Below are positions 1 through 64,000 of a DNA stretch of 64,000 bases, piece by piece. The notes below the pieces were generated by a model. The model saw only the letters and a list, made by a program, of their open reading frames with translations. It did no database searches and was not told the DNA's origin. The stretch's first letter is position 1; each line of letters starts with the position of its first letter. A program made the translations under genes and the position numbers. The DNA is from Prochlorococcus marinus subsp. marinus str. CCMP1375 (lineage in GTDB: Bacteria > Cyanobacteriota > Cyanobacteriia > PCC-6307 > Cyanobiaceae), in contig NC_005042.1 in NCBI RefSeq assembly GCF_000007925.1, forward strand, positions 1,116,001 through 1,180,000, written 5' to 3'.

Positions 1-147
1 ACAACAAATAGAATGTTTACCAACATCGGAAGAATCTGTTTTACAACTACCGTCTCTATACCAACCAGTAATTGGATTGCAGCTACACTGTTGTAATGGT
101 TCTCCAAGAACATTCTTAGATTTAATTGAATCTGAAATATTAACCAT
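1..147 (-). CDS. DUF2237 family protein, N-terminal part only
   Basis: The gene is cut by the left edge of the window. The first 49 residues are visible and open from an ATG at 145-147. They contain KNVLGEPLQQCSCNPITGWY, then RDGSC and DVGKHSICC, the cysteine-rich start of the DUF2237 family, whose members are short cytosolic proteins of unknown function. I recognise the family from these motifs; the C-terminus is outside the window. A possible 38-residue frame ends two bases upstream. Confidence 0.75.
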   Translation of the reverse strand, partial: MVNISDSIKSKNVLGEPLQQCSCNPITGWYRDGSCKTDSSDVGKHSICC

Positions 148-149
148 AA

Positions 150-266
150 TTAATCAAATAAAGCTTCAAGTCCGCTTAACTGCCAAAGCATTATGCCTCT
201 CGAACCTACAATAGAAAAGGAAAGGCAAGCCAAAGCAACGCATAAAAGACAATGTGGAAACCCCAT
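150..266 (-). CDS. possible 38-residue hydrophobic small protein
   Basis: An ATG-opened frame of 38 codons ends two bases before the DUF2237 start codon. The peptide begins MGFPHCLLCVALACLSFSIV and could form one membrane helix. I do not recognise it. The spacing hints at translational coupling with the DUF2237 gene, but chance is possible for so short a frame. Confidence 0.25.
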   Translation of the reverse strand: MGFPHCLLCVALACLSFSIVGSRGIMLWQLSGLEALFD

Positions 267-383
267 TTAGGCTTTTAAGACTATTTAAGTCATAGCAGAA
301 AACGTTAGATCAAGCAGAATATTCATTTCTCTTTCCATTATTTGTTTAAAACTATATGCAAGGTTATATAGGAAGGTAAAACC

Positions 384-437
384 ATGAAAAAAACAAGCAT
401 AAAGGATGTTTCCTTGGATTCAGAATCAAGCAAATAA
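384..437 (+). CDS. possible 17-residue microprotein
   Basis: A 17-codon frame (starts MKKTSIKDVSLDSESSK) follows a GGAAGG sequence at 371-376, a reasonable ribosome binding site. There is no other support; it is listed because the ribosome-site spacing is good. Confidence 0.12.
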   Translation: MKKTSIKDVSLDSESSK

Positions 438-463
438 ATATAGGAAGCTCTAATTCTTCTTAA

Positions 464-724
464 TTAATTATTGAGTTCTTTTTCCGCGCACTCTATAGCG
501 GAGTTTTGATCATTCTTACCTTCATCAACAATTGCTGTTAAAGCACAATTACAAAACGCTTCTATAGCTGTTTCAGGAACACCAATTACAGCAGGGTTTG
601 ATTTTGAAGCAAGAATGCAATCTTTGAATTGATCTTGTGGGAAAGCATTCACTTTTGGAGAAAAAGAAACCATCATCAAAAAAGAAAACCATACCAAAGT
701 GAAATTCAAGAATAATTGCGTCAT
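464..724 (-). CDS. small secreted cysteine-containing protein, unknown
   Basis: This 86-residue protein has a hydrophobic N-terminus (about residues 3-27, ending PKVNAF) that looks like a signal peptide. The mature part is short and acidic with cysteines at about 36, 58, 60 and 79, suggesting disulfides in the periplasm. No family is recognised. Several other small proteins in this window share the design of signal peptide plus a few cysteines. Confidence 0.6.
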   Translation of the reverse strand: MTQLFLNFTLVWFSFLMMVSFSPKVNAFPQDQFKDCILASKSNPAVIGVPETAIEAFCNCALTAIVDEGKNDQNSAIECAEKELNN

Positions 725-903
725 TAATTTAAAAGGCTGAGAGGTAGATAAATATCTTATAATTACTAATAAGGTTATTAATATGAAGAGACACCTTATT
801 TAATTTAAATCTTTAAAAAATATTTTAGGAACCTAAGTGTTCTTAATAATAGCTTCTTAAAGAATGAGTAAGGTCAAGTCCTTACATTCAAACCATAAGT
901 AAA

Positions 904-2016
904 TTATATTGTTGCCAATTGCTGTGCATGCTCATCCCAAAGAATATATTCAAAACAACCTGGAATATCACTGATTTTTAGATATTTTGCATTAACAAGT
1001 AGGTGTTTATTTCTAATATGACAAGCTCTCAAATTATAATTAGGTATACGGTCACATAAATGGTGCATGCTATGGAAGGAAATGTCAGCAAGGAACCAAT
1101 TCAATAGTCTAGGTATGTCTAAGTTGCTACTCCCATCAACTGCACCAAGTATGGCACTCCATTCATTACTGCCATTAGCGTAAGAACCTTCAAAATTGTG
1201 CTGAACGAAGAATATACAAATAAAAATAGCGGCTGAAGCCGTCATTATTATCGAATAGCAACTCCAAAAAAGACCAGCTCCTAGCCATCTACTCATAAGA
1301 ATCCAACTGATGATAACAATGACATTGTTAGCAATTAGATCTATCAACTCTCCAGAAGAATTTCCATATCCTGAGTAATTTGCTTGAAATCTTGTAGAGA
1401 AAGAAAAGAGATTTGCGAAATCTCTTTTTAGTAATTTATTACAAAGTTCAACCAATATAGACCAAATAAAATGAGCAATGGCATTTATCAATGTCAAACG
1501 AGGTTTGATTACAAGATAAAAGAAACCTCCAGGGAATAACATCAACCAATGACGACTAATTGAATAAAGAAACTGATTTATTTTTGATAGTGCTTGATAA
1601 TCCTCTAGAGTTATAACGTCAACAGGACCTCGATACACCTCCCAATTCCCATTGTGGCGATGATGGAAAGCATGGTCACGTGACCAAGGGTATTGAGGTA
1701 TTGCATTGAGAGTCCCAAGTAAAAATCCTGTTATACGATTTAACCTCCGAGAACGAAAAAGCGAACCGTGACCACAGTCATGCATCAAAGAAAATGCTCG
1801 TGATGACAACAAAGTTAAGATGGCAAGTACAGGAATCAATCCAAGTGCTCTAAAAGGAGTCTTAAAAGATGATTGATCAATCCAAGCTATTAAGATCCAG
1901 AGAAGGGCTACTGGAATAATTGTCGTTGATACTTGCCAAAATGCTCTCGCATTACTGCGCTTCAAATAAGGAGTAATAACAAAATCACTACGTTGAATTG
2001 TTTGATGATTTCTCAA
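904..2016 (-). CDS. membrane fatty acid desaturase (DesA-like)
   Basis: A 370-residue integral membrane di-iron desaturase that should introduce a double bond into acyl lipids of the membranes. The three histidine boxes are present: HDCGH at about 79-84, HAFHHRH at 115-121 and HSMHH at 315-319, plus an extra QHNFEGS at 272-278. Hydrophobic segments lie between the boxes as expected. It opens with TTG; no nearby in-frame ATG is available. It is clearly different from the second desaturase at 5144-6250, so the two probably act at different positions or on different lipids. Regiospecificity cannot be read from sequence. Confidence 0.85.
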   Translation of the reverse strand: MRNHQTIQRSDFVITPYLKRSNARAFWQVSTTIIPVALLWILIAWIDQSSFKTPFRALGLIPVLAILTLLSSRAFSLMHDCGHGSLFRSRRLNRITGFLLGTLNAIPQYPWSRDHAFHHRHNGNWEVYRGPVDVITLEDYQALSKINQFLYSISRHWLMLFPGGFFYLVIKPRLTLINAIAHFIWSILVELCNKLLKRDFANLFSFSTRFQANYSGYGNSSGELIDLIANNVIVIISWILMSRWLGAGLFWSCYSIIMTASAAIFICIFFVQHNFEGSYANGSNEWSAILGAVDGSSNLDIPRLLNWFLADISFHSMHHLCDRIPNYNLRACHIRNKHLLVNAKYLKISDIPGCFEYILWDEHAQQLATI

Positions 2017-2371
2017 CTATTTAACTCCCTTCTAATTACAAGTTTGTCAAAAAGCAATTCCAAGTAAAACTTGCCAAATGAATGCAAAGATTGATTTTCT
2101 AAAAAACAAGTCATTACTATAGGGTTTTGCTAGAGAAAGTTGCTTGATTCCACAAGGGATTTTCTTTATTGGCAAAGCATTGCAATAAGAAGTTCGGAAA
2201 ACAACGAATCAATCAGACCAATTAACTTTAAACCAAAGGGGCTGTTTGACGCCAATTAATTAAAAAGATATAAAAACAAAGCATCTTTTCTTAGATAGCA
2301 AAGCAATTTATAAAATATCTCTGAAAAATTCAGTCTATCCATAAATGATTTTTGAATAAATTTAAATTCTA
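2017..2371. other. intergenic, no gene seen
   Basis: This is 355 AT-rich bases upstream of the TTG-started desaturase and downstream of the next minus-strand gene. I see no convincing frame, hairpin or RNA gene. It presumably holds the desaturase promoter. Confidence 0.4.
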
Positions 2372-2641
2372 TTAAAAGCTTTTAGTCTCTCTAATAACAA
2401 AACTACTCTTCGTAATCAAATCAGATCCATCTATTTCTAAGCCTTTTACGCTAGATATTTCTCCTTTGAGACCTTCGATTTTTAATTGCTCAATCATTGT
2501 TTGAATGACCTGAGCTTCCACTAATTTCTGATCAATTCGATCAGGGGTGATTTTTTCAAATAACTTACCTGCTTTAGCTTTTACAACTTCAGAAGAATTC
2601 GTTATCTTTAGCAAAATCATTTTCAAAAGCATAGATAACAA
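2372..2641 (-). CDS. hypothetical small protein
   Basis: This 89-residue protein has a hydrophobic start (MLSMLLKMILLKI) and then a charged, probably helical and strand-forming body (KLVEAQVIQTMIEQLKIEGL). No family recognised. Composition is typical of a real cytosolic or peripheral membrane protein. It stands alone in its direction with wide gaps on both sides. Confidence 0.5.
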   Translation of the reverse strand: MLSMLLKMILLKITNSSEVVKAKAGKLFEKITPDRIDQKLVEAQVIQTMIEQLKIEGLKGEISSVKGLEIDGSDLITKSSFVIRETKSF

Positions 2642-2739
2642 TAAAATAGTTCATTAGTCACACATACGCTGAAGATTTTATTAGATTTAATGTCATTTCA
2701 AATAGTGAATTAGATGAATTCTTTACCCCTCCTTTAACG

Positions 2740-2865
2740 TTAAAGCCAGTCAACCTTCATTTTCTTATAATATTCTTGTGCCAATTTCTCAGCTTCGCTC
2801 TTAAGGGGTTGAGGCTTTTTCTTTACCCCTTTTGCTTGGATTTGTGTTCTTGATGTTGTAATCAT
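2740..2865 (-). CDS. small basic protein, 41 residues
   Basis: A 41-codon frame opens at ATG 2863-2865. It encodes a lysine-rich peptide starting MITTSRTQIQAKGVKKKPQP and ending in the helix-like EYYKKMKVDWL. The composition, with an ordered C-terminal amphipathic stretch and aromatic residues, is protein-like rather than random. Function unknown. Confidence 0.45.
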   Translation of the reverse strand: MITTSRTQIQAKGVKKKPQPLKSEAEKLAQEYYKKMKVDWL

Positions 2866-3023
2866 GATAAGAAAAGCCCCTATGTATCTGTTAATACAGA
2901 AATTTTCTCATAAAATCGTGCCTTCTAGTTGCTGTATTTATTAAATAAAACTAATTTTTCTTACCTCCTGATACAAATCCCATTTTGAGTTTCTATTAAT
3001 TCAAATTTTCCAGCGAAATTCAA

Positions 3024-3491
3024 TCAATCTTTCAACCAAATTGCCAAACTTTTCTTCGGATCTGATAATTCCTCAATTGATGTATAAAAATAATCATTCC
3101 ATCCAATAGAAGGCAACCCAGCAAAAAGCATTAGATTAAGAGGATATTCTTCAGAATCGCTACAGCGACGAAAGTCATCACGAAACAAAAATGTCGGCTT
3201 ACCTAATGCAATAGCTGCACCAAGCTCAATCATTACCCCTTCATCAGGGGGGGTGCCATTAACAACCGCAAGTATTCCATCTGAATTCCTTACATCACGT
3301 AAATCTGCAAGTGCAATGTCATGAGCCCAACCTGGCTGAAGGTTTTCATATTGAGCATTACGACTAAAAGGCTCCCAAACTTCTGCCCCTAGGTCTTCAA
3401 GTGCTGCAATAAACTCAGGCAGAAGATTCTTTTTACACTGTTTTGAAAATCCATATGGAGAAGCTAAGTAAATAATTTTTCGAGTCATCAA
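3024..3491 (-). CDS. nucleoside 2-deoxyribosyltransferase family protein
   Basis: This 155-residue protein matches the nucleoside deoxyribosyltransferase fold: IIYLASPYGFS at 6-16, an Asp-containing strand near 65-76 (DVRNSDGILAVV) and DEGVMIELGAAIALGKP at 83-99. In this family a glutamate, probably E89, is the catalytic nucleophile. The enzymes move deoxyribose between bases or hydrolyse deoxynucleosides. It follows the phosphoribosyltransferase gene by a single base, so the two form a nucleobase salvage operon. The start is one of two consecutive ATG codons. Confidence 0.8.
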   Translation of the reverse strand: MMTRKIIYLASPYGFSKQCKKNLLPEFIAALEDLGAEVWEPFSRNAQYENLQPGWAHDIALADLRDVRNSDGILAVVNGTPPDEGVMIELGAAIALGKPTFLFRDDFRRCSDSEEYPLNLMLFAGLPSIGWNDYFYTSIEELSDPKKSLAIWLKD

Positions 3492-3492
3492 A

Positions 3493-3879
3493 TTAATTCC
3501 TGTTCAATCGATAAAACTCTTCTTCTTCCTTGGCGAACAAAGGTTCCTCCCAGGGGAAAACAATCCATTCTTCAGGTGCACAAACTTCTATAGCATTCCA
3601 CCATCCGCATTCAACTTTACTTAACCAAACAAATGCTGTGACATCAGGAATTTCTCTAAATGTATCTAATGTCAATCCTGTTTCATAAACATCATCAACT
3701 ACCAATGAGTTAGGCGCTGGGTCCTGCAAAAAGGGAATTCTCAATATATGGCTAATTGAAACTGCTAGGCAAAGTCCTCCTCTAGGAACTCCATAAACGC
3801 CTGAGAAATCCTTATCCCTACATAAATAGGCAATTTTCTGAACACAGCTATTAAATTCTTCCCAGCTTAGAAGTCGCAT
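3493..3879 (-). CDS. phosphoribosyltransferase family protein
   Basis: This 128-residue protein carries the PRPP-binding loop of type I phosphoribosyltransferases, SLVVDDVYETGLTL at 58-71, and a VPRGG loop at 31-35 like those of xanthine/hypoxanthine phosphoribosyltransferases. It is short for that family, with a reduced hood region. It is the first gene of a two-gene unit with the deoxyribosyltransferase and probably converts a free purine to its nucleotide. The exact base is not evident. Confidence 0.75.
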   Translation of the reverse strand: MRLLSWEEFNSCVQKIAYLCRDKDFSGVYGVPRGGLCLAVSISHILRIPFLQDPAPNSLVVDDVYETGLTLDTFREIPDVTAFVWLSKVECGWWNAIEVCAPEEWIVFPWEEPLFAKEEEEFYRLNRN

Positions 3880-3967
3880 AAATATAGTCAGCTTAAAAGC
3901 TTTTAAAAAATGAAAAAGATTCTATTTCTAGAAAGTGCTCTAAGAGAGAATCAAGCATTAGCAACAT

Positions 3968-4459
3968 TCAGTTGCTAAGCATCAAATTCTTCAACCTTAT
4001 AACAGGGGTTTTCCACAAAGCCCAGAGTAAAAAACCTAATTCACTACGCTTTACCTTAATGATCGTTCCTTTAGAAGTTACAAACGTTTTTTCAATGACA
4101 AGTCCATTCTTAATGGTAATTTTCTCTACATTGCCAACAAATCTTCCTCTAGTCCAATCAATATTTTCTTTGAAAGGATTTAATTGTTTACCTTGTGTAA
4201 ACAATCCAAAATTAATATAACTCAGCGTTGACCATGCCTTCCTGTTTGAAATAGATACAGGTGGATTTGTACTTGATTTGGCTGATAAATCATGCTTTGT
4301 TCCATCATGATAAGGATTGGAATTTTCACTTACTAAAAGAATTTTCGAACGAACCTGTACTTGAATCAACTTATAGGTCGATTCAAGATGCTCACGAATC
4401 GCATGATATTTAGATTGAATATCACTTTGTTTTTCCTTCACATAGGTTCTAACGACCAT
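3968..4459 (-). CDS. hypothetical protein
   Basis: A 163-residue, mostly hydrophilic protein opening with MVVRTYVKEKQSDIQ, probably helical at the start. The C-terminal part (about 110-155) alternates charged and hydrophobic residues like a beta sheet. No motif recognised. It is upstream of and same-strand with the salvage pair but separated by 88 bases, so co-transcription is possible. Confidence 0.55.
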   Translation of the reverse strand: MVVRTYVKEKQSDIQSKYHAIREHLESTYKLIQVQVRSKILLVSENSNPYHDGTKHDLSAKSSTNPPVSISNRKAWSTLSYINFGLFTQGKQLNPFKENIDWTRGRFVGNVEKITIKNGLVIEKTFVTSKGTIIKVKRSELGFLLWALWKTPVIRLKNLMLSN

Positions 4460-4743
4460 AAGTTTTGCTTATAACTACTCAGTTTTAACAACTCTATTCA
4501 TACTTTCAAGGCATATATAAGCTTATTTTAACAATGCAATCAATCTCACATTCATTTGGAAAAATCGAAGAAGTCTTATAAATAAAAGGCAATCTATTAA
4601 ATACTCATGCATTATCTACTTTGAAGAGTGTATAGCCAGAGTTCATAAATGAATTAAGGATTCAACAAATCAGTCATTATGGTAGCAAGAGAAGAAGAGC
4701 TCTGAAGTATCAAAAGGGTCTCTAACTTTTAAATCTCTTAATT

Positions 4744-4944
4744 TTATAACCTACTCTCAGTCAAGCAAGAAGGAGCAACAAAAGGTGACTTCCAAGAATT
4801 CCAAATACATTTCATTCGATTTTCTGCACATCCATTAGCATCTTTAGATGTACATTGCTTAGCAAAGCCAACTAAGAAATCACTTACCAAGCTACCAATA
4901 ATTACAGCACAAACAATTTGAATAAAGCTTAAAGTCTTCTTCAT
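4744..4944 (-). CDS. small exported cysteine-rich protein
   Basis: From the ATG at 4942-4944 the product is 66 residues: MKK, a hydrophobic stretch and then a cysteine-containing tail (QCTSKDANGCAENRMKC, later SCLTES). An upstream in-frame start ten codons earlier exists, but the MKKTLSF start gives a classical signal-like N-terminus. Four cysteines in about 30 residues suggest disulfide stabilisation or a metal site outside the cytoplasm. Family unknown. Confidence 0.5.
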   Translation of the reverse strand: MKKTLSFIQIVCAVIIGSLVSDFLVGFAKQCTSKDANGCAENRMKCIWNSWKSPFVAPSCLTESRL

Positions 4945-5143
4945 AAGAAAATACTTGATAAAAAGCAATACCAATCATGTTATACCTAATTTAATGTGAT
5001 GTTGATCAAAAGAATTTTTTAAGCTCGTCCGATTTTCATTATATGAAAATCTCATTTGTATTTAATACTCATCAACAAATCACTATTTCTATAAAATTTC
5101 TTAGCTTTAGAATTATATGTAATAGAAAAACACATGCTATCTA

Positions 5144-6250
5144 TTAATTTAGATTTTTTTCCCAAAGATATCTAGAACTTTGACCATCAGCCTTTACGGC
5201 TACACAATTACTAGCAACACTCCAAAGAGCCTTATGTATAGGCGTTGGATTAAAAAGGTAAACTTTAGGGAATGCTTTCTTAATTGCACGAGTAGCTTCT
5301 ATTGCATGGTAATGAGGAATAGTTGGGGCTATATGATGAATGACATGAGTTGAGCCAATATGGTGATGCAAAAAGTCTAGAATTTTCCCATACGGGCGAT
5401 CAATTGACAAAAAGGCCCCTCGCATAAAAGAGAAATCCTCTTCTCCTAAATGAGGAACATCTGAATCAGTGTGGTGAAGCCATGTGTAGACAACAAGCCA
5501 ACAATTAACTACTAGTAAAGGTCCAACATACATAGTCAAAACAGATGCTATACCAAAGGACCATGCCCAATTAAAAAGAATAATTAAAACCACTGCAATT
5601 CCACAGTCAGACTTCCAGACTTTCTTTGACCAAGTTGATGGCCACAATTTTTTAGAGAAAGGTTCTCTTGGCCAAAAATGATTAGACATCCCATACTTAG
5701 GGCCACCAGTTTTACCAGCCAACAAATAGGCAGGCCAACCTATTATCAAATGCATCAATAACTGCATTGCTCCAAAGGCAACTTTCCCTATAGACCTAGA
5801 AAATGCTATTTCCTCTTCACCACCAGCCTGTTCACTAATACCATTGCCACCAATTACTAAAGGCACATGGGTCTCCCCTTCAGTTATATGATTAGTAAAT
5901 CTATGGTGAACAGAGTGAGAGCGTTGCCAAGAAAAGTAAGGGACTAAAAGTATCGTATGTAGAAAATATCCAATAACTGTCTCTAATCTACGATTATTAG
6001 AAAAAGCCCCATGTCCACATTCATGAGCAATAACCCAAAAGCCCATGGCAGTAGTACCTGAAACCAAGGCATATATAATCCAGACCAATGACATCGAGGG
6101 TGTATAAGGGATAGTAAGTCCTATCGCAACGACGATTACCTGGATTAGAATTGACCGAAAAAGGTAAGCAAGAGATTTGCTGGTCTGACGGGTAAAGCAT
6201 TGGCGTGGAATAACCTTTGCAATTGATGGCATTGTTGGAATATCAGACAT
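5144..6250 (-). CDS. desA: delta-12 type fatty acid desaturase
   Basis: An integral membrane acyl-lipid desaturase of about 368 residues. Histidine boxes are HECGHGAF (about 76-83), HSVHHRFTNH (about 112-121) and HVIHHIAPTIPHYH near 300, the arrangement of cyanobacterial DesA and plant FAD2-type enzymes. The reaction would convert monounsaturated to diunsaturated chains. A TTG 17 codons upstream (6299-6301) keeps the frame open, but MSDIPTMPS at the ATG is the more natural start. It is separated by about 3 kb of small genes from the other desaturase. Confidence 0.85.
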   Translation of the reverse strand: MSDIPTMPSIAKVIPRQCFTRQTSKSLAYLFRSILIQVIVVAIGLTIPYTPSMSLVWIIYALVSGTTAMGFWVIAHECGHGAFSNNRRLETVIGYFLHTILLVPYFSWQRSHSVHHRFTNHITEGETHVPLVIGGNGISEQAGGEEEIAFSRSIGKVAFGAMQLLMHLIIGWPAYLLAGKTGGPKYGMSNHFWPREPFSKKLWPSTWSKKVWKSDCGIAVVLIILFNWAWSFGIASVLTMYVGPLLVVNCWLVVYTWLHHTDSDVPHLGEEDFSFMRGAFLSIDRPYGKILDFLHHHIGSTHVIHHIAPTIPHYHAIEATRAIKKAFPKVYLFNPTPIHKALWSVASNCVAVKADGQSSRYLWEKNLN

Positions 6251-6632
6251 TGTTACTTCTAATGCCTGTCCATTAAGGCCAGAGAAACAAACGTTTTTCA
6301 AACTCTTAGGCTAAAGCGAAAATATTTTTATCCAATTTAAGGCTAAGAGGGGCAGAGAGTAAATATATTCAAAAGTGCGTCTATAAGACCATCTCTCAAA
6401 GATATCTTTTTTATAAAAAAGCAAAATATTGTTTTCCTTTTATCAAATCAAATCACAAGCATGACAATAATGAAGTCTTCCGTGTGAGTATTAATAACTA
6501 GATCCAAGTAATGGCAATGCATTATAAGGTATTTTTATAACATTTAATTAAGTCTCATAAAGAACTCTAAACGTAGTGCATAATTCTCGATTTTATCGAT
6601 TATTTATATGAAAGCCTAAAAATGAATTATTC
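6251..6632. other. divergent intergenic region
   Basis: These 382 AT-rich bases separate the minus-strand desaturase from the plus-strand small membrane protein and should hold both promoters. I see no stable hairpin or extra reading frame. Confidence 0.35.
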
Positions 6633-6854
6633 ATGAATCGTTCTATGAAAGGATTTTTATATATTTCCGCATGGGTAGTTTCTTGGCTATTGTTCAGCTC
6701 AATAATTAACGCGGGTTTTATTACTACAAATGTCTATGAAGCAGGAGGGAAAGGAGGAATATTAACTTTATTTATTAGTGCGATCATTGCAATTGCTGGA
6801 GCCTTTTCCTTATACAAGGAAGTTTTTCCAAATGATCTTCCTAAAAGCAAATAA
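6633..6854 (+). CDS. small two-helix membrane protein
   Basis: A 73-residue protein with two clear hydrophobic segments (about 7-30 and 43-61) joined by a glycine-rich turn (EAGGKGGI) and a short polar tail. It resembles small picocyanobacterial membrane proteins of unknown function. ATG start; no recognised family. Confidence 0.6.
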   Translation: MNRSMKGFLYISAWVVSWLLFSSIINAGFITTNVYEAGGKGGILTLFISAIIAIAGAFSLYKEVFPNDLPKSK

Positions 6855-6989
6855 AACTATACTACTCCTATCAACAGACTCCTTATCAAATCCCCCTTCT
6901 TACAAAAGAGATCATTCTAAAGATGTCTTTTGGTAAGCAACTTAGAATGATAATGCTTGAGAAGGCTTCATTAAAGAGGTGTATCTTAC

Positions 6990-7322
6990 TTATAACGTCT
7001 CTAAAAAGTTTGCTATAAGAGATAAGGAATTTAGGCTGTCCAGTTTTCTTTGTGATTCAGAAATAATCCGTCTTGCATCAGGTACACAATCATGTAGTAA
7101 AGAGTTCCCTTCTGCGTACTCAGCCATAGCAAACTCTATAGACCTTTTTATCCTTAACTTAGGATCATCCTTAAGGGCTTCAGTCTCAAGAAATTGCTGA
7201 TGTCCAATAATTATAGAAAGGAGTTGATTAATAGCACGTTTAGCAGTTTCTCTCTCGGAAGTAACAGAAAGTAATTGGCTTATAGAATTACTTTCCTTAC
7301 CGTTCTTAGTCTCATCTCCCAT
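6990..7322 (-). CDS. hypothetical helical protein
   Basis: This 110-residue protein is polar and predicted mainly helical, with no membrane segment or catalytic motif. It contains EFAMAEYAEGNSLLHDCVPD near 63-82. The overlapping plus-strand frame has poorer composition, so the minus strand was chosen. Confidence 0.5.
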   Translation of the reverse strand: MGDETKNGKESNSISQLLSVTSERETAKRAINQLLSIIIGHQQFLETEALKDDPKLRIKRSIEFAMAEYAEGNSLLHDCVPDARRIISESQRKLDSLNSLSLIANFLETL

Positions 7323-7811
7323 GATATGAATAAAAATGTAATTCTAGTATGAATTTAAATTAGTATTTTTAATTTAAATTGCAATGCTCTAAAACATGCT
7401 ACTAGAAGGTTGTATGGAGTTGCCCAATTCTTAATCAGCGCATTTCGCTCTTTTGATAAAGTTGATTGTCAATAAATATCCAATATCAATAAAAACGAGG
7501 CATTTATAAGAGTATAGGTATATATACGGAAGGATTCCATGGAGGCAGTGTCACGTGCAAATAATTTTACAAACAAGTAATCTAGTGTATACCTACTTGA
7601 TGTATAAAAATTAGAGACTAGAATAATAAAAATACTTTAAAGAGAATGGAACAAAACCCTAGGCATTCTGTACTAAGCAGCAACATTCTAAGATCTAGCA
7701 ACCGAGGAATCACTACTTACGAGCAGACATAGCTAACATCAGGCCACGACAAGTTAAATACTCAAACAACCAGTCTACACCTCACAAGCAACAAATCCAT
7801 CAAATAGCATA
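7323..7811. other. long non-coding stretch
   Basis: About 490 bases without a credible gene; only very short frames occur (for example 13 codons from 7539). I see no tRNA-like or strong hairpin structure. It lies in the small-gene accessory zone and may be decayed sequence. Confidence 0.35.
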
Positions 7812-7835
7812 ATGGTTTTCCCTGTACTCAGATCG

Positions 7836-8009
7836 ATGACAGAATTACTTCTAGCTGTAAAGCAGGAAGAAAAAAGGAAGGTGGAAAGGGGGTTCGCGAA
7901 CAGAGATGCTATGCATAGATATATAAGACTTACGGCGCAAATGAATAAGAAAGTTAAGCGCAAAGGGATTAAAAAGCTAATAGAACAGTCACAAAGAAAG
8001 GTTGCTTAG
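7836..8009 (+). CDS. small basic helical protein
   Basis: A 57-residue peptide from the ATG at 7836, rich in Lys/Arg/Glu (VKQEEKRKVERGFANRD, then AQMNKKVKRKGIKKLIEQ). It looks like one or two amphipathic helices, possibly nucleic-acid-binding. An upstream ATG at 7812 adds eight residues. The antisense frame is hydrophobic and looks like a shadow. Function unknown. Confidence 0.4.
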   Translation: MTELLLAVKQEEKRKVERGFANRDAMHRYIRLTAQMNKKVKRKGIKKLIEQSQRKVA

Positions 8010-8172
8010 CTGTAACGGACAAACAGTAGAACTAGCTGTTAATTCACTTTCAATATCTAAGTTTTAAGCAAAGGAATGTCATAAAGACATTTTTGCATTG
8101 CTGTTAATTCTGAGAATATATCAAAAGAGTATCATGCCTCAAAAGTCCCACTCTCTCATCGCTTTCCCACGA

Positions 8173-8226
8173 CCATGACCATGATCATATATAGTATATT
8201 TGTACTATATATGATCATGGTCATGG
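8173..8226. repeat. perfect 24-bp inverted repeat with 6-base loop
   Basis: The left arm 8173-8196 and the right arm 8203-8226 are exact reverse complements around a six-base spacer. The arms begin CCATGACCATGATCAT and continue into an AT-only section next to the spacer. There is no T-run after it, so it is not a normal intrinsic terminator. As RNA it would fold into an uninterrupted 24-bp hairpin; as DNA it could extrude a cruciform. Confidence 0.9.
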
Positions 8227-8417
8227 ATTCGCCATCTCCTCTGTATGCTGTCTTTACAGTAGAGAGCTTAAGATTAGTTTCAGCATCTGCTTTTTATTGG
8301 TACAGCCTAAGTCTTGGGAACAACGTTGCATCAATGCAGCTATTCAGAGCCAAAAAGGCGGAGACCCAGAAAATAACCTTACAAAGAAATATTCAACTTG
8401 CTTTGTGTAATTCCTAG
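8223..8417 (+). CDS. doubtful small reading frame after the hairpin
   Basis: The frame stays open from inside the inverted repeat (8175) to 8417. A conservative start is the ATG at 8223, giving 64 residues (MDSPSPLYAVFTVESLRL onward). The first part of the longer version is only the translated palindrome, which argues against the upstream start. No family is recognised. Confidence 0.22.
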   Translation: MDSPSPLYAVFTVESLRLVSASAFYWYSLSLGNNVASMQLFRAKKAETQKITLQRNIQLALCNS

Positions 8418-8542
8418 TTTCTCTAACAATTCATGAGCACCAAGCACATTTAACACTTTTCAAATGATTCTACTAAAAGTGAATCTCACTCATAGAGGCC
8501 TTAGGCCTATTAACTACTACCAAAAACATTATTTCTCTCATC

Positions 8543-8803
8543 ATGAGATTATTATCAATGAATCCTGAAGGTTGGCTAATTGAGCCAAAGGGGAAGTGGT
8601 TGCTTCTCTTCCATAAAGATCCAGTGTCCTTACAAAAACTACCTCAATATTACATTGACAAATGGGATGTATCACCGATTTATACTCCCTTGACATTTAT
8701 CAATCGTAGAAAAGTTGGACTTGAACCTGCTATAGAGACATGGACAGAATTACTAGGTAATGGTTGGAAGAAAATTGAGCACCAATTTGGAGAAGTAGCG
8801 TAA
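8543..8803 (+). CDS. DUF1651 family protein
   Basis: An 86-residue protein with the DUF1651 layout: GWLIEPKGKWLLLFHKDP near the start, a middle segment with LTFINRRKVGLEPAIETW, and a terminal LLGNGWKKIE. DUF1651 is a small family largely restricted to marine picocyanobacteria, often present in several copies; its function is unknown. Assignment is from recall of the W/GW pattern. Confidence 0.7.
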   Translation: MRLLSMNPEGWLIEPKGKWLLLFHKDPVSLQKLPQYYIDKWDVSPIYTPLTFINRRKVGLEPAIETWTELLGNGWKKIEHQFGEVA

Positions 8804-8899
8804 GGCACACATTCGTCACAATATGTCTCCAATTTGTAAGACATAATTTGAGATGCCCCCCTCTTTATGGTAGATATAATAATAGGCAACTCGTATTCA

Positions 8900-9454
8900 A
8901 TGTCTCAACTAACTATCAAATTAAGTGCTAAGGCAGATGCCTTAATAGCCCAACTTCAAAAAGAAATTTTTAATCGGCGTCGTAAAAAGATAACAGCTGC
9001 AGGAGTGGTTGAATCATTAGTCGAAAGTGGTGCAAAATCCCAATCAGACAAGCGCTACTCGTCTTCTTGGAAGAATCTAATCAAAGATATTGAGAAAGCT
9101 GCAAAAGTATCTGAAGTACATGGTAACAAGCCAGCTAATGTTAGCGCTGATGAGTGGGCCATGATCTTGAGCCATCGCACTCGAAAAGGCACTAAAACCA
9201 CAAAGGAGTCACCTGTAAACAAAACATCTAAAACAAGATCTAAAGCAAGTAAATCTAAAGCAAGTAAATCTAAAGCAAGTAAATCTAAAGCTTCTACTGT
9301 TACAAGTGCAGTAGCAAAAAAAGCTGTAACTAAAAAAGCTCCTGCAGTCAAAAAAGCTCCTGCAGCAAAAACAACCTCAACTTCTAGACCAGCCAGACGT
9401 GCAAGAAAAGCAACTAAAGCAACTAAAGCAACTCCACAAACTGTTTTAGCTTAA
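8900..9454 (+). CDS. lysine/alanine-tailed putative DNA-binding protein
   Basis: From the ATG at 8900 the product is 184 residues. The first half (SQLTIKLSAKADALIAQLQ, then RRRKKITAAGVVESLVESG) resembles a ribbon-helix-helix or small helical domain. The second half is a low-complexity basic tail of SKASKSK repeats followed by KKAPAVKKAPAAK and RKATKATKA, like histone H1 or bacterial H1-like proteins. An upstream start at 8867 would add 11 residues. A nucleoid or regulatory role is inference. A basic open frame continues in +1 after the stop. Confidence 0.6.
   Translation: MSQLTIKLSAKADALIAQLQKEIFNRRRKKITAAGVVESLVESGAKSQSDKRYSSSWKNLIKDIEKAAKVSEVHGNKPANVSADEWAMILSHRTRKGTKTTKESPVNKTSKTRSKASKSKASKSKASKSKASTVTSAVAKKAVTKKAPAVKKAPAAKTTSTSRPARRARKATKATKATPQTVLA
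9239..9291 (+). repeat. 15-bp tandem repeat inside the basic tail
   Basis: The unit TCTAAAGCAAGTAAA occurs three times in perfect tandem (9239-9283) with a partial fourth copy to 9291. It encodes the repeated SKASK block. Unit length is a multiple of three, so copy-number change would keep the frame. Confidence 0.85.
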
Positions 9455-9516
9455 AAAACGTCGTCAGATCCGTAAAAGCGGGTTAAGAGGTGCAATCCCT
9501 CTTGCTGACCTTATTT

Positions 9517-10104
9517 TTAAAAAAGAAAAAGAATTAAACCTGCTAGAAATCCAGTAAAATGGCCGCTTAAACTTACTCTTGGGAACAAGGAGAAAATGAA
9601 TCCTAGGCCTGTTAACACAGACATGGCATTCCTTACTTGAAGATTTCTAGATAGTCCTATATCAAAATGAAGGAAATTATTTTTTCCATAAATTGAACTC
9701 AACAAAATAAAAGCATCTACTCCATAGAGTAATCCGCTAAATCCTATTAGCATAGATAGAGGGTTATTGATGAGATATATATCTAGAACCCACTGAAGAA
9801 AAGACTGAATTGGTATTAACAAAAGCAAGAGGACTATAAAAAGACTTGAGCTTTTGAGCCGTAATTGCATAAAGAAATATCTAACCACGACTATTCCAAA
9901 AGCGTTAGCTAGTAGATGGCGTAAATCAGCATGAATAAAATGCGTGGAGATAATTCGATATGGTTCTAGTAGAAGTCTTCCGGAGATATACGCAAAATCA
10001 AATTTATTTATGATTCTCAGTACATCAGTTGCTATAAAAACTATGGCTAGCAAAGAAAAAGTAATCAGATATTGCCAATCATCTTTTGAAGTCCTTTTTA
10101 TCAC
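9517..10104 (-). CDS. rhomboid family intramembrane serine protease
   Basis: A 195-residue protein with about six membrane helices. Family marks are HFIHADLRHLLANAFG at 55-70, the catalytic serine in GFSGLLYG (S123) and the catalytic histidine in SGHFTGFLAG (H182). Rhomboids cleave membrane-spanning substrates inside the bilayer; the substrate here is unknown. It lies just downstream of glutathione peroxidase on the same strand (9-base gap), so the two are probably co-transcribed. Confidence 0.85.
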   Translation of the reverse strand: MIKRTSKDDWQYLITFSLLAIVFIATDVLRIINKFDFAYISGRLLLEPYRIISTHFIHADLRHLLANAFGIVVVRYFFMQLRLKSSSLFIVLLLLLIPIQSFLQWVLDIYLINNPLSMLIGFSGLLYGVDAFILLSSIYGKNNFLHFDIGLSRNLQVRNAMSVLTGLGFIFSLFPRVSLSGHFTGFLAGLILFLF

Positions 10105-10113
10105 CTTTGAAAA

Positions 10114-10593
10114 CTATGAAGACAACGCAACTTCAATTGCTGTTATCAATTCCTCACTTGATGGTTCAACGCTAGGTTCGAATCTTGCAATAACATTACC
10201 ATCCTTGCCGACTAAGAATTTTTCAAAGTTCCAAGAAACATCTCCTTTAGGTTCAACTTTATTGAGTGTTGTATAAGGCTCAGTTGTTAGACCTTTTGCA
10301 TGAACCTTGTTAAAAATTTCAAATGTGGTTCCGTATTTTACCGAGCAAAACTCCTTGATCTCCTCGATAGTCCCGGGCTCCTGACCAGCAAAATCATTAC
10401 AAGGGAAGGCAAGAACACAAAAACCGTTTTTCTTATACTTTTCAAAAAGTTTCTCCAAACCTTTGTACTGAGGAGTATTTCCACAAAGGCTTGCTACATT
10501 TACTATTAATAAGACGTTGCCTAAATAATCACCAAGATTTTTCTTTTCTCCATCTGCAGTTTCTACTACTGTTTCTTTTACGTTGATCAACAT
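10114..10593 (-). CDS. glutathione peroxidase
   Basis: A 159-residue thioredoxin-fold peroxidase. Signature elements are NVASLCGNTPQYKGLE with the peroxidatic cysteine C37, FPCNDFAGQEPG at 63-74 with a second cysteine, and SWNFEKFLVG with the catalytic Trp/Asn pair near 120. The site is a cysteine rather than selenocysteine form, as in cyanobacterial NADPH/thioredoxin-dependent enzymes that reduce lipid hydroperoxides. Length is normal for the family. Confidence 0.92.
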   Translation of the reverse strand: MLINVKETVVETADGEKKNLGDYLGNVLLIVNVASLCGNTPQYKGLEKLFEKYKKNGFCVLAFPCNDFAGQEPGTIEEIKEFCSVKYGTTFEIFNKVHAKGLTTEPYTTLNKVEPKGDVSWNFEKFLVGKDGNVIARFEPSVEPSSEELITAIEVALSS

Positions 10594-11230
10594 GATTTAA
10601 TTGTTATGTAGTGAGGAGATAGAAATAATCTCATCCCGAGAGAAGTAATTTTTATACAAATCAATCCAGATGTCAATTGATTATTGAACAAAGCTTGCTT
10701 GTCCAGAAAATCTTAGAGCCAGGAGACAAAGCAATTCTCAGCATAAACAAATTCAATAAGGACTATTTTGTTAAGAATCTACTAGTTAAAGGCGGTATGG
10801 CAATAGAAATAAACAGCGCTAGCTCTCATGAAAATTAATTTCCTACTTATTCCATTTACCTTCTAAAAGACCTAATAGCCAAAGCTAAGTTTGCGTCGTC
10901 AAAAATAATTTGCTAATAATATGAAAATTTTTACACTCAAAAGAATTTCCATGGAATTTTAAAATGAAGATTTGTGCTGATCTAATTAAATTTTTAGTTA
11001 AGAAAAGTTAGTTCTAACGAACTATAATTTATCAATAAATTGTGATTAAGTAATTAATGACTAGTTAATAAACTATAAACCCTCAAGCAAGTGTAGAACA
11101 ACTTGAAATCACTTTCGATCTTGATTACCTCTTTTCACCCCTCTATAAAGAGCAACTACAAAAAAACAGCCAATAAGAAAATAAGCAACTCGCTCTAGCA
11201 GTAGAGTTATTGGATTACCAACAAGTTCTG
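10594..11230. other. long gene-poor stretch with a possible coding remnant
   Basis: About 640 bases. Most is AT-rich and holds no frame. From about 11086 a protein-like plus-strand frame without a start codon reads PQASVEQLEITFDLDYLFSP, then reaches a TAA, then continues in the same frame into the small gene at 11231. This looks like a decayed or stop-interrupted gene. Confidence 0.35.
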
Positions 11231-11347
11231 ATGTTATTTCCATCAAGATTCAAAGAGGTTATAAAAATGCATGCTAACTTAGATTTAGAATATCACCTAA
11301 CAAAAATCGCACTTGATATATTCAAAGTATCTACTAATAAGCAATAA
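11231..11347 (+). CDS. 38-residue small protein or remnant of a broken gene
   Basis: The frame opens at ATG 11231 and reads MLFPSRFKEVIKMHANLDLE, then ends LTKIALDIFKVSTNKQ. A second ATG at 11267 is preceded by an AGAGG sequence. The same frame upstream is also protein-like except for one in-frame TAA near 11178, so it may be the C-terminal piece of an older, longer gene. Confidence 0.3.
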   Translation: MLFPSRFKEVIKMHANLDLEYHLTKIALDIFKVSTNKQ

Positions 11348-11425
11348 TTGTACTAAGGTCAATATCCTATAAAGACAATTTGGGGCTTAAAGGCTATAAG
11401 ATTAATTTGAATTATCATTAAAGTT

Positions 11426-11827
11426 ATGGCAATTGCTATTAGACCCATAATTTCAGCAAAAATATTTGAAGAAGCTATAGAAAGTGCTGCATTATCACAA
11501 AGCGAGCACGAATTAATTGACTATATACGCTACAAAGGAGTGTTCTCACAACCTAGTATTGTTAAAGAACTCAGATTAAATCCAAAACCACCTGTTTTAT
11601 CAATTCTTTGTGAGACATGTAGAAAGATTGGGCATCATATACCAGATCATTTCATTGCAATTAGGGCATGGTCAGAAGCAATAAGTGAGCATGGTGTTCG
11701 TTGGGATGGCGATCTCATTTGCAGTACAGCACGAAATATAGAGGGTGAACCCTTAACTCCAGAAGCAAGAACTGTTCCTTATGAAATACTAGTGGTACAT
11801 AAAGAACTTTTTACAGGTCTTGGTTGA
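11426..11827 (+). CDS. conserved-looking hypothetical protein
   Basis: A 133-residue soluble protein. It has a helical N-terminal part (SAKIFEEAIESAALSQSEHE), two cysteines in LSILCETCRKIGHHIPDH near 60-77, and a WDGDLICSTARNI segment. The CxxC plus histidines could be a metal or redox site, but no family is recognised. ATG start. Confidence 0.55.
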   Translation: MAIAIRPIISAKIFEEAIESAALSQSEHELIDYIRYKGVFSQPSIVKELRLNPKPPVLSILCETCRKIGHHIPDHFIAIRAWSEAISEHGVRWDGDLICSTARNIEGEPLTPEARTVPYEILVVHKELFTGLG

Positions 11828-11971
11828 CTAATTATCAATTTTCATCTGGATATATATTTATCGATTATTTATTTCTTCTATTGAATAGTGTTGAACAAAC
11901 CAACGAATAATTTAAATATTAAAACAAATCTATTATTTATTCTTATAGATTAATTAAAGATATTAAACAAT

Positions 11972-12268
11972 CTATTTAAGCTCTTGAAGAACTTGAAATG
12001 ATTTTTTTCTATGACTAAATATAAGAACGTGGTTTTCACCACAAAAAGACAGCCCTGTTTGATTCTTTAATAAACTAAATGTTATAAGAGCAACGCCACA
12101 AGTTTCAATAAAAAGGACAGGTAAAGTTTCCTTAGTACCTGTCATGTACTGTAAGTCAAGAGCTTGTCTTACTGCCTTATTAGACTTGTCAATCCCTAAT
12201 GACTCTAAAAGGTCTGCCCACAAATAATTAACAGGCTCATAATCAGACAAATTCAATGAAATTCTCAT
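11972..12268 (-). CDS. hypothetical protein
   Basis: A 98-residue protein with no motif I recognise. Mixed alpha/beta composition, with a hydrophobic strand pair near 50-68 (LPVLFIETCGVALITFSLL) that may be a buried sheet rather than a membrane helix. It is divergent from arfB, with 87 bases between the starts. Confidence 0.5.
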   Translation of the reverse strand: MRISLNLSDYEPVNYLWADLLESLGIDKSNKAVRQALDLQYMTGTKETLPVLFIETCGVALITFSLLKNQTGLSFCGENHVLIFSHRKKSFQVLQELK

Positions 12269-12355
12269 GAGGACATCTTTCTTCCCAAGGTTAAGGGAGA
12301 AATATTCGTTACTAAGAAAACACTAAACTATTGAAAGGATAGAAAGCTAGACGAT

Positions 12356-12787
12356 ATGGACTTATATATAAAATCCAATTTAACCATCCCAGGGAATGAA
12401 CTTTGTTGGCGTTTTTCACGGTCCTCAGGAGCTGGTGGGCAAAATATAAATAAAACTGAGAGTAGAGTTGAAGTCATTTTTAATATCCAGGCCTCTAAAG
12501 TTTTAAGTACATTCCAAAAGGATAGAATATCTGAACATTTAAAAACAAAACTAATTAATGGCTCAATTCATATAGCTGTTCAGGAAAGGCGCACGCAATA
12601 TCAAAACAGACAATTGGCTTTAACTCGACTAGCTACTCTTATAAAATATGGTCTGAAGCCATTTGCCAAAATCAGAAGAGCAACGAAGCCAACTAAGTCA
12701 TCTCAGAAAAAAAGAGTTGCCTTAAAAAAACAACGTGGAAAAATTAAGAAAAATCGCCAAAAGGGGTCTGCATCATATGACGAATAA
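12356..12787 (+). CDS. arfB: ArfB-type peptidyl-tRNA hydrolase
   Basis: A 143-residue ribosome rescue factor that hydrolyses peptidyl-tRNA on ribosomes stalled at the end of an mRNA. The release-factor GGQ motif is at 27-29 in RSSGAGGQNINKTESRVEV. The C-terminal tail (about 108-140) is very basic, KKRVALKKQRGKIKKNRQKG, as expected for the segment that enters the mRNA channel in ArfB/YaeJ. The lack of RF1/RF2 stop-codon recognition domains and the short length support ArfB. Confidence 0.9.
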   Translation: MDLYIKSNLTIPGNELCWRFSRSSGAGGQNINKTESRVEVIFNIQASKVLSTFQKDRISEHLKTKLINGSIHIAVQERRTQYQNRQLALTRLATLIKYGLKPFAKIRRATKPTKSSQKKRVALKKQRGKIKKNRQKGSASYDE

Positions 12788-12905
12788 TTTTGAGGATAAC
12801 TATCAGCCAAATCTAAATAGCTACTACTCTGAAGATGATTTTGCCTTAACAAAGTCTCTTTATCATAGTCTCTTCTATTCCTGCAAGATTAAAGGTTTAT
12901 TGTAG
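12777..12905 (+). CDS. possible 42-residue protein overlapping arfB
   Basis: An ATG inside the last codons of arfB (overlap 11 bases) opens a 42-codon frame beginning MTNNFEDNYQPNLNSYYSED. It is tyrosine-rich and protein-like, and the overlap would allow coupled translation. No family known. Confidence 0.25.
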   Translation: MTNNFEDNYQPNLNSYYSEDDFALTKSLYHSLFYSCKIKGLL

Positions 12906-13038
12906 TTGAACTATCGCAATTATTTTCTTTACAGAGACACTCAAAATCTATAAGCACTAATGATTATGAGCTTTTTATTTACTTTTACATGGAAACGATT
13001 AAAAAATCAAATATCTTAAATGTCTTTCTTTGACAAAC

Positions 13039-13188
13039 TTAATCACTTTCCATATCCTTCAAGTCAGGCAAATTATTTTCATAATTGCTTCTAAGATCAT
13101 CAAACATATCTTGTAAAATGAGCTCCTGAGCATTATCTACTGCTTTAAGATGTGCCTTGGCGGCTTTTATTTCTTCGTGAGTCGGCAA
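13039..13188 (-). CDS. small acidic protein, TTG start or remnant
   Basis: A clean 49-codon frame from TTG 13186-13188 encodes LPTHEEIKAAKAHLKAVDNA followed by QELILQDMFDDL and an acidic end. Upstream in the same frame the codons still read EINIDGWFG before a TAG, which looks like coding sequence that has lost its original start. It may therefore be a 5'-truncated gene. Confidence 0.35.
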   Translation of the reverse strand: MPTHEEIKAAKAHLKAVDNAQELILQDMFDDLRSNYENNLPDLKDMESD

Positions 13189-13472
13189 ACCAAACCACCC
13201 ATCTATGTTAATTTCTTTCTAAATGGTTTAGATTATATGTCAATAGATTTGTTTGCTCAAATTATTATTTTAGCAAAACTACCATATGCGAAATAATTTT
13301 GCTCTTGCAATCAGCTGATTACAATTTGATATCCATAGGAGTAAAATTTTTTAGCACAAATAGAATTGCAGATGGTTAACTTTTCTTTAAAGGAATTCTG
13401 AATGTATCCCACCATTGAATTTTATTCCCATTAAATACTTACTATTTTATTTAGTCAATAGCCTCACAAAGA

Positions 13473-13760
13473 TTAAGCAACTATAGATCCGGAGACAGGA
13501 TCAGTAACGCCCAACTCAGGCGAGAGCTCCTGCATAAAGCCTCTTACTTCATCAAGGTGCTCTATCATTTTAGGTCTGGCTGCTGCTATTGATTCTTCAT
13601 TCTTCCAAAGGCCAACAAAGCAGTAATCATGATCGCCAGTTTTCGCAATATATCTACTCAATAGGCCTTCAACATCAAATTTGTTCACGACATTAAAATA
13701 CTTGTCTTCCATTCCAGGGAATAACTTAAATCGAACAACATTTAAGAAGGTTGGGCTCAT
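13473..13760 (-). CDS. ABM-like dimeric alpha/beta barrel protein
   Basis: A 95-residue protein with the pattern of antibiotic-biosynthesis-monooxygenase-like ferredoxin folds: FLNVVRFKLFPGMEDKY at 5-21, a central strand HDYCFVGLWKNEESI, and RPKMIEHLDEVRGFM. Such proteins are often small dimeric oxygenases or stress-linked proteins of unknown substrate. Monocistronic by spacing. Confidence 0.6.
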   Translation of the reverse strand: MSPTFLNVVRFKLFPGMEDKYFNVVNKFDVEGLLSRYIAKTGDHDYCFVGLWKNEESIAAARPKMIEHLDEVRGFMQELSPELGVTDPVSGSIVA

Positions 13761-14026
13761 TTTTTTTGTATGGGAATTTAACCAAGTGCAATAATAAAAT
13801 TTTTATTTATTGTTTGCATCAATAGGCTTTAAAAGCCATACAAATGAAAACTATAACTATCCCCAACATCAAAAGTTCAATTAGGCATGAATTGCTCTTG
13901 AAAATACCTCTAGGTGTAGCAACTCTATTACCTCTTCTGAACGATATCTAGAGAGAACCGATGTAGAGGAAAGATTCAATCAAGACATCATTTGCAAATA
14001 AAATCCTAACCAAAAGCCTATCAATA

Positions 14027-14746
14027 TTAGAGAGAAGCTTCAGCCATTGTTTTTCCTGCTGCAATATAAGGACTGACAACAATGTTGGCTCCTGCTAATT
14101 TCAATTTAACTGATGCCTCATCAGTTTCAGCTCTTGCTACAATTCGACATTTTGAATTAAGGCTATTTGCACTAAGAACAACATACAAATTAGATGCATC
14201 GTTTGGCAAAGTTACGATGAGGCTTCGACATGTTTTTATTCCAGCCAATAGCAAAGTTGCGTCAAATGTTGCATCTCCCAACAAAACTTTTAAACCCTTC
14301 TGATCAGCTTTGCTTTTGATTAATGGATCCTTTTCAATAATAAGAACTTCAATATCATTTAAGACAAGTTGTTCTGCGATCTCTTCACCAATTCGGCCAT
14401 GACCGCAAACAATTATGTGGTTTTTCATGTTTCTAATTGATCGGCGAAACCTTAGTTCTCTCATTCTGTGAAAATATCCTAATTCAGAAAGAGTAAGAAA
14501 GCGTTGAAGGGTTAATTGAACTACAACAAGACCTCCTCCGATAATGAACACAGTTACTGCTCTTCCTGCCGCACTGAGAGGTTCAATCTCACCAAAACCT
14601 ATTGTTGTAATGGTTATGAGAACCATCCAAAGACAATCGCCCCAATCCCAGCCTTCAGTCAAGAAGTAGCCAAGGGCTCCAAAAAAGAATAGTGCCCCCA
14701 AAGCAAGAAAAGGGCCAACCCAATACTTAACAAGCTCCCTAATCAT
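14027..14746 (-). CDS. two-helix potassium channel with RCK/TrkA-N domain
   Basis: A 239-residue membrane protein. One helix (about 9-30), a pore loop with selectivity filter TIGFG at 48-52, and a second helix (about 62-80) are followed by an RCK (TrkA-N) domain starting MKNHIIVCGHGRIGEEIAEQ near 107, with the nucleotide loop GHGRIG at 115-120. It conducts K+ and the RCK domain gates by bound nucleotide or ion. It stops soon after the Rossmann half (SPYIAAGKTMAEASL), so the TrkA-C half found in many relatives is missing. Confidence 0.85.
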   Translation of the reverse strand: MIRELVKYWVGPFLALGALFFFGALGYFLTEGWDWGDCLWMVLITITTIGFGEIEPLSAAGRAVTVFIIGGGLVVVQLTLQRFLTLSELGYFHRMRELRFRRSIRNMKNHIIVCGHGRIGEEIAEQLVLNDIEVLIIEKDPLIKSKADQKGLKVLLGDATFDATLLLAGIKTCRSLIVTLPNDASNLYVVLSANSLNSKCRIVARAETDEASVKLKLAGANIVVSPYIAAGKTMAEASL

Positions 14747-14799
14747 TTTAATTTAGACACTTGTTTTTGAGAGTTCTTACCCAATCTAATTATTTAGAG

Positions 14800-15051
14800 T
14801 CAATAAACTTTGTTTCTAAAAGTAAGTTGTTCATAAGTTTCATGACTTTGTATTTGACTATCCAAAGATTCTAAGCATTTTTCAACTGCTTGAAGCTCAT
14901 GCCTCAAATGATTTCTCTTGACTTGTAATCCTCTAACTCTTCTTTGCATTTCAAGTAGGCGTCTAACACGATTTTCATGATTCAATAAATACTTGGATGG
15001 CTCATTTTGATAAGCTTTTGTTCTCTCTGGATCACTGAATTGGTTGGTCAT
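14800..15051 (-). CDS. small coiled-coil protein
   Basis: An 83-residue, highly charged protein. Residues about 25-75 (NRVRRLLEMQRRVRGLQVKR and the following HELQAVEKCLESLDSQI) form a probable long coiled coil. No signal peptide, no catalytic motif, no recognised family. It is upstream of the potassium channel on the same strand (53-base gap) and may share its transcript. Confidence 0.5.
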   Translation of the reverse strand: MTNQFSDPERTKAYQNEPSKYLLNHENRVRRLLEMQRRVRGLQVKRNHLRHELQAVEKCLESLDSQIQSHETYEQLTFRNKVY

Positions 15052-15215
15052 AGCACTTCTCTGATTATTTTGCGGAAGACCCCCATTCCAAGAAGTCTTC
15101 CTAATGTCTTGAGCTAATGTCTAGGAAAAATCAACCCATGACCCTAAACAAGATATATCAAATATAATTTTCTCAGTAAATCCGTGTTAACGCTGGAGTC
15201 ATTGCACTCAAGCGT

Positions 15216-15263
15216 TAAAGCCTAAGCAGTAAAGCCTAAGCAGTAAAGCCTAAGCAGTAAAGC
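15216..15263. repeat. 14-bp tandem repeat, three copies plus partial
   Basis: TAAAGCCTAAGCAG is repeated three times exactly (15216-15229, 15230-15243, 15244-15257) with a six-base partial fourth copy. It lies in the 305-base divergent gap, about 95 bases upstream of the dehydrogenase start. The unit length is not a multiple of three and it is not translated. Confidence 0.9.
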
Positions 15264-15356
15264 TTATACACATCACGGATCGATTGCCATTACTAGTCTT
15301 TATTAAGTTCTTATTTAACTTATAGTATGAGGAGCTTCTGGAAGTAAACGTTTTAG

Positions 15357-16253
15357 ATGTTTCATCCTCGTTTGGCATTTGTTGGGTTAGGCACAATTGG
15401 GCTTCCTATTGCAGCGAATTTAATATCCGCTGGATTTAAAATGAAAGTGCATACTCGTAGTCGTAAAGCAGAAAAGGACAAAAGGTTAAAAGGTGCAATT
15501 TCATGTTCAAGTCCTAAAGAGGTTGTAAAAGGATGTGAAGTCTTACTTATTTGCGTTAGCGATGATGAAGCAATAGAAGAGGTTTTGTTCTCTTCTCAAG
15601 GCGCATATAAGAATTTAAAGAAAAAGTCCCTTGTTATAGATTTCTCCACTATTAGCCCTGCCAAATCTAGGTCTATTGCAAAAAGGTTAGCTAAACAAAA
15701 TGTAGATTATATTGATGCCCCGGTAACAGGTGGGACTGAAGGTGCAAACAAAGGTAGTTTAACAATATTTCTAGGTTGTAAGGATATCTTTCTTAAAGAA
15801 ATAATTCCTTTCCTGAAGCCAATAGCTACAAATATTTATTGCTTTGGCGAGGTTGGAAAAGGTCAAGAAGTAAAAGCAATCAATCAAATCCTTGTGGCTG
15901 GTAGCTATGCCGCTGTGGCTGAAGCAATTGCTTTGGGAGAACAATTAGATTTGCCTATGGATGCTGTTATAAAAGCACTGCAAACGGGTGCTGCGAGCTC
16001 ATGGGCTCTTTCTAACCGCTCAAATGCAATGCTTAAAGATGAATATCCTTTAGGTTTCAAATTAGGCTTACACTATAAAGATTTATCTATTGCTCTTAAT
16101 ACAGCAGAAAGCATAGGCTTAGAGCTTCCAATAACTAAAAAAGTTAGAGAAATAGAGAAGGAACTCATAAGTGAAGGGTTTGAAAATGAAGATGTCTCTG
16201 TTCTTAAAAGATCTATAAGGAAAAGTTCTGTGATCTTTCCTAAAAAAAATTAA
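15357..16253 (+). CDS. beta-hydroxyacid dehydrogenase (3-hydroxyisobutyrate/tartronate semialdehyde type)
   Basis: A 298-residue NAD(P)-dependent oxidoreductase. The N-terminal Rossmann domain has FVGLGTIGLPIAANL at about 8-22. The substrate loop DAPVTGGTEGANKGSLTIF lies near 120-138, and the catalytic lysine region GKGQEVKAINQILVAG near 167-182. The C-terminal helical domain is complete. Family members reduce or oxidise small beta-hydroxyacids such as 3-hydroxyisobutyrate or tartronate semialdehyde; the substrate is not decided by sequence, though a photorespiratory glyoxylate role is plausible. Confidence 0.85.
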   Translation: MFHPRLAFVGLGTIGLPIAANLISAGFKMKVHTRSRKAEKDKRLKGAISCSSPKEVVKGCEVLLICVSDDEAIEEVLFSSQGAYKNLKKKSLVIDFSTISPAKSRSIAKRLAKQNVDYIDAPVTGGTEGANKGSLTIFLGCKDIFLKEIIPFLKPIATNIYCFGEVGKGQEVKAINQILVAGSYAAVAEAIALGEQLDLPMDAVIKALQTGAASSWALSNRSNAMLKDEYPLGFKLGLHYKDLSIALNTAESIGLELPITKKVREIEKELISEGFENEDVSVLKRSIRKSSVIFPKKN

Positions 16254-16445
16254 TTAACAACTTCCAAGCTTTTGAAGATCTTAATCAAGCGAGCTATAAT
16301 CTTCGAATTTGCTCTCAAGCTGTAAATAATAATGGTTCTAAGAAGCACTTTTTAATTATGTAGAGTGTAGAAGTTTTAGATAATAGTTAAGAGTTTCTTG
16401 TATTATCAGGAAAACAAATCAAAAAGAAAAAGGAGTCTTTTTTAT

Positions 16446-16703
16446 ATGAACATTTTTGGGGTTGGATTACCTGAGATAGCTGTTATAGCAGTATTAGGGT
16501 TAATCATTTTTGGACCAAAAAGATTGCCTGAGTTTGGAAGAATGATTGGCAAGACAGTCAAATCATTACAAAAGGCATCTTTGGAATTTGAAGATGAAGT
16601 TAATCGCGCCATCAATGATGAAGAACCTAACAATAAAAAAAACACAAATACTTCAGAGAACGTTGCTAATAGCGTAATTGATATTAATAATAAAGATGTA
16701 TAA
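16446..16703 (+). CDS. tatA: Sec-independent protein translocase TatA/E
   Basis: An 85-residue single-helix membrane protein of the twin-arginine translocon, which exports folded proteins. It has the short N-terminal helix (GVGLPEIAVIAVLGLIIFGP), the hinge FGPKRLPEFGR and an amphipathic helix followed by an acidic, asparagine-rich tail. The ATG at 16446 is chosen over an earlier ATG at 16398 because it is preceded by AAGGAG at 16431-16436 and gives the usual TatA N-terminus. Confidence 0.9.
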   Translation: MNIFGVGLPEIAVIAVLGLIIFGPKRLPEFGRMIGKTVKSLQKASLEFEDEVNRAINDEEPNNKKNTNTSENVANSVIDINNKDV

Positions 16704-17343
16704 GATTGTTTAAGCTCTAATTAATTTGTTCAATGTTTGATCTATTTAAATTAAAAGCAATTGATTTTTAATTTTATAAATTTAATCTAGGGTGTTAAAC
16801 TATTTATACAAGATTGAACTTATTCTTTTATATTATTACATTAACAGCTATAATCCTAAGTCTTAGGAACGTTATTGTCTAGAAACTGTTCGCTATTTAC
16901 TTATTGAATCTCCCTATTACGTTGAGTATCGTTTGCAAAGAATAGGGCAGAGAAGCCTCTAGCCTTGTTATACGACCATTAAATAATGGCTCATTAGGAT
17001 TCTTGCATAAGTCAACTTGACATGATTTATCAAGCATTTGTAGCCTTTTGCCTTCAAGTATTCCCTGTAAATGAAATATGTTTATTCTTATGTAGACGAA
17101 AAGTAGCCATGGGATTTTTCCATGTAACTAATACATCAACTCAATAGATCAATTGCGACGGTATACTTCAATAAATGCATCAAAGCAATAGATCAATTGC
17201 ACGGTATATTTGTCCATTGCGATATCGTCATAACAATTCGCTAGATTTTCTAGAATATCTATATTGATTGCACAATTTTTTAAGTTTATATATTATCAAT
17301 TAATAGCAAATAAGAGCATCTAAGCTCATTCACGAAATCCAAC
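16704..17343. other. 640-base non-coding region with direct repeats
   Basis: No convincing gene. A 41-codon frame at 17022-17147 (MIYQAFVAFCLQVFPVNEI) is possible but weak. A near-identical direct repeat lies at 17134-17166 and 17178-17210. The length is unusual between two genes in this compact region, so an RNA gene or large regulatory region cannot be excluded. Confidence 0.4.
17134..17210. repeat. imperfect 33-bp direct repeat
   Basis: CATCAACTCAATAGATCAAT plus TGCGACGGTATAC (17134-17166) recurs as CATCAAAGCAATAGATCAAT plus TGCACGGTATATT (17178-17210), with a 44-base period. The core CAATAGATCAATTGC is identical. It lies 134-210 bases upstream of the ribbon-helix-helix gene. Confidence 0.8.
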
Positions 17344-17961
17344 ATGCCTATTAATTCTAGTAATTCTAGACGACAGCAGTTGAATATAAACATAGATCCG
17401 AGTTTACTTTTACAGGCAAAGTCTTGTGCAATTAAAAATGGCAAAACCCTTACAGAATTTGTTGTTGACGCTTTAACATCAAAGATCTGCGAACTAACTA
17501 ACAACCTTGAGCAGTCTAATGAAATAGAAATGGAATATATAGTTCATCAAATGCTGGAAGAATTAGTTAAGGGCAAAAAGTTTTCAGATCTCGGTAGCAT
17601 TGAGTACTCAAAAGTTTTATCTAACACTTTTCAACAGTTGGTTATTGAAAAGGATACTACTCTTCCAAAAGCATTAGAAGAAATTGAAAAAGTGATAGAT
17701 CCGTTCCTTGTTCCCTCATTATTAATTGATAACGAAGGACGAAGGAACCTTGCCACTGCAGAGCAACAAATACTTCTTGTAAAGGAAATTCTCATTGGTA
17801 GTTCAGTTGCATCAGCCGATCACTTGAATCAAGCTGTAGCACAAACTGGTACTTGTCCAGCGTTGAAATCCTTAGAATTATTTGCTGGAAGAAAGCTTCC
17901 TCTTCTTAATCTTTATTTCCTTAAAGCAATCGATTCTAAAGGTGAGAGTCAATCACATTAA
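17344..17961 (+). CDS. ribbon-helix-helix-like protein with unknown C-terminal domain
   Basis: A 205-residue protein. Residues about 10-50 (RRQQLNINIDPSLLLQAKSC, then GKTLTEFVVDALTSKI) match an Arc/CopG-type ribbon-helix-helix DNA-binding domain: a short strand with alternating residues, then two helices. The remaining 150 residues are helical and unfamiliar. A transcriptional regulator is the natural inference, and the direct repeats upstream could be its own operator. Ends convergent with ychF. Confidence 0.55.
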   Translation: MPINSSNSRRQQLNINIDPSLLLQAKSCAIKNGKTLTEFVVDALTSKICELTNNLEQSNEIEMEYIVHQMLEELVKGKKFSDLGSIEYSKVLSNTFQQLVIEKDTTLPKALEEIEKVIDPFLVPSLLIDNEGRRNLATAEQQILLVKEILIGSSVASADHLNQAVAQTGTCPALKSLELFAGRKLPLLNLYFLKAIDSKGESQSH

Positions 17962-18011
17962 TCTAGTTTTATTTCAATATGGTCTAAGCAAATTCATTTC
18001 CAAATATTTAA

Positions 18012-19103
18012 CTAAACATTAAATAAGAACTCCATAACATCTCCCTCCTGAACAATATATTCTTTGCCTTCGCTACGAATCCAACCTTTATTTTTAGCCT
18101 CAAGCAATGACCCAGCTGTAAGTAATTTTTCATAATTAATGGTTTGGGCACGAATAAAGCCTCTTTCAAAATCTGTATGTATTACTCCAGCTGCTTGTGG
18201 AGCAGTCATTCCTGAATTAATTGTCCAAGCTTTGGTTTCCTTTTCTCCGGTAGTGAAATAAGTTCTAAGGCCAAGTAAATTATATGAAGCCTTAATCAAA
18301 CTCTGAAGGCCGCCTTCTTGAACGCCTAATCCAGCCAGATAATCCTGCCTTTCAAATTCTCCTAATTCAATTAATTCAGCCTCTACCTGAGCAGAGATTC
18401 TTACGTTCTCACTACTTTCATTCTCAGCAAGCTCTTTAACATTTTTTGAGAATACATTCCCTAAAGAAAGTTCATCTTCGGTTAAATTCGATGCATAAAT
18501 TATGGGTTTAGCTGTTAGCAATCCCAATGGCTTTATCAATTGTCTTTCTTCATCAAGCAAGGTCACGCTTCTTGCAACTCCTCCTTGTTCAATTTCTAAA
18601 TGTATCTTTTCTAAAATTTGATCTTCAACTTGGCTTTCCTTATTATTGCGAATTTGCTTTTTCAAACGTTCTCTTCGTTTTTCTATTTGACTGAGGTCAG
18701 AAAGCCCAAGTTCCAAATTTATAATTTCTATATCTCTTACTGGATCTACTGAACCAGACACATGAATTACATTTTCATCTTCAAAACAACGCACAACATG
18801 AACTATCGCATCAACTTCACGAATATTCGATAAAAACTTGTTCCCTAGACCTTCTCCTTGGCTAGCTCCTTTAACTAGGCCCGCAATATCAACAAATTCA
18901 ATTCGAGTAGGGACCAATTCTTTGCTATCACTTAAGGCTCCAAGCAACTTAAGTCGATCATCAGGAACTGAAACTGTTCCCACATTTGGCTCAATCGTAC
19001 AGAATGGGAAATTAGCTGCCTGAGCTTGTGCATTTGCAACCAGAGCATTAAACAAAGTGGATTTCCCAACGTTTGGGAGACCAACTATTCCAACTTTGAG
19101 CAT
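18012..19103 (-). CDS. ychF: Obg-family ATPase/GTPase YchF
   Basis: A 363-residue, full-length YchF. It has the P-loop GLPNVGKST at 8-16, the F/C-P-F region NFPFCTIEPNVG, DIAGLVKGASQGEGLGN containing the switch II DxxG motif, a coiled-coil insertion near 135-200, and the C-terminal TGS domain (RTYFTTGEKETKAWTI to the end). YchF prefers ATP and binds ribosomes, with roles in stress responses. The start overlaps no neighbour, and the divergent gap to the efflux adaptor is about 120 bases. Confidence 0.95.
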   Translation of the reverse strand: MLKVGIVGLPNVGKSTLFNALVANAQAQAANFPFCTIEPNVGTVSVPDDRLKLLGALSDSKELVPTRIEFVDIAGLVKGASQGEGLGNKFLSNIREVDAIVHVVRCFEDENVIHVSGSVDPVRDIEIINLELGLSDLSQIEKRRERLKKQIRNNKESQVEDQILEKIHLEIEQGGVARSVTLLDEERQLIKPLGLLTAKPIIYASNLTEDELSLGNVFSKNVKELAENESSENVRISAQVEAELIELGEFERQDYLAGLGVQEGGLQSLIKASYNLLGLRTYFTTGEKETKAWTINSGMTAPQAAGVIHTDFERGFIRAQTINYEKLLTAGSLLEAKNKGWIRSEGKEYIVQEGDVMEFLFNV

Positions 19104-19225
19104 CAGAAAAATTCTAAAAGCAACATTCGAGGGGTTATTCTGACCAAACTAATCGCTCTAGAGCTTTTAAACCAACTAAAAGAAAAAAAACTAAACCGGC
19201 TCAACAAAAAGTTCCATTAAAACCA

Positions 19226-20287
19226 ATGATAGGCCTAAATCAAAAAAAACTTGTTAGCCTCGCTGCTTTTCTATTAATCATAATTGGTGGCAATGTTCTT
19301 TGGAAAACAAGCTCTGCTGATAAAAAAAGAGATATAATGAGCTATACGATCAAAGCTGAAGAAGGGAAATTACCATCTCTAATTAATGCGAGTGGAAAAT
19401 TACAGGCCCAAAGGAGCCTAGATGTTAATCCTCATCGTCAAGGGATAATCGAAGAGGTTTATGTTAAAGAAGGAGATGAAGTGGTTAAGAATCAATTACT
19501 TGCAAAGATAGAAGGCCGTGATTTCAAATATCGTTTCAATGCACTGAGCGCCGAATTTGAAAACGCGAAAGCTGCTTTTGAACGACGTGAGCAATTGTTT
19601 TTAGAAGGGGGTATAAGCAAAGAAAAGTATGAAGAATTTCAAAAAAGCTTTTTAATAAAAAAAGCCAATCTTGAGCAAATTCAAGTTGAAGGAGAAGAGC
19701 TATTTATAAAATCTCCTTTAGAAGGAGTTATTACAGCAAGATATGCAGAACCTGGTATGTTTGTTTCTCCAAATTCACCTAAATCAAATAATGAAACCTC
19801 TATAAAAAGTTCTGTTGTCGAAATATCTCAAGGAATAGAAGTAATATCAAAAGTACCTGAAAGTGACATTGGTCGTATCCAAACGGGTCAAATGGGAAGC
19901 GTCCGTGTTGAAGCTTTCCCAGATGAACGTTTCAATTCGTTTGTCAGTGAAATAGCTCCTAGAGCAACTAGAAACAACAACGTCACTTCATTCGAGGTGA
20001 AACTATCCCTAGTCAAACCTCCTAAGAAATTGAGAATTGGGATGACAGCTGATATAGAGTTCCAGACTGGTGAGTCTGGAACTAGAACAATTGTTCCTAC
20101 TGTTGCAATAGTGACTGAAGATGGAAATCCTGGATTGTTAATTGTTGGAAAAAAGGAAGAGCCCTTATTCCAAAAAGTGGAACTTGGTTCAAGTAGTGGT
20201 AACAAAACTGCAATCATTAAAGGAATAAATCCTGGAGAGAGAGTTTTTATTGACATTCCTCCATGGTCAAAAAGAAAACGCAATTAA
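19226..20287 (+). CDS. HlyD/RND-type efflux periplasmic adaptor
   Basis: A 353-residue membrane fusion protein with an N-terminal anchor (about 8-28), a split biotinyl-lipoyl-like domain (GKLQAQRSLDVNPHRQGIIE, then VKEGDEVVKNQLLAKIEGRD), a short helical hairpin near 100-150, and a beta-barrel/MP domain (IGRIQTGQMGSVRVEAFPDE; KLRIGMTADIEFQTG). It would link an inner-membrane exporter to the outer membrane. No transporter gene is adjacent, so the partner must lie elsewhere. It precedes polA by 32 bases. Confidence 0.85.
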   Translation: MIGLNQKKLVSLAAFLLIIIGGNVLWKTSSADKKRDIMSYTIKAEEGKLPSLINASGKLQAQRSLDVNPHRQGIIEEVYVKEGDEVVKNQLLAKIEGRDFKYRFNALSAEFENAKAAFERREQLFLEGGISKEKYEEFQKSFLIKKANLEQIQVEGEELFIKSPLEGVITARYAEPGMFVSPNSPKSNNETSIKSSVVEISQGIEVISKVPESDIGRIQTGQMGSVRVEAFPDERFNSFVSEIAPRATRNNNVTSFEVKLSLVKPPKKLRIGMTADIEFQTGESGTRTIVPTVAIVTEDGNPGLLIVGKKEEPLFQKVELGSSSGNKTAIIKGINPGERVFIDIPPWSKRKRN

Positions 20288-20319
20288 ATTAAGTCACCAA
20301 ACATCACATCAATGAACTT

Positions 20320-23277
20320 ATGCCTGAAGACAAAGGAAAACCTATTTTACTACTTGTTGATGGACATTCCCTTGCTTTCCGAAGCTTCTATGCTTTTAGC
20401 AAAGGAGGAGAAGGAGGTCTACAAACAAAAGAAGGTACACCTACCAGCGTGACATATGGCTTTCTAAAAAGTCTTCTTGATAACTGCAAGCTACTTAGCC
20501 CTGAAGGGGTAACAATTGCTTTTGATACTGCTGAGCCGACATTTAGGCATAAAGCAGACCCAAATTACAAAGCCAATAGAGATGTCGCCCCAGATATTTT
20601 CTTTCAAGATCTAGCACAGCTTCAAAAGATTCTTGAAGAAAGTCTCAATCTTCCTATCTTTACAGCACCGGGCTATGAAGCAGATGACGTCTTAGGAACA
20701 TTAGCGAACAAAGCTTCCGACAATGGTTGGCAAGTGCGCATACTTACTGGTGATAGAGACCTGTTTCAACTTGTTGACGACGATAGGAATATAGCCGTTT
20801 TATATATGGGGGGGGGACCCTATGCAAAAAGCGGTAGTCCAGCATTTATTAATGAGGCTGGCGTAAAAACTAAGCTTGGTGTTATCCCCACAAAAGTCAT
20901 TGATTTAAAAGCATTAACAGGGGACAGCTCTGACAATATACCTGGCATCAGAGGGGTCGGTCCTAAAACGGCTATTAACTTACTTAAAGAGAATGGTGAT
21001 TTAGATGGCATATTTAAAATATTAGATTACCTGGAAACAAAAGGAGAAAAAGCAACTCAAGGAGTAATCAAAGGTGCGTTAAAAGAAAAATTAAAAACCG
21101 GGAAAGAGAATGCTTATCTTTCACGCCAATTAGCCGAAATTATGATTAACGTCCCAATTAAAGAACTCAGTAATTTAGAACTAACTAAAATAAATCAAGA
21201 ATCTTTAAAAAATTCTCTTGAGGGGCTAGAACTTTTTAGCCTCATTAATCAGTTGCCAAATTTTACAGCTAGTTTCTCTAAAGGAGGATTCAATACAAAT
21301 CAGAGAAGCATTTCTTCTACTGATAAAAAATCAAACAATAAAAAAAATACACCTGACGAAAAGATCGAGGACTCAGGTACTCAGCCTCCTGCTATTAAGC
21401 CACAAATCATTGAAACCGAATCTCAACTTAAATCTCTTGTAAATAAACTAAGCAGATGTAATGAACCACTACAGCCAGTTGCTATTGATACCGAAACAAC
21501 TAGTTTAAATCCATTTAAAGCCGAACTAGTTGGGCTTGGCTTTTGCTGGGGTGAAAATCTTGATGATATAGCCTACATCCCTTTAGGCCATAATTCTCAA
21601 GGAGAGTTAAAGGATCAATCAATAAGACAACAGCTCCCTATACAGAATGTTATTCAATCACTTACTCCTTGGCTAAGCAGTTCATACCATCCTAAAGTAC
21701 TCCAAAATGCTAAGTATGATCGTCTGATTTTTTTACACAATGGGATTCCATTGGAGGGTGTAGTAATGGACACACTCCTTGCCGACTATCTTTCTAATTC
21801 GACAAACAAACATAGCCTAGATGAAATAGCTAAAAGAGAGTATGGGTTTACACCAATTAACTTCAAGGAACTTGTAGGAAAAGGAGAAACTTTTAAAGAT
21901 GTTGATATTGATACAGCAAGTATTTATTGTGGAATGGACGTATATCTCACCAGAAAACTTTCTTTTCGAATTAGATCTCAACTTCAAACTAAGGGATCAG
22001 AACTAATTCAACTTTTAGAGAAAGTAGAGCAACCACTTGAACCAATTCTAGCGGAAATGGAAGCAAGAGGTATATGCATAGACATTCCTTACTTAAAAGA
22101 ATTGTCAAAAGAATTAAACCAAACGCTAAAAGGACTTGAAGAACAAGCCTATAAAAGTGCTGGGTTTGAATTTAATCTCAATTCTCCAAAACAACTTGGC
22201 GAAATACTTTTTGATAAATTAGCTCTTGATAAGAAGAAATCTCGCAAAACAAAAACTGGTTGGAGCACTGATGCTAATGTTCTTGAAAGACTTGAAGCAG
22301 ACCACCCATTAGTTCCTTTATTAGTAGAGCACAGAACACTTAGCAAACTTGTAAGTACTTATGTGGATGCACTCCCTCAACTAGTTGAAGCAGAAACAGG
22401 CAGAGTCCATACCGACTTCAACCAAGCTGTAACAGCAACAGGCCGTTTAAGTAGTAGCAATCCAAACCTACAAAACATCCCTATTCGTACTGAATTTAGC
22501 CGACGTATAAGGAAGGCTTTCCTTCCCCAGGAAAACTGGAAGCTAATAAGCGCAGACTACTCTCAAATAGAGCTGCGTATTCTAGCTCACCTTTCAGGTG
22601 AAGAAATTCTACAAGAAGCCTATAAGAATGGTGATGATGTTCACACTCTAACTGCAAAAATTCTATTAGAAAAAGAGTCAATTAATTCTAATGAAAGGCG
22701 ACTAGGCAAAACAATAAATTTCGGAGTCATTTATGGTATGGGAGCCCAACGTTTTGCAAGATCTACAGGCCTAAATCAATCAGAAGCAAAAGACTTCTTG
22801 AATCGTTTTAAAGAAAGATATCCTAAAGTTTTTTCATTCTTAGAACTACAAGAAAGACTTGCCTTAAGTAAAGGCTACGTTCAAACATTATTAGGGAGAC
22901 GTCGCTACTTTAATTTTGACAAGAATGGATTAGGTCGACTTTTAGGTAGTGATCCTATGAATATAGACCTAAAGCGTGCTCGAAGAGCTGGTATGGAAGC
23001 CCAACAATTAAGAGCTGCTGCAAATGCACCCATACAAGGTTCTAGCGCAGATATTATTAAAATTGCCATGGTACAACTAGCTACGAAACTTAAAGTAAGT
23101 GGTGTAGCAGCAAATCTTTTATTACAAGTTCATGATGAATTGGTTTTAGAAGTAGAGCCATCAGTAATAGAAGAAGTTAAAAACATAGTTGTTAGTACAA
23201 TGGAAAATGCTGTACACCTTGCTGTTCCTTTAGTTGTACACGCATCTATTGGAGACAATTGGATGGATGCCAAGTAA
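20320..23277 (+). CDS. polA: DNA polymerase I
   Basis: A 985-residue, three-domain polymerase. The 5'-3' nuclease starts [18 protein letters not shown] and includes [11 protein letters not shown] and the H3TH loop [16 protein letters not shown]. The proofreading domain has DTETTS near 390 and intact later motifs ([18 protein letters not shown]), so exonuclease activity is likely. The polymerase core has [16 protein letters not shown] near 746, the O-helix [18 protein letters not shown] and [10 protein letters not shown] near 936. It functions in Okazaki fragment processing and repair. A run of nine G residues lies in the first domain. Confidence 0.97.
20808..20816 (+). repeat. nine-base G run inside polA
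   Basis: The sequence ATGGGGGGGGGACCC encodes Met-Gly-Gly-Gly-Pro in the nuclease domain. Long G runs are rare in such AT-rich DNA and are slippage-prone. The frame is intact in this copy. Confidence 0.9.
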
Positions 23278-24820
23278 ACAGCTAATTCAATGCTTCTTAT
23301 TAAACTCTCTAAATAAAAAAGTGCCTTTAAAGCTAACAAACACACTAACCAGGAGAACAGAAACTTTTAGTTCGCTAAAGCCAGGAGAAGTAAGCATTTA
23401 TTGTTGTGGTGTCACTGTTTATGATCTTTGCCACTTAGGCCATGCACGTAGTTACATAGTTTGGGATGTTTTAAGGAGATACTTCATTGCGCAAGGATAT
23501 AAGGTTAAATTTGTTCAGAACTTTACTGATATTGACGACAAAATTTTAGCAAGAGCTTCTAAAGAAAACTGCACGATGAATGAAGTTAGCGAAAGAAATA
23601 TTGAAGAATTTCATCGAGATATGGACGCTTTAGGCATCTTACGACCAGATCGAATGCCTCGAGCAACAAGGTGCCTCGAAGAGATTAAATCAATGATTGA
23701 AGAATTAGAAAAGAAAGGAGCTGCTTATTCAGCAGAAGGAGATGTCTATTTTGCTGTAATGAAGCATGCCAATTATGGGAAATTAAGTAAGCGTGATTTA
23801 TCTGAACAACAACTTAATGCTGATGGGAGAGTTACAGATAAGGAAGAAGCCCGTAAACAAAACCCATTTGACTTTGCACTTTGGAAAGCAGCCAAGGAAG
23901 GAGAACAAAGTTTTCCTTCCCCATGGGGAGCAGGCAGACCTGGTTGGCATATTGAATGCTCAGCAATGGTTCTTCAGGAACTAGGTGAAACTATCGATAT
24001 TCATCTAGGTGGTGCTGACTTGATATTTCCACATCACGAAAATGAGATTGCTCAATCTGAAGTAGCAAATGGCAAAAAACTTGCAAAATATTGGCTTCAC
24101 AATGGAATGGTGAATGTTGGTGGCCAAAAAATGAGCAAATCGCTTGGCAACTTCACCACAATAAGGGCCCTTCTTAAGGAAGGAATTTCTGCAATGACAC
24201 TAAGACTTTTCATACTACAAGCTCACTATCGAAAACCACTTGATTTCACAAAAGAATCTCTTGATGCTGCTTCAACAGGATGGAAAAGGTTAAATGTAAT
24301 TCTTTGTTTAGGTCTAATGAAACATCAAACTCTTAATTGGCCTAAACCAAACATTCAAGAATCAAAGATCACTTCTCTAAGTAAGCACTCCTTAAATGAG
24401 ACGTTAAACCTATCTCGCCAACAATTTATAGATGCATTAAATAACGATATAAATACGTCTGTAGCTATATCGATTCTATTTGAACTTGCTCGTCCATTAA
24501 GGTCATTAAGCAATCAAATTGAAAATGGCAGCTCCGAATTAATCTCTGAGTCTGACAAACACACTTCATACTCCAGATGGTTACTCCTTACTGAATTAGC
24601 AAATGTTCTAGGATTACAAGCCGAGCTACCAAAAACAAGAACTTCTAAACAAAGTCAAAATCTCGATGAAGTTCTGATAAGAGAAGCAATCCAAGAACGT
24701 AAGGATGCAAAATTATCGGGTGACTTTGCTAAAGCAGATAAAATCCGGGAAGAACTGAACCTCAAAGGGGTTCAGTTGATTGATAAAAAAGATGGAGTAA
24801 CAGAATGGATTCAAAGTTAA
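23267..24820 (+). CDS. cysS: cysteinyl-tRNA synthetase
   Basis: A class I synthetase of about 517 residues that charges tRNA-Cys. It has the zinc-ligand region [19 protein letters not shown] with the HIGH-like HLGHAR, the GWHIECSAM and [14 protein letters not shown] zinc-site segments, and the KMSKSLGN loop near 288. The chosen ATG overlaps the end of polA by 11 bases; an earlier frame start at 23234 lies deep in polA and is less likely. Translational coupling with polA is probable. Confidence 0.95.
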
Positions 24821-24908
24821 AGTATTTCTCCATTCCTTCCCAGATCATTAACTTTTTGTACTTAATGCAGCCTTCAAATGAGAGACTAGTAATAACTGCT
24901 TGAACATT

Positions 24909-26162
24909 GTGAAAGCCATCAGCGTGCTGGGCTCCACTGGTTCGATTGGCACCCAAACTCTCGAAATAGCCAAAGAGTGTCCTGAGCAGTTCAAAGTAGT
25001 TGCTTTAACTGCCGGTAGGAACTTGGATTTGCTTATCAAGCAAATCCAAGAGCATCAACCAGAGGTTGTCGCGTTGGCTAGGAAAGATATTTTGCCAGAA
25101 CTTCAGGAGCGTCTAAATAGTTTAACTGGAAAAGAAAGACCTAACGCCCTCCCACACTTAGTTGCTGGAAATGATGGCTTAAACATTGCAGCTTCATGGC
25201 ACAGTGCAGATCTTGTTGTTACAGGGATTGTTGGTTGTGCAGGTCTGCTACCTACTCTGGCTGCAATAAAGGCTGGTAAAGATATTGCACTAGCAAACAA
25301 AGAAACTTTAATTGCAGCTGGCCCGGTTGTAATTCCAGAATTAAAACGCAGTGGCAGCAGATTGCTACCTGCAGATTCAGAACATTCAGCCATTTTTCAA
25401 TGCTTACAAGGGACTCCTTGGCCAGAAAATGCTCGGCTTTCTACTGGAATCCCAACTCCAGGACTAAGGAACATTCAGCTAACAGCATCTGGGGGAGCCT
25501 TTCGTGACTGGGCCACAGAAGACTTGAAACATGCCTCTATTAAAGATGCAACTAGTCATCCGAATTGGAGTATGGGAAAAAAAATAACGGTTGATTCGGC
25601 AACTCTTATGAATAAGGGACTTGAAGTGATAGAAGCCCATTATTTATTTGGTCTTGATTACGACCATATAGAAATAGTTATTCACCCTCAAAGCATTATT
25701 CATTCAATGATTGAATTGAATGATTCTTCCGTTTTAGCTCAGATGGGTTGGCCTGATATGAAGCTTCCAATTCTATATGCTATGAGTTGGCCGAATAGGA
25801 TTAACACTTCTTGGAGAAGACTTAATCTTTCAGAAATAGGTAAATTAACTTTTCATGAACCAGATACATCAAAATATCCATGCATGGAGCTTGCCTATGC
25901 GGCAGGGAAAGCAGCAGGCACTATGCCAGCTGTTCTTAATGCTGCAAATGAAGAAGCTGTGGCCCTTTTTCTAGAAGAAAAAATTCATTTCCTAAATATT
26001 CCAAAGGTTATTGAGGCGGCCTGTGAAAACCATAAGAAAGATCTAAAATTTGACCCTCAACTTCAAGATGTAATCGAAGTAGATTATTGGGCTCGTAGAG
26101 AAGTGAGATCTCAAGTTCAAAAAGATTCGAATCAAATAACCATGGCCACATACAAAAAATGA
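24909..26162 (+). CDS. dxr: 1-deoxy-D-xylulose 5-phosphate reductoisomerase
   Basis: A 417-residue enzyme of the MEP isoprenoid pathway, converting DXP to 2-C-methylerythritol 4-phosphate with NADPH. The NADPH loop [20 protein letters not shown] opens the protein. Metal and substrate motifs include [47 protein letters not shown] and [18 protein letters not shown] at 24909 gives the standard start; a TTG three codons earlier is possible. The pathway supplies chlorophyll phytyl chains and carotenoids. Confidence 0.95.
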
Positions 26163-26515
26163 GTGCTCAAATAAGTCACCATTTATTGCTATGTGGAACT
26201 TCTAAGAAGTCATTATGTTGCGAAGCTGATGAAGGTCTCAAAAGCTGGAAAAAACTTAAACTTGTTTTACAAGAATTAAATCTTGAAGACCCTAACCGTC
26301 CAGAAGGAATTGTTTTGCGTAGCAAAGTAGACTGTTTGAGGATTTGCAGCGCAGGTCCAATACTTTTGATTTGGCCTGAAGGCATTTGGTATCACAACGT
26401 TTCTGCTGATCGCATAGAACCAATCGTCAAAGGCCATGTGGTAGAAGGAACCCCAATAAAAGAATGGGTCTTCAAAGAGACTCCTCTAAATAATTCAACT
26501 AACAAGCTTCATTAA
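26159..26515 (+). CDS. thioredoxin-like [2Fe-2S] ferredoxin
   Basis: A 118-residue protein with the cysteine layout of thioredoxin-fold [2Fe-2S] proteins: [13 protein letters not shown] (C12, C20/C21) and a later [19 protein letters not shown] (C59, C63). Such proteins act in electron transfer or cluster handling. The ATG overlaps the dxr stop (ATGA), so it is coupled to dxr; IspG and IspH of the same pathway are iron-sulfur enzymes, which makes a functional link attractive but unproven. Its 3' end overlaps the convergent hydrolase gene by 21 bases. Confidence 0.8.
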
Positions 26516-27607
26516 CCAACTTTTAACAACTTCATCGCCCCAGCAACCATTTAAACCATGAAAGCCATTGTGGCCTCCTTTTTTCGTTAATAAAATTTCT
26601 AATTTAGAAGACAAGTTTCTAATTTGAATATTTTCAAATAAATTTTTAGCAGATTCAGCAGGGACCCAAGGATCATCAAGAGAATGAATTAGAAGAGTCT
26701 TCGGCATCTTTTCAAGGGTATTGAAAAGCAATCTATTCAATGGTGATGCTGTCCTGTAATAGTCATCAACACTTTTAAAGCCCCATCTAGGAGCTGTAAT
26801 AGCTGCATCAAACGCCTTAATAGAAGAAGCGACTGGAATATTCCAAAAATTTCTTTGAACTAAAAACTCTCTTTCTATTTCAGTAACTCCAAATGGATCT
26901 TCAAGAGTCTGCTGAACTAATCTATTAAGAAGCCACGTCTGATAAAGACTATTACGAGGTCGCTCAATAGATGCACTGCATTCAGACAAGTCTAATGGAG
27001 TACTAATACAAGCCAACGCATCTAAAGCCATACTTCCTGTTAGAGATGCAAAGTCCAAGCAAGCGTTCAATAAGATTGTCCCCCCAAGCGAAATACCTAC
27101 TCCAAAGACTGGTAGGGCCTGATTTGTTGTATTGCCACTACTCCCAAGTAAGCAAGAAATTTCTCTAGCTTTCTCAATTGCCGGAAATATATCGCTATTA
27201 CAATTAGCTGCATATGTTCCTGCTGCAAATTGTCTACCAGGGGAGGCACCTCGAAGGTTTAATCTCAAAACAGCAAAGCCTGAATCCAATAAAGCAGCAG
27301 TCATACGTCTAAGACCTCTTCTGCGACTTGAACCACCTAATCCATGAAGTAGCAAAATCAAGCCTTTTACTTTTAAAGTTTTCAATGGAAGATTAAGAAA
27401 GGCTATTAAATGTTCTTTCTTTGGATTTTTAGACCATTTAGAAGGAATCTCTATTTGCACAAGCTCATTATCATAAAGATATAAATTTTCATCAATGAAA
27501 GTATCTCTAAGAGTCTGAAGATCTCCACCAAACCAAGGGAAACGCTGCTTAAACGGTTCTATTTCAAGTTCATCAAGAAGCTTTTGATGAAATTCAGCCT
27601 TTACCAC
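26495..27607 (-). CDS. YheT-like alpha/beta hydrolase
   Basis: A 370-residue serine hydrolase of the YheT/ABHD group. It has LLLHGLGGSS at 85-94 (oxyanion region), LRLNLRGASPG, the nucleophile elbow GVGISLGG with S173, and late acid/His motifs IHSLDDPWVP and KGGHNGFHG. The substrate is unknown; relatives act on acyl esters or lipids. It starts with GTG overlapping the pntB stop by about 14 bases, so it is the last gene of the pnt operon. Confidence 0.8.
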   Translation of the reverse strand: MVKAEFHQKLLDELEIEPFKQRFPWFGGDLQTLRDTFIDENLYLYDNELVQIEIPSKWSKNPKKEHLIAFLNLPLKTLKVKGLILLLHGLGGSSRRRGLRRMTAALLDSGFAVLRLNLRGASPGRQFAAGTYAANCNSDIFPAIEKAREISCLLGSSGNTTNQALPVFGVGISLGGTILLNACLDFASLTGSMALDALACISTPLDLSECSASIERPRNSLYQTWLLNRLVQQTLEDPFGVTEIEREFLVQRNFWNIPVASSIKAFDAAITAPRWGFKSVDDYYRTASPLNRLLFNTLEKMPKTLLIHSLDDPWVPAESAKNLFENIQIRNLSSKLEILLTKKGGHNGFHGLNGCWGDEVVKSWLMKLVS

Positions 27608-29033
27608 TAATACCTAATTCCTTTAATTCCAATAACAAATCACCTAAAACTTTCTTTGCATCACCAAAAACCATTGAAGTATTGGCTAAATCAAACAGAT
27701 CGTTTTTTATTCCTGAATATCCAGCACTCATACCTCTTTTAATTACAAAAACTGTTCGAGCTTCTTGAACATCAAGAACTGGCATTCCATATAAAGGAGA
27801 GCTTGAATCATTTTTGGCTTGAGGGTTTACAACATCATTAGCTCCTAGCACTAAAACAACATCCGTTGCAGGGAATTCAGGGTTGATGACATCCATTTCT
27901 TTGAGTTGTTCATAAGGAACATCAGCTTCTGCAAGAAGAACATTCATATGACCAGGCATTCGACCAGCGACTGGATGTATTGCATAAGTAACTTGAATCC
28001 CACTCCCTTCTAGAGCCCTAGTAACTTCTCTAAGTGTATGTTGAGCTTGCGCTACAGCCAATCCATAGCCAGGAACAATCACAACTTTTTCTGCAGCCTC
28101 AAGAGTTAACGCACACTCCTCAACACTACAGCTAGTGATATTTACATATTCACCAGAACCACTAGATCCTGAAGAGGGAGTCCCTCCAATCGCTCCACCA
28201 AAGAGGACAGAAACTAAAGATCTATTCATACCATTGCACATGACTTGAGTAAGTATTAATCCAGCCGCTCCAACCATTGCTCCGGCAACTATTAATAATT
28301 GACTTCCTACAACAAATCCAGCAGCTGCAGCTGCTACACCTGAGTAGCTATTCAATAATGATATGACTACAGGCATATCAGCTCCACCAATAGGCATAGT
28401 GACACCTATCCCTAAAAGTCCGGAGCCAACAACTAATAACCAAAGGCCACTATTCCCTCCCATTAGCAAAGAAACCATTGATACCAATGCAAGAACTGCA
28501 AACCCAATGTTGACAGCATGTCGAATCTTACTTTGCATCCATCCAGGAGTAGAAAGCCAACCTTGCAACTTGGCCATAGCAACTATTGACCCAGTAAAAG
28601 TTATAGACCCTACAAAAACTGAAATAACTATTGAAATGATCTCCACAAACCCATTACTTAATTCACCAGTAGATTCCGTTGAAGGGAAAAGAGCTACAGC
28701 CAAAGCAACAAGTAATGAGGACATACCTCCACATCCATTAAATAAAGCAACTGTTTCGGGCATTGCCGTCATAGCAACTTTTTTAGCTGTGAAGATTCCC
28801 AATAAACCACCTACTGCTGATCCAAGAATTATCCAAATCCATGCGTCTATTGATATTCCTAAATTCCCATAAGAATCAACCAAGACTCCAATTGTCGCAA
28901 GGATCATTGCAACAGCAGCTAGCCTATTTGCCTCACGTGCGGAACGAACTTTAGAGAGCCCTTTAATACCTAAAGCTAAAAGCAGAACAGCTAAAAGATC
29001 AATAGAAAATTTCAATACATCTGAGAGATTCAT
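27594..29033 (-). CDS. pntB: NAD(P) transhydrogenase subunit beta
   Basis: A 479-residue subunit with about nine membrane helices in the first 265 residues, followed by the soluble NADP(H)-binding domain III. The domain III fingerprint is VVIVPGYGLAVAQAQH and later VVLVLGANDVVNPQA and KRGMSAGYSGIKNDLF. The enzyme uses the proton gradient to reduce NADP+ with NADH. It lies downstream of the two alpha pieces with a 12-base gap. Confidence 0.95.
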   Translation of the reverse strand: MNLSDVLKFSIDLLAVLLLALGIKGLSKVRSAREANRLAAVAMILATIGVLVDSYGNLGISIDAWIWIILGSAVGGLLGIFTAKKVAMTAMPETVALFNGCGGMSSLLVALAVALFPSTESTGELSNGFVEIISIVISVFVGSITFTGSIVAMAKLQGWLSTPGWMQSKIRHAVNIGFAVLALVSMVSLLMGGNSGLWLLVVGSGLLGIGVTMPIGGADMPVVISLLNSYSGVAAAAAGFVVGSQLLIVAGAMVGAAGLILTQVMCNGMNRSLVSVLFGGAIGGTPSSGSSGSGEYVNITSCSVEECALTLEAAEKVVIVPGYGLAVAQAQHTLREVTRALEGSGIQVTYAIHPVAGRMPGHMNVLLAEADVPYEQLKEMDVINPEFPATDVVLVLGANDVVNPQAKNDSSSPLYGMPVLDVQEARTVFVIKRGMSAGYSGIKNDLFDLANTSMVFGDAKKVLGDLLLELKELGISGKG

Positions 29034-29045
29034 TAAAGTAATTCC

Positions 29046-29339
29046 TTATTTACGTGAGGGTTTACGACTAAACATTGCAAGCATCCTGTCAGTTACAAGG
29101 AAGCCTCCAACCACATTGAACAATGCAAATCCTAGAGAAATAGAGCCCATTACCAATAGAGGAATATTGCTTCCTGCCTTAATTATCAAAGTAAGCGCAG
29201 CCAACATAGTGATACCTGATATTGCATTTGCTCCACTCATTAAAGGCGTATGCAAAGTGGGAGGAACTTTCCCAATCAGCTCGAGACCAAGGAGACTTCC
29301 TAATAAGAGAACCCAAAAAGCCTCACTCAAAAAAGACAT
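29046..29339 (-). CDS. pntA2: NAD(P) transhydrogenase alpha-2 (membrane part)
   Basis: A 97-residue membrane piece of the split alpha subunit, with three hydrophobic helices (about 6-22, 32-50 and 58-80) and LHTPLMSGANAISGI, which is highly conserved in the transhydrogenase alpha membrane domain. Its ATG overlaps the last base of alpha-1. The split alpha arrangement (alpha-1, alpha-2, beta) is typical of several bacteria and cyanobacteria. Confidence 0.93.
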   Translation of the reverse strand: MSFLSEAFWVLLLGSLLGLELIGKVPPTLHTPLMSGANAISGITMLAALTLIIKAGSNIPLLVMGSISLGFALFNVVGGFLVTDRMLAMFSRKPSRK

Positions 29340-30481
29340 TACTTAGATCCTCCTAAATTCATTAATTGAGCATGACGAATAACACCATCTTTGCTTATCA
29401 AAGATCCATCAATTAATTCGTCGTCAGTATTCAGTATAAGTTCCCCTTGCTTAATCAAGGGCGTAATAAGAGACAACAAATTTCTTGCATATAAAGCACT
29501 TGCATGATTAGGCACTGTACAAGGCAAATCAGACGCACCTATAAGCTTGACTCCATTCCTGAATATTATTTCTCCTGGTTTAGTTCCAGCACAATTCCCT
29601 CCCTGAGAAACAGCTAAATCAACAACTACTGAACCTGGTCTCATTCCATCAAGCATCTCTTCGTCAATTAAACGAGGGGCTTTTTTTCCAGGCACTTGCG
29701 CTGTACATATAGCCACATCTGCCTCAGACAATTGTTCTAAAAGTTGCTTCTTCTGAGCTTCGAGGAAAGCTTCTGAAACCTGTCTTGCATATCCACCCGC
29801 CTCTGTACGCTCCTCAGCAATTTCTGGTGGTTCAATAAATCTTGCCCCCAAAGATTCAACCTGTTCCTTTACCTCCTGACGAATATCACTTACATAAACC
29901 ACAGCTCCTAATCTTTTGGCCGTTGCAATAGCTTGCAAACCTGCTACTCCTGCTCCTAATACAACCACTTTCGCTGGTTGAACAGTTCCAGCAGCTGTCA
30001 TTAGCATAGGGAAATATCTATCTAAAGCGCTTGCGCCTAAGAGGACAGATTTGTAGCCAGCAATATTAGCTTGAGAAGAGAGTACATCTGCAGACTGGGC
30101 TCTGCTTATTCTTGGTAAAAGCTCAAGAGATAAAGCCGAAAGGCCAGCTGATTCCAAACAAGTCGCTAGAGAGTTGTTTCCATATGGTGCCAATAATCCA
30201 ATGACCAATGCACTAGGCTTGAGTTTTTTTAGAAATTCAACCTCAGGACAATTTACACATAGAACAACATCAATCTCTTTAAGAGAATCTCCATCTTCTT
30301 CAGAAAAGATTCCTGCACCAACATTCAAATAACTTTCATCTAAAAAGCCTGCAGAACTTCCTGCGCCCTTTTCTATAGATACTACAAATCCAATGGATCG
30401 TAACTTTTTAACAGTTTCAGGTGTTGCTGCAACTCGAGTTTCACCTGAAGCAACTTCAATTGGGATTAAAATTCTAGGCAA
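29339..30481 (-). CDS. pntA1: NAD(P) transhydrogenase alpha-1 (NAD-binding)
   Basis: A 380-residue soluble domain I of the proton-pumping transhydrogenase. Family signs are RILIPIEVASGETRVAATPE at the start, LLGASALDRYFPMLMTAAGT, the Rossmann loop VVVLGAGVAGLQAIATAKRLG, and RQVSEAFLEAQKKQL. It binds NAD(H). It is the first gene of the unit pntA1-pntA2-pntB-yheT, with 1-base and 12-base junctions showing co-transcription. Confidence 0.95.
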   Translation of the reverse strand: MPRILIPIEVASGETRVAATPETVKKLRSIGFVVSIEKGAGSSAGFLDESYLNVGAGIFSEEDGDSLKEIDVVLCVNCPEVEFLKKLKPSALVIGLLAPYGNNSLATCLESAGLSALSLELLPRISRAQSADVLSSQANIAGYKSVLLGASALDRYFPMLMTAAGTVQPAKVVVLGAGVAGLQAIATAKRLGAVVYVSDIRQEVKEQVESLGARFIEPPEIAEERTEAGGYARQVSEAFLEAQKKQLLEQLSEADVAICTAQVPGKKAPRLIDEEMLDGMRPGSVVVDLAVSQGGNCAGTKPGEIIFRNGVKLIGASDLPCTVPNHASALYARNLLSLITPLIKQGELILNTDDELIDGSLISKDGVIRHAQLMNLGGSK

Positions 30482-30614
30482 GATAAGATAGCTTCTTCAT
30501 TTAAAGATTAAAGCTGAAAAGGTTCGAAGACCATCATTTTTGTTGAAAAAAGCTTTTCCTTAAGAAGGATTTTGGCTATGAAGAAAAAGGAATCTAAATA
30601 TTCACAGAAAGAAT

Positions 30615-31196
30615 ATGGGCCTAAAAGCAATCGAATGTCCAGACGGCGTTTGTCATAGCCATCACGGTGGGCATGCTGTGCCTCGTACTGCAATGCAACA
30701 AAACCTCCAAACTCACGGTAGAGAATGGTGCGAGCGTCTTGCGGAAAGAATCTATGAAATGTCAGTAGACACGTATTCTCAGACAGTAATGCCTAGTTTG
30801 CATGGATCAGGCTGGCAAAGACGTCATCTAGATTGGGAATTCAAGCTAGCTGACAATAACTCTGAACCAGACGAAACACTTGTAGAAGGGATTATTAATG
30901 CCACTGAGAGTTTTCTTAGAAGCAGCGAAGTTCATCGTTTATTTATTCAAGAATTAGTACAGGGAACTTTTGAAGAAGCTACTGAAGATCACCTAAGGTC
31001 AAAGGCAGTAAGGTCCCTAATAGAAGATGAAGTCATGGCAATGCTTGAAGAACGAAAAGAAGAACTACTTGATCGATTAGCAGAGAAGCTTTTAAATAAC
31101 GGTTCAACTGGAGACTTTAATGTTGCAAGGAAAGCCTCTCAAGAAGGAATAACTGAGGTTAGAAAATTACTTTTAAATCACACAGAGTCAATCTAA
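30615..31196 (+). CDS. conserved cyanobacterial protein with Cys/His N-terminus
   Basis: A 193-residue soluble protein. The N-terminus has a compact Cys/His cluster, CPDGVCHSHHGGH at 8-20, that could bind a metal. The rest is acidic and helical (RLAERIYEMSVDTYSQTVM; VEGIINATESFLRSSEVHRL; MAMLEERKEELLDRLAEKL). No enzyme motif. It is divergent from the transhydrogenase operon with a 133-base shared upstream region. Confidence 0.65.
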   Translation: MGLKAIECPDGVCHSHHGGHAVPRTAMQQNLQTHGREWCERLAERIYEMSVDTYSQTVMPSLHGSGWQRRHLDWEFKLADNNSEPDETLVEGIINATESFLRSSEVHRLFIQELVQGTFEEATEDHLRSKAVRSLIEDEVMAMLEERKEELLDRLAEKLLNNGSTGDFNVARKASQEGITEVRKLLLNHTESI

Positions 31197-31209
31197 ATAT
31201 GATCAAACT

Positions 31210-31247
31210 GCAAAAATAATGTTGGAAAACCTAAACATTATTTTTGC
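31210..31247 (+). terminator. terminator-like hairpin
   Basis: A perfect 14-bp inverted repeat (31210-31223 with 31234-31247) around a ten-base loop lies 13 bases after the stop of the gene ending at 31196. The stem is AT-rich, GCAAAAATAATGTT, and its 3' arm contains the T tract. Probably an intrinsic terminator or 3' stabiliser. Confidence 0.5.
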
Positions 31248-31397
31248 TTAAGATTCTTAGAACCCCAGTAAACAGGTTCTAGTTATAAAGAATTCATTAA
31301 GACAATAATTCTATTTGTAGAGAAAACAAGTTTTTGTACAAATAACACAGCTCAATGTGTGATCGCCATGCAAAGGTAGCGGCGTTGGAGAGGTCAA

Positions 31398-31640
31398 ATG
31401 AACAAATCTCTTGAAAGACGAATAAGCATTGCCAAAAGCTGGGCGTCTAGCAGAGTAGCTCTTCTAGATAGTATTGAGCGTTATGAAGATAGCTATGCAA
31501 TAACACAAGAATTTTGTGAATGGATAATTTGCAGAGAAAATAAATCCTCTCAACTCTTTTCCTCTGTCTTAAAAGTTCCAAGTTCATTAGTTTCATTAAA
31601 CAAAGAGACTAGTGAAACAGATGAACTTCTTGAATTATAA
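31398..31640 (+). CDS. small hypothetical protein
   Basis: An 80-residue soluble protein with two helical segments (LERRISIAKSWASSRVALLD; YAITQEFCEWIICRENKSS) and an acidic tail. A strong ribosome binding site GGAGAGG sits six to eight bases before the ATG, supporting expression. Function unknown. It precedes NTRC on the same strand by about 105 bases. Confidence 0.55.
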   Translation: MNKSLERRISIAKSWASSRVALLDSIERYEDSYAITQEFCEWIICRENKSSQLFSSVLKVPSSLVSLNKETSETDELLEL

Positions 31641-31745
31641 AAAAACAATTTTGCCTTTTAAATTCAAATCTTAAAAAGTTGAATAAATAGGATAAAGACA
31701 CTCAAGCATTTAATATATTCATGCATTAACTCAATAGAAAATATT

Positions 31746-33104
31746 TTGTCTATAGAAAACCTTGTAATAATTGGATCAGGTCCTGCAGGATACACGGCAG
31801 CAATTTATGCAGCTAGAGCAAATCTTCAACCTTTATTAATTACCGGTTTTGAACGAGGAGGAATTCCTGGTGGTCAATTAATGACTACAACTTTTGTAGA
31901 GAATTTCCCAGGATTTCCTGATGGAATTATGGGTCCAGATTTAATGGATCTACTGAAAGCACAAGCAATTAGATGGGGAACCAAGCTTTTAGAATTAGAT
32001 GCTGAAGCAATCGATCTAAAACAAAATCCATTTCGAGTTAAAACAGCTAATCAATCTATTGCTGCACAAGCATTGATAATTGCAACAGGAGCACGAGCAA
32101 ATAAATTAGGTATCCCTAATGAGAATAAATTTTGGACTCGTGGTATTAGCGCATGTGCAATATGTGATGGGGCAACTCCTCAATTTCGCAATGAAGAATT
32201 AGCTGTAGTAGGCGGAGGTGATTCAGCATGTGAAGAAGCTGTTTATTTAACGAAGTATGGAAGTCACGTTCACCTACTGATTCGCTCAAATCAACTTAAA
32301 GCGAGCAAAGCCATGTCAGATAGAGTTATGGCAAACTCTCAAATAACAGTTCATTGGGAAACTGAATTAATTGACGTAGAAGGGAAAGAATGGATAGAAA
32401 CCCTTAAAGTCAAACGTAGAGGAACAAAGCAAGAAGAAACAATAAAAGCAAAAGGTCTGTTCTATGCAATTGGTCATACTCCAAATGCTGATCTATTAGA
32501 AGGACAGCTCTTGATAAACCAAAATGGCTATATAAGCACTAAATCAGGCAGGCCAGAAACTTCTATAGAAGGAGTTTTTGCAGCAGGAGATGTTGCCGAT
32601 GCAGAATGGAGACAAGGCATAACTGCTGCAGGAAGTGGATGCAAGGCAGCATTAGCCGCTGAGAGATGGCTTAGCAGAAACAATCTTTCAACGTTGATAA
32701 AAAGAGACTCAATAGAACCTGCAAAAACAGACAAAGAGACTGAGATAGCAATATCTACAGAACAAAATTTTGATGCAACCAAAACATGGCAGAAGGGAAG
32801 TTATGCCTTAAGAAAGCTTTATCATGAAAGCTCTAAACCAATTCTAGTAGTTTATACATCACCAAATTGCGGTCCATGCCACGTACTTAAACCTCAACTA
32901 AAAAGAGTTATTCAAGAACTAAAAGGAACTGTCCAAGGAATTGAAATAGATATAGATATTGAACAGGAAATTGCCAAACAAGCTGGCGTAAATGGAACTC
33001 CTACAGTTCAATTATTTCATCAAAAAGAACTGAAGACTCAATGGAGAGGAGTTAAACAAAGAAGTGAATTCAAAGAAGCTATAACAAAAGTTTTAAGCAA
33101 ATAA
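31746..33104 (+). CDS. ntrC (NTRC): NADPH-thioredoxin reductase/thioredoxin fusion (NTRC)
   Basis: A 452-residue bifunctional protein. The reductase part has the FAD loop [18 protein letters not shown], the redox-active CAIC near 136, the NADPH loop [12 protein letters not shown] and the FAD-binding [17 protein letters not shown] linker leads to a thioredoxin domain with [15 protein letters not shown] (CGPC near 375-378). NTRC passes NADPH electrons to peroxiredoxins and plastid-type targets in photosynthetic cells. The start is a TTG with no better in-frame ATG. Not to be confused with the nitrogen regulator NtrC. Confidence 0.93.
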
Positions 33105-33117
33105 ATTAAAAATCAAT

Positions 33118-33399
33118 TTATCTTCTTCGAGGTCCCCCAGGCTTATTGCCTCCTGGCCTATTACCTGATCTCCCGCCTCCTGCTCCTGCATTCCTTTCTC
33201 TATAAGTTATCCTTCCTCTTGTAAGATCATATGGGCTAATCTCAACGAGGACCTTGTCTCCTGCTAGAAGTTTAATACGAAATTTAGTAAGTTTTCCTGC
33301 TGCTCTGCACAAGCATTGATGGCCCTCTGGCTGTTCAAGCGTGACTAAGTAGAAGCCATTACCTTGTTCTTTTTCAATAACTCCTGAGGTTTCGATCAT
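33118..33399 (-). CDS. infA: IF-1 paralogue with RG-rich C-terminal tail
   Basis: A 93-residue OB-fold protein. Residues 1-68 match translation initiation factor IF-1, ending with the hallmark ISPYDLTRGRITYRER. The N-terminal half is divergent (CLCRAAGKLTKFRIKLLAGD), and a 25-residue Gly/Arg/Pro tail (AGGGRSGNRPGGNKPGGPRR) is added. Normal IF-1 is about 72 residues, so this may be a second, specialised copy with an RNA-binding RGG-like tail. It is convergent with NTRC. Confidence 0.8.
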   Translation of the reverse strand: MIETSGVIEKEQGNGFYLVTLEQPEGHQCLCRAAGKLTKFRIKLLAGDKVLVEISPYDLTRGRITYRERNAGAGGGRSGNRPGGNKPGGPRRR

Positions 33400-33470
33400 T
33401 CGTGTAGTACTTCTATGAAAAACATAACCTTAATTCTATTCATAAAACTAACTTTAAGAATTCATCGTTA

Positions 33471-33686
33471 CTAGCTCAAAACCTCTTGTAGCTCTCTAAC
33501 AGTTTGCAATTGACCATAATAATAATTTGCTATTGCTCTCCTATCAATATCTTTCAACCCATCTAAAGCCTCAAACCCAAAGTTTTTCCAAAGTTGATTA
33601 CCACATACTTTGTCCAATTCCTTAGTTGCTTCAGATGCCAGATTCTCCAACCTTCTATTTAAATTTTTTACTTGAGATACAGACAT
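33471..33686 (-). CDS. small conserved-looking helical protein
   Basis: A 71-residue protein, probably all-helical, with NLNRRLENLASEATKELDK and then WKNFGFEALDGLKDIDRRAI and NYYYGQLQTVRELQ. No known family. It lies between ycf39 and the IF-1 paralogue on the same strand with 60-70-base gaps. Confidence 0.6.
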   Translation of the reverse strand: MSVSQVKNLNRRLENLASEATKELDKVCGNQLWKNFGFEALDGLKDIDRRAIANYYYGQLQTVRELQEVLS

Positions 33687-33746
33687 AAAAAGAAAGCAAT
33701 ATCACTAATAGTACAAACAAACTACCTTTTTTCAAGCGCCTGGACT

Positions 33747-34709
33747 TCAGAAGGGAAGTTTCTTCCTTTGCTCCCTATTAAGATCTGCCTCCATCTCTCG
33801 TAATCGCTTCAATATGACCTCGTAATACTCTTTTATGTATGAATCCAAAGATGTCGTCAAAGAAATATCTAAGCCGAAGTCTTTATAGGTTTTTTCCATT
33901 GGTGCATTTAACTCTATACCGCTTCCACTAACATCTGCGAATTCAAGTCGTTCAGCTACATTTGTCGTAGCCTGAAAAAAACTAACCAAAGTTTTGGCGA
34001 TTCTTATAAGAGCTGGAGAAACTCTTAAAACCTTTGCTTTCTTATCACTAAAGCCTTCGCATATTTTTATAACTTCTTCACTCTTCCAAGATCTGGGTCC
34101 TACAACTAGATAAACACCTCTAATTGTTTGAGATCTACTTAAAGCCGCAATAGCGAAAGACGCCATATCTTCCGTATTCATATAAGCAATATTGCTTGAA
34201 TTACCACTTATCCATACTGGCTGGCTATCAAGAATAGGAATAGCAAATTGACCGATAACGCCTTGCATAAAAGCCGCGCCTTGCAATATTGTGAAATCCA
34301 AAGAAGAATCTAAAAGATATCTCTCAGTACAAAACTTGATGTCCATCAAGGGTACATTCCTAAATTTCTCTGCAGCCAATAAAGAAAGAAAAACAACTCT
34401 CTTAACTCCAATAGATTCGCATGCTCTGTAGAGGTTTAATTTACCTTCCCAATCTGTTTCATAAACACTCCTAGGATCATCAGGCCTACTTGTAGCTGCA
34501 TCTATCAGAGCATCAACTCCATTTAAAGAATATTCAAGATCTTTTTGGCGTAGCAAATCACCTTGAGTTAATTCGCACCCCCACTCTTGAAGATAAGAAG
34601 CTTTACGAGGTCTTCTGACCATGCATCTAACTTGAAAGCCAGCATCTATAGCCTTTTTGGCTATCTGCCTTCCAAGTGTGCCTGTTCCGCCGACAATTAA
34701 AACCTTCAT
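33747..34709 (-). CDS. ycf39: Ycf39-like NmrA-family protein, photosystem II assembly
   Basis: A 320-residue atypical short-chain dehydrogenase. The nucleotide loop MKVLIVGGTGTLGRQIAKKA opens it, followed by RCMVRRPRKASYLQEWGCEL, DALIDAATSRPDDP and KRVVFLSLLAAEKF. This is the Ycf39/HCF244 type, which in cyanobacteria binds D1 assembly intermediates with Hlips and aids chlorophyll delivery. The ATG at 34707-34709 is preferred to one four codons earlier. It follows petM on the same strand, a photosynthetic context that fits. Confidence 0.88.
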   Translation of the reverse strand: MKVLIVGGTGTLGRQIAKKAIDAGFQVRCMVRRPRKASYLQEWGCELTQGDLLRQKDLEYSLNGVDALIDAATSRPDDPRSVYETDWEGKLNLYRACESIGVKRVVFLSLLAAEKFRNVPLMDIKFCTERYLLDSSLDFTILQGAAFMQGVIGQFAIPILDSQPVWISGNSSNIAYMNTEDMASFAIAALSRSQTIRGVYLVVGPRSWKSEEVIKICEGFSDKKAKVLRVSPALIRIAKTLVSFFQATTNVAERLEFADVSGSGIELNAPMEKTYKDFGLDISLTTSLDSYIKEYYEVILKRLREMEADLNREQRKKLPF

Positions 34710-34768
34710 CCCTGCTGTCATTTCCTGTCAAAAAACCGATGGTAAGAAGTCATTAATCTGAAAATAGT

Positions 34769-34867
34769 TTACTCCCCTTGAAGTTTAAGGAGTAGCGCCC
34801 CACCCAAAAGGCCGGCAGGAATAAGTACCCAGAAAATTGCAGCTGTGCCAAAAATCTCTGAAGCCAT
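34769..34867 (-). CDS. petM: cytochrome b6f complex subunit PetM
   Basis: A 32-residue single-helix protein, [20 protein letters not shown] followed by [12 protein letters not shown]. This is the standard PetM pattern: a short N-terminus, one membrane helix, a GG bend, and a K-L-Q-G end. PetM is the small subunit VII of the cytochrome b6f complex. It is too short for most gene callers. Confidence 0.93.
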
Positions 34868-35115
34868 TTAAACATTTTAAATCATCTACTATTTAAACCC
34901 CTAATGATATAAATACCCAAGTAATTTGCTCCAATAGCAATAAATTCCACGAAAACTTAAAAATCTCTTAGCTTTTAATGATAAAGCGTAGAAATTATTT
35001 CAAATCAAAAATTTGATGCATAAATTCAGGAATAGTCTCAAAAACTTCAATTTTTCTTAGCCTAACTTCTAATGAAAAGTGATTTCCTTTCGCTTGTAAT
35101 GTCATTCAGCCTGAA

Positions 35116-36090
35116 ATGAATCCAAATGTATCTTCTAACAACAATCCAAACTGGGGCAAAGAATATCTTTGGAAATGGAAAAATTTTTCTTGCCATTGGA
35201 GAGTATTAGGCAAGCAAAATAAAAAACCTCTGATTTTGCTTCATGGCTTTGGCGCCAGTAGTGCTCATTGGAGAAATAACGCTCAACCTTTAGCGCAAAA
35301 TGGTTTTAAAGTATATGGTTTAGATCTCATTGGATTTGGCAAATCCGAACAGCCCGGCCCTGAAAAAATAAAGAAATTAGATAATAGATTTTGGTCCAGG
35401 CAAGTGGCAGCATTCCTTCATGAAGTAGTTAATACCGAAAATAATGGCAAAGCAATTCTTATAGGGAATTCTCTTGGAGGTCTTGTAGCAGTAACAACTG
35501 CAGCATTTTATCCAGAGCTTGTTGAAGCAGTAATAGCAGCGCCTTTGCCAGATCCAGCTTTAATGAATCAGCAGAGCAAGTCATTAAATCCAAGATGGGT
35601 CCTAAAAGTCAAAAACTTTCTGGTGCAAGCTTTTTTTAAATTATTTCCTTTAGAACTATTAATTACTTTAATAATAAAAACACGCCTTATTAATATTGCT
35701 CTTCAAGCTGCATATGTTCGTTCAATAAAGAAAGATTCGGATTTAAAAAGAATTGTTATTGAACCGACTCAAAGGAAGTCTGCAGCAGTTGCTCTCCGTG
35801 CAATGTGCATTGGAATGGCAACAAGGGAAGAACTTATTACTGCACCATTTTTGTTAAACCGCATAAATTCAAATACCAATTATCCACCCGTTCTCTTGGC
35901 TTGGGGGAGACAAGACAAGTTCATCCCTCTTTTAGTTGGAAAAAGATTAGTCTATAAATATCCTTGGCTAGAATTAATTATTATTGAGAACACTGGTCAC
36001 TGTCCTCATGACGAATCTCCCAGCGACTTTAACCAATACGTTTTAGATTGGTTGAGAAATAATTCAGGAGATCATATACAACAAACATGA
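35116..36090 (+). CDS. alpha/beta hydrolase
   Basis: A 324-residue hydrolase with the complete triad setting: [15 protein letters not shown] at about 38-52, the nucleophile elbow [12 protein letters not shown] (S119), the acid in [11 protein letters not shown] near 272, and the histidine in [13 protein letters not shown] near 297. The pattern is common in plant and cyanobacterial pheophytinase-like or haloperoxidase-like hydrolases; the substrate is unproven. The ilvH start overlaps its stop by four bases, so the two are co-translated. Confidence 0.82.
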
Positions 36091-36593
36091 AGCACACTCT
36101 TTCAGTACTAGTAGAGGATCAATCAGGTGCTCTTAGTCGAATATCAGGCCTATTTGCTCGCAGAGGATTCAACATCAACAGCCTTGCTGTTGGGCCTGCT
36201 GAGGCTGAAGGCATTTCTCGCTTAACAATGGTGGTTGAAGGAGATCATCAAACACTCCAACAGATGACAAAGCAGCTTGATAAATTAATCAATGTATTGA
36301 AAGTAGTTGATCTAACAACATTTCCTGCCGTAGAGAGAGAATTAATGCTTTTAAAGGTATCTGCAACGAATGAAAAAAGGACAAGCATTCTTGATTTAGT
36401 TCAAGTTTTTAGAGCAAAAGTTGTAGATGTATCAGACGATGCTCTTACATTAGAAGTTGTAGGAGATCCAGGGAAACTGGTAGCCCTAGAAAAGCTTTTG
36501 AAGCCTTATGGCATTCTTGAGATAGCAAGAACTGGAAAAGTTGCACTTGAAAGGGCCTCAGGTGTTAATACAGAGATGTTGAAATCTTCGTAG
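36087..36593 (+). CDS. ilvH: acetolactate synthase small (regulatory) subunit
   Basis: A 168-residue regulatory subunit. The ACT domain is at the N-terminus ([20 protein letters not shown], then [19 protein letters not shown]), followed by the conserved C-terminal half ([39 protein letters not shown]). It confers valine feedback on acetolactate synthase in branched-chain amino acid synthesis. The ATGA overlap with the upstream hydrolase is clear. Confidence 0.95.
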
Positions 36594-36647
36594 TAATTTA
36601 TAAAACTCATCTTTTTTTAAAGCAAACTTTATAAAAATATCAATCAA

Positions 36648-37349
36648 CTAATTACTAAGCTTGTTTAAGTTTAAAATAACATCACCTTCTTTTAAAGAAT
36701 CAATCACTTCCATACCTTCTAAAACTTTTCCAAAAACAGAATATCTTCCATCAAGCTCAGGCAAATTCTTTAATGCTATATAAAATTGAATTTTTGCAGA
36801 TTCTAACTCTTGAGTTCTTGCCATAGCCAATGAACCTCTTTGATGAATTAACTTAATTCGCTTAAAATCATCATTTTTCATTACAATCTGATTATACCTT
36901 GGTAATTCTTCGCCTTTGACTTTTATCTCAAGTGGAATTGATTTTATATTAATACTCTTAGTATTAATATAACTATCATTTTTTATCTTATTAGTTTCAT
37001 TCAATTCATCAAAGTAAGGCTTATGTCCTAATTGAACGATAAAAGGATAAGGCTTTTTGATAACTCTATTAACAGATGTCCCATTATAAAATCCTTTACT
37101 TGCCAACGTAATAAAGTTGCCTGCTGTTAAAGGTGCCGATTTTCCATAAATCTCTAAAATAACCATCCCTCTATTAGTAAGCATTTTAATTTTAAAATTT
37201 TCCCTAATACACTTAACTTCTGATCTAGTACAAAAATCAAGGTTTTTTTTAACTTCTGGCTTATAGCAACCAAAAAGGCATAATAAAAACAGTGCCGACA
37301 AGGAATTTCTAAGAAAGAAAAACCTTATTTCTTTGAAATTAGCAATCAC
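36648..37349 (-). CDS. cyclophilin-type peptidyl-prolyl isomerase, lipoprotein
   Basis: A 233-residue protein. A hydrophobic leader ends in CLFGC (lipobox; C28 would be lipidated). The cyclophilin domain follows: IKMLTNRGMVILEIYGKSAP, LTAGNFITLASKGFYNGT, an inserted segment near 110-150, then RGSLAMARTQELESAKIQFY and YSVFGKVLEGMEVIDSLKEG. The catalytic arginine region is modified (SVNRVIKK), so activity may be weak. It overlaps the ycf4 stop by one base and probably assists folding outside the cytoplasmic membrane. Confidence 0.85.
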   Translation of the reverse strand: MIANFKEIRFFFLRNSLSALFLLCLFGCYKPEVKKNLDFCTRSEVKCIRENFKIKMLTNRGMVILEIYGKSAPLTAGNFITLASKGFYNGTSVNRVIKKPYPFIVQLGHKPYFDELNETNKIKNDSYINTKSINIKSIPLEIKVKGEELPRYNQIVMKNDDFKRIKLIHQRGSLAMARTQELESAKIQFYIALKNLPELDGRYSVFGKVLEGMEVIDSLKEGDVILNLNKLSN

Positions 37350-37930
37350 TAATTTGACAAACCTTCTAAGTTAACTTTAAGAAACCGAGCTATTTCAGCA
37401 CCTTCTTGTTCTAAAGATAAAAGGGGCTGCGGTCCACCAACTTCACTAATAGGTAAATCCCTTCTCCCTTGAAGCCTCAAAGTAATTCTTCTTCTAGGAT
37501 TAAAACCTTCACGAACTTCAAGTTTTACCGCCTGAATATCATCTATAGGGATTTCAACTAAAATCTCTTTTAGAAGTCCTTTTCTAGAAACTGACAAAAC
37601 ACCTTTGTTCTTATCAAATCGATTTAAGCCTGAACCATAATCAACTTTTATCAAAGCCCACAAATAAACAGATATAAAGGTTGCAGCTATGCCATAAAAA
37701 CCCATAAACAATCCTTGAGGCACAAATATCAAGGTCGATGGGTTACCCAAAGGAAGTAGGTCAATACCAAAATAACTTGATAATGAAGCAAGAGAAAAGC
37801 CAATTCCTCCAACTGCCAACATTGAAGCAACTATGTAATTTGAGGTTTTTCTGGAACCTTTAACAATCTGTTCCAAAAGGGTTTCTGAAGAATCAGTAGG
37901 ACTTGATGCTTCCTTAAAATCAGCTGACAT
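37349..37930 (-). CDS. ycf4: photosystem I assembly protein Ycf4
   Basis: A 193-residue thylakoid protein with two membrane helices (about 32-52 and 72-95) and a soluble domain. The conserved Ycf4 segment is GFNPRRRITLRLQGRRDLPI with QPLLSLEQEGAEIARFL at the end. Ycf4 assists photosystem I assembly. It is divergent from psbD with 177 bases between starts, an arrangement that fits shared photosynthetic regulation. Confidence 0.93.
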   Translation of the reverse strand: MSADFKEASSPTDSSETLLEQIVKGSRKTSNYIVASMLAVGGIGFSLASLSSYFGIDLLPLGNPSTLIFVPQGLFMGFYGIAATFISVYLWALIKVDYGSGLNRFDKNKGVLSVSRKGLLKEILVEIPIDDIQAVKLEVREGFNPRRRITLRLQGRRDLPISEVGGPQPLLSLEQEGAEIARFLKVNLEGLSN

Positions 37931-38107
37931 AACAGTTCACAACTGAAATGTATTGTGTATTAAAGGGGGCAAAAAAACATGAAAAGGTATTTCTTTGTTT
38001 GATTAGCAATACAACAACGGATTTCATCTGATAAAAAATTTCCCCGACTTGGTTCTTGAATTGTTAAAGTCTCAGGCGTATCCCAAAAGCTCAGCAACGT
38101 TGCTCTC

Positions 38108-39184
38108 ATGACGATAGCTGTTGGTAGCGCCCAAGATAGAGGATGGTTTGACGTCCTTGATGACTGGCTTAAGCGCGACCGATTCGTATTTGTTGGTTGG
38201 TCTGGTCTCCTTCTGTTCCCTACTGCCTATCTGGCTATCGGTGGATGGTTTTTAGGCACAACCTTCGTAACCTCCTGGTACACCCATGGTGTAGCCAGTT
38301 CTTACCTAGAAGGATGTAATTTCCTTACTGCCGCTGTTAGTACCCCTGGCGACGCTATGGGGCACAGTCTTTTATTCCTATGGGGACCAGAGGCACAAGG
38401 CAGTCTTGTTCGTTGGCTTCAACTAGGCGGACTATGGAATTTTGTAGTCCTTCATGGTGCTTTCAGCCTGATTGGCTTCATGCTGCGTCAGTTTGAAATC
38501 GCAAGACTTGTTGGTATCAGGCCTTACAACGCACTTGCTTTTTCTGCAGTTATAGCTGTTTTCACAGCATGTTTCCTTATCTATCCGTTAGGGCAACACA
38601 GCTGGTTTTTTGCTCCTTCTTTTGGGGTTGCAGCTATTTTCAGATTCATACTATTTATTCAAGGTTTCCACAACATCACATTGAATCCTTTTCACATGAT
38701 GGGTGTTGCAGGAATTCTTGGTGGTGCTCTTCTATGTGCTATTCACGGTGCAACCGTCCAAAATACACTTTATGAAGACACCAGTGTTTATTCAGGTGGT
38801 AAAGCTCAAAGTACAACTTTCAGAGCTTTTGATCCTACCCAGGAAGAAGAGACGTACTCAATGATTACGGCTAATAGATTCTGGAGTCAGATCTTTGGAA
38901 TAGCTTTTTCTAACAAGCGCTTCCTTCACTTCTTAATGCTCTTTGTACCTGTAATGGGTATGTGGTGCGCCGCAATTGGCATTGTTGGTCTTGCTCTTAA
39001 TCTAAGAGCATATGACTTCGTTAGCCAAGAGATTAGAGCTGCTGAAGACCCAGAGTTTGAAACGTTCTATACAAAAAACATACTTTTGAATGAAGGTATG
39101 AGAGCCTGGATGTCTTCTGTGGATCAACCACACGAAAACTTTGTATTCCCAGAGGAGGTACTCCCACGTGGAAACGCCCTTTAA
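38108..39184 (+). CDS. psbD: photosystem II D2 protein
   Basis: A 358-residue reaction-centre protein. Typical D2 stretches are present: [80 protein letters not shown] and [17 protein letters not shown] at the C-terminus. It binds part of the P680 chlorophylls, the pheophytin and QA. An internal ribosome binding site near its 3' end serves psbC. Confidence 0.98.
39151..39158 (+). promoter_or_regulatory. ribosome binding site for psbC inside psbD
   Basis: AGAGGAGG lies nine bases before the GTG at 39168 and is the strongest Shine-Dalgarno sequence near this junction. It supports the overlapping GTG start of psbC and argues against the longer upstream frame from 39141. Confidence 0.85.
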
Positions 39185-40550
39185 TAATCTTTTAAAAGCT
39201 CCTAACCAAAGTATTGAAGAAACTGGTTATGCCTGGTATGTAGGCAATGCTCGTTTAATTAATCTTTCTGGAAAACTACTTGGAGCCCACATTGCACATA
39301 CAGGACTAATGGTGTTCTGGGCTGGAGCAATGATGCTTTATGAAGTGAGTCATTTCACTTTTGATAAGCCAATGTGGGAGCAGGGCTTAATACTTCTTCC
39401 CCATGTAGCCATGTTTGGCTATGGCATAGGCCCAGGTGGAGAAGTTATTGACGTAATGCCATATTTTCAGGCTGGAGTTATTCACCTAATTGCTTCAGCA
39501 GTTCTTGGATTTGGAGGAATTTATCATTCTCTTGCAGGTCCAGAGAAATTAGAAGAAGAATTTCCTTTCTTCTCAACTGATTGGCGAGATAAGGACCAAA
39601 TGACAACCATCCTTGGTCGTCATTTATGTGTTCTTGGGCTAGGTGCAGTAGCTTTTGCTGTCAACTGGCAATTCCTTGGCGGTCTTTATGACACATGGGC
39701 TCCAGGCGGTGGTGAAGTTCGCTTGATTACACCAACTACAGATCCAGGAATTATTTTTGGATACCTTTTCCAAACCCCATGGGGTGGAGGAGGAAATATG
39801 GTAGGTGTTAACTCAGTTGAAGACATTGTAGGCGGGCACTATTACCTAGGAATTATTGAACTCATAGGTGGACATTTCCATATGCAAACCAAGCCATTTG
39901 GCTGGGCTCGCAGGGCTTTTATTTGGAATGGAGAAGCTTTGCTCTCTTATGCCCTTGGTGGTTTATGTGTAGCAAGCTTTTACGCCTCAGTATTCGTTTG
40001 GTTCAATAACACTGCTTACCCATCAGAGTTCTACGGACCAACTAATGCAGAAGCATCTCAGGCACAAAGTTTTACTTTCCTTGTAAGAGACCAAAGAATA
40101 GGTGCAAATGTCGGGACTACCATGGGACCAACTGGTTTAGGTAAATACCTAATGAGATCACCAACAGGAGAAATCATCTTTGGTGGTGAAACAATGCGTT
40201 TCTGGGACTTCCGTGGACCTTGGCTAGAACCTCTAAGAGGAGAGAATGGATTAAGTCTGGATAAAATCCAAAACGATATTCAGCCTTGGCAAGTTCGCCG
40301 CGCTGCTGAATATATGACTCATGCTCCAAATGCTTCTATCAACTCTGTTGGTGGAATCATTACTGAGCCTAATGCTGTCAATTTCGTTAACCTTCGTCAG
40401 TGGCTTGCATCAGCTCATTTCTTCTTAGGATGGTTTACATTTGTAGGTCATCTTTGGCATGCTGGTCGTGCTAGAGCTGCAGCCGGTGGTTTTGAGAAAG
40501 GAATTGATCGCAGAACTGAGCCTGCTCTTTCCATGTCTGATCTAGACTAA
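39168..40550 (+). CDS. psbC: photosystem II CP43 chlorophyll protein
   Basis: A 460-residue six-helix antenna protein. It begins [20 protein letters not shown] at a GTG codon. Characteristic parts include [60 protein letters not shown], the large lumenal loop with [20 protein letters not shown], and [20 protein letters not shown]. The GGEtMRFWD Arg is next to the Mn cluster in PSII. The gene overlaps psbD by 17 bases. Confidence 0.98.
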
Positions 40551-40580
40551 GACTAAGTTAATATTTAGTTTTTTCTTAAA

Positions 40581-40618
40581 AGAAAAGCCCTCAATGAAAA
40601 TTGAGGGCTTTTCTTTTT
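40581..40618. terminator. strong intrinsic terminator after psbC
   Basis: A 15-bp perfect stem (40581-40595 with 40600-40614, AGAAAAGCCCTCAAT) with a GAAA tetraloop is followed by T residues, with A residues before it. It ends the psbDC transcript and, being A-flanked on the other side, could also act for the convergent maf gene. Confidence 0.92.
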
Positions 40619-40645
40619 GATTTGTATTAATAAAATCAGCCTAAT

Positions 40646-41272
40646 TTATTTCCATAAAGACATTCCAGCTTTGTTTAAAGCATATCTCAGCCAAGGGAGG
40701 CTAAGGCCTATTACATTGCTATAACAACCTTCTATACTCTTAATAAAAACAGCACCTTTTCCATCTATAGCAAATCCACCAGCACAATTAATAGGTTCAC
40801 CTGTTTCCACATATTTAGTTATTTCGACATTACTCAATTCAGAAAAATTGATTCTAGTGCTTACAACATCGCAAATAATTCCATCAAAGCTTTTACCAAT
40901 TACTTTATTATTTAAGTTCTGTCTATACATTAAACAGTGCCCAGTGTGAAGAATTCCGCTTTTAGAAGAAAACTTTTCTAAGCGGCAAATAGCCTCAGAT
41001 TTATTTCTAGGCTTTCCCAATATTTCACCATCAAACTCAAACAAAGAATCACATCCCAATATTGCCAAAGCTTTATTTTCTTTTCTACAATTGAATATAT
41101 ATTCTGATACAACAGATTCAGTCTTAGCAAAAGAAAGAGCCTGAACCAACTCCTTTACATTTTGGGAATTATACTTTCCCTCATCAATATGGCTTACCAT
41201 TACAGCATATTTAATGCTTAACTGTTCAAGTAAATTCCGACGAGCCTGTGAAGCTGAAGCAAGTATCAACAA
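40646..41272 (-). CDS. maf: Maf-family nucleoside triphosphate pyrophosphatase
   Basis: A 208-residue Maf/Ham1-like house-cleaning enzyme. It starts with LILASASQARRNLLEQL, then AILGCDSLFEFDGEILGKPR (the conserved Asp/Lys-Pro site), GHCLMYRQN and GEPINCAGGFAIDGKGAVFI. Maf proteins hydrolyse non-canonical or damaged dNTPs and UTP. Length and order are normal. It is divergent from the next operon, with the starts very close. Confidence 0.92.
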   Translation of the reverse strand: MLILASASQARRNLLEQLSIKYAVMVSHIDEGKYNSQNVKELVQALSFAKTESVVSEYIFNCRKENKALAILGCDSLFEFDGEILGKPRNKSEAICRLEKFSSKSGILHTGHCLMYRQNLNNKVIGKSFDGIICDVVSTRINFSELSNVEITKYVETGEPINCAGGFAIDGKGAVFIKSIEGCYSNVIGLSLPWLRYALNKAGMSLWK

Positions 41273-41280
41273 AGCATCAA

Positions 41281-41655
41281 ATGAACTTAATTGACAAGAA
41301 TATTATCAAGCGAAGCGCTAGAGCAATAAAGTGCTTAACTTTTAATTCTAATTTCTATAATCAGATTCAATTATCGGGTTTATCTGCTGAAAAAGTTTTT
41401 GAAATGAGAGAACTATATTTGACTAATTCTTTAATTAATATACAAAATTCAAAAGTAATAGAAGATAACTTTCTATGGTTAATAAAAATTGGTGTTCTAA
41501 GAAGAGAAGTTGACGGTCAGGGACTAACTTCAAAAGTCAGACTTACTCCTCTTGGGAGAAAAGTACTTCAGGGAAATCCTAACTTGGCAAACCAAAGAGC
41601 TTCTTTCATTGAGTCATTTAACAATTGGTTTTTTAGAAAATTATTATTAATATGA
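41281..41655 (+). CDS. Npun_F0494-like cyanobacterial protein
   Basis: A 124-residue protein from the ATG at 41281. The end [20 protein letters not shown] and [12 protein letters not shown] matches, from recall, the cyanobacterial family named after Npun_F0494, and looks like a winged-helix wing. An alternative start 11 codons earlier would overlap maf. It overlaps cobQ by four bases (ATGA), so it is the first gene of an operon with cobQ and a ferredoxin. Confidence 0.65.
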
Positions 41656-43175
41656 AAAATATATCCGCCGGTCACAATGCCTTAATGGTACTTGGAACTT
41701 CTAGTGGAGCAGGGAAGTCAATAATCACCACTGCCATTTGCAGATCATTGCTTAGGAAAGGGGAGGTTCCTATACCTTTTAAAGGTCAAAACATGAGTAA
41801 CAACGCGTGGGTTGATATTAATAATGGAGAAATGGCCTATTCACAAGCTGTACAAGCATGGGCAGCAGGGATAGAACCAATTTGCGCAATGAATCCAGTG
41901 CTATTAAAACCACAAGGAGATTGTACGAGCGAAGTGATACATCTAGGGAAAAGCGTTGGTGTTGTGCAGGCAGCCAATTACTACGAAGACTGGTTTTCTT
42001 CGGGGTGGGAAGCCATTCAAAAAGGGTTAAACGATATAGCTACCTCTTACAAAAAACACAGGTTAATTCTTGAAGGTGCTGGAAGCCCTGTAGAAATTAA
42101 TTTGCAGCATAGAGATTTAACCAATTTAAAATTGGCAAAACATTTAAACGCAAAGTGTGTATTAGTGGCTGATATTGAAAGAGGTGGAGTATTTGCTCAA
42201 ATAATAGGGACACTCGCACTTCTCAAACCAGATGAAAAAGCGCTTATTCAAGGCATTATTATTAATAGATTTCGAGGGGATATATCTTTATTTGAGAAAG
42301 GGCGGCAATGGATTGAAGAAGAATCCAAAATACCGGTTTTAGGAATAATGCCTTGGTTAAATGAAATATTCCCCCCAGAAGACTCCCTAGATTTACTTGA
42401 AAGGAAACACAAGAAAACAAAGGCAGAAATCCAAATAGCAGTGATAAAGCTACCTTCTCTTAGCAATTTTGCTGACCTAGATCCATTAGAAGCTGAACCT
42501 ACAATTCAATTAAACTGGATTCAACCAGGGGATTACCTAGGCAATCCAAATGCAGTAATAATACCTGGAAGCAAGCAAACACTTAAAGACTTGCAAAGTC
42601 TTCAATCAAGTGGATTAGGGAATCAAATAAAAGAATTTGCAAGCTCTGGGGGAACTGTTTTTGGAATCTGTGGAGGGCTGCAGATACTTGGTGAAAAACT
42701 CGAAGACCCCTTAGGAATAGAACAATCTTTCTTAGAAACATCTATTAGCGAACTTGAAGGTCTAAGTCTTATTCCCATAAAAACAATTTTCCATTCAAAG
42801 AAATCACTTACAAAAAAAGATGTCATTTCAAAATGGCCAGATGAATCAAGAATTATGGGTTTTGAATTACATCACGGGGAAAGCACTCCAACAAATTCTC
42901 AGAAAGTAAAAGTTAAGGACTTGTGTAATGAAACTTCCCTAGGATGGGTAAATGAAGAATGCAATCCTATAAAAGCTGCTGGGACTTACTTGCATGGGAT
43001 TTTTGACAACGGTACTTGGAGAAGATTATGGATCAACCAAATACGTAAAAAAGCAAATCTATATGAACTACCTCTTTTAGAAGAAAATCACGATGCTAAA
43101 AGAGAAAAAGTTATAAATCGGCTAACAGATGTATTTGAGGAAAATATAAATTTGGAGTATCTTCTAAAAACATGA
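41652..43175 (+). CDS. cobQ: cobyric acid synthase
   Basis: A 507-residue amidotransferase of adenosylcobalamin (pseudo-B12 in cyanobacteria) synthesis that amidates four side chains of the corrin ring. The N-terminal ATPase has [20 protein letters not shown] and [20 protein letters not shown]. The C-terminal glutaminase-like domain has [19 protein letters not shown] with the catalytic Cys, and [14 protein letters not shown]. It is coupled at both ends by ATGA overlaps. Confidence 0.95.
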
Positions 43176-43417
43176 AATCAGATACTATTAAAGTAAATTG
43201 GCCTAATGGAATCCAATCAAAAGCAAAGCAAGGGAATACTTGGCTAGAGGAAGCAAGAAAAGCTGGCGTCTCAATTCCTACTGGGTGTATGAGCGGTAGC
43301 TGTGGTGCTTGTGAAATCGAAGTTAATGGAAAAGTAATAAGGTCATGTACAAGCATAGTTAAATGTAGAGATGAAGAATACGTAAAAGTAGATTATTTCC
43401 AAGATCCCTATTGGTAG
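43172..43417 (+). CDS. plant-type [2Fe-2S] ferredoxin
   Basis: An 81-residue small electron carrier. The cluster cysteines are in [20 protein letters not shown] and SCTS (C39, C44, C47, C59), the CxxxxCxxC plus distal C layout of plant-type ferredoxins. It is shorter than photosynthetic PetF (about 97) and ends in [11 protein letters not shown]. The four-base overlap with cobQ suggests service to a cobalamin-related or other biosynthetic redox step. Confidence 0.88.
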
Positions 43418-43506
43418 TAATATAAGTAAATTACGAAATCTATTAATTAAAATAAAACACAATAGCTATATCAATAAATAACTCTATATTTATTAGACAT
43501 AATACA

Positions 43507-44925
43507 CTATTTATATAAATCCTGAATTTTCCCTCTTTTTAGTTTTAAAATATATATTAGGAACAAGGCATCTAAAAGCTCCCTCCATCTACTTATCATA
43601 ATCTTAAAATTCCTCAAACTTATTATCTTAGTTAGGGGCAAACAATCATTTTCATAGAAGTCAACTAAGTTAAGAAAAGTAGAAAAATTAGATTCTGCCT
43701 TCTGACTTATTGGAATTATTTCTAATAATTTTGATGCTGCAAATGTATTGTACATTTTTTTTGTATTACAATCATTAAAAACATATATAGGTAAGCAAAT
43801 TACAAATGCTAGATTATACTGATAAATTTCATCTTCACTTCCAATTTCCTTTATATAAGTAGAATTATTTCTAGGGTCGACTATGCAAAGCAACAGCTTC
43901 TCATCTAACTTCTGCTCAATAAGAAATGCAAACGTAAATTTAATTAGAAACGGTATAGTAATTGAATATAAAAACTTCTCAAAATAAGCATGAAAAGCCT
44001 TCCTATTAAGTCTCAATTTAGATTCTTTCGCATTCTGCTTAGTGAATTTATGCTGATGAATTTGCAAGTATTCAATTACGTGCTGATCAATTAATGAATA
44101 ATCATGTTTCACTATGTCAAAGCCTTTTGCATTCGACCATGTACTCCCAGAAGGCATTATTACGCAGGTTTGGGTTGATATTTTTTTTGAGTCGTAGACC
44201 TTCTTAACTAAATCAGGATTGCTATAAAATTGATTGAATTTCCTAGTCCTGCTATGCAGATGAAAATGTGAACTTGCAAAAGGTATCGCATACTTAGCCT
44301 TGCTTGATTTTGCAAAATAAGTGAACTCATTTGCATAATCAACTGGTGCTCGTGTACTTTTATCTGGATCAGATCCTCTCATACAATGAGGCAAAGGGCT
44401 TGCGGAAGAATGGCTTCTGAAAACAAAATCAAAGGATGGGTGATTAGATATTATTTGCTTAAGGCTAAGACCAAAAACTTTACTATCATTTGCATTTAGA
44501 AGCGAAGTATTATCTGCCTCGATGACCAAGGAAGAATCTATAAAGTATGGGTTAAATTGATAGCTAGCAATTCTAAAGTCCTTCCCTATTTCTATCTTCT
44601 TAGCATGATCTATTTCTAATATATCATCGAAGCTAAAGCTTCGTCTGCAATCATCCAACATTCGAGTATTAAAATGCCTAGGTAATAAGATTTTTGGCTT
44701 AAATTTTTGAAAACGTCTTAGGCTTGGTCCATGATAATGATCCCAATGTAAATGAGTAATGTATATATGAGTAGGTTCAATAGAGTCTATTAATTCCTGG
44801 CTCGGCTCTGGATAATTCCACCAACTTTTCCAATAGCAAGACCCTATTAGCCAAGGGTCTATTAAGAGTCTGGTATTTAAATACTCAACATACAAGCAGG
44901 CATGGCTAATTACTGTGAATTTCAC
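43507..44925 (-). CDS. CMAH-like metallo-beta-lactamase-fold protein
   Basis: A 472-residue protein. The N-terminal half is a metallo-hydrolase fold: ISHACLYVEYLNTRLLIDPW near 6-25, the metal motif THLHWDHYHG (H58, H60, D62, H63), and later histidines (PFASSHFHLHSRTRKF). The DPWLIGSCYWKSWW pattern resembles CMP-N-acetylneuraminate hydroxylase-like proteins, so a nucleotide-sugar or surface-glycan role is inferred, but no Rieske domain is seen. The C-terminal half is unfamiliar. It follows an O-acyltransferase on the same strand in a very AT-rich island. Confidence 0.7.
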   Translation of the reverse strand: MKFTVISHACLYVEYLNTRLLIDPWLIGSCYWKSWWNYPEPSQELIDSIEPTHIYITHLHWDHYHGPSLRRFQKFKPKILLPRHFNTRMLDDCRRSFSFDDILEIDHAKKIEIGKDFRIASYQFNPYFIDSSLVIEADNTSLLNANDSKVFGLSLKQIISNHPSFDFVFRSHSSASPLPHCMRGSDPDKSTRAPVDYANEFTYFAKSSKAKYAIPFASSHFHLHSRTRKFNQFYSNPDLVKKVYDSKKISTQTCVIMPSGSTWSNAKGFDIVKHDYSLIDQHVIEYLQIHQHKFTKQNAKESKLRLNRKAFHAYFEKFLYSITIPFLIKFTFAFLIEQKLDEKLLLCIVDPRNNSTYIKEIGSEDEIYQYNLAFVICLPIYVFNDCNTKKMYNTFAASKLLEIIPISQKAESNFSTFLNLVDFYENDCLPLTKIISLRNFKIMISRWRELLDALFLIYILKLKRGKIQDLYK

Positions 44926-44962
44926 AAATCAGAAGAGTGCAAGAGCATAATCATCTGAATAC

Positions 44963-47053
44963 CTAATTATTATCTTTTTTTATGATATCATTTCTTATTA
45001 AAAACTCAATAAAATGATCGTTTAAACCATATGCTACATCATGAGAGATGTGATTAGTATCTGTATAGATTAACTTATCACCGACTCTATTTACGCAATC
45101 TTCATTTGGACAAAGCTGATCAAATATATTGTAAATATGTAAATTTTTATGCTTATTAGATAATTTTTGAAGGTTTGTATCTATAGCATTTGTTCTACTC
45201 TTTAGAAACTTTTTATTCTCTTTATATACATTACACTTGTTATATTTAAATGGGCGATACCATTCCTTAACACATACAAAGTGGGGTGGGGCATTATCAA
45301 CCCCTGTAAATATTGGTATAGGTGCTAATACAATAAGATTTAATTTTAATTTCTCCAATCTAGTCGCTGTAGTAGATAGTTTTGCAGTCCATTCTTCTAA
45401 AGACTCTCCTACAGTAACAGGCATAAAGTCGTCTGAATAATGGTTGATTTTAGGTGATACCTTATCAAGTATTGGTTCTACAAAATGAAAATCTAGTCTT
45501 GATACAAGGAAAACTATATCATTCTTTTTAAGCAAATCCAACTGAGAGTTGAATTTTGAGTTTATGCCTTTGGTTAATTTGCTAGATACTTGTAATGTAT
45601 GGCCATACTCATGCGTTATATTTTTTGTCGGATAGATACCCGTTGCGGAAACATTAATACCAAAACCATAATCATTATGAATAGCTCCTAACAAAGGGAC
45701 CATATGACCAGCATGACTATCTCCAAATAATAAAATTGTTTGGAGATTCTTATTTTTTGCCGGAGTAGCGCAAGTGGATAAAAATTCTTGCTTAACACAT
45801 TCCATATAAGTAGCTTTAATAAATTCAGAACTAGGATTAAATCCTATAAAATCCATTTCATTACTACCTAAGTAAAAACGTTTATTTAAAGGCTCAATTT
45901 TATCTAGTACAGTTAAATGGGGAGACCGTATAAAGGCATAAGTTAAGCCAAATGAAGAACTTATAATAGTAGATATGCCTAAAAGAATATTTAGATGGCT
46001 TTTACCTAAAAGTTTTGAGAATCTAATTGGCTGTTCAATATATTTGTAGGAAAAATCTGCAAGTAAGTATATTAACAAGAGTTGTAGAGGTATTAGCCAT
46101 AGAGAATCCCCTAAAGTCCACCTGCTAATTACCAAAACGCCCCAGTGCCATAAATACAAAGAATATGAGATCAGACCTATATATAAGACTCTCTTATTTG
46201 TAAGAAAGTTAAATACTATATTATTTGACTTTAATGATATTATCAATCCAATAGTTAACAAGACTACTGAAATAGTTGAAATAACAATTAGGTTTTTTGG
46301 GATAAAAAATATAATTAATATAGGGATTAACAACCTAATAGGGTCTAGGTTATTTATCTTGCTATAAAGAGCCGAATATTTTACTTCAAGTATAAAAGCA
46401 AGACTTCCAGCTGCTAATTCCCAGAATCTAAATGGGCTTAAATAATAAGCGGCATTTTGATTAATGAAATTATAGTGAATAAATCCAAGCAGTGATATAG
46501 CAGAACAAAACGCTAGAAGTAAGAATAAGTTTCTAGGACCATTTTTTGACTTCTTAGCGAATCCAGTAAACCAAACAAGCAGAGGGAACAGAAGGTAAAA
46601 TTGTTCCTCGACGCCTAAAGACCATGTCTGAGCAAAAGGGTTAACCTGTGTTGCGCCAGAGAAATAGTTATTAGAAATAATAAATAGATAATTATTAGAC
46701 AATCCAAATAAGGATGATATTGCAGTCCTATAATGGATAGAGGGATCAGGATTAAATAATGATATTAGTAAAATAAATACCACTACATAAAAAATCAAAG
46801 GCGGGATTATTCGCTTAACACGTCTTTCGTAAAAGCCTAATATGTATTCCTTAAAGCCTTTATATTGTCTATTTGCTAAAGAAGAGGTGATTACATAGCC
46901 TGAGATTACAAAAAATATATCTACTCCCAAGAAGCCACTAGGAAGAAAGCGATCATTAAAATGATAAAGAATGACTGCTGCAACAGCAATTGCTCTTAAA
47001 CCATCAATTTCTGGTCTATAGCTTCCTTTATTACTTTTAATAGAACTGTTCAT
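44963..47053 (-). CDS. acyltransferase-3/SGNH surface O-acyltransferase
   Basis: A 696-residue OafA-like protein. The first 370 residues hold about ten membrane helices with the family signs YRPEIDGLRAIAVAAVILYH, GFLGVDIFFVISGYVI and SLGVEEQFYLLFPLL. The C-terminal SGNH domain has the nucleophile in LLFGDSHAGH near 444 and the catalytic Asp/His in TDTNHISHD near 674. These enzymes add acetyl groups to envelope glycans such as O-antigen or capsule. It sits upstream of the CMAH-like gene on the same strand. Confidence 0.9.
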   Translation of the reverse strand: MNSSIKSNKGSYRPEIDGLRAIAVAAVILYHFNDRFLPSGFLGVDIFFVISGYVITSSLANRQYKGFKEYILGFYERRVKRIIPPLIFYVVVFILLISLFNPDPSIHYRTAISSLFGLSNNYLFIISNNYFSGATQVNPFAQTWSLGVEEQFYLLFPLLVWFTGFAKKSKNGPRNLFLLLAFCSAISLLGFIHYNFINQNAAYYLSPFRFWELAAGSLAFILEVKYSALYSKINNLDPIRLLIPILIIFFIPKNLIVISTISVVLLTIGLIISLKSNNIVFNFLTNKRVLYIGLISYSLYLWHWGVLVISRWTLGDSLWLIPLQLLLIYLLADFSYKYIEQPIRFSKLLGKSHLNILLGISTIISSSFGLTYAFIRSPHLTVLDKIEPLNKRFYLGSNEMDFIGFNPSSEFIKATYMECVKQEFLSTCATPAKNKNLQTILLFGDSHAGHMVPLLGAIHNDYGFGINVSATGIYPTKNITHEYGHTLQVSSKLTKGINSKFNSQLDLLKKNDIVFLVSRLDFHFVEPILDKVSPKINHYSDDFMPVTVGESLEEWTAKLSTTATRLEKLKLNLIVLAPIPIFTGVDNAPPHFVCVKEWYRPFKYNKCNVYKENKKFLKSRTNAIDTNLQKLSNKHKNLHIYNIFDQLCPNEDCVNRVGDKLIYTDTNHISHDVAYGLNDHFIEFLIRNDIIKKDNN

Positions 47054-47357
47054 TCGTCTATTTAAGCAAACCTACTAGCCAAGTGATCGAAAAAAGATAG
47101 AGGTGTTATTGAATAGCATCATTTAAAAAAAGCAGATGGTAATTTTTTGTATATTTTCCCTATAATTAATTTGTAGATGGGCATTAATCTGAGATAAGCA
47201 AAATCTATAAAACGTATTTAGTAAAGTGATTTTTCTTACATAAATATTCTATAAATAAAATAACTTATTTTCTGCCATGTAATTTAAAATGTTGTAATCA
47301 ACTTTTAAATTTAGGAGTAATATTTACTGGTGATTAAGATTTAGAAAAAGGGCTTCA
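47054..47357. other. AT-rich intergenic stretch
   Basis: About 300 bases between two minus-strand genes. No reading frame or stable hairpin is apparent; it should include the promoter of the O-acyltransferase. Confidence 0.35.
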
Positions 47358-47720
47358 TCACCACATGTCTTCTTGCTTCTGATCACTTTCCATTTTTCGC
47401 TTTTCTAACAATTCTTTTCTTTTTTCTAATTCTTGTTCTTCTGGACTTTTGAGAACCTCACTATTTGCAGTATTAGATTTTTTCAATCCATTTACTATTG
47501 GATCAAAATCTTCATTTAAAAATTCCTTCATTTCTTTCCAGGCCTCTCTTTCTTCTTCATTACCAACTGTTCCTTTGATTTGATCCTCTATGACTGTCTT
47601 AGTAAATGTTGTGAGATCCTCGACTGACATCTCCTTAAGCCGTCTAGAGACATAGATGTCTTTGAGCTTATCTAATTCGGAATGGTTTAGATCCTTAAAG
47701 CTGATTTCTTCGTTAGCCAC
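47358..47720 (-). CDS. acidic coiled-coil protein, unknown
   Basis: A 120-residue, strongly charged, helical protein (ISFKDLNHSELDKLKDIYVS; EEREAWKEMKEFLNED; EEQELEKRKELLEKRKMESD). It looks like a cytosolic coiled coil and like proteins seen conserved in picocyanobacteria, but I cannot name a family. It is divergent from the DUF4956 gene. Confidence 0.6.
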   Translation of the reverse strand: MANEEISFKDLNHSELDKLKDIYVSRRLKEMSVEDLTTFTKTVIEDQIKGTVGNEEEREAWKEMKEFLNEDFDPIVNGLKKSNTANSEVLKSPEEQELEKRKELLEKRKMESDQKQEDMW

Positions 47721-47771
47721 CTACTGTGTAAAAAAGCATCAATTCTATTTGTAGCAGAAGATCGTAAGAGA

Positions 47772-47826
47772 AGAGAGGTATGGCTCGAAAATTAGATAAT
47801 AACAAGGTTCGAGTCGCTCCCTCTCT
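47772..47826 (+). repeat. nested inverted repeat, tRNA-tail-like, before the DUF4956 cassette
   Basis: AGAGAGG (47772-47778) pairs with CCTCTCT (47820-47826), and inside it CTCGAA (47784-47789) pairs with TTCGAG (47808-47813). The inner 3' arm lies in GGTTCGAGTC, which resembles a tRNA T-loop, and the outer stem resembles an acceptor stem. At 55 bases with no proper T-stem it is not a working tRNA; it may be a decayed attachment site or a regulatory leader. Confidence 0.5.
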
Positions 47827-47871
47827 GAGCAGACTAATCAAGTATGATTTGAAAAAGAGAAGAAATTAACT

Positions 47872-48573
47872 ATGCACCAATCACTTTTTAATCTTTTTGC
47901 CAACACTGTACCTAATATTTCATTTGAAAATAATATATCTGTTTTAGGCTTCATAACTAACTTAATAATTACTCTTACATTATCATTATTCTTATCTTAC
48001 ATATACACTAAATTCGGAAGAAGTCTATCAAATAGAAGAGAATTTTCATTAAACTTCTCTCCAATGAGCATGACTACCATGGTAATAATTACTATAGTAA
48101 AATCATCTCTTGCTTTGTCCTTAGGCCTTGTAGGAGCTCTCTCTATTGTTAGATTTAGAACAGCTATAAAGGAACCAGAAGAGTTAGTATACTTATTTTT
48201 GTCTATTGCGATAGGATTGGGGTTAGGTGCAAATCAAACTATAATAACAATTATAGGCTTCATTGTTATAGTCTCATACTTAATAGTTAGAAGTAGATAC
48301 ATGAAGAGATCAGAGGTTAGCTATATGAACTTAGTAATAACATATCCAGCCCCTAACCAGGAGGATTTCGAAAATATCATTGAAATTCTGTCAAGTTATT
48401 GTTCTAAACTTAATTTAAAACGTCTATCAGATAACACTGGCCAACTTGAGGCTCAATTAAGGTTAGAGGTAACTAATTTCAAAAGAATGATTGAAATTCG
48501 TAATAAATTAAATTCAAGATACCCTAATATAAACTTAAATTTTGTAGATACATCAGAAATTGCTACATACTAA
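47872..48573 (+). CDS. DUF4956 membrane protein
   Basis: A 233-residue protein with about four membrane helices in the first 145 residues. The DUF4956 signature is the block SLALSLGLVGALSIVRFRTA followed by IKEPEELVYLFLSIAIGLGL. The C-terminal 90 residues form a soluble alpha/beta tail. DUF4956 genes are recurrently found next to VTC polyphosphate polymerase and CotH genes in bacteria; the function is unproven and may be a membrane partner or channel. It is the first gene of the cassette and is preceded by an AGAGAAG ribosome site. Confidence 0.88.
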   Translation: MHQSLFNLFANTVPNISFENNISVLGFITNLIITLTLSLFLSYIYTKFGRSLSNRREFSLNFSPMSMTTMVIITIVKSSLALSLGLVGALSIVRFRTAIKEPEELVYLFLSIAIGLGLGANQTIITIIGFIVIVSYLIVRSRYMKRSEVSYMNLVITYPAPNQEDFENIIEILSSYCSKLNLKRLSDNTGQLEAQLRLEVTNFKRMIEIRNKLNSRYPNINLNFVDTSEIATY

Positions 48574-48585
48574 TTAAGTAAAACA

Positions 48586-51198
48586 ATGTTAATCAAAGCT
48601 AAAAAAAGAGTATTTTCTTCTAAGCAGAAAAATTTGGTTGGCTATTTACCTAAGTTAATAAAAAACTCATCACTATTAATTCTCTACACCGCTTTTGTTT
48701 CGATAATTTCATCTTCTTCTATAAGAAAAGGAATAAAAGAGATGATTCCATTAGGAGTTAAAAATGAACTTAGCCATCTGAGAATATTGAGCAATCCTTT
48801 TAGCTGGGTGAGAGGAAAGTTAACACCGACAGATCAGTTATTCCTAGATATAAACTTTAAGAACTACAAAAAGCTGGAACAAAAAAAAGATGAGGCTCTA
48901 AAAATAGGCGTTTTAATTGCAGAAGAAAGTGACTATGTAAAAGGCAACATTAGTAATAGGAAGAATTCAGTCGCAGGAAAAATTAGACTTAAAGGAGATC
49001 AAGTAGATCACTTTGGACAAAGAAAAAAATGGTCATTTCGAGTAAAGGTAAATGACGGAAAGACAATTAATGGTATGAACAAATTTTCTCTTCATACTCC
49101 ACAAACTCGAAATAATATTTGGGAATGGATTTATTTTGAATTTTTAAGGTATGAAGGTCTACCTAGCCTTAAATATTTTTTCGCTGATGTGACATTAAAT
49201 GGAAATTACCTTGGGCTTTATGCAATAGAAGAGCATTTCGATAAAATTCTTCTAGAATCTAATAAATTTAAAGAAGGTCCGATAATCAGTCTAACTGAAG
49301 ATTCTTATTGGTACTACATTGCCCAGGCTAATAAGAGTAAAACTAGACCTTTAAATACAGGTAATGATAGTTTCTATAACACGGAACCTAAAGTCTTTAA
49401 AGAAGCAAAAACTCTCGCTAGTCCTATTCTGAAGAATCAATTTCAAAAAGCATCGCAACTTTTAGAAGGATTCTATACAGGTAAATTAACAACGTCAGAA
49501 GTCTTTCCTCTAGAAACATTAGCTAAATACTACGTTATAACTGATTTAAGTAACAGTTACCATGCTACAAGATGGCATAATCAAAGATTCTACTATGAAC
49601 CAACATCATCATTACTTATACCATTAGGATTTGATGGTATGGGGGGTCCAGGCAATGCTTTTCATTTCCATGATTTAAGTATCGACAGGCACATAAATGG
49701 TGTAAATAAGGAACTAAGTTACTTTGATGATCCTAATTTCGTAAAGTTATACATAGAAAACCTTGAGAGAGTATCTAAACCTGAATACTTGGACAAATTC
49801 TTTCTAAAGATTAATAAAGAATTAAATTACAATGTCAATGTCCTAAGAAGAGACAACCCTAGGATCTCAAAAAATGATATTAAAGAAAAGTTATATAAAA
49901 ATCAATTATTAATAAAATCATACCTAACTCCACCACCAAATAGTCTGAACATATACCTGCAAGAAATAGATGATAAGTCAATAAAATTATCAATAGGAAA
50001 TAAACAAGTTATGCCGATTAAATTGCTAGGTATATATTACAAGAATAATTTAATATCAAATTTAGAGGACCAAGAATACATAAAATCAAAACATAAGGAT
50101 AATTTTATTAACTATAATGAGTATAAAAGTAAGCTTAATTATCCAATAGAAGATATAAATAATCTATCAATAGCATACAGCATATTAGGTTCTTCGAAAA
50201 TTAAGCAGCAAAACATTCGTCCTTATTCTAGACTTAATTCTATTGATGCTAAAAAGGACCTAATTCGCAGTAATTCTAATTTAGATAAGTTTCCTTTTAT
50301 AATTCATAATGAAGTCGATAAAATATTAACATTTAAATCTGGCAATTGGGTACTGAGGAAACCATTAATCATTCCAAAGCTCTATAAGGTTAAAAATGAA
50401 TTAGGCTTTAACATTACTATGAAAGATGATGGACTTATTTACTCAAAGAGTTCAGTAAACTTAATAGGTTCAACTTATAATCCAGTTAAAATAAATGGAG
50501 AGGGCTCTACAAATGGTCTAGTAGTTATAAATGCAAATGATAAATCCATTCTAAATAATGTTGAATTCAATGGTCTTTCTACACCAAGCAAAGGCTTATG
50601 GAGTGTTCCTGGATCAGTGACATTCTACCAATCTCCTGTAGAAATCCTTAATTGTTATTTTAATTCTAATAATTCTGAAGATTCACTTAATATAGTGAGA
50701 TCCGATTTTAAGTTAATTGACAGTAAATTTAATTTGACCAGATCTGATGCTATTGATATAGATTTTTCTGATGGACATATTAATAATATACAAATAACTA
50801 ACGCTGGGAATGATGGGCTGGATGTATCAGGTAGTAATATAAAAGTTAATAATATAAAAGTTAATTATGCTGCTGATAAAGCTATAAGTGTAGGAGAGGC
50901 CTCAAATATTGTAGCGAAAGATATAATGATAACTAATTCTGGGATTGCAATAGCTAGCAAGGATGGTTCTTTAATGAAAGCAAGCAATGTCGTACTAAAT
51001 TCATCAAAAATTGGCTTCGCTGCTTTTCAAAAAAAAGCTGAGTACTCTCCAGCTAGCATAAAATTAAAAAATACTAGTTATAATGGTATTGACAATTTAT
51101 TTCTATTATCTGAGGGCTCAAAGCTAATTCTCAATGGTACAAGTTATAACCCAAATTCAACTAACGAGGTAATAAATAGAATGGTATACAAAAAATAA
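48586..51198 (+). CDS. CotH-family kinase-like protein fused to a beta-helix domain
   Basis: An 870-residue envelope protein. A membrane anchor lies near 27-46. The CotH domain spans about 85-440: GKIRLKGDQVDHFGQRKKWS, KWSFRVKVNDGKTINGMNKF, FADVTLNGNYLGLYAIEEHF, and LIPLGFDGMGG where the catalytic Asp of CotH is expected. CotH proteins are atypical kinases that phosphorylate proteins or cell-surface molecules. Residues about 620-860 show short repeats (SDAIDIDFSDGHI, NDGLDVSGSNIKV, DKAISVGEASNI, IAIASKDGS) typical of a right-handed parallel beta-helix. It begins 12 bases after DUF4956 and abuts the VTC gene. Confidence 0.85.
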   Translation: MLIKAKKRVFSSKQKNLVGYLPKLIKNSSLLILYTAFVSIISSSSIRKGIKEMIPLGVKNELSHLRILSNPFSWVRGKLTPTDQLFLDINFKNYKKLEQKKDEALKIGVLIAEESDYVKGNISNRKNSVAGKIRLKGDQVDHFGQRKKWSFRVKVNDGKTINGMNKFSLHTPQTRNNIWEWIYFEFLRYEGLPSLKYFFADVTLNGNYLGLYAIEEHFDKILLESNKFKEGPIISLTEDSYWYYIAQANKSKTRPLNTGNDSFYNTEPKVFKEAKTLASPILKNQFQKASQLLEGFYTGKLTTSEVFPLETLAKYYVITDLSNSYHATRWHNQRFYYEPTSSLLIPLGFDGMGGPGNAFHFHDLSIDRHINGVNKELSYFDDPNFVKLYIENLERVSKPEYLDKFFLKINKELNYNVNVLRRDNPRISKNDIKEKLYKNQLLIKSYLTPPPNSLNIYLQEIDDKSIKLSIGNKQVMPIKLLGIYYKNNLISNLEDQEYIKSKHKDNFINYNEYKSKLNYPIEDINNLSIAYSILGSSKIKQQNIRPYSRLNSIDAKKDLIRSNSNLDKFPFIIHNEVDKILTFKSGNWVLRKPLIIPKLYKVKNELGFNITMKDDGLIYSKSSVNLIGSTYNPVKINGEGSTNGLVVINANDKSILNNVEFNGLSTPSKGLWSVPGSVTFYQSPVEILNCYFNSNNSEDSLNIVRSDFKLIDSKFNLTRSDAIDIDFSDGHINNIQITNAGNDGLDVSGSNIKVNNIKVNYAADKAISVGEASNIVAKDIMITNSGIAIASKDGSLMKASNVVLNSSKIGFAAFQKKAEYSPASIKLKNTSYNGIDNLFLLSEGSKLILNGTSYNPNSTNEVINRMVYKK

Positions 51199-51885
51199 AT
51201 GGCAAATTCCTATACTAAAAAGTTTAGATATGAAAGAAAGCTAATAGTACCTTCAAGCTTAGATTATTACCTGGATTTCTTGATTAAAAGTCATCCTGCA
51301 AGGTTTAAGCAGTCCTACAAAGATAGATCTATTAACAATGTTTATTTTGATACTCTTAATTACGAATATTATAATCAAAATATAAGTGGCCTTCCTAAAA
51401 GAGATAAATTTCGAGTTAGGTGGTACGGTGAATTGTATGGACTTATCAGTCCAATAGTTGAAATAAAAAGCAAACGAGGCTCAGTTGGAACAAAATCCTT
51501 ATACAAAGTAGATAAGTTTAGCTTTATAAAATCTACTTCTGCATATTCATTTAGGAACCAACTCTTAAATGCAGTTAGTTTAAATGAGATTAAACTTGAG
51601 ATAATGAACTGCTATCCAACATTGCTAAATACATATAAGAGAAAGTATTTTGAGTCATATGATGGTAAGTTTAGAATTACAATCGATACAGATATTAAGA
51701 GTCATAATATAAGACTCAATACTCCTTTCCATAGTTTCTTCAATGTCGTAAATTCTTATAATATACTTGAGCTTAAATATGATAAAGAAGATGAAAGTAT
51801 GGCGAATTTAATCTCTTCTAACTTGCCATTTAGATTAACTAAATACTCTAAATATGTTAATGGAATGCAAAGTGTTGTCCTATAG
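51199..51885 (+). CDS. VTC-domain polyphosphate polymerase
   Basis: A 228-residue protein made of one VTC (CYTH-like tunnel) domain. Visible active-site blocks are KKFRYERKLIVP, INNVYFDTLNYEYYN, KRDKFRVRWYG, PIVEIKSKRGSVGTKSL, YKRKYFES, FRITIDTDI and ILELKYDK, supplying the basic and acidic tunnel residues of eukaryotic Vtc4. The family makes polyphosphate from ATP. The ATG follows the CotH stop codon directly with no gap. It has no membrane segment, so it should act in the cytosol, perhaps at the membrane with DUF4956. Confidence 0.9.
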   Translation: MANSYTKKFRYERKLIVPSSLDYYLDFLIKSHPARFKQSYKDRSINNVYFDTLNYEYYNQNISGLPKRDKFRVRWYGELYGLISPIVEIKSKRGSVGTKSLYKVDKFSFIKSTSAYSFRNQLLNAVSLNEIKLEIMNCYPTLLNTYKRKYFESYDGKFRITIDTDIKSHNIRLNTPFHSFFNVVNSYNILELKYDKEDESMANLISSNLPFRLTKYSKYVNGMQSVVL

Positions 51886-51974
51886 ATTAAAATGACTCTA
51901 CAATCAAAGATTATTTCATATTAAAATTATATCTAAATTAATTTTTCTTAAATCAATGTTAATCATTAATTAAA

Positions 51975-52856
51975 ATGTTTTATTCACATCTTAAAAGAAA
52001 GATAATATACTTGCTTCTTTTTTTTATATCCATCTCTCTAATTAACAAATATAGCAACTTTAAGTTCAAAGCATTACTAATTTCAAAATACACACAAATA
52101 AAGCCTTATATTGTTACATATAAAATGCAATCATGTAATATAAAAAAGACAACGAGAGTTCCAAAAGGTTCAACAGTTGTAATCGGTCATGCTTATGGCA
52201 ATCAATCTTCAAGCAATCATTATATAAGCAAGAAGCTAGAATCATTCCTAGATAAGAATATTGATAATATAAATCAAATAATCCTAACTGGAGATGTATT
52301 TTCTATCCCCACTAAAAGAAAATGGGCAAAGCTTTATCAAAATTATAATATTAAGGCAGATTTAATTATTTCTCCAGGCAATCATGATGTTGGTTTTAAC
52401 AATAAATATCTCAGAGATATTTTCTATAATGCAAGCATACTAAATAGAAAAATACCTTATAGAATTAATTCTTCAGGGTTCGATTTAATCGTTGAAGATA
52501 GTACAATCAGCAATTGGATTATTAATAAAAGCACCATAGATTTAATTAATAGCAGTTCGAAAAATAATTCGACTATATTATTAAGACACCATATACCTAT
52601 ACAGGAACTTGTTATACTTGCAAATAGTATGGAAGGATATAAAGGCGACCTGCCTACAGCAACTCAACTATCTAAATCTATAAAAGTACCAATTACTATA
52701 ATATCTGGAGATGGCGGTGCCTTTTTCAATCAACCACGTCTTATGTGTAAGAAATATAATAATATAACTTTTATTGTTAATGGAATTGGCAATTTCGATA
52801 ATGATAAGATAATTATACTTTATAAAAATAGAATATATAAGTATAATCTTAAGTAA
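51975..52856 (+). CDS. membrane-anchored divergent metallophosphoesterase
   Basis: A 293-residue protein with an N-terminal anchor (about 8-25) and a calcineurin-like domain outside. Motifs seen are VVIGHAYGN (where D-x-H is usual), [27 protein letters not shown] and ISGDGGAFF (where G-H-x-H is usual). The central GD and GNHD blocks are intact but the first Asp and the last His pair are altered, so it is either a divergent phosphoesterase or a pseudo-enzyme. It lies 89 bases after the VTC gene on the same strand and is equally AT-rich. Confidence 0.72.
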
Positions 52857-52896
52857 GAGAAATTATCATTACATCAAACAAAGTGGGGTCTATCTA

Positions 52897-53787
52897 TTGA
52901 ACTTTCAGGACATAATCTCTAGCCTTAATAGTTTCTGGAGCAATCAAGGTTGTGTTTTACTGCAACCATATGACACTGAAAAGGGCGCAGGGACTATGAG
53001 TCCTCATACGATTCTGAGGGCGATTGGACCTGAGCCTTGGTCGGTTGCATATGTGGAACCATGTCGAAGACCAACAGATGGTAGGTATGGTGAGAATCCA
53101 AATCGAGCTCAACATTATTATCAGTACCAAGTAATTATTAAGCCTTCGCCTGACGAAATTCAAGAGAAATACCTTTCTTCGCTAGAGGCTTTAGGAATTA
53201 AACAAGAACAACATGATATACGTTTTGTAGAAGATAATTGGGAATCGCCAACTCTTGGCGCATGGGGTGTTGGATGGGAAGTTTGGCTAGATGGAATGGA
53301 GGTCACTCAGTTTACTTATTTTCAACAATGTGGGGGATTAGATTGTCGTCCAGTCTCCATAGAAATTACTTATGGATTAGAAAGAATAGCTATGTATCTT
53401 CAAGATGTAAAAAGCATTTGGGATTTAAGATGGAATGATTCATATAGCTATGGTGATATTTGGCTTCCCTATGAGAAATCAAATTGCAAGTTTAATTTTG
53501 AAGGTTCAAATCCAGAACGATTATTTAAACTTTTTGATTTGTATGAAGAAGAAGCTAAATCCTTATTAAATAAAAGATTGTCTTCACCCGCTTTAGATTT
53601 TGTATTGAAATGTAGCCATACTTTTAACCTACTAGAAGCTCGAGGAGTTATATCGGTAACTGAAAGAACAGCGACAATTGCTCGTATCCGTAATTTGGCA
53701 AGAAAAGTTGCAGAGCTATGGCTTGAAGAAAGAAAGAATATAGGTTTTCCTCTTCTTAAAAACTCACAAACGAGCAAAAACTCTTAG
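52897..53787 (+). CDS. glyQ: glycyl-tRNA synthetase alpha subunit
   Basis: A 296-residue catalytic alpha subunit of the heterotetrameric class II synthetase. It has [80 protein letters not shown] and the class II arginine region [13 protein letters not shown]. The start is TTG at 52897; there is no ATG before the conserved N-terminus. The beta subunit is not adjacent, as is common in cyanobacteria. Confidence 0.96.
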
Positions 53788-53825
53788 AAAGTTGTATAAA
53801 TAGACACTTGGAGTTGTGTCTTTGG

Positions 53826-53857
53826 TTGCAATGACTGCTTATCTACATATATAGAAT
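53826..53857 (+). promoter_or_regulatory. candidate sigma-70 promoter of the porin gene
   Basis: TTGCAA at 53826-53831 is followed after 18 bases by TATAGA at 53850-53855, some 44 bases before the ATG. This fits a housekeeping promoter for an abundant outer-membrane protein. No transcription data support it. Confidence 0.4.
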
Positions 53858-53898
53858 AGGCTTACCCAATTAATGGGTATTTTGTGAGGAATCCTAAA

Positions 53899-55452
53899 AT
53901 GAAGCTTTTCCAGCAATTGCTGCTGGCTCCAGCTGCATTAGGTCTGTTAGCACCTCTAGCTGCAAATGCAGCTGAGATCAACATCAAAGATGTTGCAGAG
54001 TATGCCAACAGCCCTAAGCAAGCTCAAGCCATTAAAACGACTCAATTCTCCGATGTTGTTCCAGGAGATTGGGCTTATACAGCTCTACAAAACTTAAGTG
54101 AGAGCTATGGCTGTGTAGACAATGCCTACACTCAAAACCTTAAAAGTGGTCAGGCTCTAACTCGTTATGAGGCTGCTGCACTTGTTAATGCTTGCCTAGA
54201 TGGCGGCATTGCTTCTGCAGAAGTAACTCCTGATGCTGCTCGTCTTGCTAATGAGTTTGGCACTGAAATGGCCATTCTTAAAGGACGTGTTGATGGACTT
54301 GAGTACAAAGTTAAAGAACTTAGTGCTGGTCAATTCTCAACAAGCACAAAGCTTAACGGTAAGGTTGTTTTCGCAACAGGTTACGTAAAGCCTGAGAAAG
54401 GATCTGCTGCTGCTTATAGCGATAAGTTAACCAGTACTTATGTAGCTCAATACAACCTAAATACCAGTTTCACTGGTAATGACAGACTATATACTCGCAT
54501 CAAGGCGGGTAACATGGACAGCACTCCATGGGAAAACACCACATACGGCACACATTTAGCTGCTGCACATAAAGGCGGAAGCGCTCTTTCTGTTGACAAG
54601 CTTTGGTACGAATTCCCAGTTCTGGATGAATTCAAGGTTTGGTTTGGTCCAAAGATTGAGAACTACTACATGTTGGCAAGTTCTCCATCTATCTATAAGC
54701 CAGTTACCAAGCAGTTTGCACTAGGTGGTAATGCTGCAACTTACGGTTCAAGTACCGATGGTGGTTTTGGTGTTGCTTGGACACAATCTGTGGATGACAG
54801 ATCAGAGCCTAGATTCGCAGTTTCAACAAACTACGTATCTAAAGGAGCTTCTAAATCCACTGAAGGTCTTCTTACAGATGGCGCTGACTCCAAATGGTTA
54901 TCCAAGGTTGAGTATGGCTCACCTAAGTGGCAAGTTTCTATGGCTATGGCCAAGAACGAATGTTCAGGATCTTGCAAAAACTGGCAGGAGTACTACACAA
55001 CATCCTCTGGTTCTACCCACACTGGCGATTCAACAGCTTATGCTCTAAGAGGCTACTGGAGACCTGATACTGACAGTGCTATCGTGCCTGACTTACAAGT
55101 TGGATACGACTGGGTAAATGTTGATGATGATGGTGCTACTGGCTCTGTAGAAAAAGCTAGTTCATGGATGGTCGGCATGATGTGGGCAGATGCCTTTATC
55201 GATGGCAACCGTTTAGGAGCTGCCTTTGGTCAACCTCAAAAAGCTACCGAAATAGTTGGTGGCGGTGATGCTGACGGAACTGAAGATGGTGCTTTTGCCT
55301 GGGAACTTTATTATGACTATAAAGTTACCGATGGAATCACAATTACCCCATCGATCTTTGGTTCTACCGATCGTTATAAAGGACATCAAAACATGGGCCT
55401 AACTCGTGACGATCAATTTGGTGGTCTAGTTCAGACAACCTTTAAGTTCTAA
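53899..55452 (+). CDS. som: Som-type outer membrane porin (SLH domain + OprB barrel)
   Basis: A 517-residue precursor. A signal peptide (MKLFQQLLLAPAALGLL onward) is cleaved after about residue 24. An S-layer-homology domain follows, FSDVVPGDWAYTALQNLSES to NACLDGG, which binds the peptidoglycan-linked polymer, then a short coiled coil (ILKGRVDGLEYKVKELS) and an OprB-like beta-barrel ending GGLVQTTFKF with a terminal Phe. It is the main porin type of marine picocyanobacteria. The ATG at 53899 is preferred over a GTG five codons upstream. Confidence 0.93.
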   Translation: MKLFQQLLLAPAALGLLAPLAANAAEINIKDVAEYANSPKQAQAIKTTQFSDVVPGDWAYTALQNLSESYGCVDNAYTQNLKSGQALTRYEAAALVNACLDGGIASAEVTPDAARLANEFGTEMAILKGRVDGLEYKVKELSAGQFSTSTKLNGKVVFATGYVKPEKGSAAAYSDKLTSTYVAQYNLNTSFTGNDRLYTRIKAGNMDSTPWENTTYGTHLAAAHKGGSALSVDKLWYEFPVLDEFKVWFGPKIENYYMLASSPSIYKPVTKQFALGGNAATYGSSTDGGFGVAWTQSVDDRSEPRFAVSTNYVSKGASKSTEGLLTDGADSKWLSKVEYGSPKWQVSMAMAKNECSGSCKNWQEYYTTSSGSTHTGDSTAYALRGYWRPDTDSAIVPDLQVGYDWVNVDDDGATGSVEKASSWMVGMMWADAFIDGNRLGAAFGQPQKATEIVGGGDADGTEDGAFAWELYYDYKVTDGITITPSIFGSTDRYKGHQNMGLTRDDQFGGLVQTTFKF

Positions 55453-55484
55453 ATTAATTACTCTTAATTTATTTAGAACATTAT

Positions 55485-55519
55485 TAAAAAGCGTCCATGA
55501 AAATGGGCGCTTTTTTTTA
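55485..55519 (+). terminator. intrinsic terminator of the porin gene
   Basis: The stem AAAAGCGTCCAT pairs with ATGGGCGCTTTT (one G-U pair) around a GAAA loop and runs into an eight-T tract, a standard Rho-independent terminator about 33 bases after the stop. Confidence 0.9.
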
Positions 55520-55549
55520 TTTAGTAACTGATTTTCAATTTTAAATATA

Positions 55550-55585
55550 ATAAAAGCCAGCAACTTTAGTAGTGCTGGCTTTTAT
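55550..55585. terminator. second hairpin, probably terminator for the convergent gene
   Basis: ATAAAAGCCAGCA (55550-55562) pairs perfectly with TGCTGGCTTTTAT (55573-55585). It lies 35 bases past the stop of the minus-strand secreted-protein gene and 30 bases past the porin terminator, so it can stop transcription from both sides. Confidence 0.75.
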
Positions 55586-55619
55586 TTGCTATAAGTAGAA
55601 AGTTAAAATGTATTTAACC

Positions 55620-55865
55620 CTACCAACAGTTTTCACCTTCTCCCACAGGTATGCAAATATCATCTTTTTCAGCTTCTTTCTTAGCTTTTTCTGCTGCTTC
55701 GTCAAGAGTGCTTTCTGCATCAATCTCTTGATCAGTAGTCCATTCCTTTAATCCACCCAAATCGCGTTCACCTGCATATCCAATGTTTTGGACAGTGACG
55801 GTGCTTGCTGCCATTAAAGCTGAAGCAGCAAGGAAAATTCCTACAGGGGATCTTTTACTCATCAA
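55620..55865 (-). CDS. small secreted protein
   Basis: An 81-residue precursor. Either of two adjacent ATG codons gives a signal peptide (SPVGIFLAASALMAASTVTV). The mature part is acidic (TLDEAAEKAKKEAEKDD) and ends with two cysteines in ICIPVGEGENCW, probably a disulfide. Family unknown. The half-site CATATGATAC upstream (55920-55929) is shared with the piuC-futA operator region, so iron control is possible. Confidence 0.6.
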   Translation of the reverse strand: MMSKRSPVGIFLAASALMAASTVTVQNIGYAGERDLGGLKEWTTDQEIDAESTLDEAAEKAKKEAEKDDICIPVGEGENCW

Positions 55866-55957
55866 TCAACTAAATCTTTCACATCTTATTGTGGACGCTA
55901 CACAATGCTACTGATGAGACATATGATACAACTTGACGGATCAAATGTGTCCATTGT

Positions 55958-56623
55958 TTATCCTCCAAGTCTCCGCAATAGGTTGTTATAAGATTGAAAG
56001 ACAAGGTCAAGCTCGTGAGATTGTCCATGAGCAGCCAGCAAACCTTTAGCTCCAGCGTCTAAGCTGAACAATATTTTTCTATCTTCATTGTTAGGAATAT
56101 AGCTTTGAATCCAGCCTACACAAACAATCCTTGTCCCAGAAGTCACCTCTTCAACGCTATGAAGAGTTGTACTTGGATAAATAATAATATGACCTTGAGG
56201 CAACTTAATTTTTCTCGTCTCTTGTATTGTCTCTATTGCTAGCTCTCCTCCCTCATACTCGCCTGGATCACTAAGGAATAAAGTAAAAGATAAGTCACTT
56301 CTGCCTGTGCTCATATAAGCATTATCTAGATGCATTCCATAACTATTCCCCTTAGAAGACTTGGAAAACATAACGCCATGGACCTTTCTTGGAATAGTAA
56401 AGCTTTTTACAAGAAGGTCTGAAATAATAGCCTTTATTATTAAATTACTATTGTCTATAGAAACCTTTGATTTTTTATCTAACTGCAAATTATTTTTAAC
56501 TTTAGAAGCATATAATCCAGCAGTTGATTTGCCATCTTTCCATAAGGATTGATCTCTTTGAATGCTTTGTATGCAACTCTTCGCCCTAGTTGGATCTAAA
56601 AGCTTGTGTGTTAAATAATCCAT
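55958..56623 (-). CDS. piuC: PiuC-type Fe(II)/2-oxoglutarate dioxygenase (PKHD hydroxylase)
   Basis: A 221-residue dioxygenase. The iron ligands are H98 and D100 in SYGMHLDNAYM and H155 in YPSTTLHSVEEVTSGTRI, where R165 binds 2-oxoglutarate. SFTLFLSDPGEYEGGELAI is the family's central strand, and the end SYNNLLRRLGG is typical of PiuC. Members are often linked to iron starvation, and here the gene is divergent from the ferric-iron binding protein gene, supporting a role in iron acquisition or iron-complex handling. Substrate unknown. Confidence 0.9.
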   Translation of the reverse strand: MDYLTHKLLDPTRAKSCIQSIQRDQSLWKDGKSTAGLYASKVKNNLQLDKKSKVSIDNSNLIIKAIISDLLVKSFTIPRKVHGVMFSKSSKGNSYGMHLDNAYMSTGRSDLSFTLFLSDPGEYEGGELAIETIQETRKIKLPQGHIIIYPSTTLHSVEEVTSGTRIVCVGWIQSYIPNNEDRKILFSLDAGAKGLLAAHGQSHELDLVFQSYNNLLRRLGG

Positions 56624-56676
56624 TCAATCCAATTTAATTTATTAGAGAAGAAATTCCAACACCAAAGAGATGAAAC

Positions 56677-56702
56677 ATATGATACTTTTGCTCGTATCAT
56701 AT
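56677..56702. promoter_or_regulatory. candidate iron-responsive operator between piuC and futA
   Basis: ATATGATAC (56677-56685) and GTATCATAT (56694-56702) form a perfect 9-bp inverted repeat with an 8-base spacer. It lies 54 bases from the piuC start and 68 bases from the futA start. The length and AT-rich TGATAC core fit a Fur-type dimer site; this is inference from position and symmetry. Confidence 0.55.
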
Positions 56703-56769
56703 ACAAGAGCTTCGTTTGTTTATTGACTTTTGTCTAAAATATTATGATGCATTGCTTTCAAAGTAATTA

Positions 56770-57798
56770 ATGAAAAAACCTGGACTTCTTATTTCATCTA
56801 TAGTTACAAGTTCAATCCTAATGGGGACTGGGCTTTCAATAAGTGCAAATGCTTTAGCTCGCGAAGTACGAGTTTATTCAGGACGTCATTACAATACTGA
56901 TCGACAAGTATTTAAGAAATTTACAGAGTTAACAGGAATCAAGGTGAGACTTTTTGAGGTAACAGGTATTTCTTTAATAGAAAGATTAAAAAGAGAAGGG
57001 AAAAAGTCAAAAGCAGATTTAATTCTGTTAGTTGATGCAGCAAGAATAAGCAATGCGGCAAAACAAGGACTTCTTAAATCTTATCGATCAGCAAAATTAG
57101 ATAAAGATGTTCCAATTGAATATAGGGATTCAAATGCAAGATGGTATGCACTAACAAGAAGGGTAAGGGTAATGGTTGCAAACCCTAGAAAAGTTGATAT
57201 CAGCAAAATTCGTACCTATGCAGATCTGGCAGATCCATCTCTTAAAGGTCTAGTTTGCTTACGTAAACGGAATAGTCCTTACAATCAATCTTTGGTTGCC
57301 AACCAATTAGTCCTTCGAGGTGAGCGCGCTACAAAGAATTGGTTAGACGATATGTTGTCTAATGTGTCTCAGCCTTACTTCCCAGGCGATATTGGAATAA
57401 CAAGGGCTGTCGCTCAAGGTAAGTGTGGAGTGGGAATAGTAAATCATTACTATGTGGCTAGAATGCTAGCAGGTATTAATGGAAACAATGATAGGAACCT
57501 CGCTAGTAAAGTTAAAGTAATCACACCCAATCCTGCACATGTAAATGTTAGTGCTGGCGGTCTAGCTAAATACGCAAGTAACACATCTGAAGCAATAGAG
57601 CTTTTAGAATTTCTAGCTTCCCCTAAAGGAAGTACTGGTCTTGCAGGACCAACTTTTGAGCATCCCTTAGTAGATTTCAATGAAAGCAAAGAGGTGAAAT
57701 TATTCGGAAAATTTAATCCAGACAAAGTGACTATTAATCAATTAGGTGAAAACAATGCAAAAGCGATCAAAATGATGACGAAGGCTGGTTGGCAATGA
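56770..57798 (+). CDS. futA (idiA): ferric iron ABC transporter substrate-binding protein
   Basis: A 342-residue periplasmic binding protein. The signal peptide ends near NALA (about 30). The mature part starts REVRVYSGRHYNTDRQVFKK and has the FutA/IdiA blocks RRVRVMVANPRKVD, KGLVCLRKRNSPYNQSLVAN, GDIGITRAVAQGKCGVGIVN with the iron tyrosines in NHYYVARM, and ASPKGSTGLAGPTFEHPLVD. It delivers Fe3+ to a Fut permease not in the window, or protects photosystem II in the IdiA role. Divergent with piuC. Confidence 0.93.
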   Translation: MKKPGLLISSIVTSSILMGTGLSISANALAREVRVYSGRHYNTDRQVFKKFTELTGIKVRLFEVTGISLIERLKREGKKSKADLILLVDAARISNAAKQGLLKSYRSAKLDKDVPIEYRDSNARWYALTRRVRVMVANPRKVDISKIRTYADLADPSLKGLVCLRKRNSPYNQSLVANQLVLRGERATKNWLDDMLSNVSQPYFPGDIGITRAVAQGKCGVGIVNHYYVARMLAGINGNNDRNLASKVKVITPNPAHVNVSAGGLAKYASNTSEAIELLEFLASPKGSTGLAGPTFEHPLVDFNESKEVKLFGKFNPDKVTINQLGENNAKAIKMMTKAGWQ

Positions 57799-57824
57799 TT
57801 CATCTTCTGAAAATGAATTTTTCA

Positions 57825-57850
57825 AGACAACAGAATTAATTATGTTGTCT
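57825..57850 (+). terminator. hairpin after futA
   Basis: AGACAACA (57825-57832) pairs with TGTTGTCT (57843-57850) around a ten-base loop, 26 bases after the stop. It lacks a long T run, so it may be a weak terminator or a 3' stabiliser. Confidence 0.4.
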
Positions 57851-57898
57851 ATTATCGGCTAAATTTATCCTTATAACTTCAGGTATTGTCTTTTTATA

Positions 57899-57985
57899 GG
57901 AGAGGTGGCTGAGTGGTCGAAAGCGAACGACTCGAAATCGTTTGACGGGTAAAACCGTCCGTGGGTTCGAATCCCACCCTCTCCG
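57899..57985 (+). tRNA. trnS-CGA: tRNA-Ser (anticodon CGA)
   Basis: An 87-base class II tRNA. The acceptor stem GGAGAGG (57899-57905) pairs with CCTCTCC (57978-57984), with G as discriminator. The anticodon stem-loop is AACGA-CTCGAAA-TCGTT with CGA, which reads UCG serine. A long variable arm (GACGGGTAAAACCGTC) and the T-arm GTGGGTTCGAATCCCAC are present. CCA is not encoded. The 3' end is duplicated downstream at 60982-60992. Confidence 0.97.
57975..57985 (+). repeat. left direct repeat at the tRNA 3' end (attL-like)
   Basis: CACCCTCTCCG forms the last 11 bases of tRNA-Ser and recurs exactly at 60982-60992. Such repeats are left when elements integrate at tRNA genes and restore the tRNA end. 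Confidence 0.7.
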
Positions 57986-58267
57986 TTTTAACAACAAATC
58001 AGGATTGGTCAGGACTGTTCAGAATGCACAGTCTTTTTTCTATGACTGAGGTTTTAGAGGAATTGATTTAACCAGAAGAAATCAGGATAGTTTATCTTTG
58101 GTGATTGTGTGTTCTGGTTATGCTCTGGTTAGGAATTGTGTTTGTTCTGGTCTGATCTATGTACTGAGTAAGTCTTGAACATTCCTGATTCGTAATTGAT
58201 CCGTTTGTTTTTTGATGGACGTAATCAATATCCAATTGATATTTCTTAATTATACTATTGATTAATT

Positions 58268-58828
58268 TTAGTCTGAGTCGAGTAAATATTTAAAATATTT
58301 TAGAAGAATTTTCCTCTTGGATATGTTTTGTTCCATATGTTCATTTACTACATCTGCTATTGCTTTAGGGAAAGTATTCTTAGGTAATGCTTTATTTAAT
58401 TTGCCATTGCTACCATTAATTCTATAATTTTCACGGAGTTTCCTGGAGACTGAAATTGATTCAGAATCATCAAAATGATCATCTAGAAGAAGTTTAAGTA
58501 ATTGATAGTCAATTACAGCAACGCCTTCTTGATCAGTTATTAATAAAACAAATAGATAGTCATTTTCTTTGACTAAAGTTTCTATTTCTTCTTGATTTTT
58601 CTTTCTAAAAGTAAATCTCCAAGGTGAAATTCGTTTTCTTGAGTGTTTTAAAAAGAGTCCAATTTTTAATGAATTTTTTGTTGTTGGACTTGAAAAGATA
58701 ATTTGATATGCTGCTTTAGTTCCATTAAAATTAATCTTATAGTAAATATCTTTTTGAAGTTTTTCAATTTCTTGAAGAAGAGAGGTTATTGTCGCCCCAT
58801 GTAGCAATTCTTCATTTGATAAGGACAT
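58268..58828 (-). CDS. unknown protein paired with the Z1 ATPase
   Basis: A 186-residue soluble protein. It starts with a helix (NEELLHGATITSLLQEIEKL), then an alpha/beta core: AAYQIIFSSPTTKNSLKIGL, KRISPWRFTFRKKNQEEIET and a strongly hydrophobic strand with turn DYLFVLLITDQEGVAVIDYQ. The ISPWRFTF and DQEGVAVID pieces suggest a nuclease- or sensor-like domain, but I cannot assign a family. It shares a 52-base divergent promoter region with the Z1 gene in the same tRNA-bracketed element. Confidence 0.6.
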   Translation of the reverse strand: MSLSNEELLHGATITSLLQEIEKLQKDIYYKINFNGTKAAYQIIFSSPTTKNSLKIGLFLKHSRKRISPWRFTFRKKNQEEIETLVKENDYLFVLLITDQEGVAVIDYQLLKLLLDDHFDDSESISVSRKLRENYRINGSNGKLNKALPKNTFPKAIADVVNEHMEQNISKRKILLKYFKYLLDSD

Positions 58829-58880
58829 TACTAAATTTTGTCTAAAGTTACTTTAGGATTATTTTTTGAAAGTTCAGTCC

Positions 58881-60800
58881 ATGATTACACCAGATGAAAT
58901 AATCTCTGAATTAGATCAGAAAAAATTAAATAATCGATATACAAGTCGAATCAAAGCATTAAATTTAAAGGGGTTAAATACAGAAATAATTGAAAATGGC
59001 GTTAAAGAAGCAGTAGATGTAATAACTAAAAAAAATGGTAAATCCTTTGTCGTTTATGGGGAACCTCAATCTGGCAAAACGGAATTCATGATTGCGTTAA
59101 CTTGTAAATTATTAGATCAGGGATTTAAAACTATATTTATTGTTGTAAATGACAACACTGAGTTAGAGGTGCAAAACTTTGATCGTTTTATGAATGCTAG
59201 TCAATTAAATCCTGCGCCTCTAAGGGATTCTCAGTTACATGATTGCCTACCTGCGCAACTAAAACAGGATATAAAACGTGTTATTTTCTGTCGAAAGAAT
59301 TCTAAAAGATTGGATAAATTGATTATCAATTCCAGAAATTTTAAAGATAGAATAATTATTGATGATGAAGCGGATTTTGCTACACCAGATACAAATATAA
59401 ACAAAGCGAATAAAGAAGCGACAAAAATAAATAATTTATTAGAAAAATTGCTTCAAGCAGATAAGGGAGGAATATATATTGGTGTTACTGCAACGCCTGG
59501 AAGATTAGACCTTAACAATACATTTTTAAATAGATCTGATCATTGGGTATTTTTAGACAGTCATGAATCATATAAAGGAAGGGCGTTCTTTTTTCAAGAT
59601 GATTTAAATAATAATCAAAGATATATTTTAAATACATTGCCACCTGTTTATGATGATCCAAGATTTTTAAGAAAGGCGGCAATTAGATTCATTCTTAGAA
59701 CATCATATCTCAATTATAAGCAGGCAGATTTAACAGCATATTCAATGTTAATTCATACAGCAGGTAGAATTAGGGACCATGAGGATGATAAAAAAGTCAT
59801 AGATAATCTGCTTTATAAATTATCAAATAAGGACGAGAAGAGAATTAATGAGATGATAGAATTAGCAAAGGAAATATTCCCTGATTTTCCTGATGAGGAT
59901 ATAAAAGATATCATATCCTTCGCATTAAATTATATTGGTAAAAATCAGGTTCTAATTATTAATAGTGGTAATGATAGCGGTAATGTCATGAGAGCATGCC
60001 AACCTCAGGCGTTATTCACATTTGCAATAGGTGGCAACATTGTTTCTAGAGGACTTACTTTTAGCAATCTTTTATCATTTTTCTTCTCAAGAGGCGTTAA
60101 AGGAAAAATGCAGCAAAACACTTATATCCAAAGAGCGAGGATGTTCGGTTCAAGACCTTATGCTAAATATTTTGAATTATGTGTCCCCGCGGAAATCTTT
60201 GAACAGTGGGCAGATGTATTTCAAGATCACGAATTGTCATTACGATTCGCAAAATGTGGCGACCTTGCTCATGTGCAGGGGGAAGGAAATCGAGCAGCAG
60301 ACTCAAGATCAATAGATAAATCGAATGTACAAGTAGAACTCCGAGAAAGACCAATAGGAGAAATTTTCTCCTTGACTAAGTCTTTAGAGGATTTTCTTGT
60401 AAACGAATTTAATTCTGAGTTAAAACTTTCGTCGACTGATATTATTCGGCAATTAAAATCTAAACAGGTTATAAAAGATATTCACTTCCCAAATACGGTT
60501 CTAAGTTATATCGATGAATTGTCAATATCTGGGAGAAAGGATCAAATTATCCTTCTCTCTGATGGAGGATCATCTATATATAGTGGTAAAAATATTAGTC
60601 AGTGGAATGATGACCTGCTTTTTAGAGAAAGAGGAGGATTGATTCAGGCATTTATTAATAAGAGAAAGGACTTTTTAGGTAAAAAGCATTATATATTTCC
60701 TGTTAAAAGTATAGATGGAACAAGGTGTAGATTCTTGTATAGAGCAGAATTAGGACATACTATTCTGAAAAACTTTAAGAATAAAAAGAAACTTTATTGA
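58881..60800 (+). CDS. Z1-domain SF2-like ATPase, putative defence protein
   Basis: A 639-residue protein from the ATG at 58881 (a TTG five codons earlier is possible). The ATPase has Walker A VVYGEPQSGKTEFMIALTC (about 57-75), Walker B RIIIDDEADFA (about 157-167) and motif III YIGVTATPGR. The Z1 domain follows near 380-450: FAIGGNIVSRGLTFSNLLSF, QQNTYIQRARMFGSRPYAKY and ELCVPAEIFEQW. Z1 proteins occur with MORC/GHKL ATPases, nucleases and methylases in restriction-like systems; none of these partners is here. Confidence 0.85.
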   Translation: MITPDEIISELDQKKLNNRYTSRIKALNLKGLNTEIIENGVKEAVDVITKKNGKSFVVYGEPQSGKTEFMIALTCKLLDQGFKTIFIVVNDNTELEVQNFDRFMNASQLNPAPLRDSQLHDCLPAQLKQDIKRVIFCRKNSKRLDKLIINSRNFKDRIIIDDEADFATPDTNINKANKEATKINNLLEKLLQADKGGIYIGVTATPGRLDLNNTFLNRSDHWVFLDSHESYKGRAFFFQDDLNNNQRYILNTLPPVYDDPRFLRKAAIRFILRTSYLNYKQADLTAYSMLIHTAGRIRDHEDDKKVIDNLLYKLSNKDEKRINEMIELAKEIFPDFPDEDIKDIISFALNYIGKNQVLIINSGNDSGNVMRACQPQALFTFAIGGNIVSRGLTFSNLLSFFFSRGVKGKMQQNTYIQRARMFGSRPYAKYFELCVPAEIFEQWADVFQDHELSLRFAKCGDLAHVQGEGNRAADSRSIDKSNVQVELRERPIGEIFSLTKSLEDFLVNEFNSELKLSSTDIIRQLKSKQVIKDIHFPNTVLSYIDELSISGRKDQIILLSDGGSSIYSGKNISQWNDDLLFRERGGLIQAFINKRKDFLGKKHYIFPVKSIDGTRCRFLYRAELGHTILKNFKNKKKLY

Positions 60801-60981
60801 CCTTTCTAACTTTGTCTGATCTTTTCGAGATGGTATCAACTCTAATTCGCTTAAGTGGAAACGTACAAGGTTGTTTAATTTGTATAAATTGTTCTGGTTT
60901 ATGTTCTGGTTTTATTCAAGAAATCTGAAAAATACTTTTCATAGACGTTCAGGACTGGTCATACTGAACTTGTTCTAAGGA

Positions 60982-60992
60982 CACCCTCTCCG
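60982..60992 (+). repeat. right direct repeat (attR-like)
   Basis: CACCCTCTCCG matches the last 11 bases of the tRNA-Ser gene exactly. The sequences on either side differ from those at the tRNA, as expected for an integration boundary. Confidence 0.7.
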
Positions 60993-61064
60993 CTTTTTTG
61001 AGGTAAAAGGGGTGCCAACAAGTGCCATGCAATGACATCTCATTAGATTTTGATGCTATGGAAA

Positions 61065-61238
61065 TTACTTAATTAATTTCACACGAATAGCGTGCCCGGA
61101 AAAGTTTTTATTGTTAAAGGACGGTTCTATTTGCATAACTCCTGATGCTTTTGCAATGAATGGCAAAGTGGCAATGCTCATTGCTAATGCAAAAGTTGCT
61201 ATAGGTTGAGCAAGTCTGAGAAGAGTTTCTTTTTCCAT
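61065..61238 (-). CDS. small secreted protein, 57 residues
   Basis: An ATG-opened 57-codon frame with a clear signal peptide (ETLLRLAQPIATFALAMSIA, cleaved after about AKASG) and a short basic mature peptide ending SGHAIRVKLIK. Similar in style to the other small exported proteins in this window. Too short for standard prediction. Confidence 0.5.
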   Translation of the reverse strand: MEKETLLRLAQPIATFALAMSIATLPFIAKASGVMQIEPSFNNKNFSGHAIRVKLIK

Positions 61239-61279
61239 GGGTTTTTAGAAGTCTTTCTTAGATATAGCCGTCTTTAAAT

Positions 61280-61387
61280 ATGCGAGAAGATACTCTTAAA
61301 GAGGTTATTGGAGAGCCATTTGTGCGGGAGGATTTTTGGACTGATTTCAGAAATTGTTCTCCTATGTTCTCTGACCTACTCAGGTGA
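61280..61387 (+). CDS. possible 35-residue peptide
   Basis: A 35-codon frame reading MREDTLKEVIGEPFVREDFW then TDFRNCSPMFSDLLR. The composition is protein-like and it lies in an otherwise empty gap, divergent from the secreted-protein gene, but there is no clear ribosome site. Confidence 0.25.
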   Translation: MREDTLKEVIGEPFVREDFWTDFRNCSPMFSDLLR

Positions 61388-61674
61388 ACCCAAAGCGAAG
61401 GTGAACCTATCAGTTTCCAGTTGATCCCTAGGCTTCATCCCTCTTCCTAGATTCCTTTATTTCCAGTTAGTTTCACGGAAAATCTTCATAAGTATCCCAG
61501 TCATCATTCCTACGTTTAATAATTGTGCTGGCGGATGTATTGAAAAGGATGTCCAGAATGCTAGATGAATTGCTACAAAAACCTGAATTATAAAAAATCA
61601 TCCAAGTATCAAAAATTACAAGAAAAGCTATATATACTAGATCTGCTAGATAAATATTGTAGGTATCCCTGGTA

Positions 61675-62226
61675 TTGTCTTTACATCAAAATGCTAGATC
61701 AGGTAAGCCCAACTCCGCTTGGTGGCAGGCGAATGTCTTTAAAATCGCTCCGCTGATATTGTTGTACTCATTATTGGTGTCATGCGATTTGCGAAGAGAG
61801 GATAAAGAAGTTACTAAGGAAATTCCTCCTGACAAAATAATTCCTATAGCATCCTTATCATTTGAAATTGCTCCACTATTCAAACCAAATTTTCTTGAAG
61901 AAATATCTAGTTCATGCAAGAGGAAAAAAGAAATAGGTCTTACAAATTACGGAAGATGGGAAAATTACTACGAGTGTTCAAAACTTATCCTCAGTGAATT
62001 TCCTAGCATTAATAGCTTTCGTATTCATAGAAACAAATCCAACCAAATAAATGCTTTCTCATTTATATCACTTAATGATGAAGTTATGAGCTTTTTTGAC
62101 TCTAAATATAGTCTAGGAATGAATTTCGAAGAACATTTCTGTTCAAAGTATGGAGATGGAATACCCAGAAGATTTTTCGTTACCAAAAAAGAATTATGTA
62201 ATGAACTCGCTTATGGAAATCTGTAA
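61675..62226 (+). CDS. putative lipoprotein, unknown
   Basis: Up to 183 residues from a TTG start. The segment VFKIAPLILLYSLLVSCDLR is a lipoprotein signal with the lipobox LVSC, so the mature part would be lipid-anchored. It has several cysteines (ISSSCKRKK, YYECSK, HFCSKYG, KELCNEL). No family recognised. The N-terminal 20 residues before the hydrophobic core have an odd composition, and the true start may be lost or lie further in. Confidence 0.5.
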   Translation: MSLHQNARSGKPNSAWWQANVFKIAPLILLYSLLVSCDLRREDKEVTKEIPPDKIIPIASLSFEIAPLFKPNFLEEISSSCKRKKEIGLTNYGRWENYYECSKLILSEFPSINSFRIHRNKSNQINAFSFISLNDEVMSFFDSKYSLGMNFEEHFCSKYGDGIPRRFFVTKKELCNELAYGNL

Positions 62227-62441
62227 AAGAAAATAAAGGTAATTGAGTAGCATGAAGAATTTTGAATTTGTTAATTCGCTAAATTAATATTTATATTTAG
62301 AGCTATTATTTCATAAGTATAGTATATATTTATTTATTGTATATGCCTACTCTCAATTTAAAATAGAAAATAATTAACCCGATGATCTTTTCATAAAATC
62401 TAGACGTGCTAGAATTATTAATATAGTTTGTCTAGGAAGGA

Positions 62442-63323
62442 ATGAAATTAGTAAGAGAAGCGATAATAGAAATAAAAATGGGGATCGACAAGTTTTTCTG
62501 CGGGGATTATATACCCATACCAAAGGATTTATATACTAAATACTTTAATTTTAGATCTAAATTAAAAACTAATAAAGAATTGTCAATTGCAATTAATGAT
62601 TCATGCATAGAAATTACGCAACGAGTTAGCAGTTATAATTTTGTTACGTGGTATTACCCTTATCAACTTAGATATAGATGCCTAATTCGTTATTTTCAAG
62701 GCCTAGAATGGATTGGTAAAATGCTTGCTAGGAATTATAAAATAGATAAAATCTCTCTTAATGCAGGCGATATAGTTATTGATTGTGGCGCAAATGTAGG
62801 GGATCTAATGCTGTACTTAGATGGATTAAATCTAAATCTTAACTATTTTGGATTTGAACCTGGTAAATTAGAATTTAAAGCATTGAAAAAAAATGTATCT
62901 AATAATAAATTTAATTTAATACCTAAGGTTATTAATAAAGCTCTAGGCAAAAATAATGAAATCAAGACATTCTATTATTGCCCAGAAGAAGCTGACTCTT
63001 CCCTAGAAAAACCTGTGAATTACTCTTCCTCATATGAAGTAGAAGTAGTCAAGCTTGATACATTTTATAATGAGACCTTGCAAGGCAAAAAAATAAAACT
63101 ACTTAAGCTGGAAGCAGAGGGCTTCGAGCCTGAAGTTTTATTAGGTGGTAGAACCCTACTAAAGAATACTGAATATATAGCAGCAGACCTAGGTCCGGAA
63201 AGGGGGCTTACAAATGAATGCACTGTAGCTGAAGTGACAAAGATACTCCAAGATGAAGGATTCTCGATGCTACACTTTAATCATACTTATACAGCTATAT
63301 TTAAAAATATGTTGTTGGTTTAG
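62442..63323 (+). CDS. FkbM-family methyltransferase
   Basis: A 293-residue SAM-dependent methyltransferase. The SAM loop is GDIVIDCGANVGDLMLYL near 107-124, followed by the FkbM marks YFGFEPGKLEFKALKKNV and IKLLKLEAEGFEPEVLLGGR. FkbM enzymes often O-methylate sugars of surface glycans. It is followed by a HAD-family gene on the same strand, in line with a glycan accessory region. Confidence 0.88.
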   Translation: MKLVREAIIEIKMGIDKFFCGDYIPIPKDLYTKYFNFRSKLKTNKELSIAINDSCIEITQRVSSYNFVTWYYPYQLRYRCLIRYFQGLEWIGKMLARNYKIDKISLNAGDIVIDCGANVGDLMLYLDGLNLNLNYFGFEPGKLEFKALKKNVSNNKFNLIPKVINKALGKNNEIKTFYYCPEEADSSLEKPVNYSSSYEVEVVKLDTFYNETLQGKKIKLLKLEAEGFEPEVLLGGRTLLKNTEYIAADLGPERGLTNECTVAEVTKILQDEGFSMLHFNHTYTAIFKNMLLV

Positions 63324-63652
63324 GGTGGAGATAAATGCATATATAGATTAACTAAATTAGATTTAGAAAACTATCTTATATAAGATAGCTATAAATATTA
63401 ATTTCAGTAAGGAATCAGGTTGAGAAGCTGAATTTTTCATTCAAGTCTGGAGTCATTCTGTTCAATTTACATAGCTACAAAGAGTTTATTCCTAAGTGTA
63501 CAAGAATTTACATCCAGAATCACCTACTGCTTTTAAGAAATTGAGTAATATCTAGACTAAAAGCTAATGTAATTATGAGAGTTAACTTGCTAATAGGTTA
63601 TTATAGAAAAAATTGAGTTTATTATAAGCTCGAAATCAAATTACTAAATCAA
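63324..63652. other. intergenic, no gene seen
   Basis: About 330 AT-rich bases between the FkbM gene and the HAD gene, with no convincing frame or hairpin. Confidence 0.35.
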
Positions 63653-64000
63653 GTGAGAATAGCCATTGATATAGATAATACTTTGGTAGATTATCGTAGA
63701 ATAGTCATAGAGACTATAATGAATATAAGACCAGATTCTAGGGATTTGGTAAGTAAGATGAAGCGCAAAGATATTGTTGACATAAAGAAACTAATAAAAA
63801 TTAAGTATTCAGACGAAATTTGGCAAGAAGTCCAAGGCCATATTTACTCTCACCGGGGAGACCCCATTACATTCTACCCCTATGCATCTCAAGCTATTAA
63901 GAGACTTGCCGAGAAAGGCTTAGAGATATATATCGTTAGTCATAGAAGTAAATATGGTCTTAAATCAGCCGAAAAGATAAATATTTTAAGAGTGTCCCAA
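63653..64000 (+). CDS. HAD-superfamily hydrolase, N-terminal part
   Basis: The frame opens at GTG 63653 and runs off the right edge (116 codons seen). HAD motif I is AIDIDNTLVDY near the start, and motif II is IYIVSHRSKYG near 97-107 with the conserved Ser. The cap region lies between. Relatives include sugar-phosphate and nucleotide phosphatases; after an FkbM gene a glycan-related phosphatase is plausible but not shown. Confidence 0.75.
   Translation, partial: MRIAIDIDNTLVDYRRIVIETIMNIRPDSRDLVSKMKRKDIVDIKKLIKIKYSDEIWQEVQGHIYSHRGDPITFYPYASQAIKRLAEKGLEIYIVSHRSKYGLKSAEKINILRVSQ

Follow-up and report, generated by a model that had tools for sequence, protein, structure and literature searches.

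A conserved DUF4956, CotH-like/beta-helix and VTC gene module of many bacterial phyla and its possible role in phosphate modification of surface glycans

Within the window, the 64,000-nucleotide stretch analysed here from the single-contig genome (1,751,080 bases) of Prochlorococcus marinus subsp. marinus str. CCMP1375, four genes lie in line on the plus strand, with intergenic gaps of 12, 0 and 89 bases, exactly as an earlier sequence-only reading of this DNA had placed them. The first (47872..48573, +) encodes a DUF4956 membrane protein of 233 aa, assigned by Pfam (PF16316, E 2.5e-16), by fold matches and by an AF2 model (pLDDT 87.7). It is followed by a fusion protein of 870 aa with a single N-terminal membrane anchor (48586..51198, +), in which a CotH-like domain (Pfam CotH, E 4e-7) is joined to a beta-helix, by a VTC polyphosphate polymerase of 228 aa that carries no transmembrane segment (51199..51885, +; PF09359, E 4.7e-42), and by a membrane-anchored calcineurin-like phosphoesterase of 293 aa (51975..52856, +; Metallophos, E 1.5e-4) in which motifs I (GHxY) and V (GDxG) are altered. 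Promoter and terminator signals in the cassette region did not exceed chance.

The DUF4956 protein is predicted to consist of four transmembrane helices and a cytosolic ferredoxin-like C-terminal domain of the ACT type. In a PDB structure search this domain matched ACT/PII-like folds, and no relative of the protein over its full length was found. An invariant segment, ALSLGLVGALSIVRFRTAIKEPEEL (48112..48186, +), in which R94 and R96 are 100% conserved among 68 sequences, constitutes a candidate polyanion-contacting site. A weak match to MgtC, under the cut-off (PF02308, E 0.027), goes together with a similar layout of transmembrane helices and ACT domain.

In the second protein, hydropathy points to a membrane anchor at aa 28-46 (48667..48723, +), behind an N-terminus rich in Lys and Arg, and the remainder is predicted to be extracytoplasmic; a membrane segment occurs within the first 70 aa in 83 of 91 relatives. 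The CotH-like kinase-fold domain extends over approximately aa 113-440 (48922..49905, +), as indicated by a profile match to 5jd9 (E 3.9e-16) and by Foldseek matches to 5jd9/5jda (E 1e-11). It shares with the Bacillus CotH spore-coat kinase of these entries its fold over ~330 aa and an N and a D conserved around the active site; unlike Bacillus CotH, it has a membrane anchor, a fused beta-helix and a His in place of the catalytic Asp. By active-site equivalences that rest on a review and on alignments, the missing residue is the equivalent of PKA D166, and its position is held by His326 (49561..49563, +), a His being found there in 82 of 96 relatives (~85%). D350, present in 87 of 96 relatives, may align with either the first or the second Asp of WDxD, the second active-site Asp being the equivalent of PKA D184. 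An FN3-type CotH adjoining VTC retains the catalytic Asp. Because the catalytic Asp is a His in the cassette protein, kinase activity cannot be assumed and may have been lost or altered.

Further along the same protein, a right-handed beta-helix domain is predicted at approximately aa 572-842 (50299..51111, +), supported by the AlphaFold model (pLDDT 90.4) and by Foldseek matches to GH87, AlgG, GH28 and PL3 folds. Its gap-free block at aa 690-822 (50653..51051, +) is the best conserved part and carries the motifs ED..N..S, SDAIDxDFS, GNDxIDxSG, DKxxSxGE, KDxS and KK. Among 85 sequences, 17 residues of the beta-helix are invariant, whereas the kinase-like part has a single such residue (G137), and by this measure the beta-helix is more strongly conserved than the kinase-like domain. 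The sequence-only reading had named an atypical kinase; the His at the catalytic position and the better conservation of the beta-helix speak against stating it as fact. The domain resembles the beta-helix glycan enzymes GH87, GH28 and AlgG in fold and in having acidic residues conserved on successive turns, and differs from them in its own invariant motif set, the likeness being one of predicted fold. An alternative is that the CotH-like domain has ceased to act as a kinase and that the beta-helix is a glycan hydrolase, lyase, epimerase or binder, with polyphosphate from VTC/DUF4956 deposited on, or ion-paired with, an exported glycan. The Foldseek matches, the distribution of invariant residues and the replacement of the Asp across phyla would fit this; against it, the kinase-like domain has been kept in full-length relatives, with H142, S150, E180, E216 and E224 at least 95% conserved and N332/D350 mostly remaining, and we consider this alternative unlikely.

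The third protein is assigned by its profile matches, with a PF09359 score of 144.6 bits against a curated cut-off of 23 and a match to Vtc4 3g3q (E 7.3e-11). It consists of the VTC domain only, SPX and DUF202 membrane domains being absent from its 228 aa, and 72 of 74 VTC sequences have no membrane segment. The tunnel residues R72, R74, K90, K99, R148, R159, E191 and K218 (51412..51852, +) are 98-100% conserved among 74 sequences, and K14 is a further tunnel residue upstream of this interval. The residues kept include the metal Glu and the catalytic Lys of Vtc4, Lys458 being catalytic in Vtc4p (PMC4641920). The sequence-only reading had made its proposal depend on these tunnel residues, and all those tested are present. 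Since tunnel enzymes have a common fold and differing chemistry (PMC4641920), the protein could instead be a triphosphate tunnel enzyme of hydrolytic or another activity, such as a tripolyphosphatase, and E12, which is 100% conserved and resembles an acidic-patch residue of the hydrolytic enzymes, agrees with this. However, of the three patch positions out of four that could be placed, two hold basic residues, R10 and K193, in place of the Glu that hydrolytic relatives have by motif; together with the retained catalytic Lys and the placement by Pfam in PF09359 and not in CYTH, this makes such an alternative improbable. No report on the activity of any bacterial member of the module was found in the literature.

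The phosphoesterase scores 22.7 bits against PF00149 (cut-off 21.5), and most of its relatives match as well. It keeps the GD (D107), GNHD (135-138) and HH (H205-H206) motifs and is without the DxH of motif I and the GHxH of motif V, nearly all members having GHxY and GDxG/GNxG; with these alterations its activity is uncertain. Hydropathy indicates an N-terminal anchor, and in many members a C-terminal one too.

Within the Cyanobiaceae the cassette is a rare accessory, present in only ~5% of the family: VTC occurs in 19 of 392 genomes, nearly all of them with the full triad of DUF4956, CotH-like/beta-helix and VTC proteins. In these 392 genomes the presence of VTC goes with that of DUF4956 (Fisher p 7e-28), of CotH (6e-22) and of the cassette-type phosphoesterase (9e-7); because of this co-occurrence the clustering is not due to chance, and the coupling of the cassette genes, which had been proposed as one module, is solid. 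With the single VTC protein as query, a scan of a genome collection returned no match. The conserved beta-helix block was taken as query, the full CotH/beta-helix alignment being too diverse, and was matched at 518 or more places, at least, of which the best 80 loci come from ~18 phyla. Both VTC and DUF4956 lie within 3 kb of the CotH/beta-helix gene at 26 of the 37 loci having at least 3 kb on either side; a nearby VTC is missing at ~30% of the beta-helix loci checked, mostly in Bacteroidota. The commonest additional neighbour is the phosphoesterase (14 of the best 80 loci), whose gene sometimes sits between those of CotH and VTC, and the same subfamily occurs alongside the triad in Deltaproteobacteria, Bacteroidota, Omnitrophota, Spirochaetes, CPR bacteria and Pelagibacter. 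The triad is a conserved module of many bacterial phyla and not a Prochlorococcus novelty, with the phosphoesterase as its recurrent fourth component. The neighbours do co-occur in relatives, as the sequence-only reading had needed, and its impression that the added phosphoesterase and the cyanobacterial setting were new is not supported.

Searches for the beta-helix block in plasmids, for the CotH/beta-helix protein in phage genomes and for the DUF4956, VTC and phosphoesterase proteins in PHROG were all negative, and a phage or plasmid origin of the cassette is unsupported. Its flanks often carry surface-polysaccharide genes, among which glycosyltransferases and sugar epimerases recur; the cassette moves without a fixed polysaccharide operon, and no further conserved partner was seen around it. 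Polyphosphate storage or phosphorus scavenging for phosphorus-poor ocean water, a setting that the sequence-only reading had stressed, would suit a VTC polymerase signature with an adjoining phosphoesterase gene. This explanation has been set aside as most improbable, given the few Cyanobiaceae with VTC, the ppk already carried by the window genome, the origin of relatives by record title from groundwater, sediment and other settings, the nature of the flanks, and a CotH/beta-helix protein without evident storage role.

The same three families are known from Gram-positive Pel loci, where accessory cotH, polyphosphate polymerase and DUF4956 genes occur (together with DUF4832) (PMC7112168); SIR_1592-1594 of S. 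intermedius constitute this triad (PMC12345266). Removing the CotH or the DUF4956 member alters Pel levels and aggregation (PMC7112168; PMC12345266), Pel being raised by deletion of the DUF4956 member and lowered by that of the CotH member, and no clear phenotype has been reported for deletion of the polyphosphate polymerase (PMC12345266). The cassette is like these accessory genes in that the families are contiguous and tied to surface polysaccharide. Unlike them, it has a beta-helix where Pel CotH has an FN3 domain, it includes a phosphoesterase, which is not described for Pel loci, and it does not adjoin pelDEADAFG, no pel genes being found by Pfam matches among the cassette neighbours examined within the window. 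A report from 2025 had found no triad beyond the Pel loci; this does not hold. The Pel deletion effects, the weak MgtC match and the tendency of ACT-type domains to sense small ligands would also suit a signalling control of polysaccharide output, in which an MgtC-like/ACT sensor in the membrane, together with a local pool of polyphosphate and a secreted protein kinase/phosphatase pair, steers a synthesis or export machine; however, neither a fixed polysaccharide operon nor another conserved partner was seen to go with the cassette, and the beta-helix speaks for a glycan as substrate, so that signalling control is judged unlikely.

The best explanation, held tentatively and at somewhat less than an even chance, is that the cassette forms a membrane-spanning module modifying a surface glycan with phosphate, in which cytosolic polyphosphate synthesis would be coupled via DUF4956 to extracytoplasmic modification and trimming. 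VTC would make polyphosphate from ATP in the cytosol, and DUF4956, with its invariant RxR motif, would dock VTC and pass or present the polymer at the membrane, filling the role that the membrane part has in the eukaryotic VTC complex. The CotH-like/beta-helix protein would use its beta-helix to hold a surface polysaccharide and would transfer phosphoryl groups onto this polymer; we infer polyphosphate and not ATP as donor because ATP is unavailable outside the membrane. The phosphoesterase, where present, would trim polyphosphate or take off phosphate marks. Like the yeast VTC complex (Vtc4), such a module joins a cytosolic tunnel polymerase to a membrane partner; unlike it, the cassette is without SPX and DUF202-type membrane domains and adds the CotH/beta-helix protein, and DUF4956 shows no recognised sequence relation to the yeast Vtc1 channel. 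Ppn1, the yeast vacuolar polyphosphatase, is a membrane-anchored calcineurin-type enzyme on the far side of the membrane, and the cassette likewise has a membrane-anchored calcineurin-type phosphoesterase, which would also face the far side.

Near-obligate co-occurrence, adjacency in distant phyla, the conserved Vtc4 tunnel residues, the predicted membrane topology of the VTC, CotH-like and phosphoesterase proteins, the GH87/AlgG/GH28-like beta-helix, the glycosyltransferases and sugar epimerases nearby and the effects of Pel triad deletions are in keeping with surface-glycan modification. Less easily accommodated are the S. intermedius polymerase deletion, the His of the CotH-like domain, the invariant E12 of VTC, a DUF4956 conduit without structural precedent in the PDB search, and the beta-helix loci without a nearby VTC. 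The wider proposal of a multi-phylum system, in which polyphosphate passing through DUF4956 would be the donor for an ATP-independent, CotH-derived glycan transferase with a dedicated phosphoesterase as eraser, is possible and on balance doubtful.

ATP stays inside the cell, and the phosphate donor of bacterial extracytoplasmic kinase-like proteins is a question. Where a polyphosphate polymerase, a membrane protein and a CotH-like protein predicted to be extracytoplasmic are found together, as they are in ~18 phyla, this question becomes directly testable. The triad is not restricted to Pel loci, a phosphoesterase subfamily for which no description was found in the literature is added to it, and DUF4956 and the bacterial VTC proteins gain a common context. 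The module, present in many phyla and hardly studied, is probably one in which polyphosphate is made inside the cell and phosphate groups modify the sugars of the cell surface.

Four plus-strand genes encoding a DUF4956 protein (47872-48573), a CotH-like/beta-helix protein (48586-51198), a VTC polyphosphate polymerase (PF09359; 51199-51885) and a phosphoesterase (51975-52856) lie exactly where the sequence-only reading had placed them, with gaps of 12, 0 and 89 bases. Pfam recognises DUF4956 (E 2.5e-16), CotH (4e-7), VTC (4.7e-42) and Metallophos (1.5e-4) in their products. The source genome is a single contig of 1,751,080 bases, and the cassette genes have a G+C content of 27-30%, against 35% for the window and 38% for glyQ, located 40 bases after the fourth gene; this low G+C is as in a genomic island. 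Dissimilar cassette versions adjoin the same glyQ-porin pair in three genomes of different genera (window 52897-55452; locus L032, 307-3017; locus L036, 10999-13804), which suggests a common insertion hotspot. Upstream, on the minus strand (43507-47053), lie genes for a protein with a metallo-beta-lactamase fold and for an acyltransferase-SGNH protein, a close relative of which (E 6e-127) adjoins the cassette at locus L029 (2531-4573). Elsewhere in the window, an Rfam match to IsrR, the antisense of isiA (118.7 bits; 39582-39765, minus strand), is antisense to a gene resembling psbC (CP43), a relative of isiA. The match probably arises from this relationship, with a real antisense RNA being possible.

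Across 392 Cyanobiaceae genomes, VTC was found in 19 and DUF4956 in 20 (two of these lacking VTC), CotH (Pfam) in 14, all with VTC, and the window-type phosphoesterase in six, five with VTC. Contig ends cut one of the cassettes (G212), a genome with DUF4956 and no VTC (G257) and the sixth phosphoesterase genome (G264). Fisher tests of co-occurrence with VTC gave p values of 7e-28 (DUF4956), 6e-22 (CotH) and 9e-7 (phosphoesterase), which are too small owing to the kinship of the genomes, the direction being clear. As the proposal of a linked system implied, the three genes stand together at nearly all Cyanobiaceae loci, usually in the order DUF4956, CotH/beta-helix, VTC. The flanks vary by strain and, on visual inspection of their sequence, frequently include glycosyltransferases and sugar epimerases as well as an MBOAT-like gene. 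Two cassettes occur in one genome (G001), and a solitary shortened VTC of 175 residues without partners (locus L039, 4705-5232) in another is probably a cassette remnant.

When the conserved beta-helix block (residues 690-822; 50653-51051) was used to scan 84,980 species, at least 518 relatives emerged. The best 80 of these, labelled as in their records and including many MAGs whose binning may err, cover Cyanobacteriota, Bacteroidota, Pseudomonadota including Pelagibacter, Myxococcota, Planctomycetota, Omnitrophota, Nitrospinota, Acidobacteria, Spirochaetes, Chloroflexota, several CPR phyla and one woesearchaeote. VTC and DUF4956 both lie within 3 kb of the CotH/beta-helix gene at 26 of the 37 non-Prochlorococcus loci having at least 3 kb on either side of it; most of the others are Bacteroidota in which this gene is alone. 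Three Bacteroidota loci (L107, L108, L077) have tandem CotH/beta-helix genes, with VTC not detected nearby. A Kordiimonadaceae MAG (L049, 3525-14389) has two or three adjacent cassette copies in opposite orientation, and in an acidobacterial MAG (L111, 5028-7549) the CotH-like domain and beta-helix are separate overlapping ORFs, either a natural split or a frameshift. The cyanobacterial phylum outside Cyanobiaceae holds a divergent beta-helix version in two genomes and a triad with FN3-type CotH genes in one. Picocyanobacterial members fall in several separate groups in a tree of 96 CotH/beta-helix proteins (quick method, long branches present), a pattern from which acquisition of the cassette more than once appears probable.

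The VTC tunnel residues R72, R74, K90, K99, R148, R159, E191 and K218, equivalent by alignment to those of Vtc4, are present and 98-100% conserved (n=74). In Vtc4p, Lys458 is catalytic, and four basic residues line the product path where hydrolytic tunnel enzymes have an acidic patch (PMC4641920); at three of these positions the window protein has basic R10 and K193 and acidic E12. In one genome of the cyanobacterial phylum (G439; locus L177, 2729-5177) a VTC-domain gene follows a gene resembling exopolyphosphatase (Ppx/GppA), an independent tie of bacterial VTC to polyphosphate. The AF2 model of the CotH/beta-helix protein (pLDDT 90.4) has a kinase-like domain matching 5jd9/5jda (E 1e-11) and a beta-helix matching GH87, AlgG, GH28 and PL3 folds. 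Equivalents of PKA D166, N171 and D184 are described in a review as conserved in CotH (PMC12189002); here the catalytic Asp position is His326, with His in 82 of 96 relatives, among which N332 and D350 are mostly kept. Seventeen of the 18 positions invariant in 85 sequences lie in the beta-helix and one (G137) in the kinase-like part. In the AF2 model of DUF4956 (pLDDT 87.7), four transmembrane helices accompany a cytosolic domain of ferredoxin-like fold, for which ACT and PII-like proteins are the structural matches; the alignment shows both R94 and R96 to be invariant.

The phosphoesterase subfamily, in which motif I DxH is replaced by GHxY and GHxH by GDxG or similar while GD, GNHD and HH are mostly retained, proved the commonest extra neighbour when all genes around the 80 best loci (of at least 518) were clustered, occurring at 14 of the 80, three of them Prochlorococcus. 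Its gene lies between CotH/beta-helix and VTC in one deltaproteobacterium and two CPR bacteria, immediately after VTC in one spirochaete and just upstream of DUF4956 in Prochlorococcus MIT 9107. An N-terminal hydrophobic segment is found in 15 of 17 members and a C-terminal one in 6 of 17. Given this recurrence, in other phyla also, and the common motifs, the phosphoesterase is a genuine but optional fourth part, and the novelty suggested for it in CCMP1375 falls away.

In Gram-positive Pel loci, DUF4956 and a polyphosphate polymerase accompany cotH (PMC7112168). When S. intermedius lacks the CotH gene (SIR_1594) or the DUF4956-like gene (SIR_1592), Pel is altered and, in one medium, aggregation falls by more than half, with no clear effect reported for the polymerase SIR_1593; the triad was not found outside Pel loci in that study (PMC12345266), a confinement contradicted by its wide occurrence at the present loci. 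Neither the beta-helix version nor the phosphoesterase was treated in any paper of the literature searched, and other work may exist. The interest of the cassette does not stem from Prochlorococcus or phosphorus limitation, as had been supposed; the beta-helix CotH-like protein with a dedicated phosphoesterase is a new variant of a barely known group.

By topology prediction VTC is cytosolic, DUF4956 sits in the membrane, and the CotH/beta-helix protein and phosphoesterase lie outside. ATP is found inside the cell only. In the simplest use of this predicted layout, polyphosphate would be made by VTC in the cytosol, passed at DUF4956 and put to use beyond the membrane on a glycan that the beta-helix holds, with trimming by the phosphoesterase. 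Gene linkage and the conserved residues are direct observations, the folds and topology are predictions, and the donor, the acceptor and the direction of transfer are inferred. The cassette is real and widespread, it is probably one functional module, and a surface polysaccharide is its likely target.

What the first reader, a model, noticed from the sequence alone, without database searches (positions are those of the whole stretch)
57975..60992. Minimal tRNA-Ser-bracketed element carrying only a Z1 ATPase and an unknown partner
The 11-bp tRNA end repeat, shared TCAGGACTG boxes and repeated GTTCTGGTT motifs at both ends mark a 3-kb unit. Cargo is a lone Z1-domain ATPase with a divergent 186-residue protein and no integrase. 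It may be a compact anti-phage system moved in trans, or a remnant of a tycheposon-like element.
Basis: partly seen in the sequence, partly recalled or inferred. Interest (0 to 1): 0.82.

Follow-up and report, generated by a model that had tools for sequence, protein, structure and literature searches.

The report
Integrase-less tRNA unit carrying Z1 defence pair
A 3-kb piece of mobile DNA in a marine Prochlorococcus sits next to a serine tRNA gene, has no recombination enzyme of its own, and carries only two genes that look like a DNA-attacking anti-virus pair; the same pair sits in two other such small units at different places in other Prochlorococcus genomes.

Summary
A 3,007-bp unit (57975-60981) lies between two exact copies of the tRNA-Ser(CGA) 3' end. 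It holds only a Z1-domain SF2 ATPase and a divergent 186-aa protein. One of ten related tRNA-Ser loci (G201) is an empty site whose tRNA runs directly into the window's right junction; none of 13 other same-genus genomes has the genes. Both ends align with those of a larger element at the same tRNA-Ser in a sister genus (G015) that encodes a tyrosine recombinase and excisionase-like protein. The window's genome has no relative of that recombinase. The unit is therefore a non-autonomous relative, probably moved in trans. The same pair also fills integrase-less units of 3,381 bp (tRNA-Asn) and 2,974 bp (3' end of argJ). The argJ ends recur with a Type IIG restriction enzyme as cargo, so ends and cargo are exchanged. 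The small protein is predicted to have a PD-(D/E)XK fold without the catalytic acids; wherever its family was found with enough contig, a Z1 gene lies next to it. Best reading: a two-gene Z1 motor plus PD-(D/E)XK-fold partner defence module on a minimal, trans-mobilised integrative unit. Anti-phage activity and mobility are untested.

The parts
57899..57985 (+). tRNA-Ser(CGA), intact; attachment gene (its 3' end is attL)
   Evidence: ARAGORN
57975..57985 (+). left core repeat CACCCTCTCCG (tRNA 3' end)
   Evidence: exact 11-bp direct repeat, two copies in the window
57986..58265 (+). left end of the unit: box TCAGGACTG (58009-58017), arm-type motifs GTTCTGGTT 58111-58119, TCTGGTT 58124-58130, GTTCTGGTC 58144-58152
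   Evidence: aligns with the left end of the integrase-bearing G015 element, internal score 199 vs null maximum 70; motif excess
58268..58828 (-). 186-aa Z1 partner; family phrog_28860; predicted PD-(D/E)XK/Hjc-like fold lacking the canonical D and E
   Evidence: homologues adjacent to Z1
58829..58880 (.). about 50-bp divergent intergenic (shared promoter region, inferred)
   Evidence: divergent order with 46-56 bp gaps also in G396 and AG-892-G09
58881..60800 (+). Z1-domain SF2 ATPase, 639 aa from ATG (644 from TTG 58866)
   Evidence: Pfam Z1 9.6e-20, ResIII 8.5e-5; PADLOC Helicase_II 8.2e-42; motifs QSGKT, DDEAD, TATP, ARMFG invariant in 10 homologues
60801..60981 (+). right end of the unit: arm doublet GTTCTGGTT 60891-60899 and 60903-60911, box TCAGGACTG 60949-60957
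   Evidence: aligns with the right end of the G015 element, internal score 92 vs null maximum 51; doublet pattern hits both ends plus one other site in the genome
60982..60992 (+). right core repeat CACCCTCTCCG (attR)
   Evidence: the sequence from here on directly follows the tRNA in the empty site of G201

Best explanation
This is a non-autonomous integrative unit of 3,007 bp. Shown: it lies between duplicated tRNA-Ser 3' ends, it is absent from an otherwise matching site, and its two ends are those of a family of elements at this tRNA that in other genomes encode a tyrosine recombinase. Inferred: it was inserted, and may be excised, by such a recombinase acting in trans, which binds the TTCTGGTT arms and recombines at CACCCTCTCCG. 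Its only cargo is a two-gene module: an SF2 ATPase with a Z1 domain and a small protein with a PD-(D/E)XK-type fold (predicted). Inferred: the two form a complex that engages foreign DNA. The Z1 protein is the ATP-driven motor or sensor (as N.CglI/N.NgoAVII), and the partner is the DNA-recognition subunit or a degenerate or non-canonical nuclease. Carrying it lowers phage success in the host.
For: Empty site in G201: the tRNA is followed directly by the right junction and its flank (48 nt at 87.5%, E 4e-9, then further flank matches). The genes are absent from 13 same-genus genomes. Both ends match the G015 element at the same tRNA-Ser, which carries a 437-aa tyrosine recombinase (PF00589 4.5e-7), an excisionase-like ORF and a C5 methyltransferase. 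The window genome has only a tyrosine recombinase of a type found at similar length in every same-genus genome checked and no relative of the G015 one. The same pair fills integrase-less units at tRNA-Asn (3,381 bp; G396 = AG-402-K10) and at argJ (2,974 bp; AG-892-G09), with empty sites in most relatives. The small family lies beside Z1 in all ten loci with both genes intact, across cyanobacteria and virus-derived contigs. Context: inside a CBASS-bearing island, directly followed by a DNA methylase (L082). Fold: Z 9.2, rmsd 3.0 over 117 residues to Hjc, with the next rows the same superfamily. SF2 motifs invariant. Published relatives: N.CglI/NgoAVII are SF2-Z1 ATPases that drive cleavage by a partner (PMC4267653).
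Against: No phage or mobility experiment exists. The integrase acting on these ends was not found in the same genome. The partner lacks the D and E of PD-(D/E)XK, so no nuclease is identified in the unit. No methyltransferase accompanies it here, so self/non-self discrimination is unexplained. The Z1 model is only moderate (pLDDT 63.8). Only one precise empty site for the tRNA-Ser unit was found, and it is in a genome whose tRNA region carries other units.
Confidence: 0.62

Rival explanations
1. A decayed remnant. A full element like that of G015 inserted at this tRNA, then lost its integrase and excisionase by deletion. The unit is now stuck and kept only because the two genes are useful.
For: The ends are those of an integrase-bearing element, and no matching integrase exists in the genome. 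G178 carries degraded integrase pieces beside the same tRNA, so decay does happen here.
Against: The same two genes sit alone in two further units of almost the same size at other attachment genes. Integrase-less units also stand in tandem in G166 and G201. One decay event cannot explain this; three convergent ones would be needed.
Confidence: 0.27
2. The two genes are not for defence. The SF2-Z1 ATPase and its DNA-binding partner serve the element itself, for example its replication, excision or packaging.
For: They are the only long genes in three minimal mobile units, and a DNA motor would suit such a role.
Against: Related elements with the same ends carry other cargo instead, namely a Type IIG restriction enzyme or a C5 methyltransferase. 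The pair also occurs outside such units, next to CBASS genes, before a DNA methylase, and in Nostocales chromosomes. The Z1 protein matches the PADLOC defence profile Helicase_II in 10 of 10 members.
Confidence: 0.12
3. A classical restriction system: the partner is an active nuclease with unusual catalytic residues, cutting unmodified DNA as CglI or NgoAVII do, with host modification supplied elsewhere or not needed.
For: In L082 the pair is directly followed by a DNA methylase gene. PD-(D/E)XK fold, with K61 invariant and an acid in helix 1 (position 7) in 8 of 10.
Against: No acid is conserved at the expected positions of beta-2 and beta-3 (Y41 and a hydrophobic residue instead). No methyltransferase lies beside nine of ten pairs.
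Confidence: 0.25

Closest known systems
Tycheposons (Hackl et al. 2023, Cell 186:47; cited through PMC10872708)
   Same: Marine Prochlorococcus, insertion at a tRNA 3' end with a duplicated tRNA end, cargo carrying, ends shared with an element encoding a tyrosine recombinase
   Different: No recombinase; 3.0 kb against a stated 4-200 kb; defence-like rather than nutrient cargo. The original paper was not available here.
CIMEs (integrase-less elements flanked by att sites, described for streptococcal ICE relatives; my own knowledge)
   Same: Non-autonomous unit with functional-looking attL/attR of an autonomous family; tandem stacking at one site
   Different: No conjugative partner here; ends belong to a different integrase family; the same cargo is found behind three different sets of ends
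CglI / NgoAVII restriction systems (PMC4267653)
   Same: SF2-Z1 ATPase (N-protein) paired with a DNA-acting partner
   Different: Partner is 142-194 aa with a predicted PD-(D/E)XK-type fold, not a PLD-B3 nuclease; no C5 methyltransferase; divergent genes
Hachiman HamAB (PMC12278908)
   Same: Two genes: SF2 helicase plus a nuclease-fold protein; a relative with an inactive nuclease (AbpA) is noted in that paper
   Different: HamB is a Ski2-like helicase (no Z1 domain is mentioned in that paper); HamA is DUF1837 with an intact D-E(X)K motif; the small protein here matches no Pfam family
MZA system, MzaC (PADLOC, NCBIfam)
   Same: Z1 domain protein; MzaC profile hit E 4.3e-12, far below the family cut-off (44.9 vs 1500 bits)
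   Different: Other MZA genes absent

Membership tests
Site-specific integrative element at a tRNA gene | direct repeat of the tRNA 3' end bounding the unit | tested here: met
   CACCCTCTCCG at 57975 and 60982
Site-specific integrative element at a tRNA gene | empty site in relatives | tested here: met
   G201
Site-specific integrative element at a tRNA gene | ends shared with an integrase-encoding relative | tested here: met
   G015 element, both ends, integrase
Tycheposon (autonomous) | tyrosine recombinase within the element | tested here: not met
   only the two ORFs in the unit; no relative of the G015 integrase in the genome
Tycheposon (autonomous) | size 4-200 kb | tested here: not met
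   3,007 bp; range taken from PMC10872708
Tycheposon (autonomous) | one of the seven tRNA genes described for Prochlorococcus | not testable with these tools
   original paper not held
CglI/NgoAVII-type ATP-dependent restriction | N-protein: SF2 plus Z1 domains with Walker motifs | tested here: met
CglI/NgoAVII-type ATP-dependent restriction | R-protein with PLD nuclease and B3 domain | tested here: not met
   no Pfam family; predicted PD-(D/E)XK-type fold
CglI/NgoAVII-type ATP-dependent restriction | C5 methyltransferase beside it | tested here: not met
   no other gene in the unit
Hachiman | DUF1837 HamA with D-E(X)K | tested here: not met
   no Pfam or PADLOC HamA match; acids not conserved
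PD-(D/E)XK superfamily | alpha-beta core fold | tested here: met
   AlphaFold2 pLDDT 82.8; Hjc Z 9.2, rmsd 3.0, 117 aligned, I-Ssp6803I Z 9.3; predicted only, Foldseek alone E >= 0.017
PD-(D/E)XK superfamily | catalytic D and (D/E)xK | tested here: not met
   Y41 invariant and hydrophobic residue two before invariant K61; positions inferred from strand order
MZA | full MzaABCDE set and MzaC above cut-off | tested here: not met
   44.9 bits against a cut-off of 1500; single Z1 gene only

The most novel reading that the evidence does not exclude
Prochlorococcus carries a class of minimal (about 3-5 kb), integrase-less integrative cassettes dedicated to DNA-targeting defence. Attachment ends and cargo are modular: the same Z1 plus PD-(D/E)XK-fold pair sits behind tRNA-Ser, tRNA-Asn and argJ ends, and the same argJ ends carry either this pair or a Type IIG restriction enzyme. 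The cassettes are spread in trans by recombinases of resident or transient larger elements, and the pair is a new two-gene anti-phage system with a pseudo-nuclease subunit.
Probability: 0.42. Interest if true: 0.82.

Novelty: new variant of a known kind. Interest (0 to 1): 0.66.

Why it matters
If true, it shows how very small streamlined genomes acquire phage defence with minimal mobile baggage: cassettes that keep only ends and two genes and borrow a recombinase. It also names a conserved, apparently undescribed two-gene module (Z1 ATPase plus the phrog_28860 protein) that is small enough for a direct plaque test, and gives att sequences with a candidate integrase for a direct recombination test.

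Tried and rejected
Single-protein scans of genome and viral collections found no relatives, nor did the first two-row small-protein alignment; Z1 alignments were needed. tblastn of the small protein against phage records: no match. PDB sequence searches for both proteins: no relative. Foldseek alone gave only weak hits for the small protein; the fold call rests on the second aligner. The end motif was not found in viral contigs. DUF2290 and PLD-B3 partners were considered and dropped: no Pfam match for the small protein. The left TCAGGACTG box overlaps a possible terminator hairpin (GACTGT...ACAGTC-T6), but the hairpin is not kept in G015, so it was not built on. The G537/G551 hits of the small profile (E 5.6e-5, 6.4e-4) lie in long ORFs and were not used. 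The roughly 389-aa tyrosine recombinase of the genome (G000:C1:500171) was considered as the acting integrase; it is not near a tRNA and every same-genus genome checked has one of similar length, so it is less likely. The original tycheposon paper was not held. The paper search for Z1 proteins by name was useless.

Full report
What the window is. The window lies in a complete genome of one contig of 1,751,080 bases.

The observation. tRNA-Ser(CGA) ends at 57985, and its last 11 bases recur exactly at 60982-60992, 3,007 bp away. Between them lie two genes, divergent across about 50 bp: a 186-aa protein (58268-58828, minus) and a Z1-domain SF2 ATPase (58881-60800, plus; PF10593 E 9.6e-20). The two non-coding ends share motifs far above chance: 16 shared 8-mers against a shuffle mean of 2.4, and five TCTGGT against 0.36. 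The doublet pattern occurs three times in the whole genome, and two of these are the two ends.

It is mobile. None of 13 other same-genus genomes has either gene. At the same tRNA-Ser in G201, the tRNA 3' end runs straight into the sequence that in the window follows the right repeat (CACCCTCTCCGCTTTTTTGAGG; 48 nt at 87.5%, E 4e-9, with further flank matches).

It belongs to a family with a recombinase. In G015, a sister genus, the same tRNA-Ser carries a 6.1-kb element between CACCCTCTCCG copies (core starts 887 and 7020 in L136). It has a 437-aa tyrosine recombinase (PF00589, E 4.5e-7), an excisionase-like 72-aa ORF, a C5 methyltransferase (PF00145, 1e-66) and a 520-aa neighbour. Its left end aligns with the window's left end (internal score 199, null maximum 70) and its right end with the right end (92, null maximum 51). 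A 53%-identical recombinase lies at the same tRNA locus in G116, and broken pieces lie beside the tRNA in G178. The window genome has no relative of it; its single PF00589 gene is of the roughly 388-aa type found in every same-genus genome searched. So the unit is non-autonomous. G166 and G201 have several successive CACCCTCTCCG copies bounding further small units.

The same cargo sits in two other minimal units. In many of 18 related genomes the tRNA-Asn lies close to the outer flank with the island missing. In AG-892-G09 the pair lies between repeats of the 3' end of the protein gene argJ (AATAGCGAATATAC), 2,974 bp apart. Seven of eight related genomes are continuous there; the eighth, G095, has a 5.1-kb unit at the same site. 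The right end of the G095 unit is nearly identical to that of AG-892-G09 (score 314, null maximum 58), but its cargo includes a 921-aa Type IIG restriction-modification-like protein (E 5e-120). The right ends of the tRNA-Asn and argJ units do not resemble that of the window's unit (scores 37 and 34, against 92 for G015). The G396 and AG-892-G09 proteins are 61-63% (Z1) and 45-57% (small) identical to the window's, with intact reading frames and dN well below dS (0.27-0.49 against 1.3-1.9, the latter near saturation). So cargo and ends have been exchanged.

The pair is a conserved module. A profile of the small protein found relatives in Nostocales-like cyanobacteria and in virus-derived contigs. 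Every one with enough contig had a Z1 gene directly adjacent (ten intact pairs; L093 is a degraded pair, L094 runs off its contig). In the four filamentous-cyanobacterial loci the Z1 proteins are only 23-26% identical to the window's, yet the partner is kept. All ten small proteins match phrog_28860, unknown function, and all ten Z1 proteins match the PADLOC profile Helicase_II. In L072 the pair lies near a CD-NTase and an E2-like gene; in L082 it is directly followed, with overlapping frames, by a DNA methylase gene; in L083 it is among prophage genes.

What the proteins probably do. The Z1 protein keeps its SF2 motifs in ten homologues (QSGKT, DDEAD, TATP, ARMFG), and its model, though moderate (pLDDT 63.8), matches SF2 helicases, the first being the HsdR motor of EcoR124I. 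The small protein gave a good model (pLDDT 82.8). The structural re-ranking gave I-Ssp6803I (Z 9.3), Hjc resolvases (Z 8.0-9.2, rmsd about 3.0 over 117 residues at best) and RecU: the PD-(D/E)XK superfamily. Foldseek alone was weak, so this is a prediction of fold, not proof. By strand order the catalytic D is replaced by an invariant Y41, and the E two before the invariant K61 by hydrophobic residues; K61, S63, W70 and R129 are (nearly) invariant, and an acid at position 7 in helix 1 is kept in 8 of 10. That suggests a DNA-binding pseudo-nuclease or a non-canonical one.

Mechanism, with its status. Shown: unit boundaries, empty site, shared ends, absence of a matching integrase, conserved pairing. 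Inferred: insertion and excision by a recombinase in trans; the pair as a complex in which the Z1 ATPase moves along or senses DNA and the partner recognises it; protection from phage. The nearest characterised relatives are the N-proteins of CglI and NgoAVII, SF2-Z1 ATPases that must hydrolyse ATP for a partner to cut DNA (PMC4267653). Hachiman is a two-gene nuclease-helicase analogue, and its paper notes a relative with a catalytically inactive nuclease (PMC12278908). The unit meets neither membership test fully.

Verdict. The added points are the empty site, the integrase-bearing relative with the same ends, the two further minimal units with the same pair at other genes, the cargo exchange at argJ, and the identity of the partner as a conserved Z1 partner with a predicted nuclease-type fold.

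Noticed in passing
L062 (G166) and L068 (G201), oriented from tRNA-Ser: cores at 1160, 9495, 10668, 12510 and 1579, 2080, 4830: Tandem small units bounded by tRNA-Ser 3'-end repeats, with differing arm doublets (for example ATATGTTGGGGAT twice); some share a CAGGACTGGTC box.
   Followed up: partly
L171 (G095) 268-5411: A 5.1-kb unit at the 3' end of argJ carrying a Type IIG restriction-modification-like protein, with a right end nearly identical to the unit that carries the Z1 pair in AG-892-G09.
   Followed up: yes
L072 (IMGVR 3300050335_000094) 1-11732: Virus-derived contig that is a dense defence region: subtilase plus AAA ATPase, HNH, CD-NTase, E2-like, the Z1 pair, PHP-ATPase.
   Followed up: partly
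G364:C1:392987, G244:C1:366674, G258:C1:360361 and others: Several related Prochlorococcus genomes carry a different, about 900-aa Z1 protein (35-38% identity over the motor) without a detected small partner, often at a similar chromosome position.
   Followed up: no
L136 1855-4723 (G015): C5 methyltransferase overlapping a 520-aa protein without any Pfam or PADLOC match: a likely restriction pair with an unrecognised nuclease.
   Followed up: no
G000:C1:500171-500590: A single tyrosine recombinase of about 389 aa near hemH and a cobO-like gene in the window's genome; every same-genus genome checked has one of similar length. Role unknown.
   Followed up: partly
L058 12975-14443 (G396): The neighbouring 2.1-kb unit at tRNA-Asn carries a pentapeptide-repeat-like protein and a small lipoprotein-like gene, again without an integrase.
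   Followed up: no
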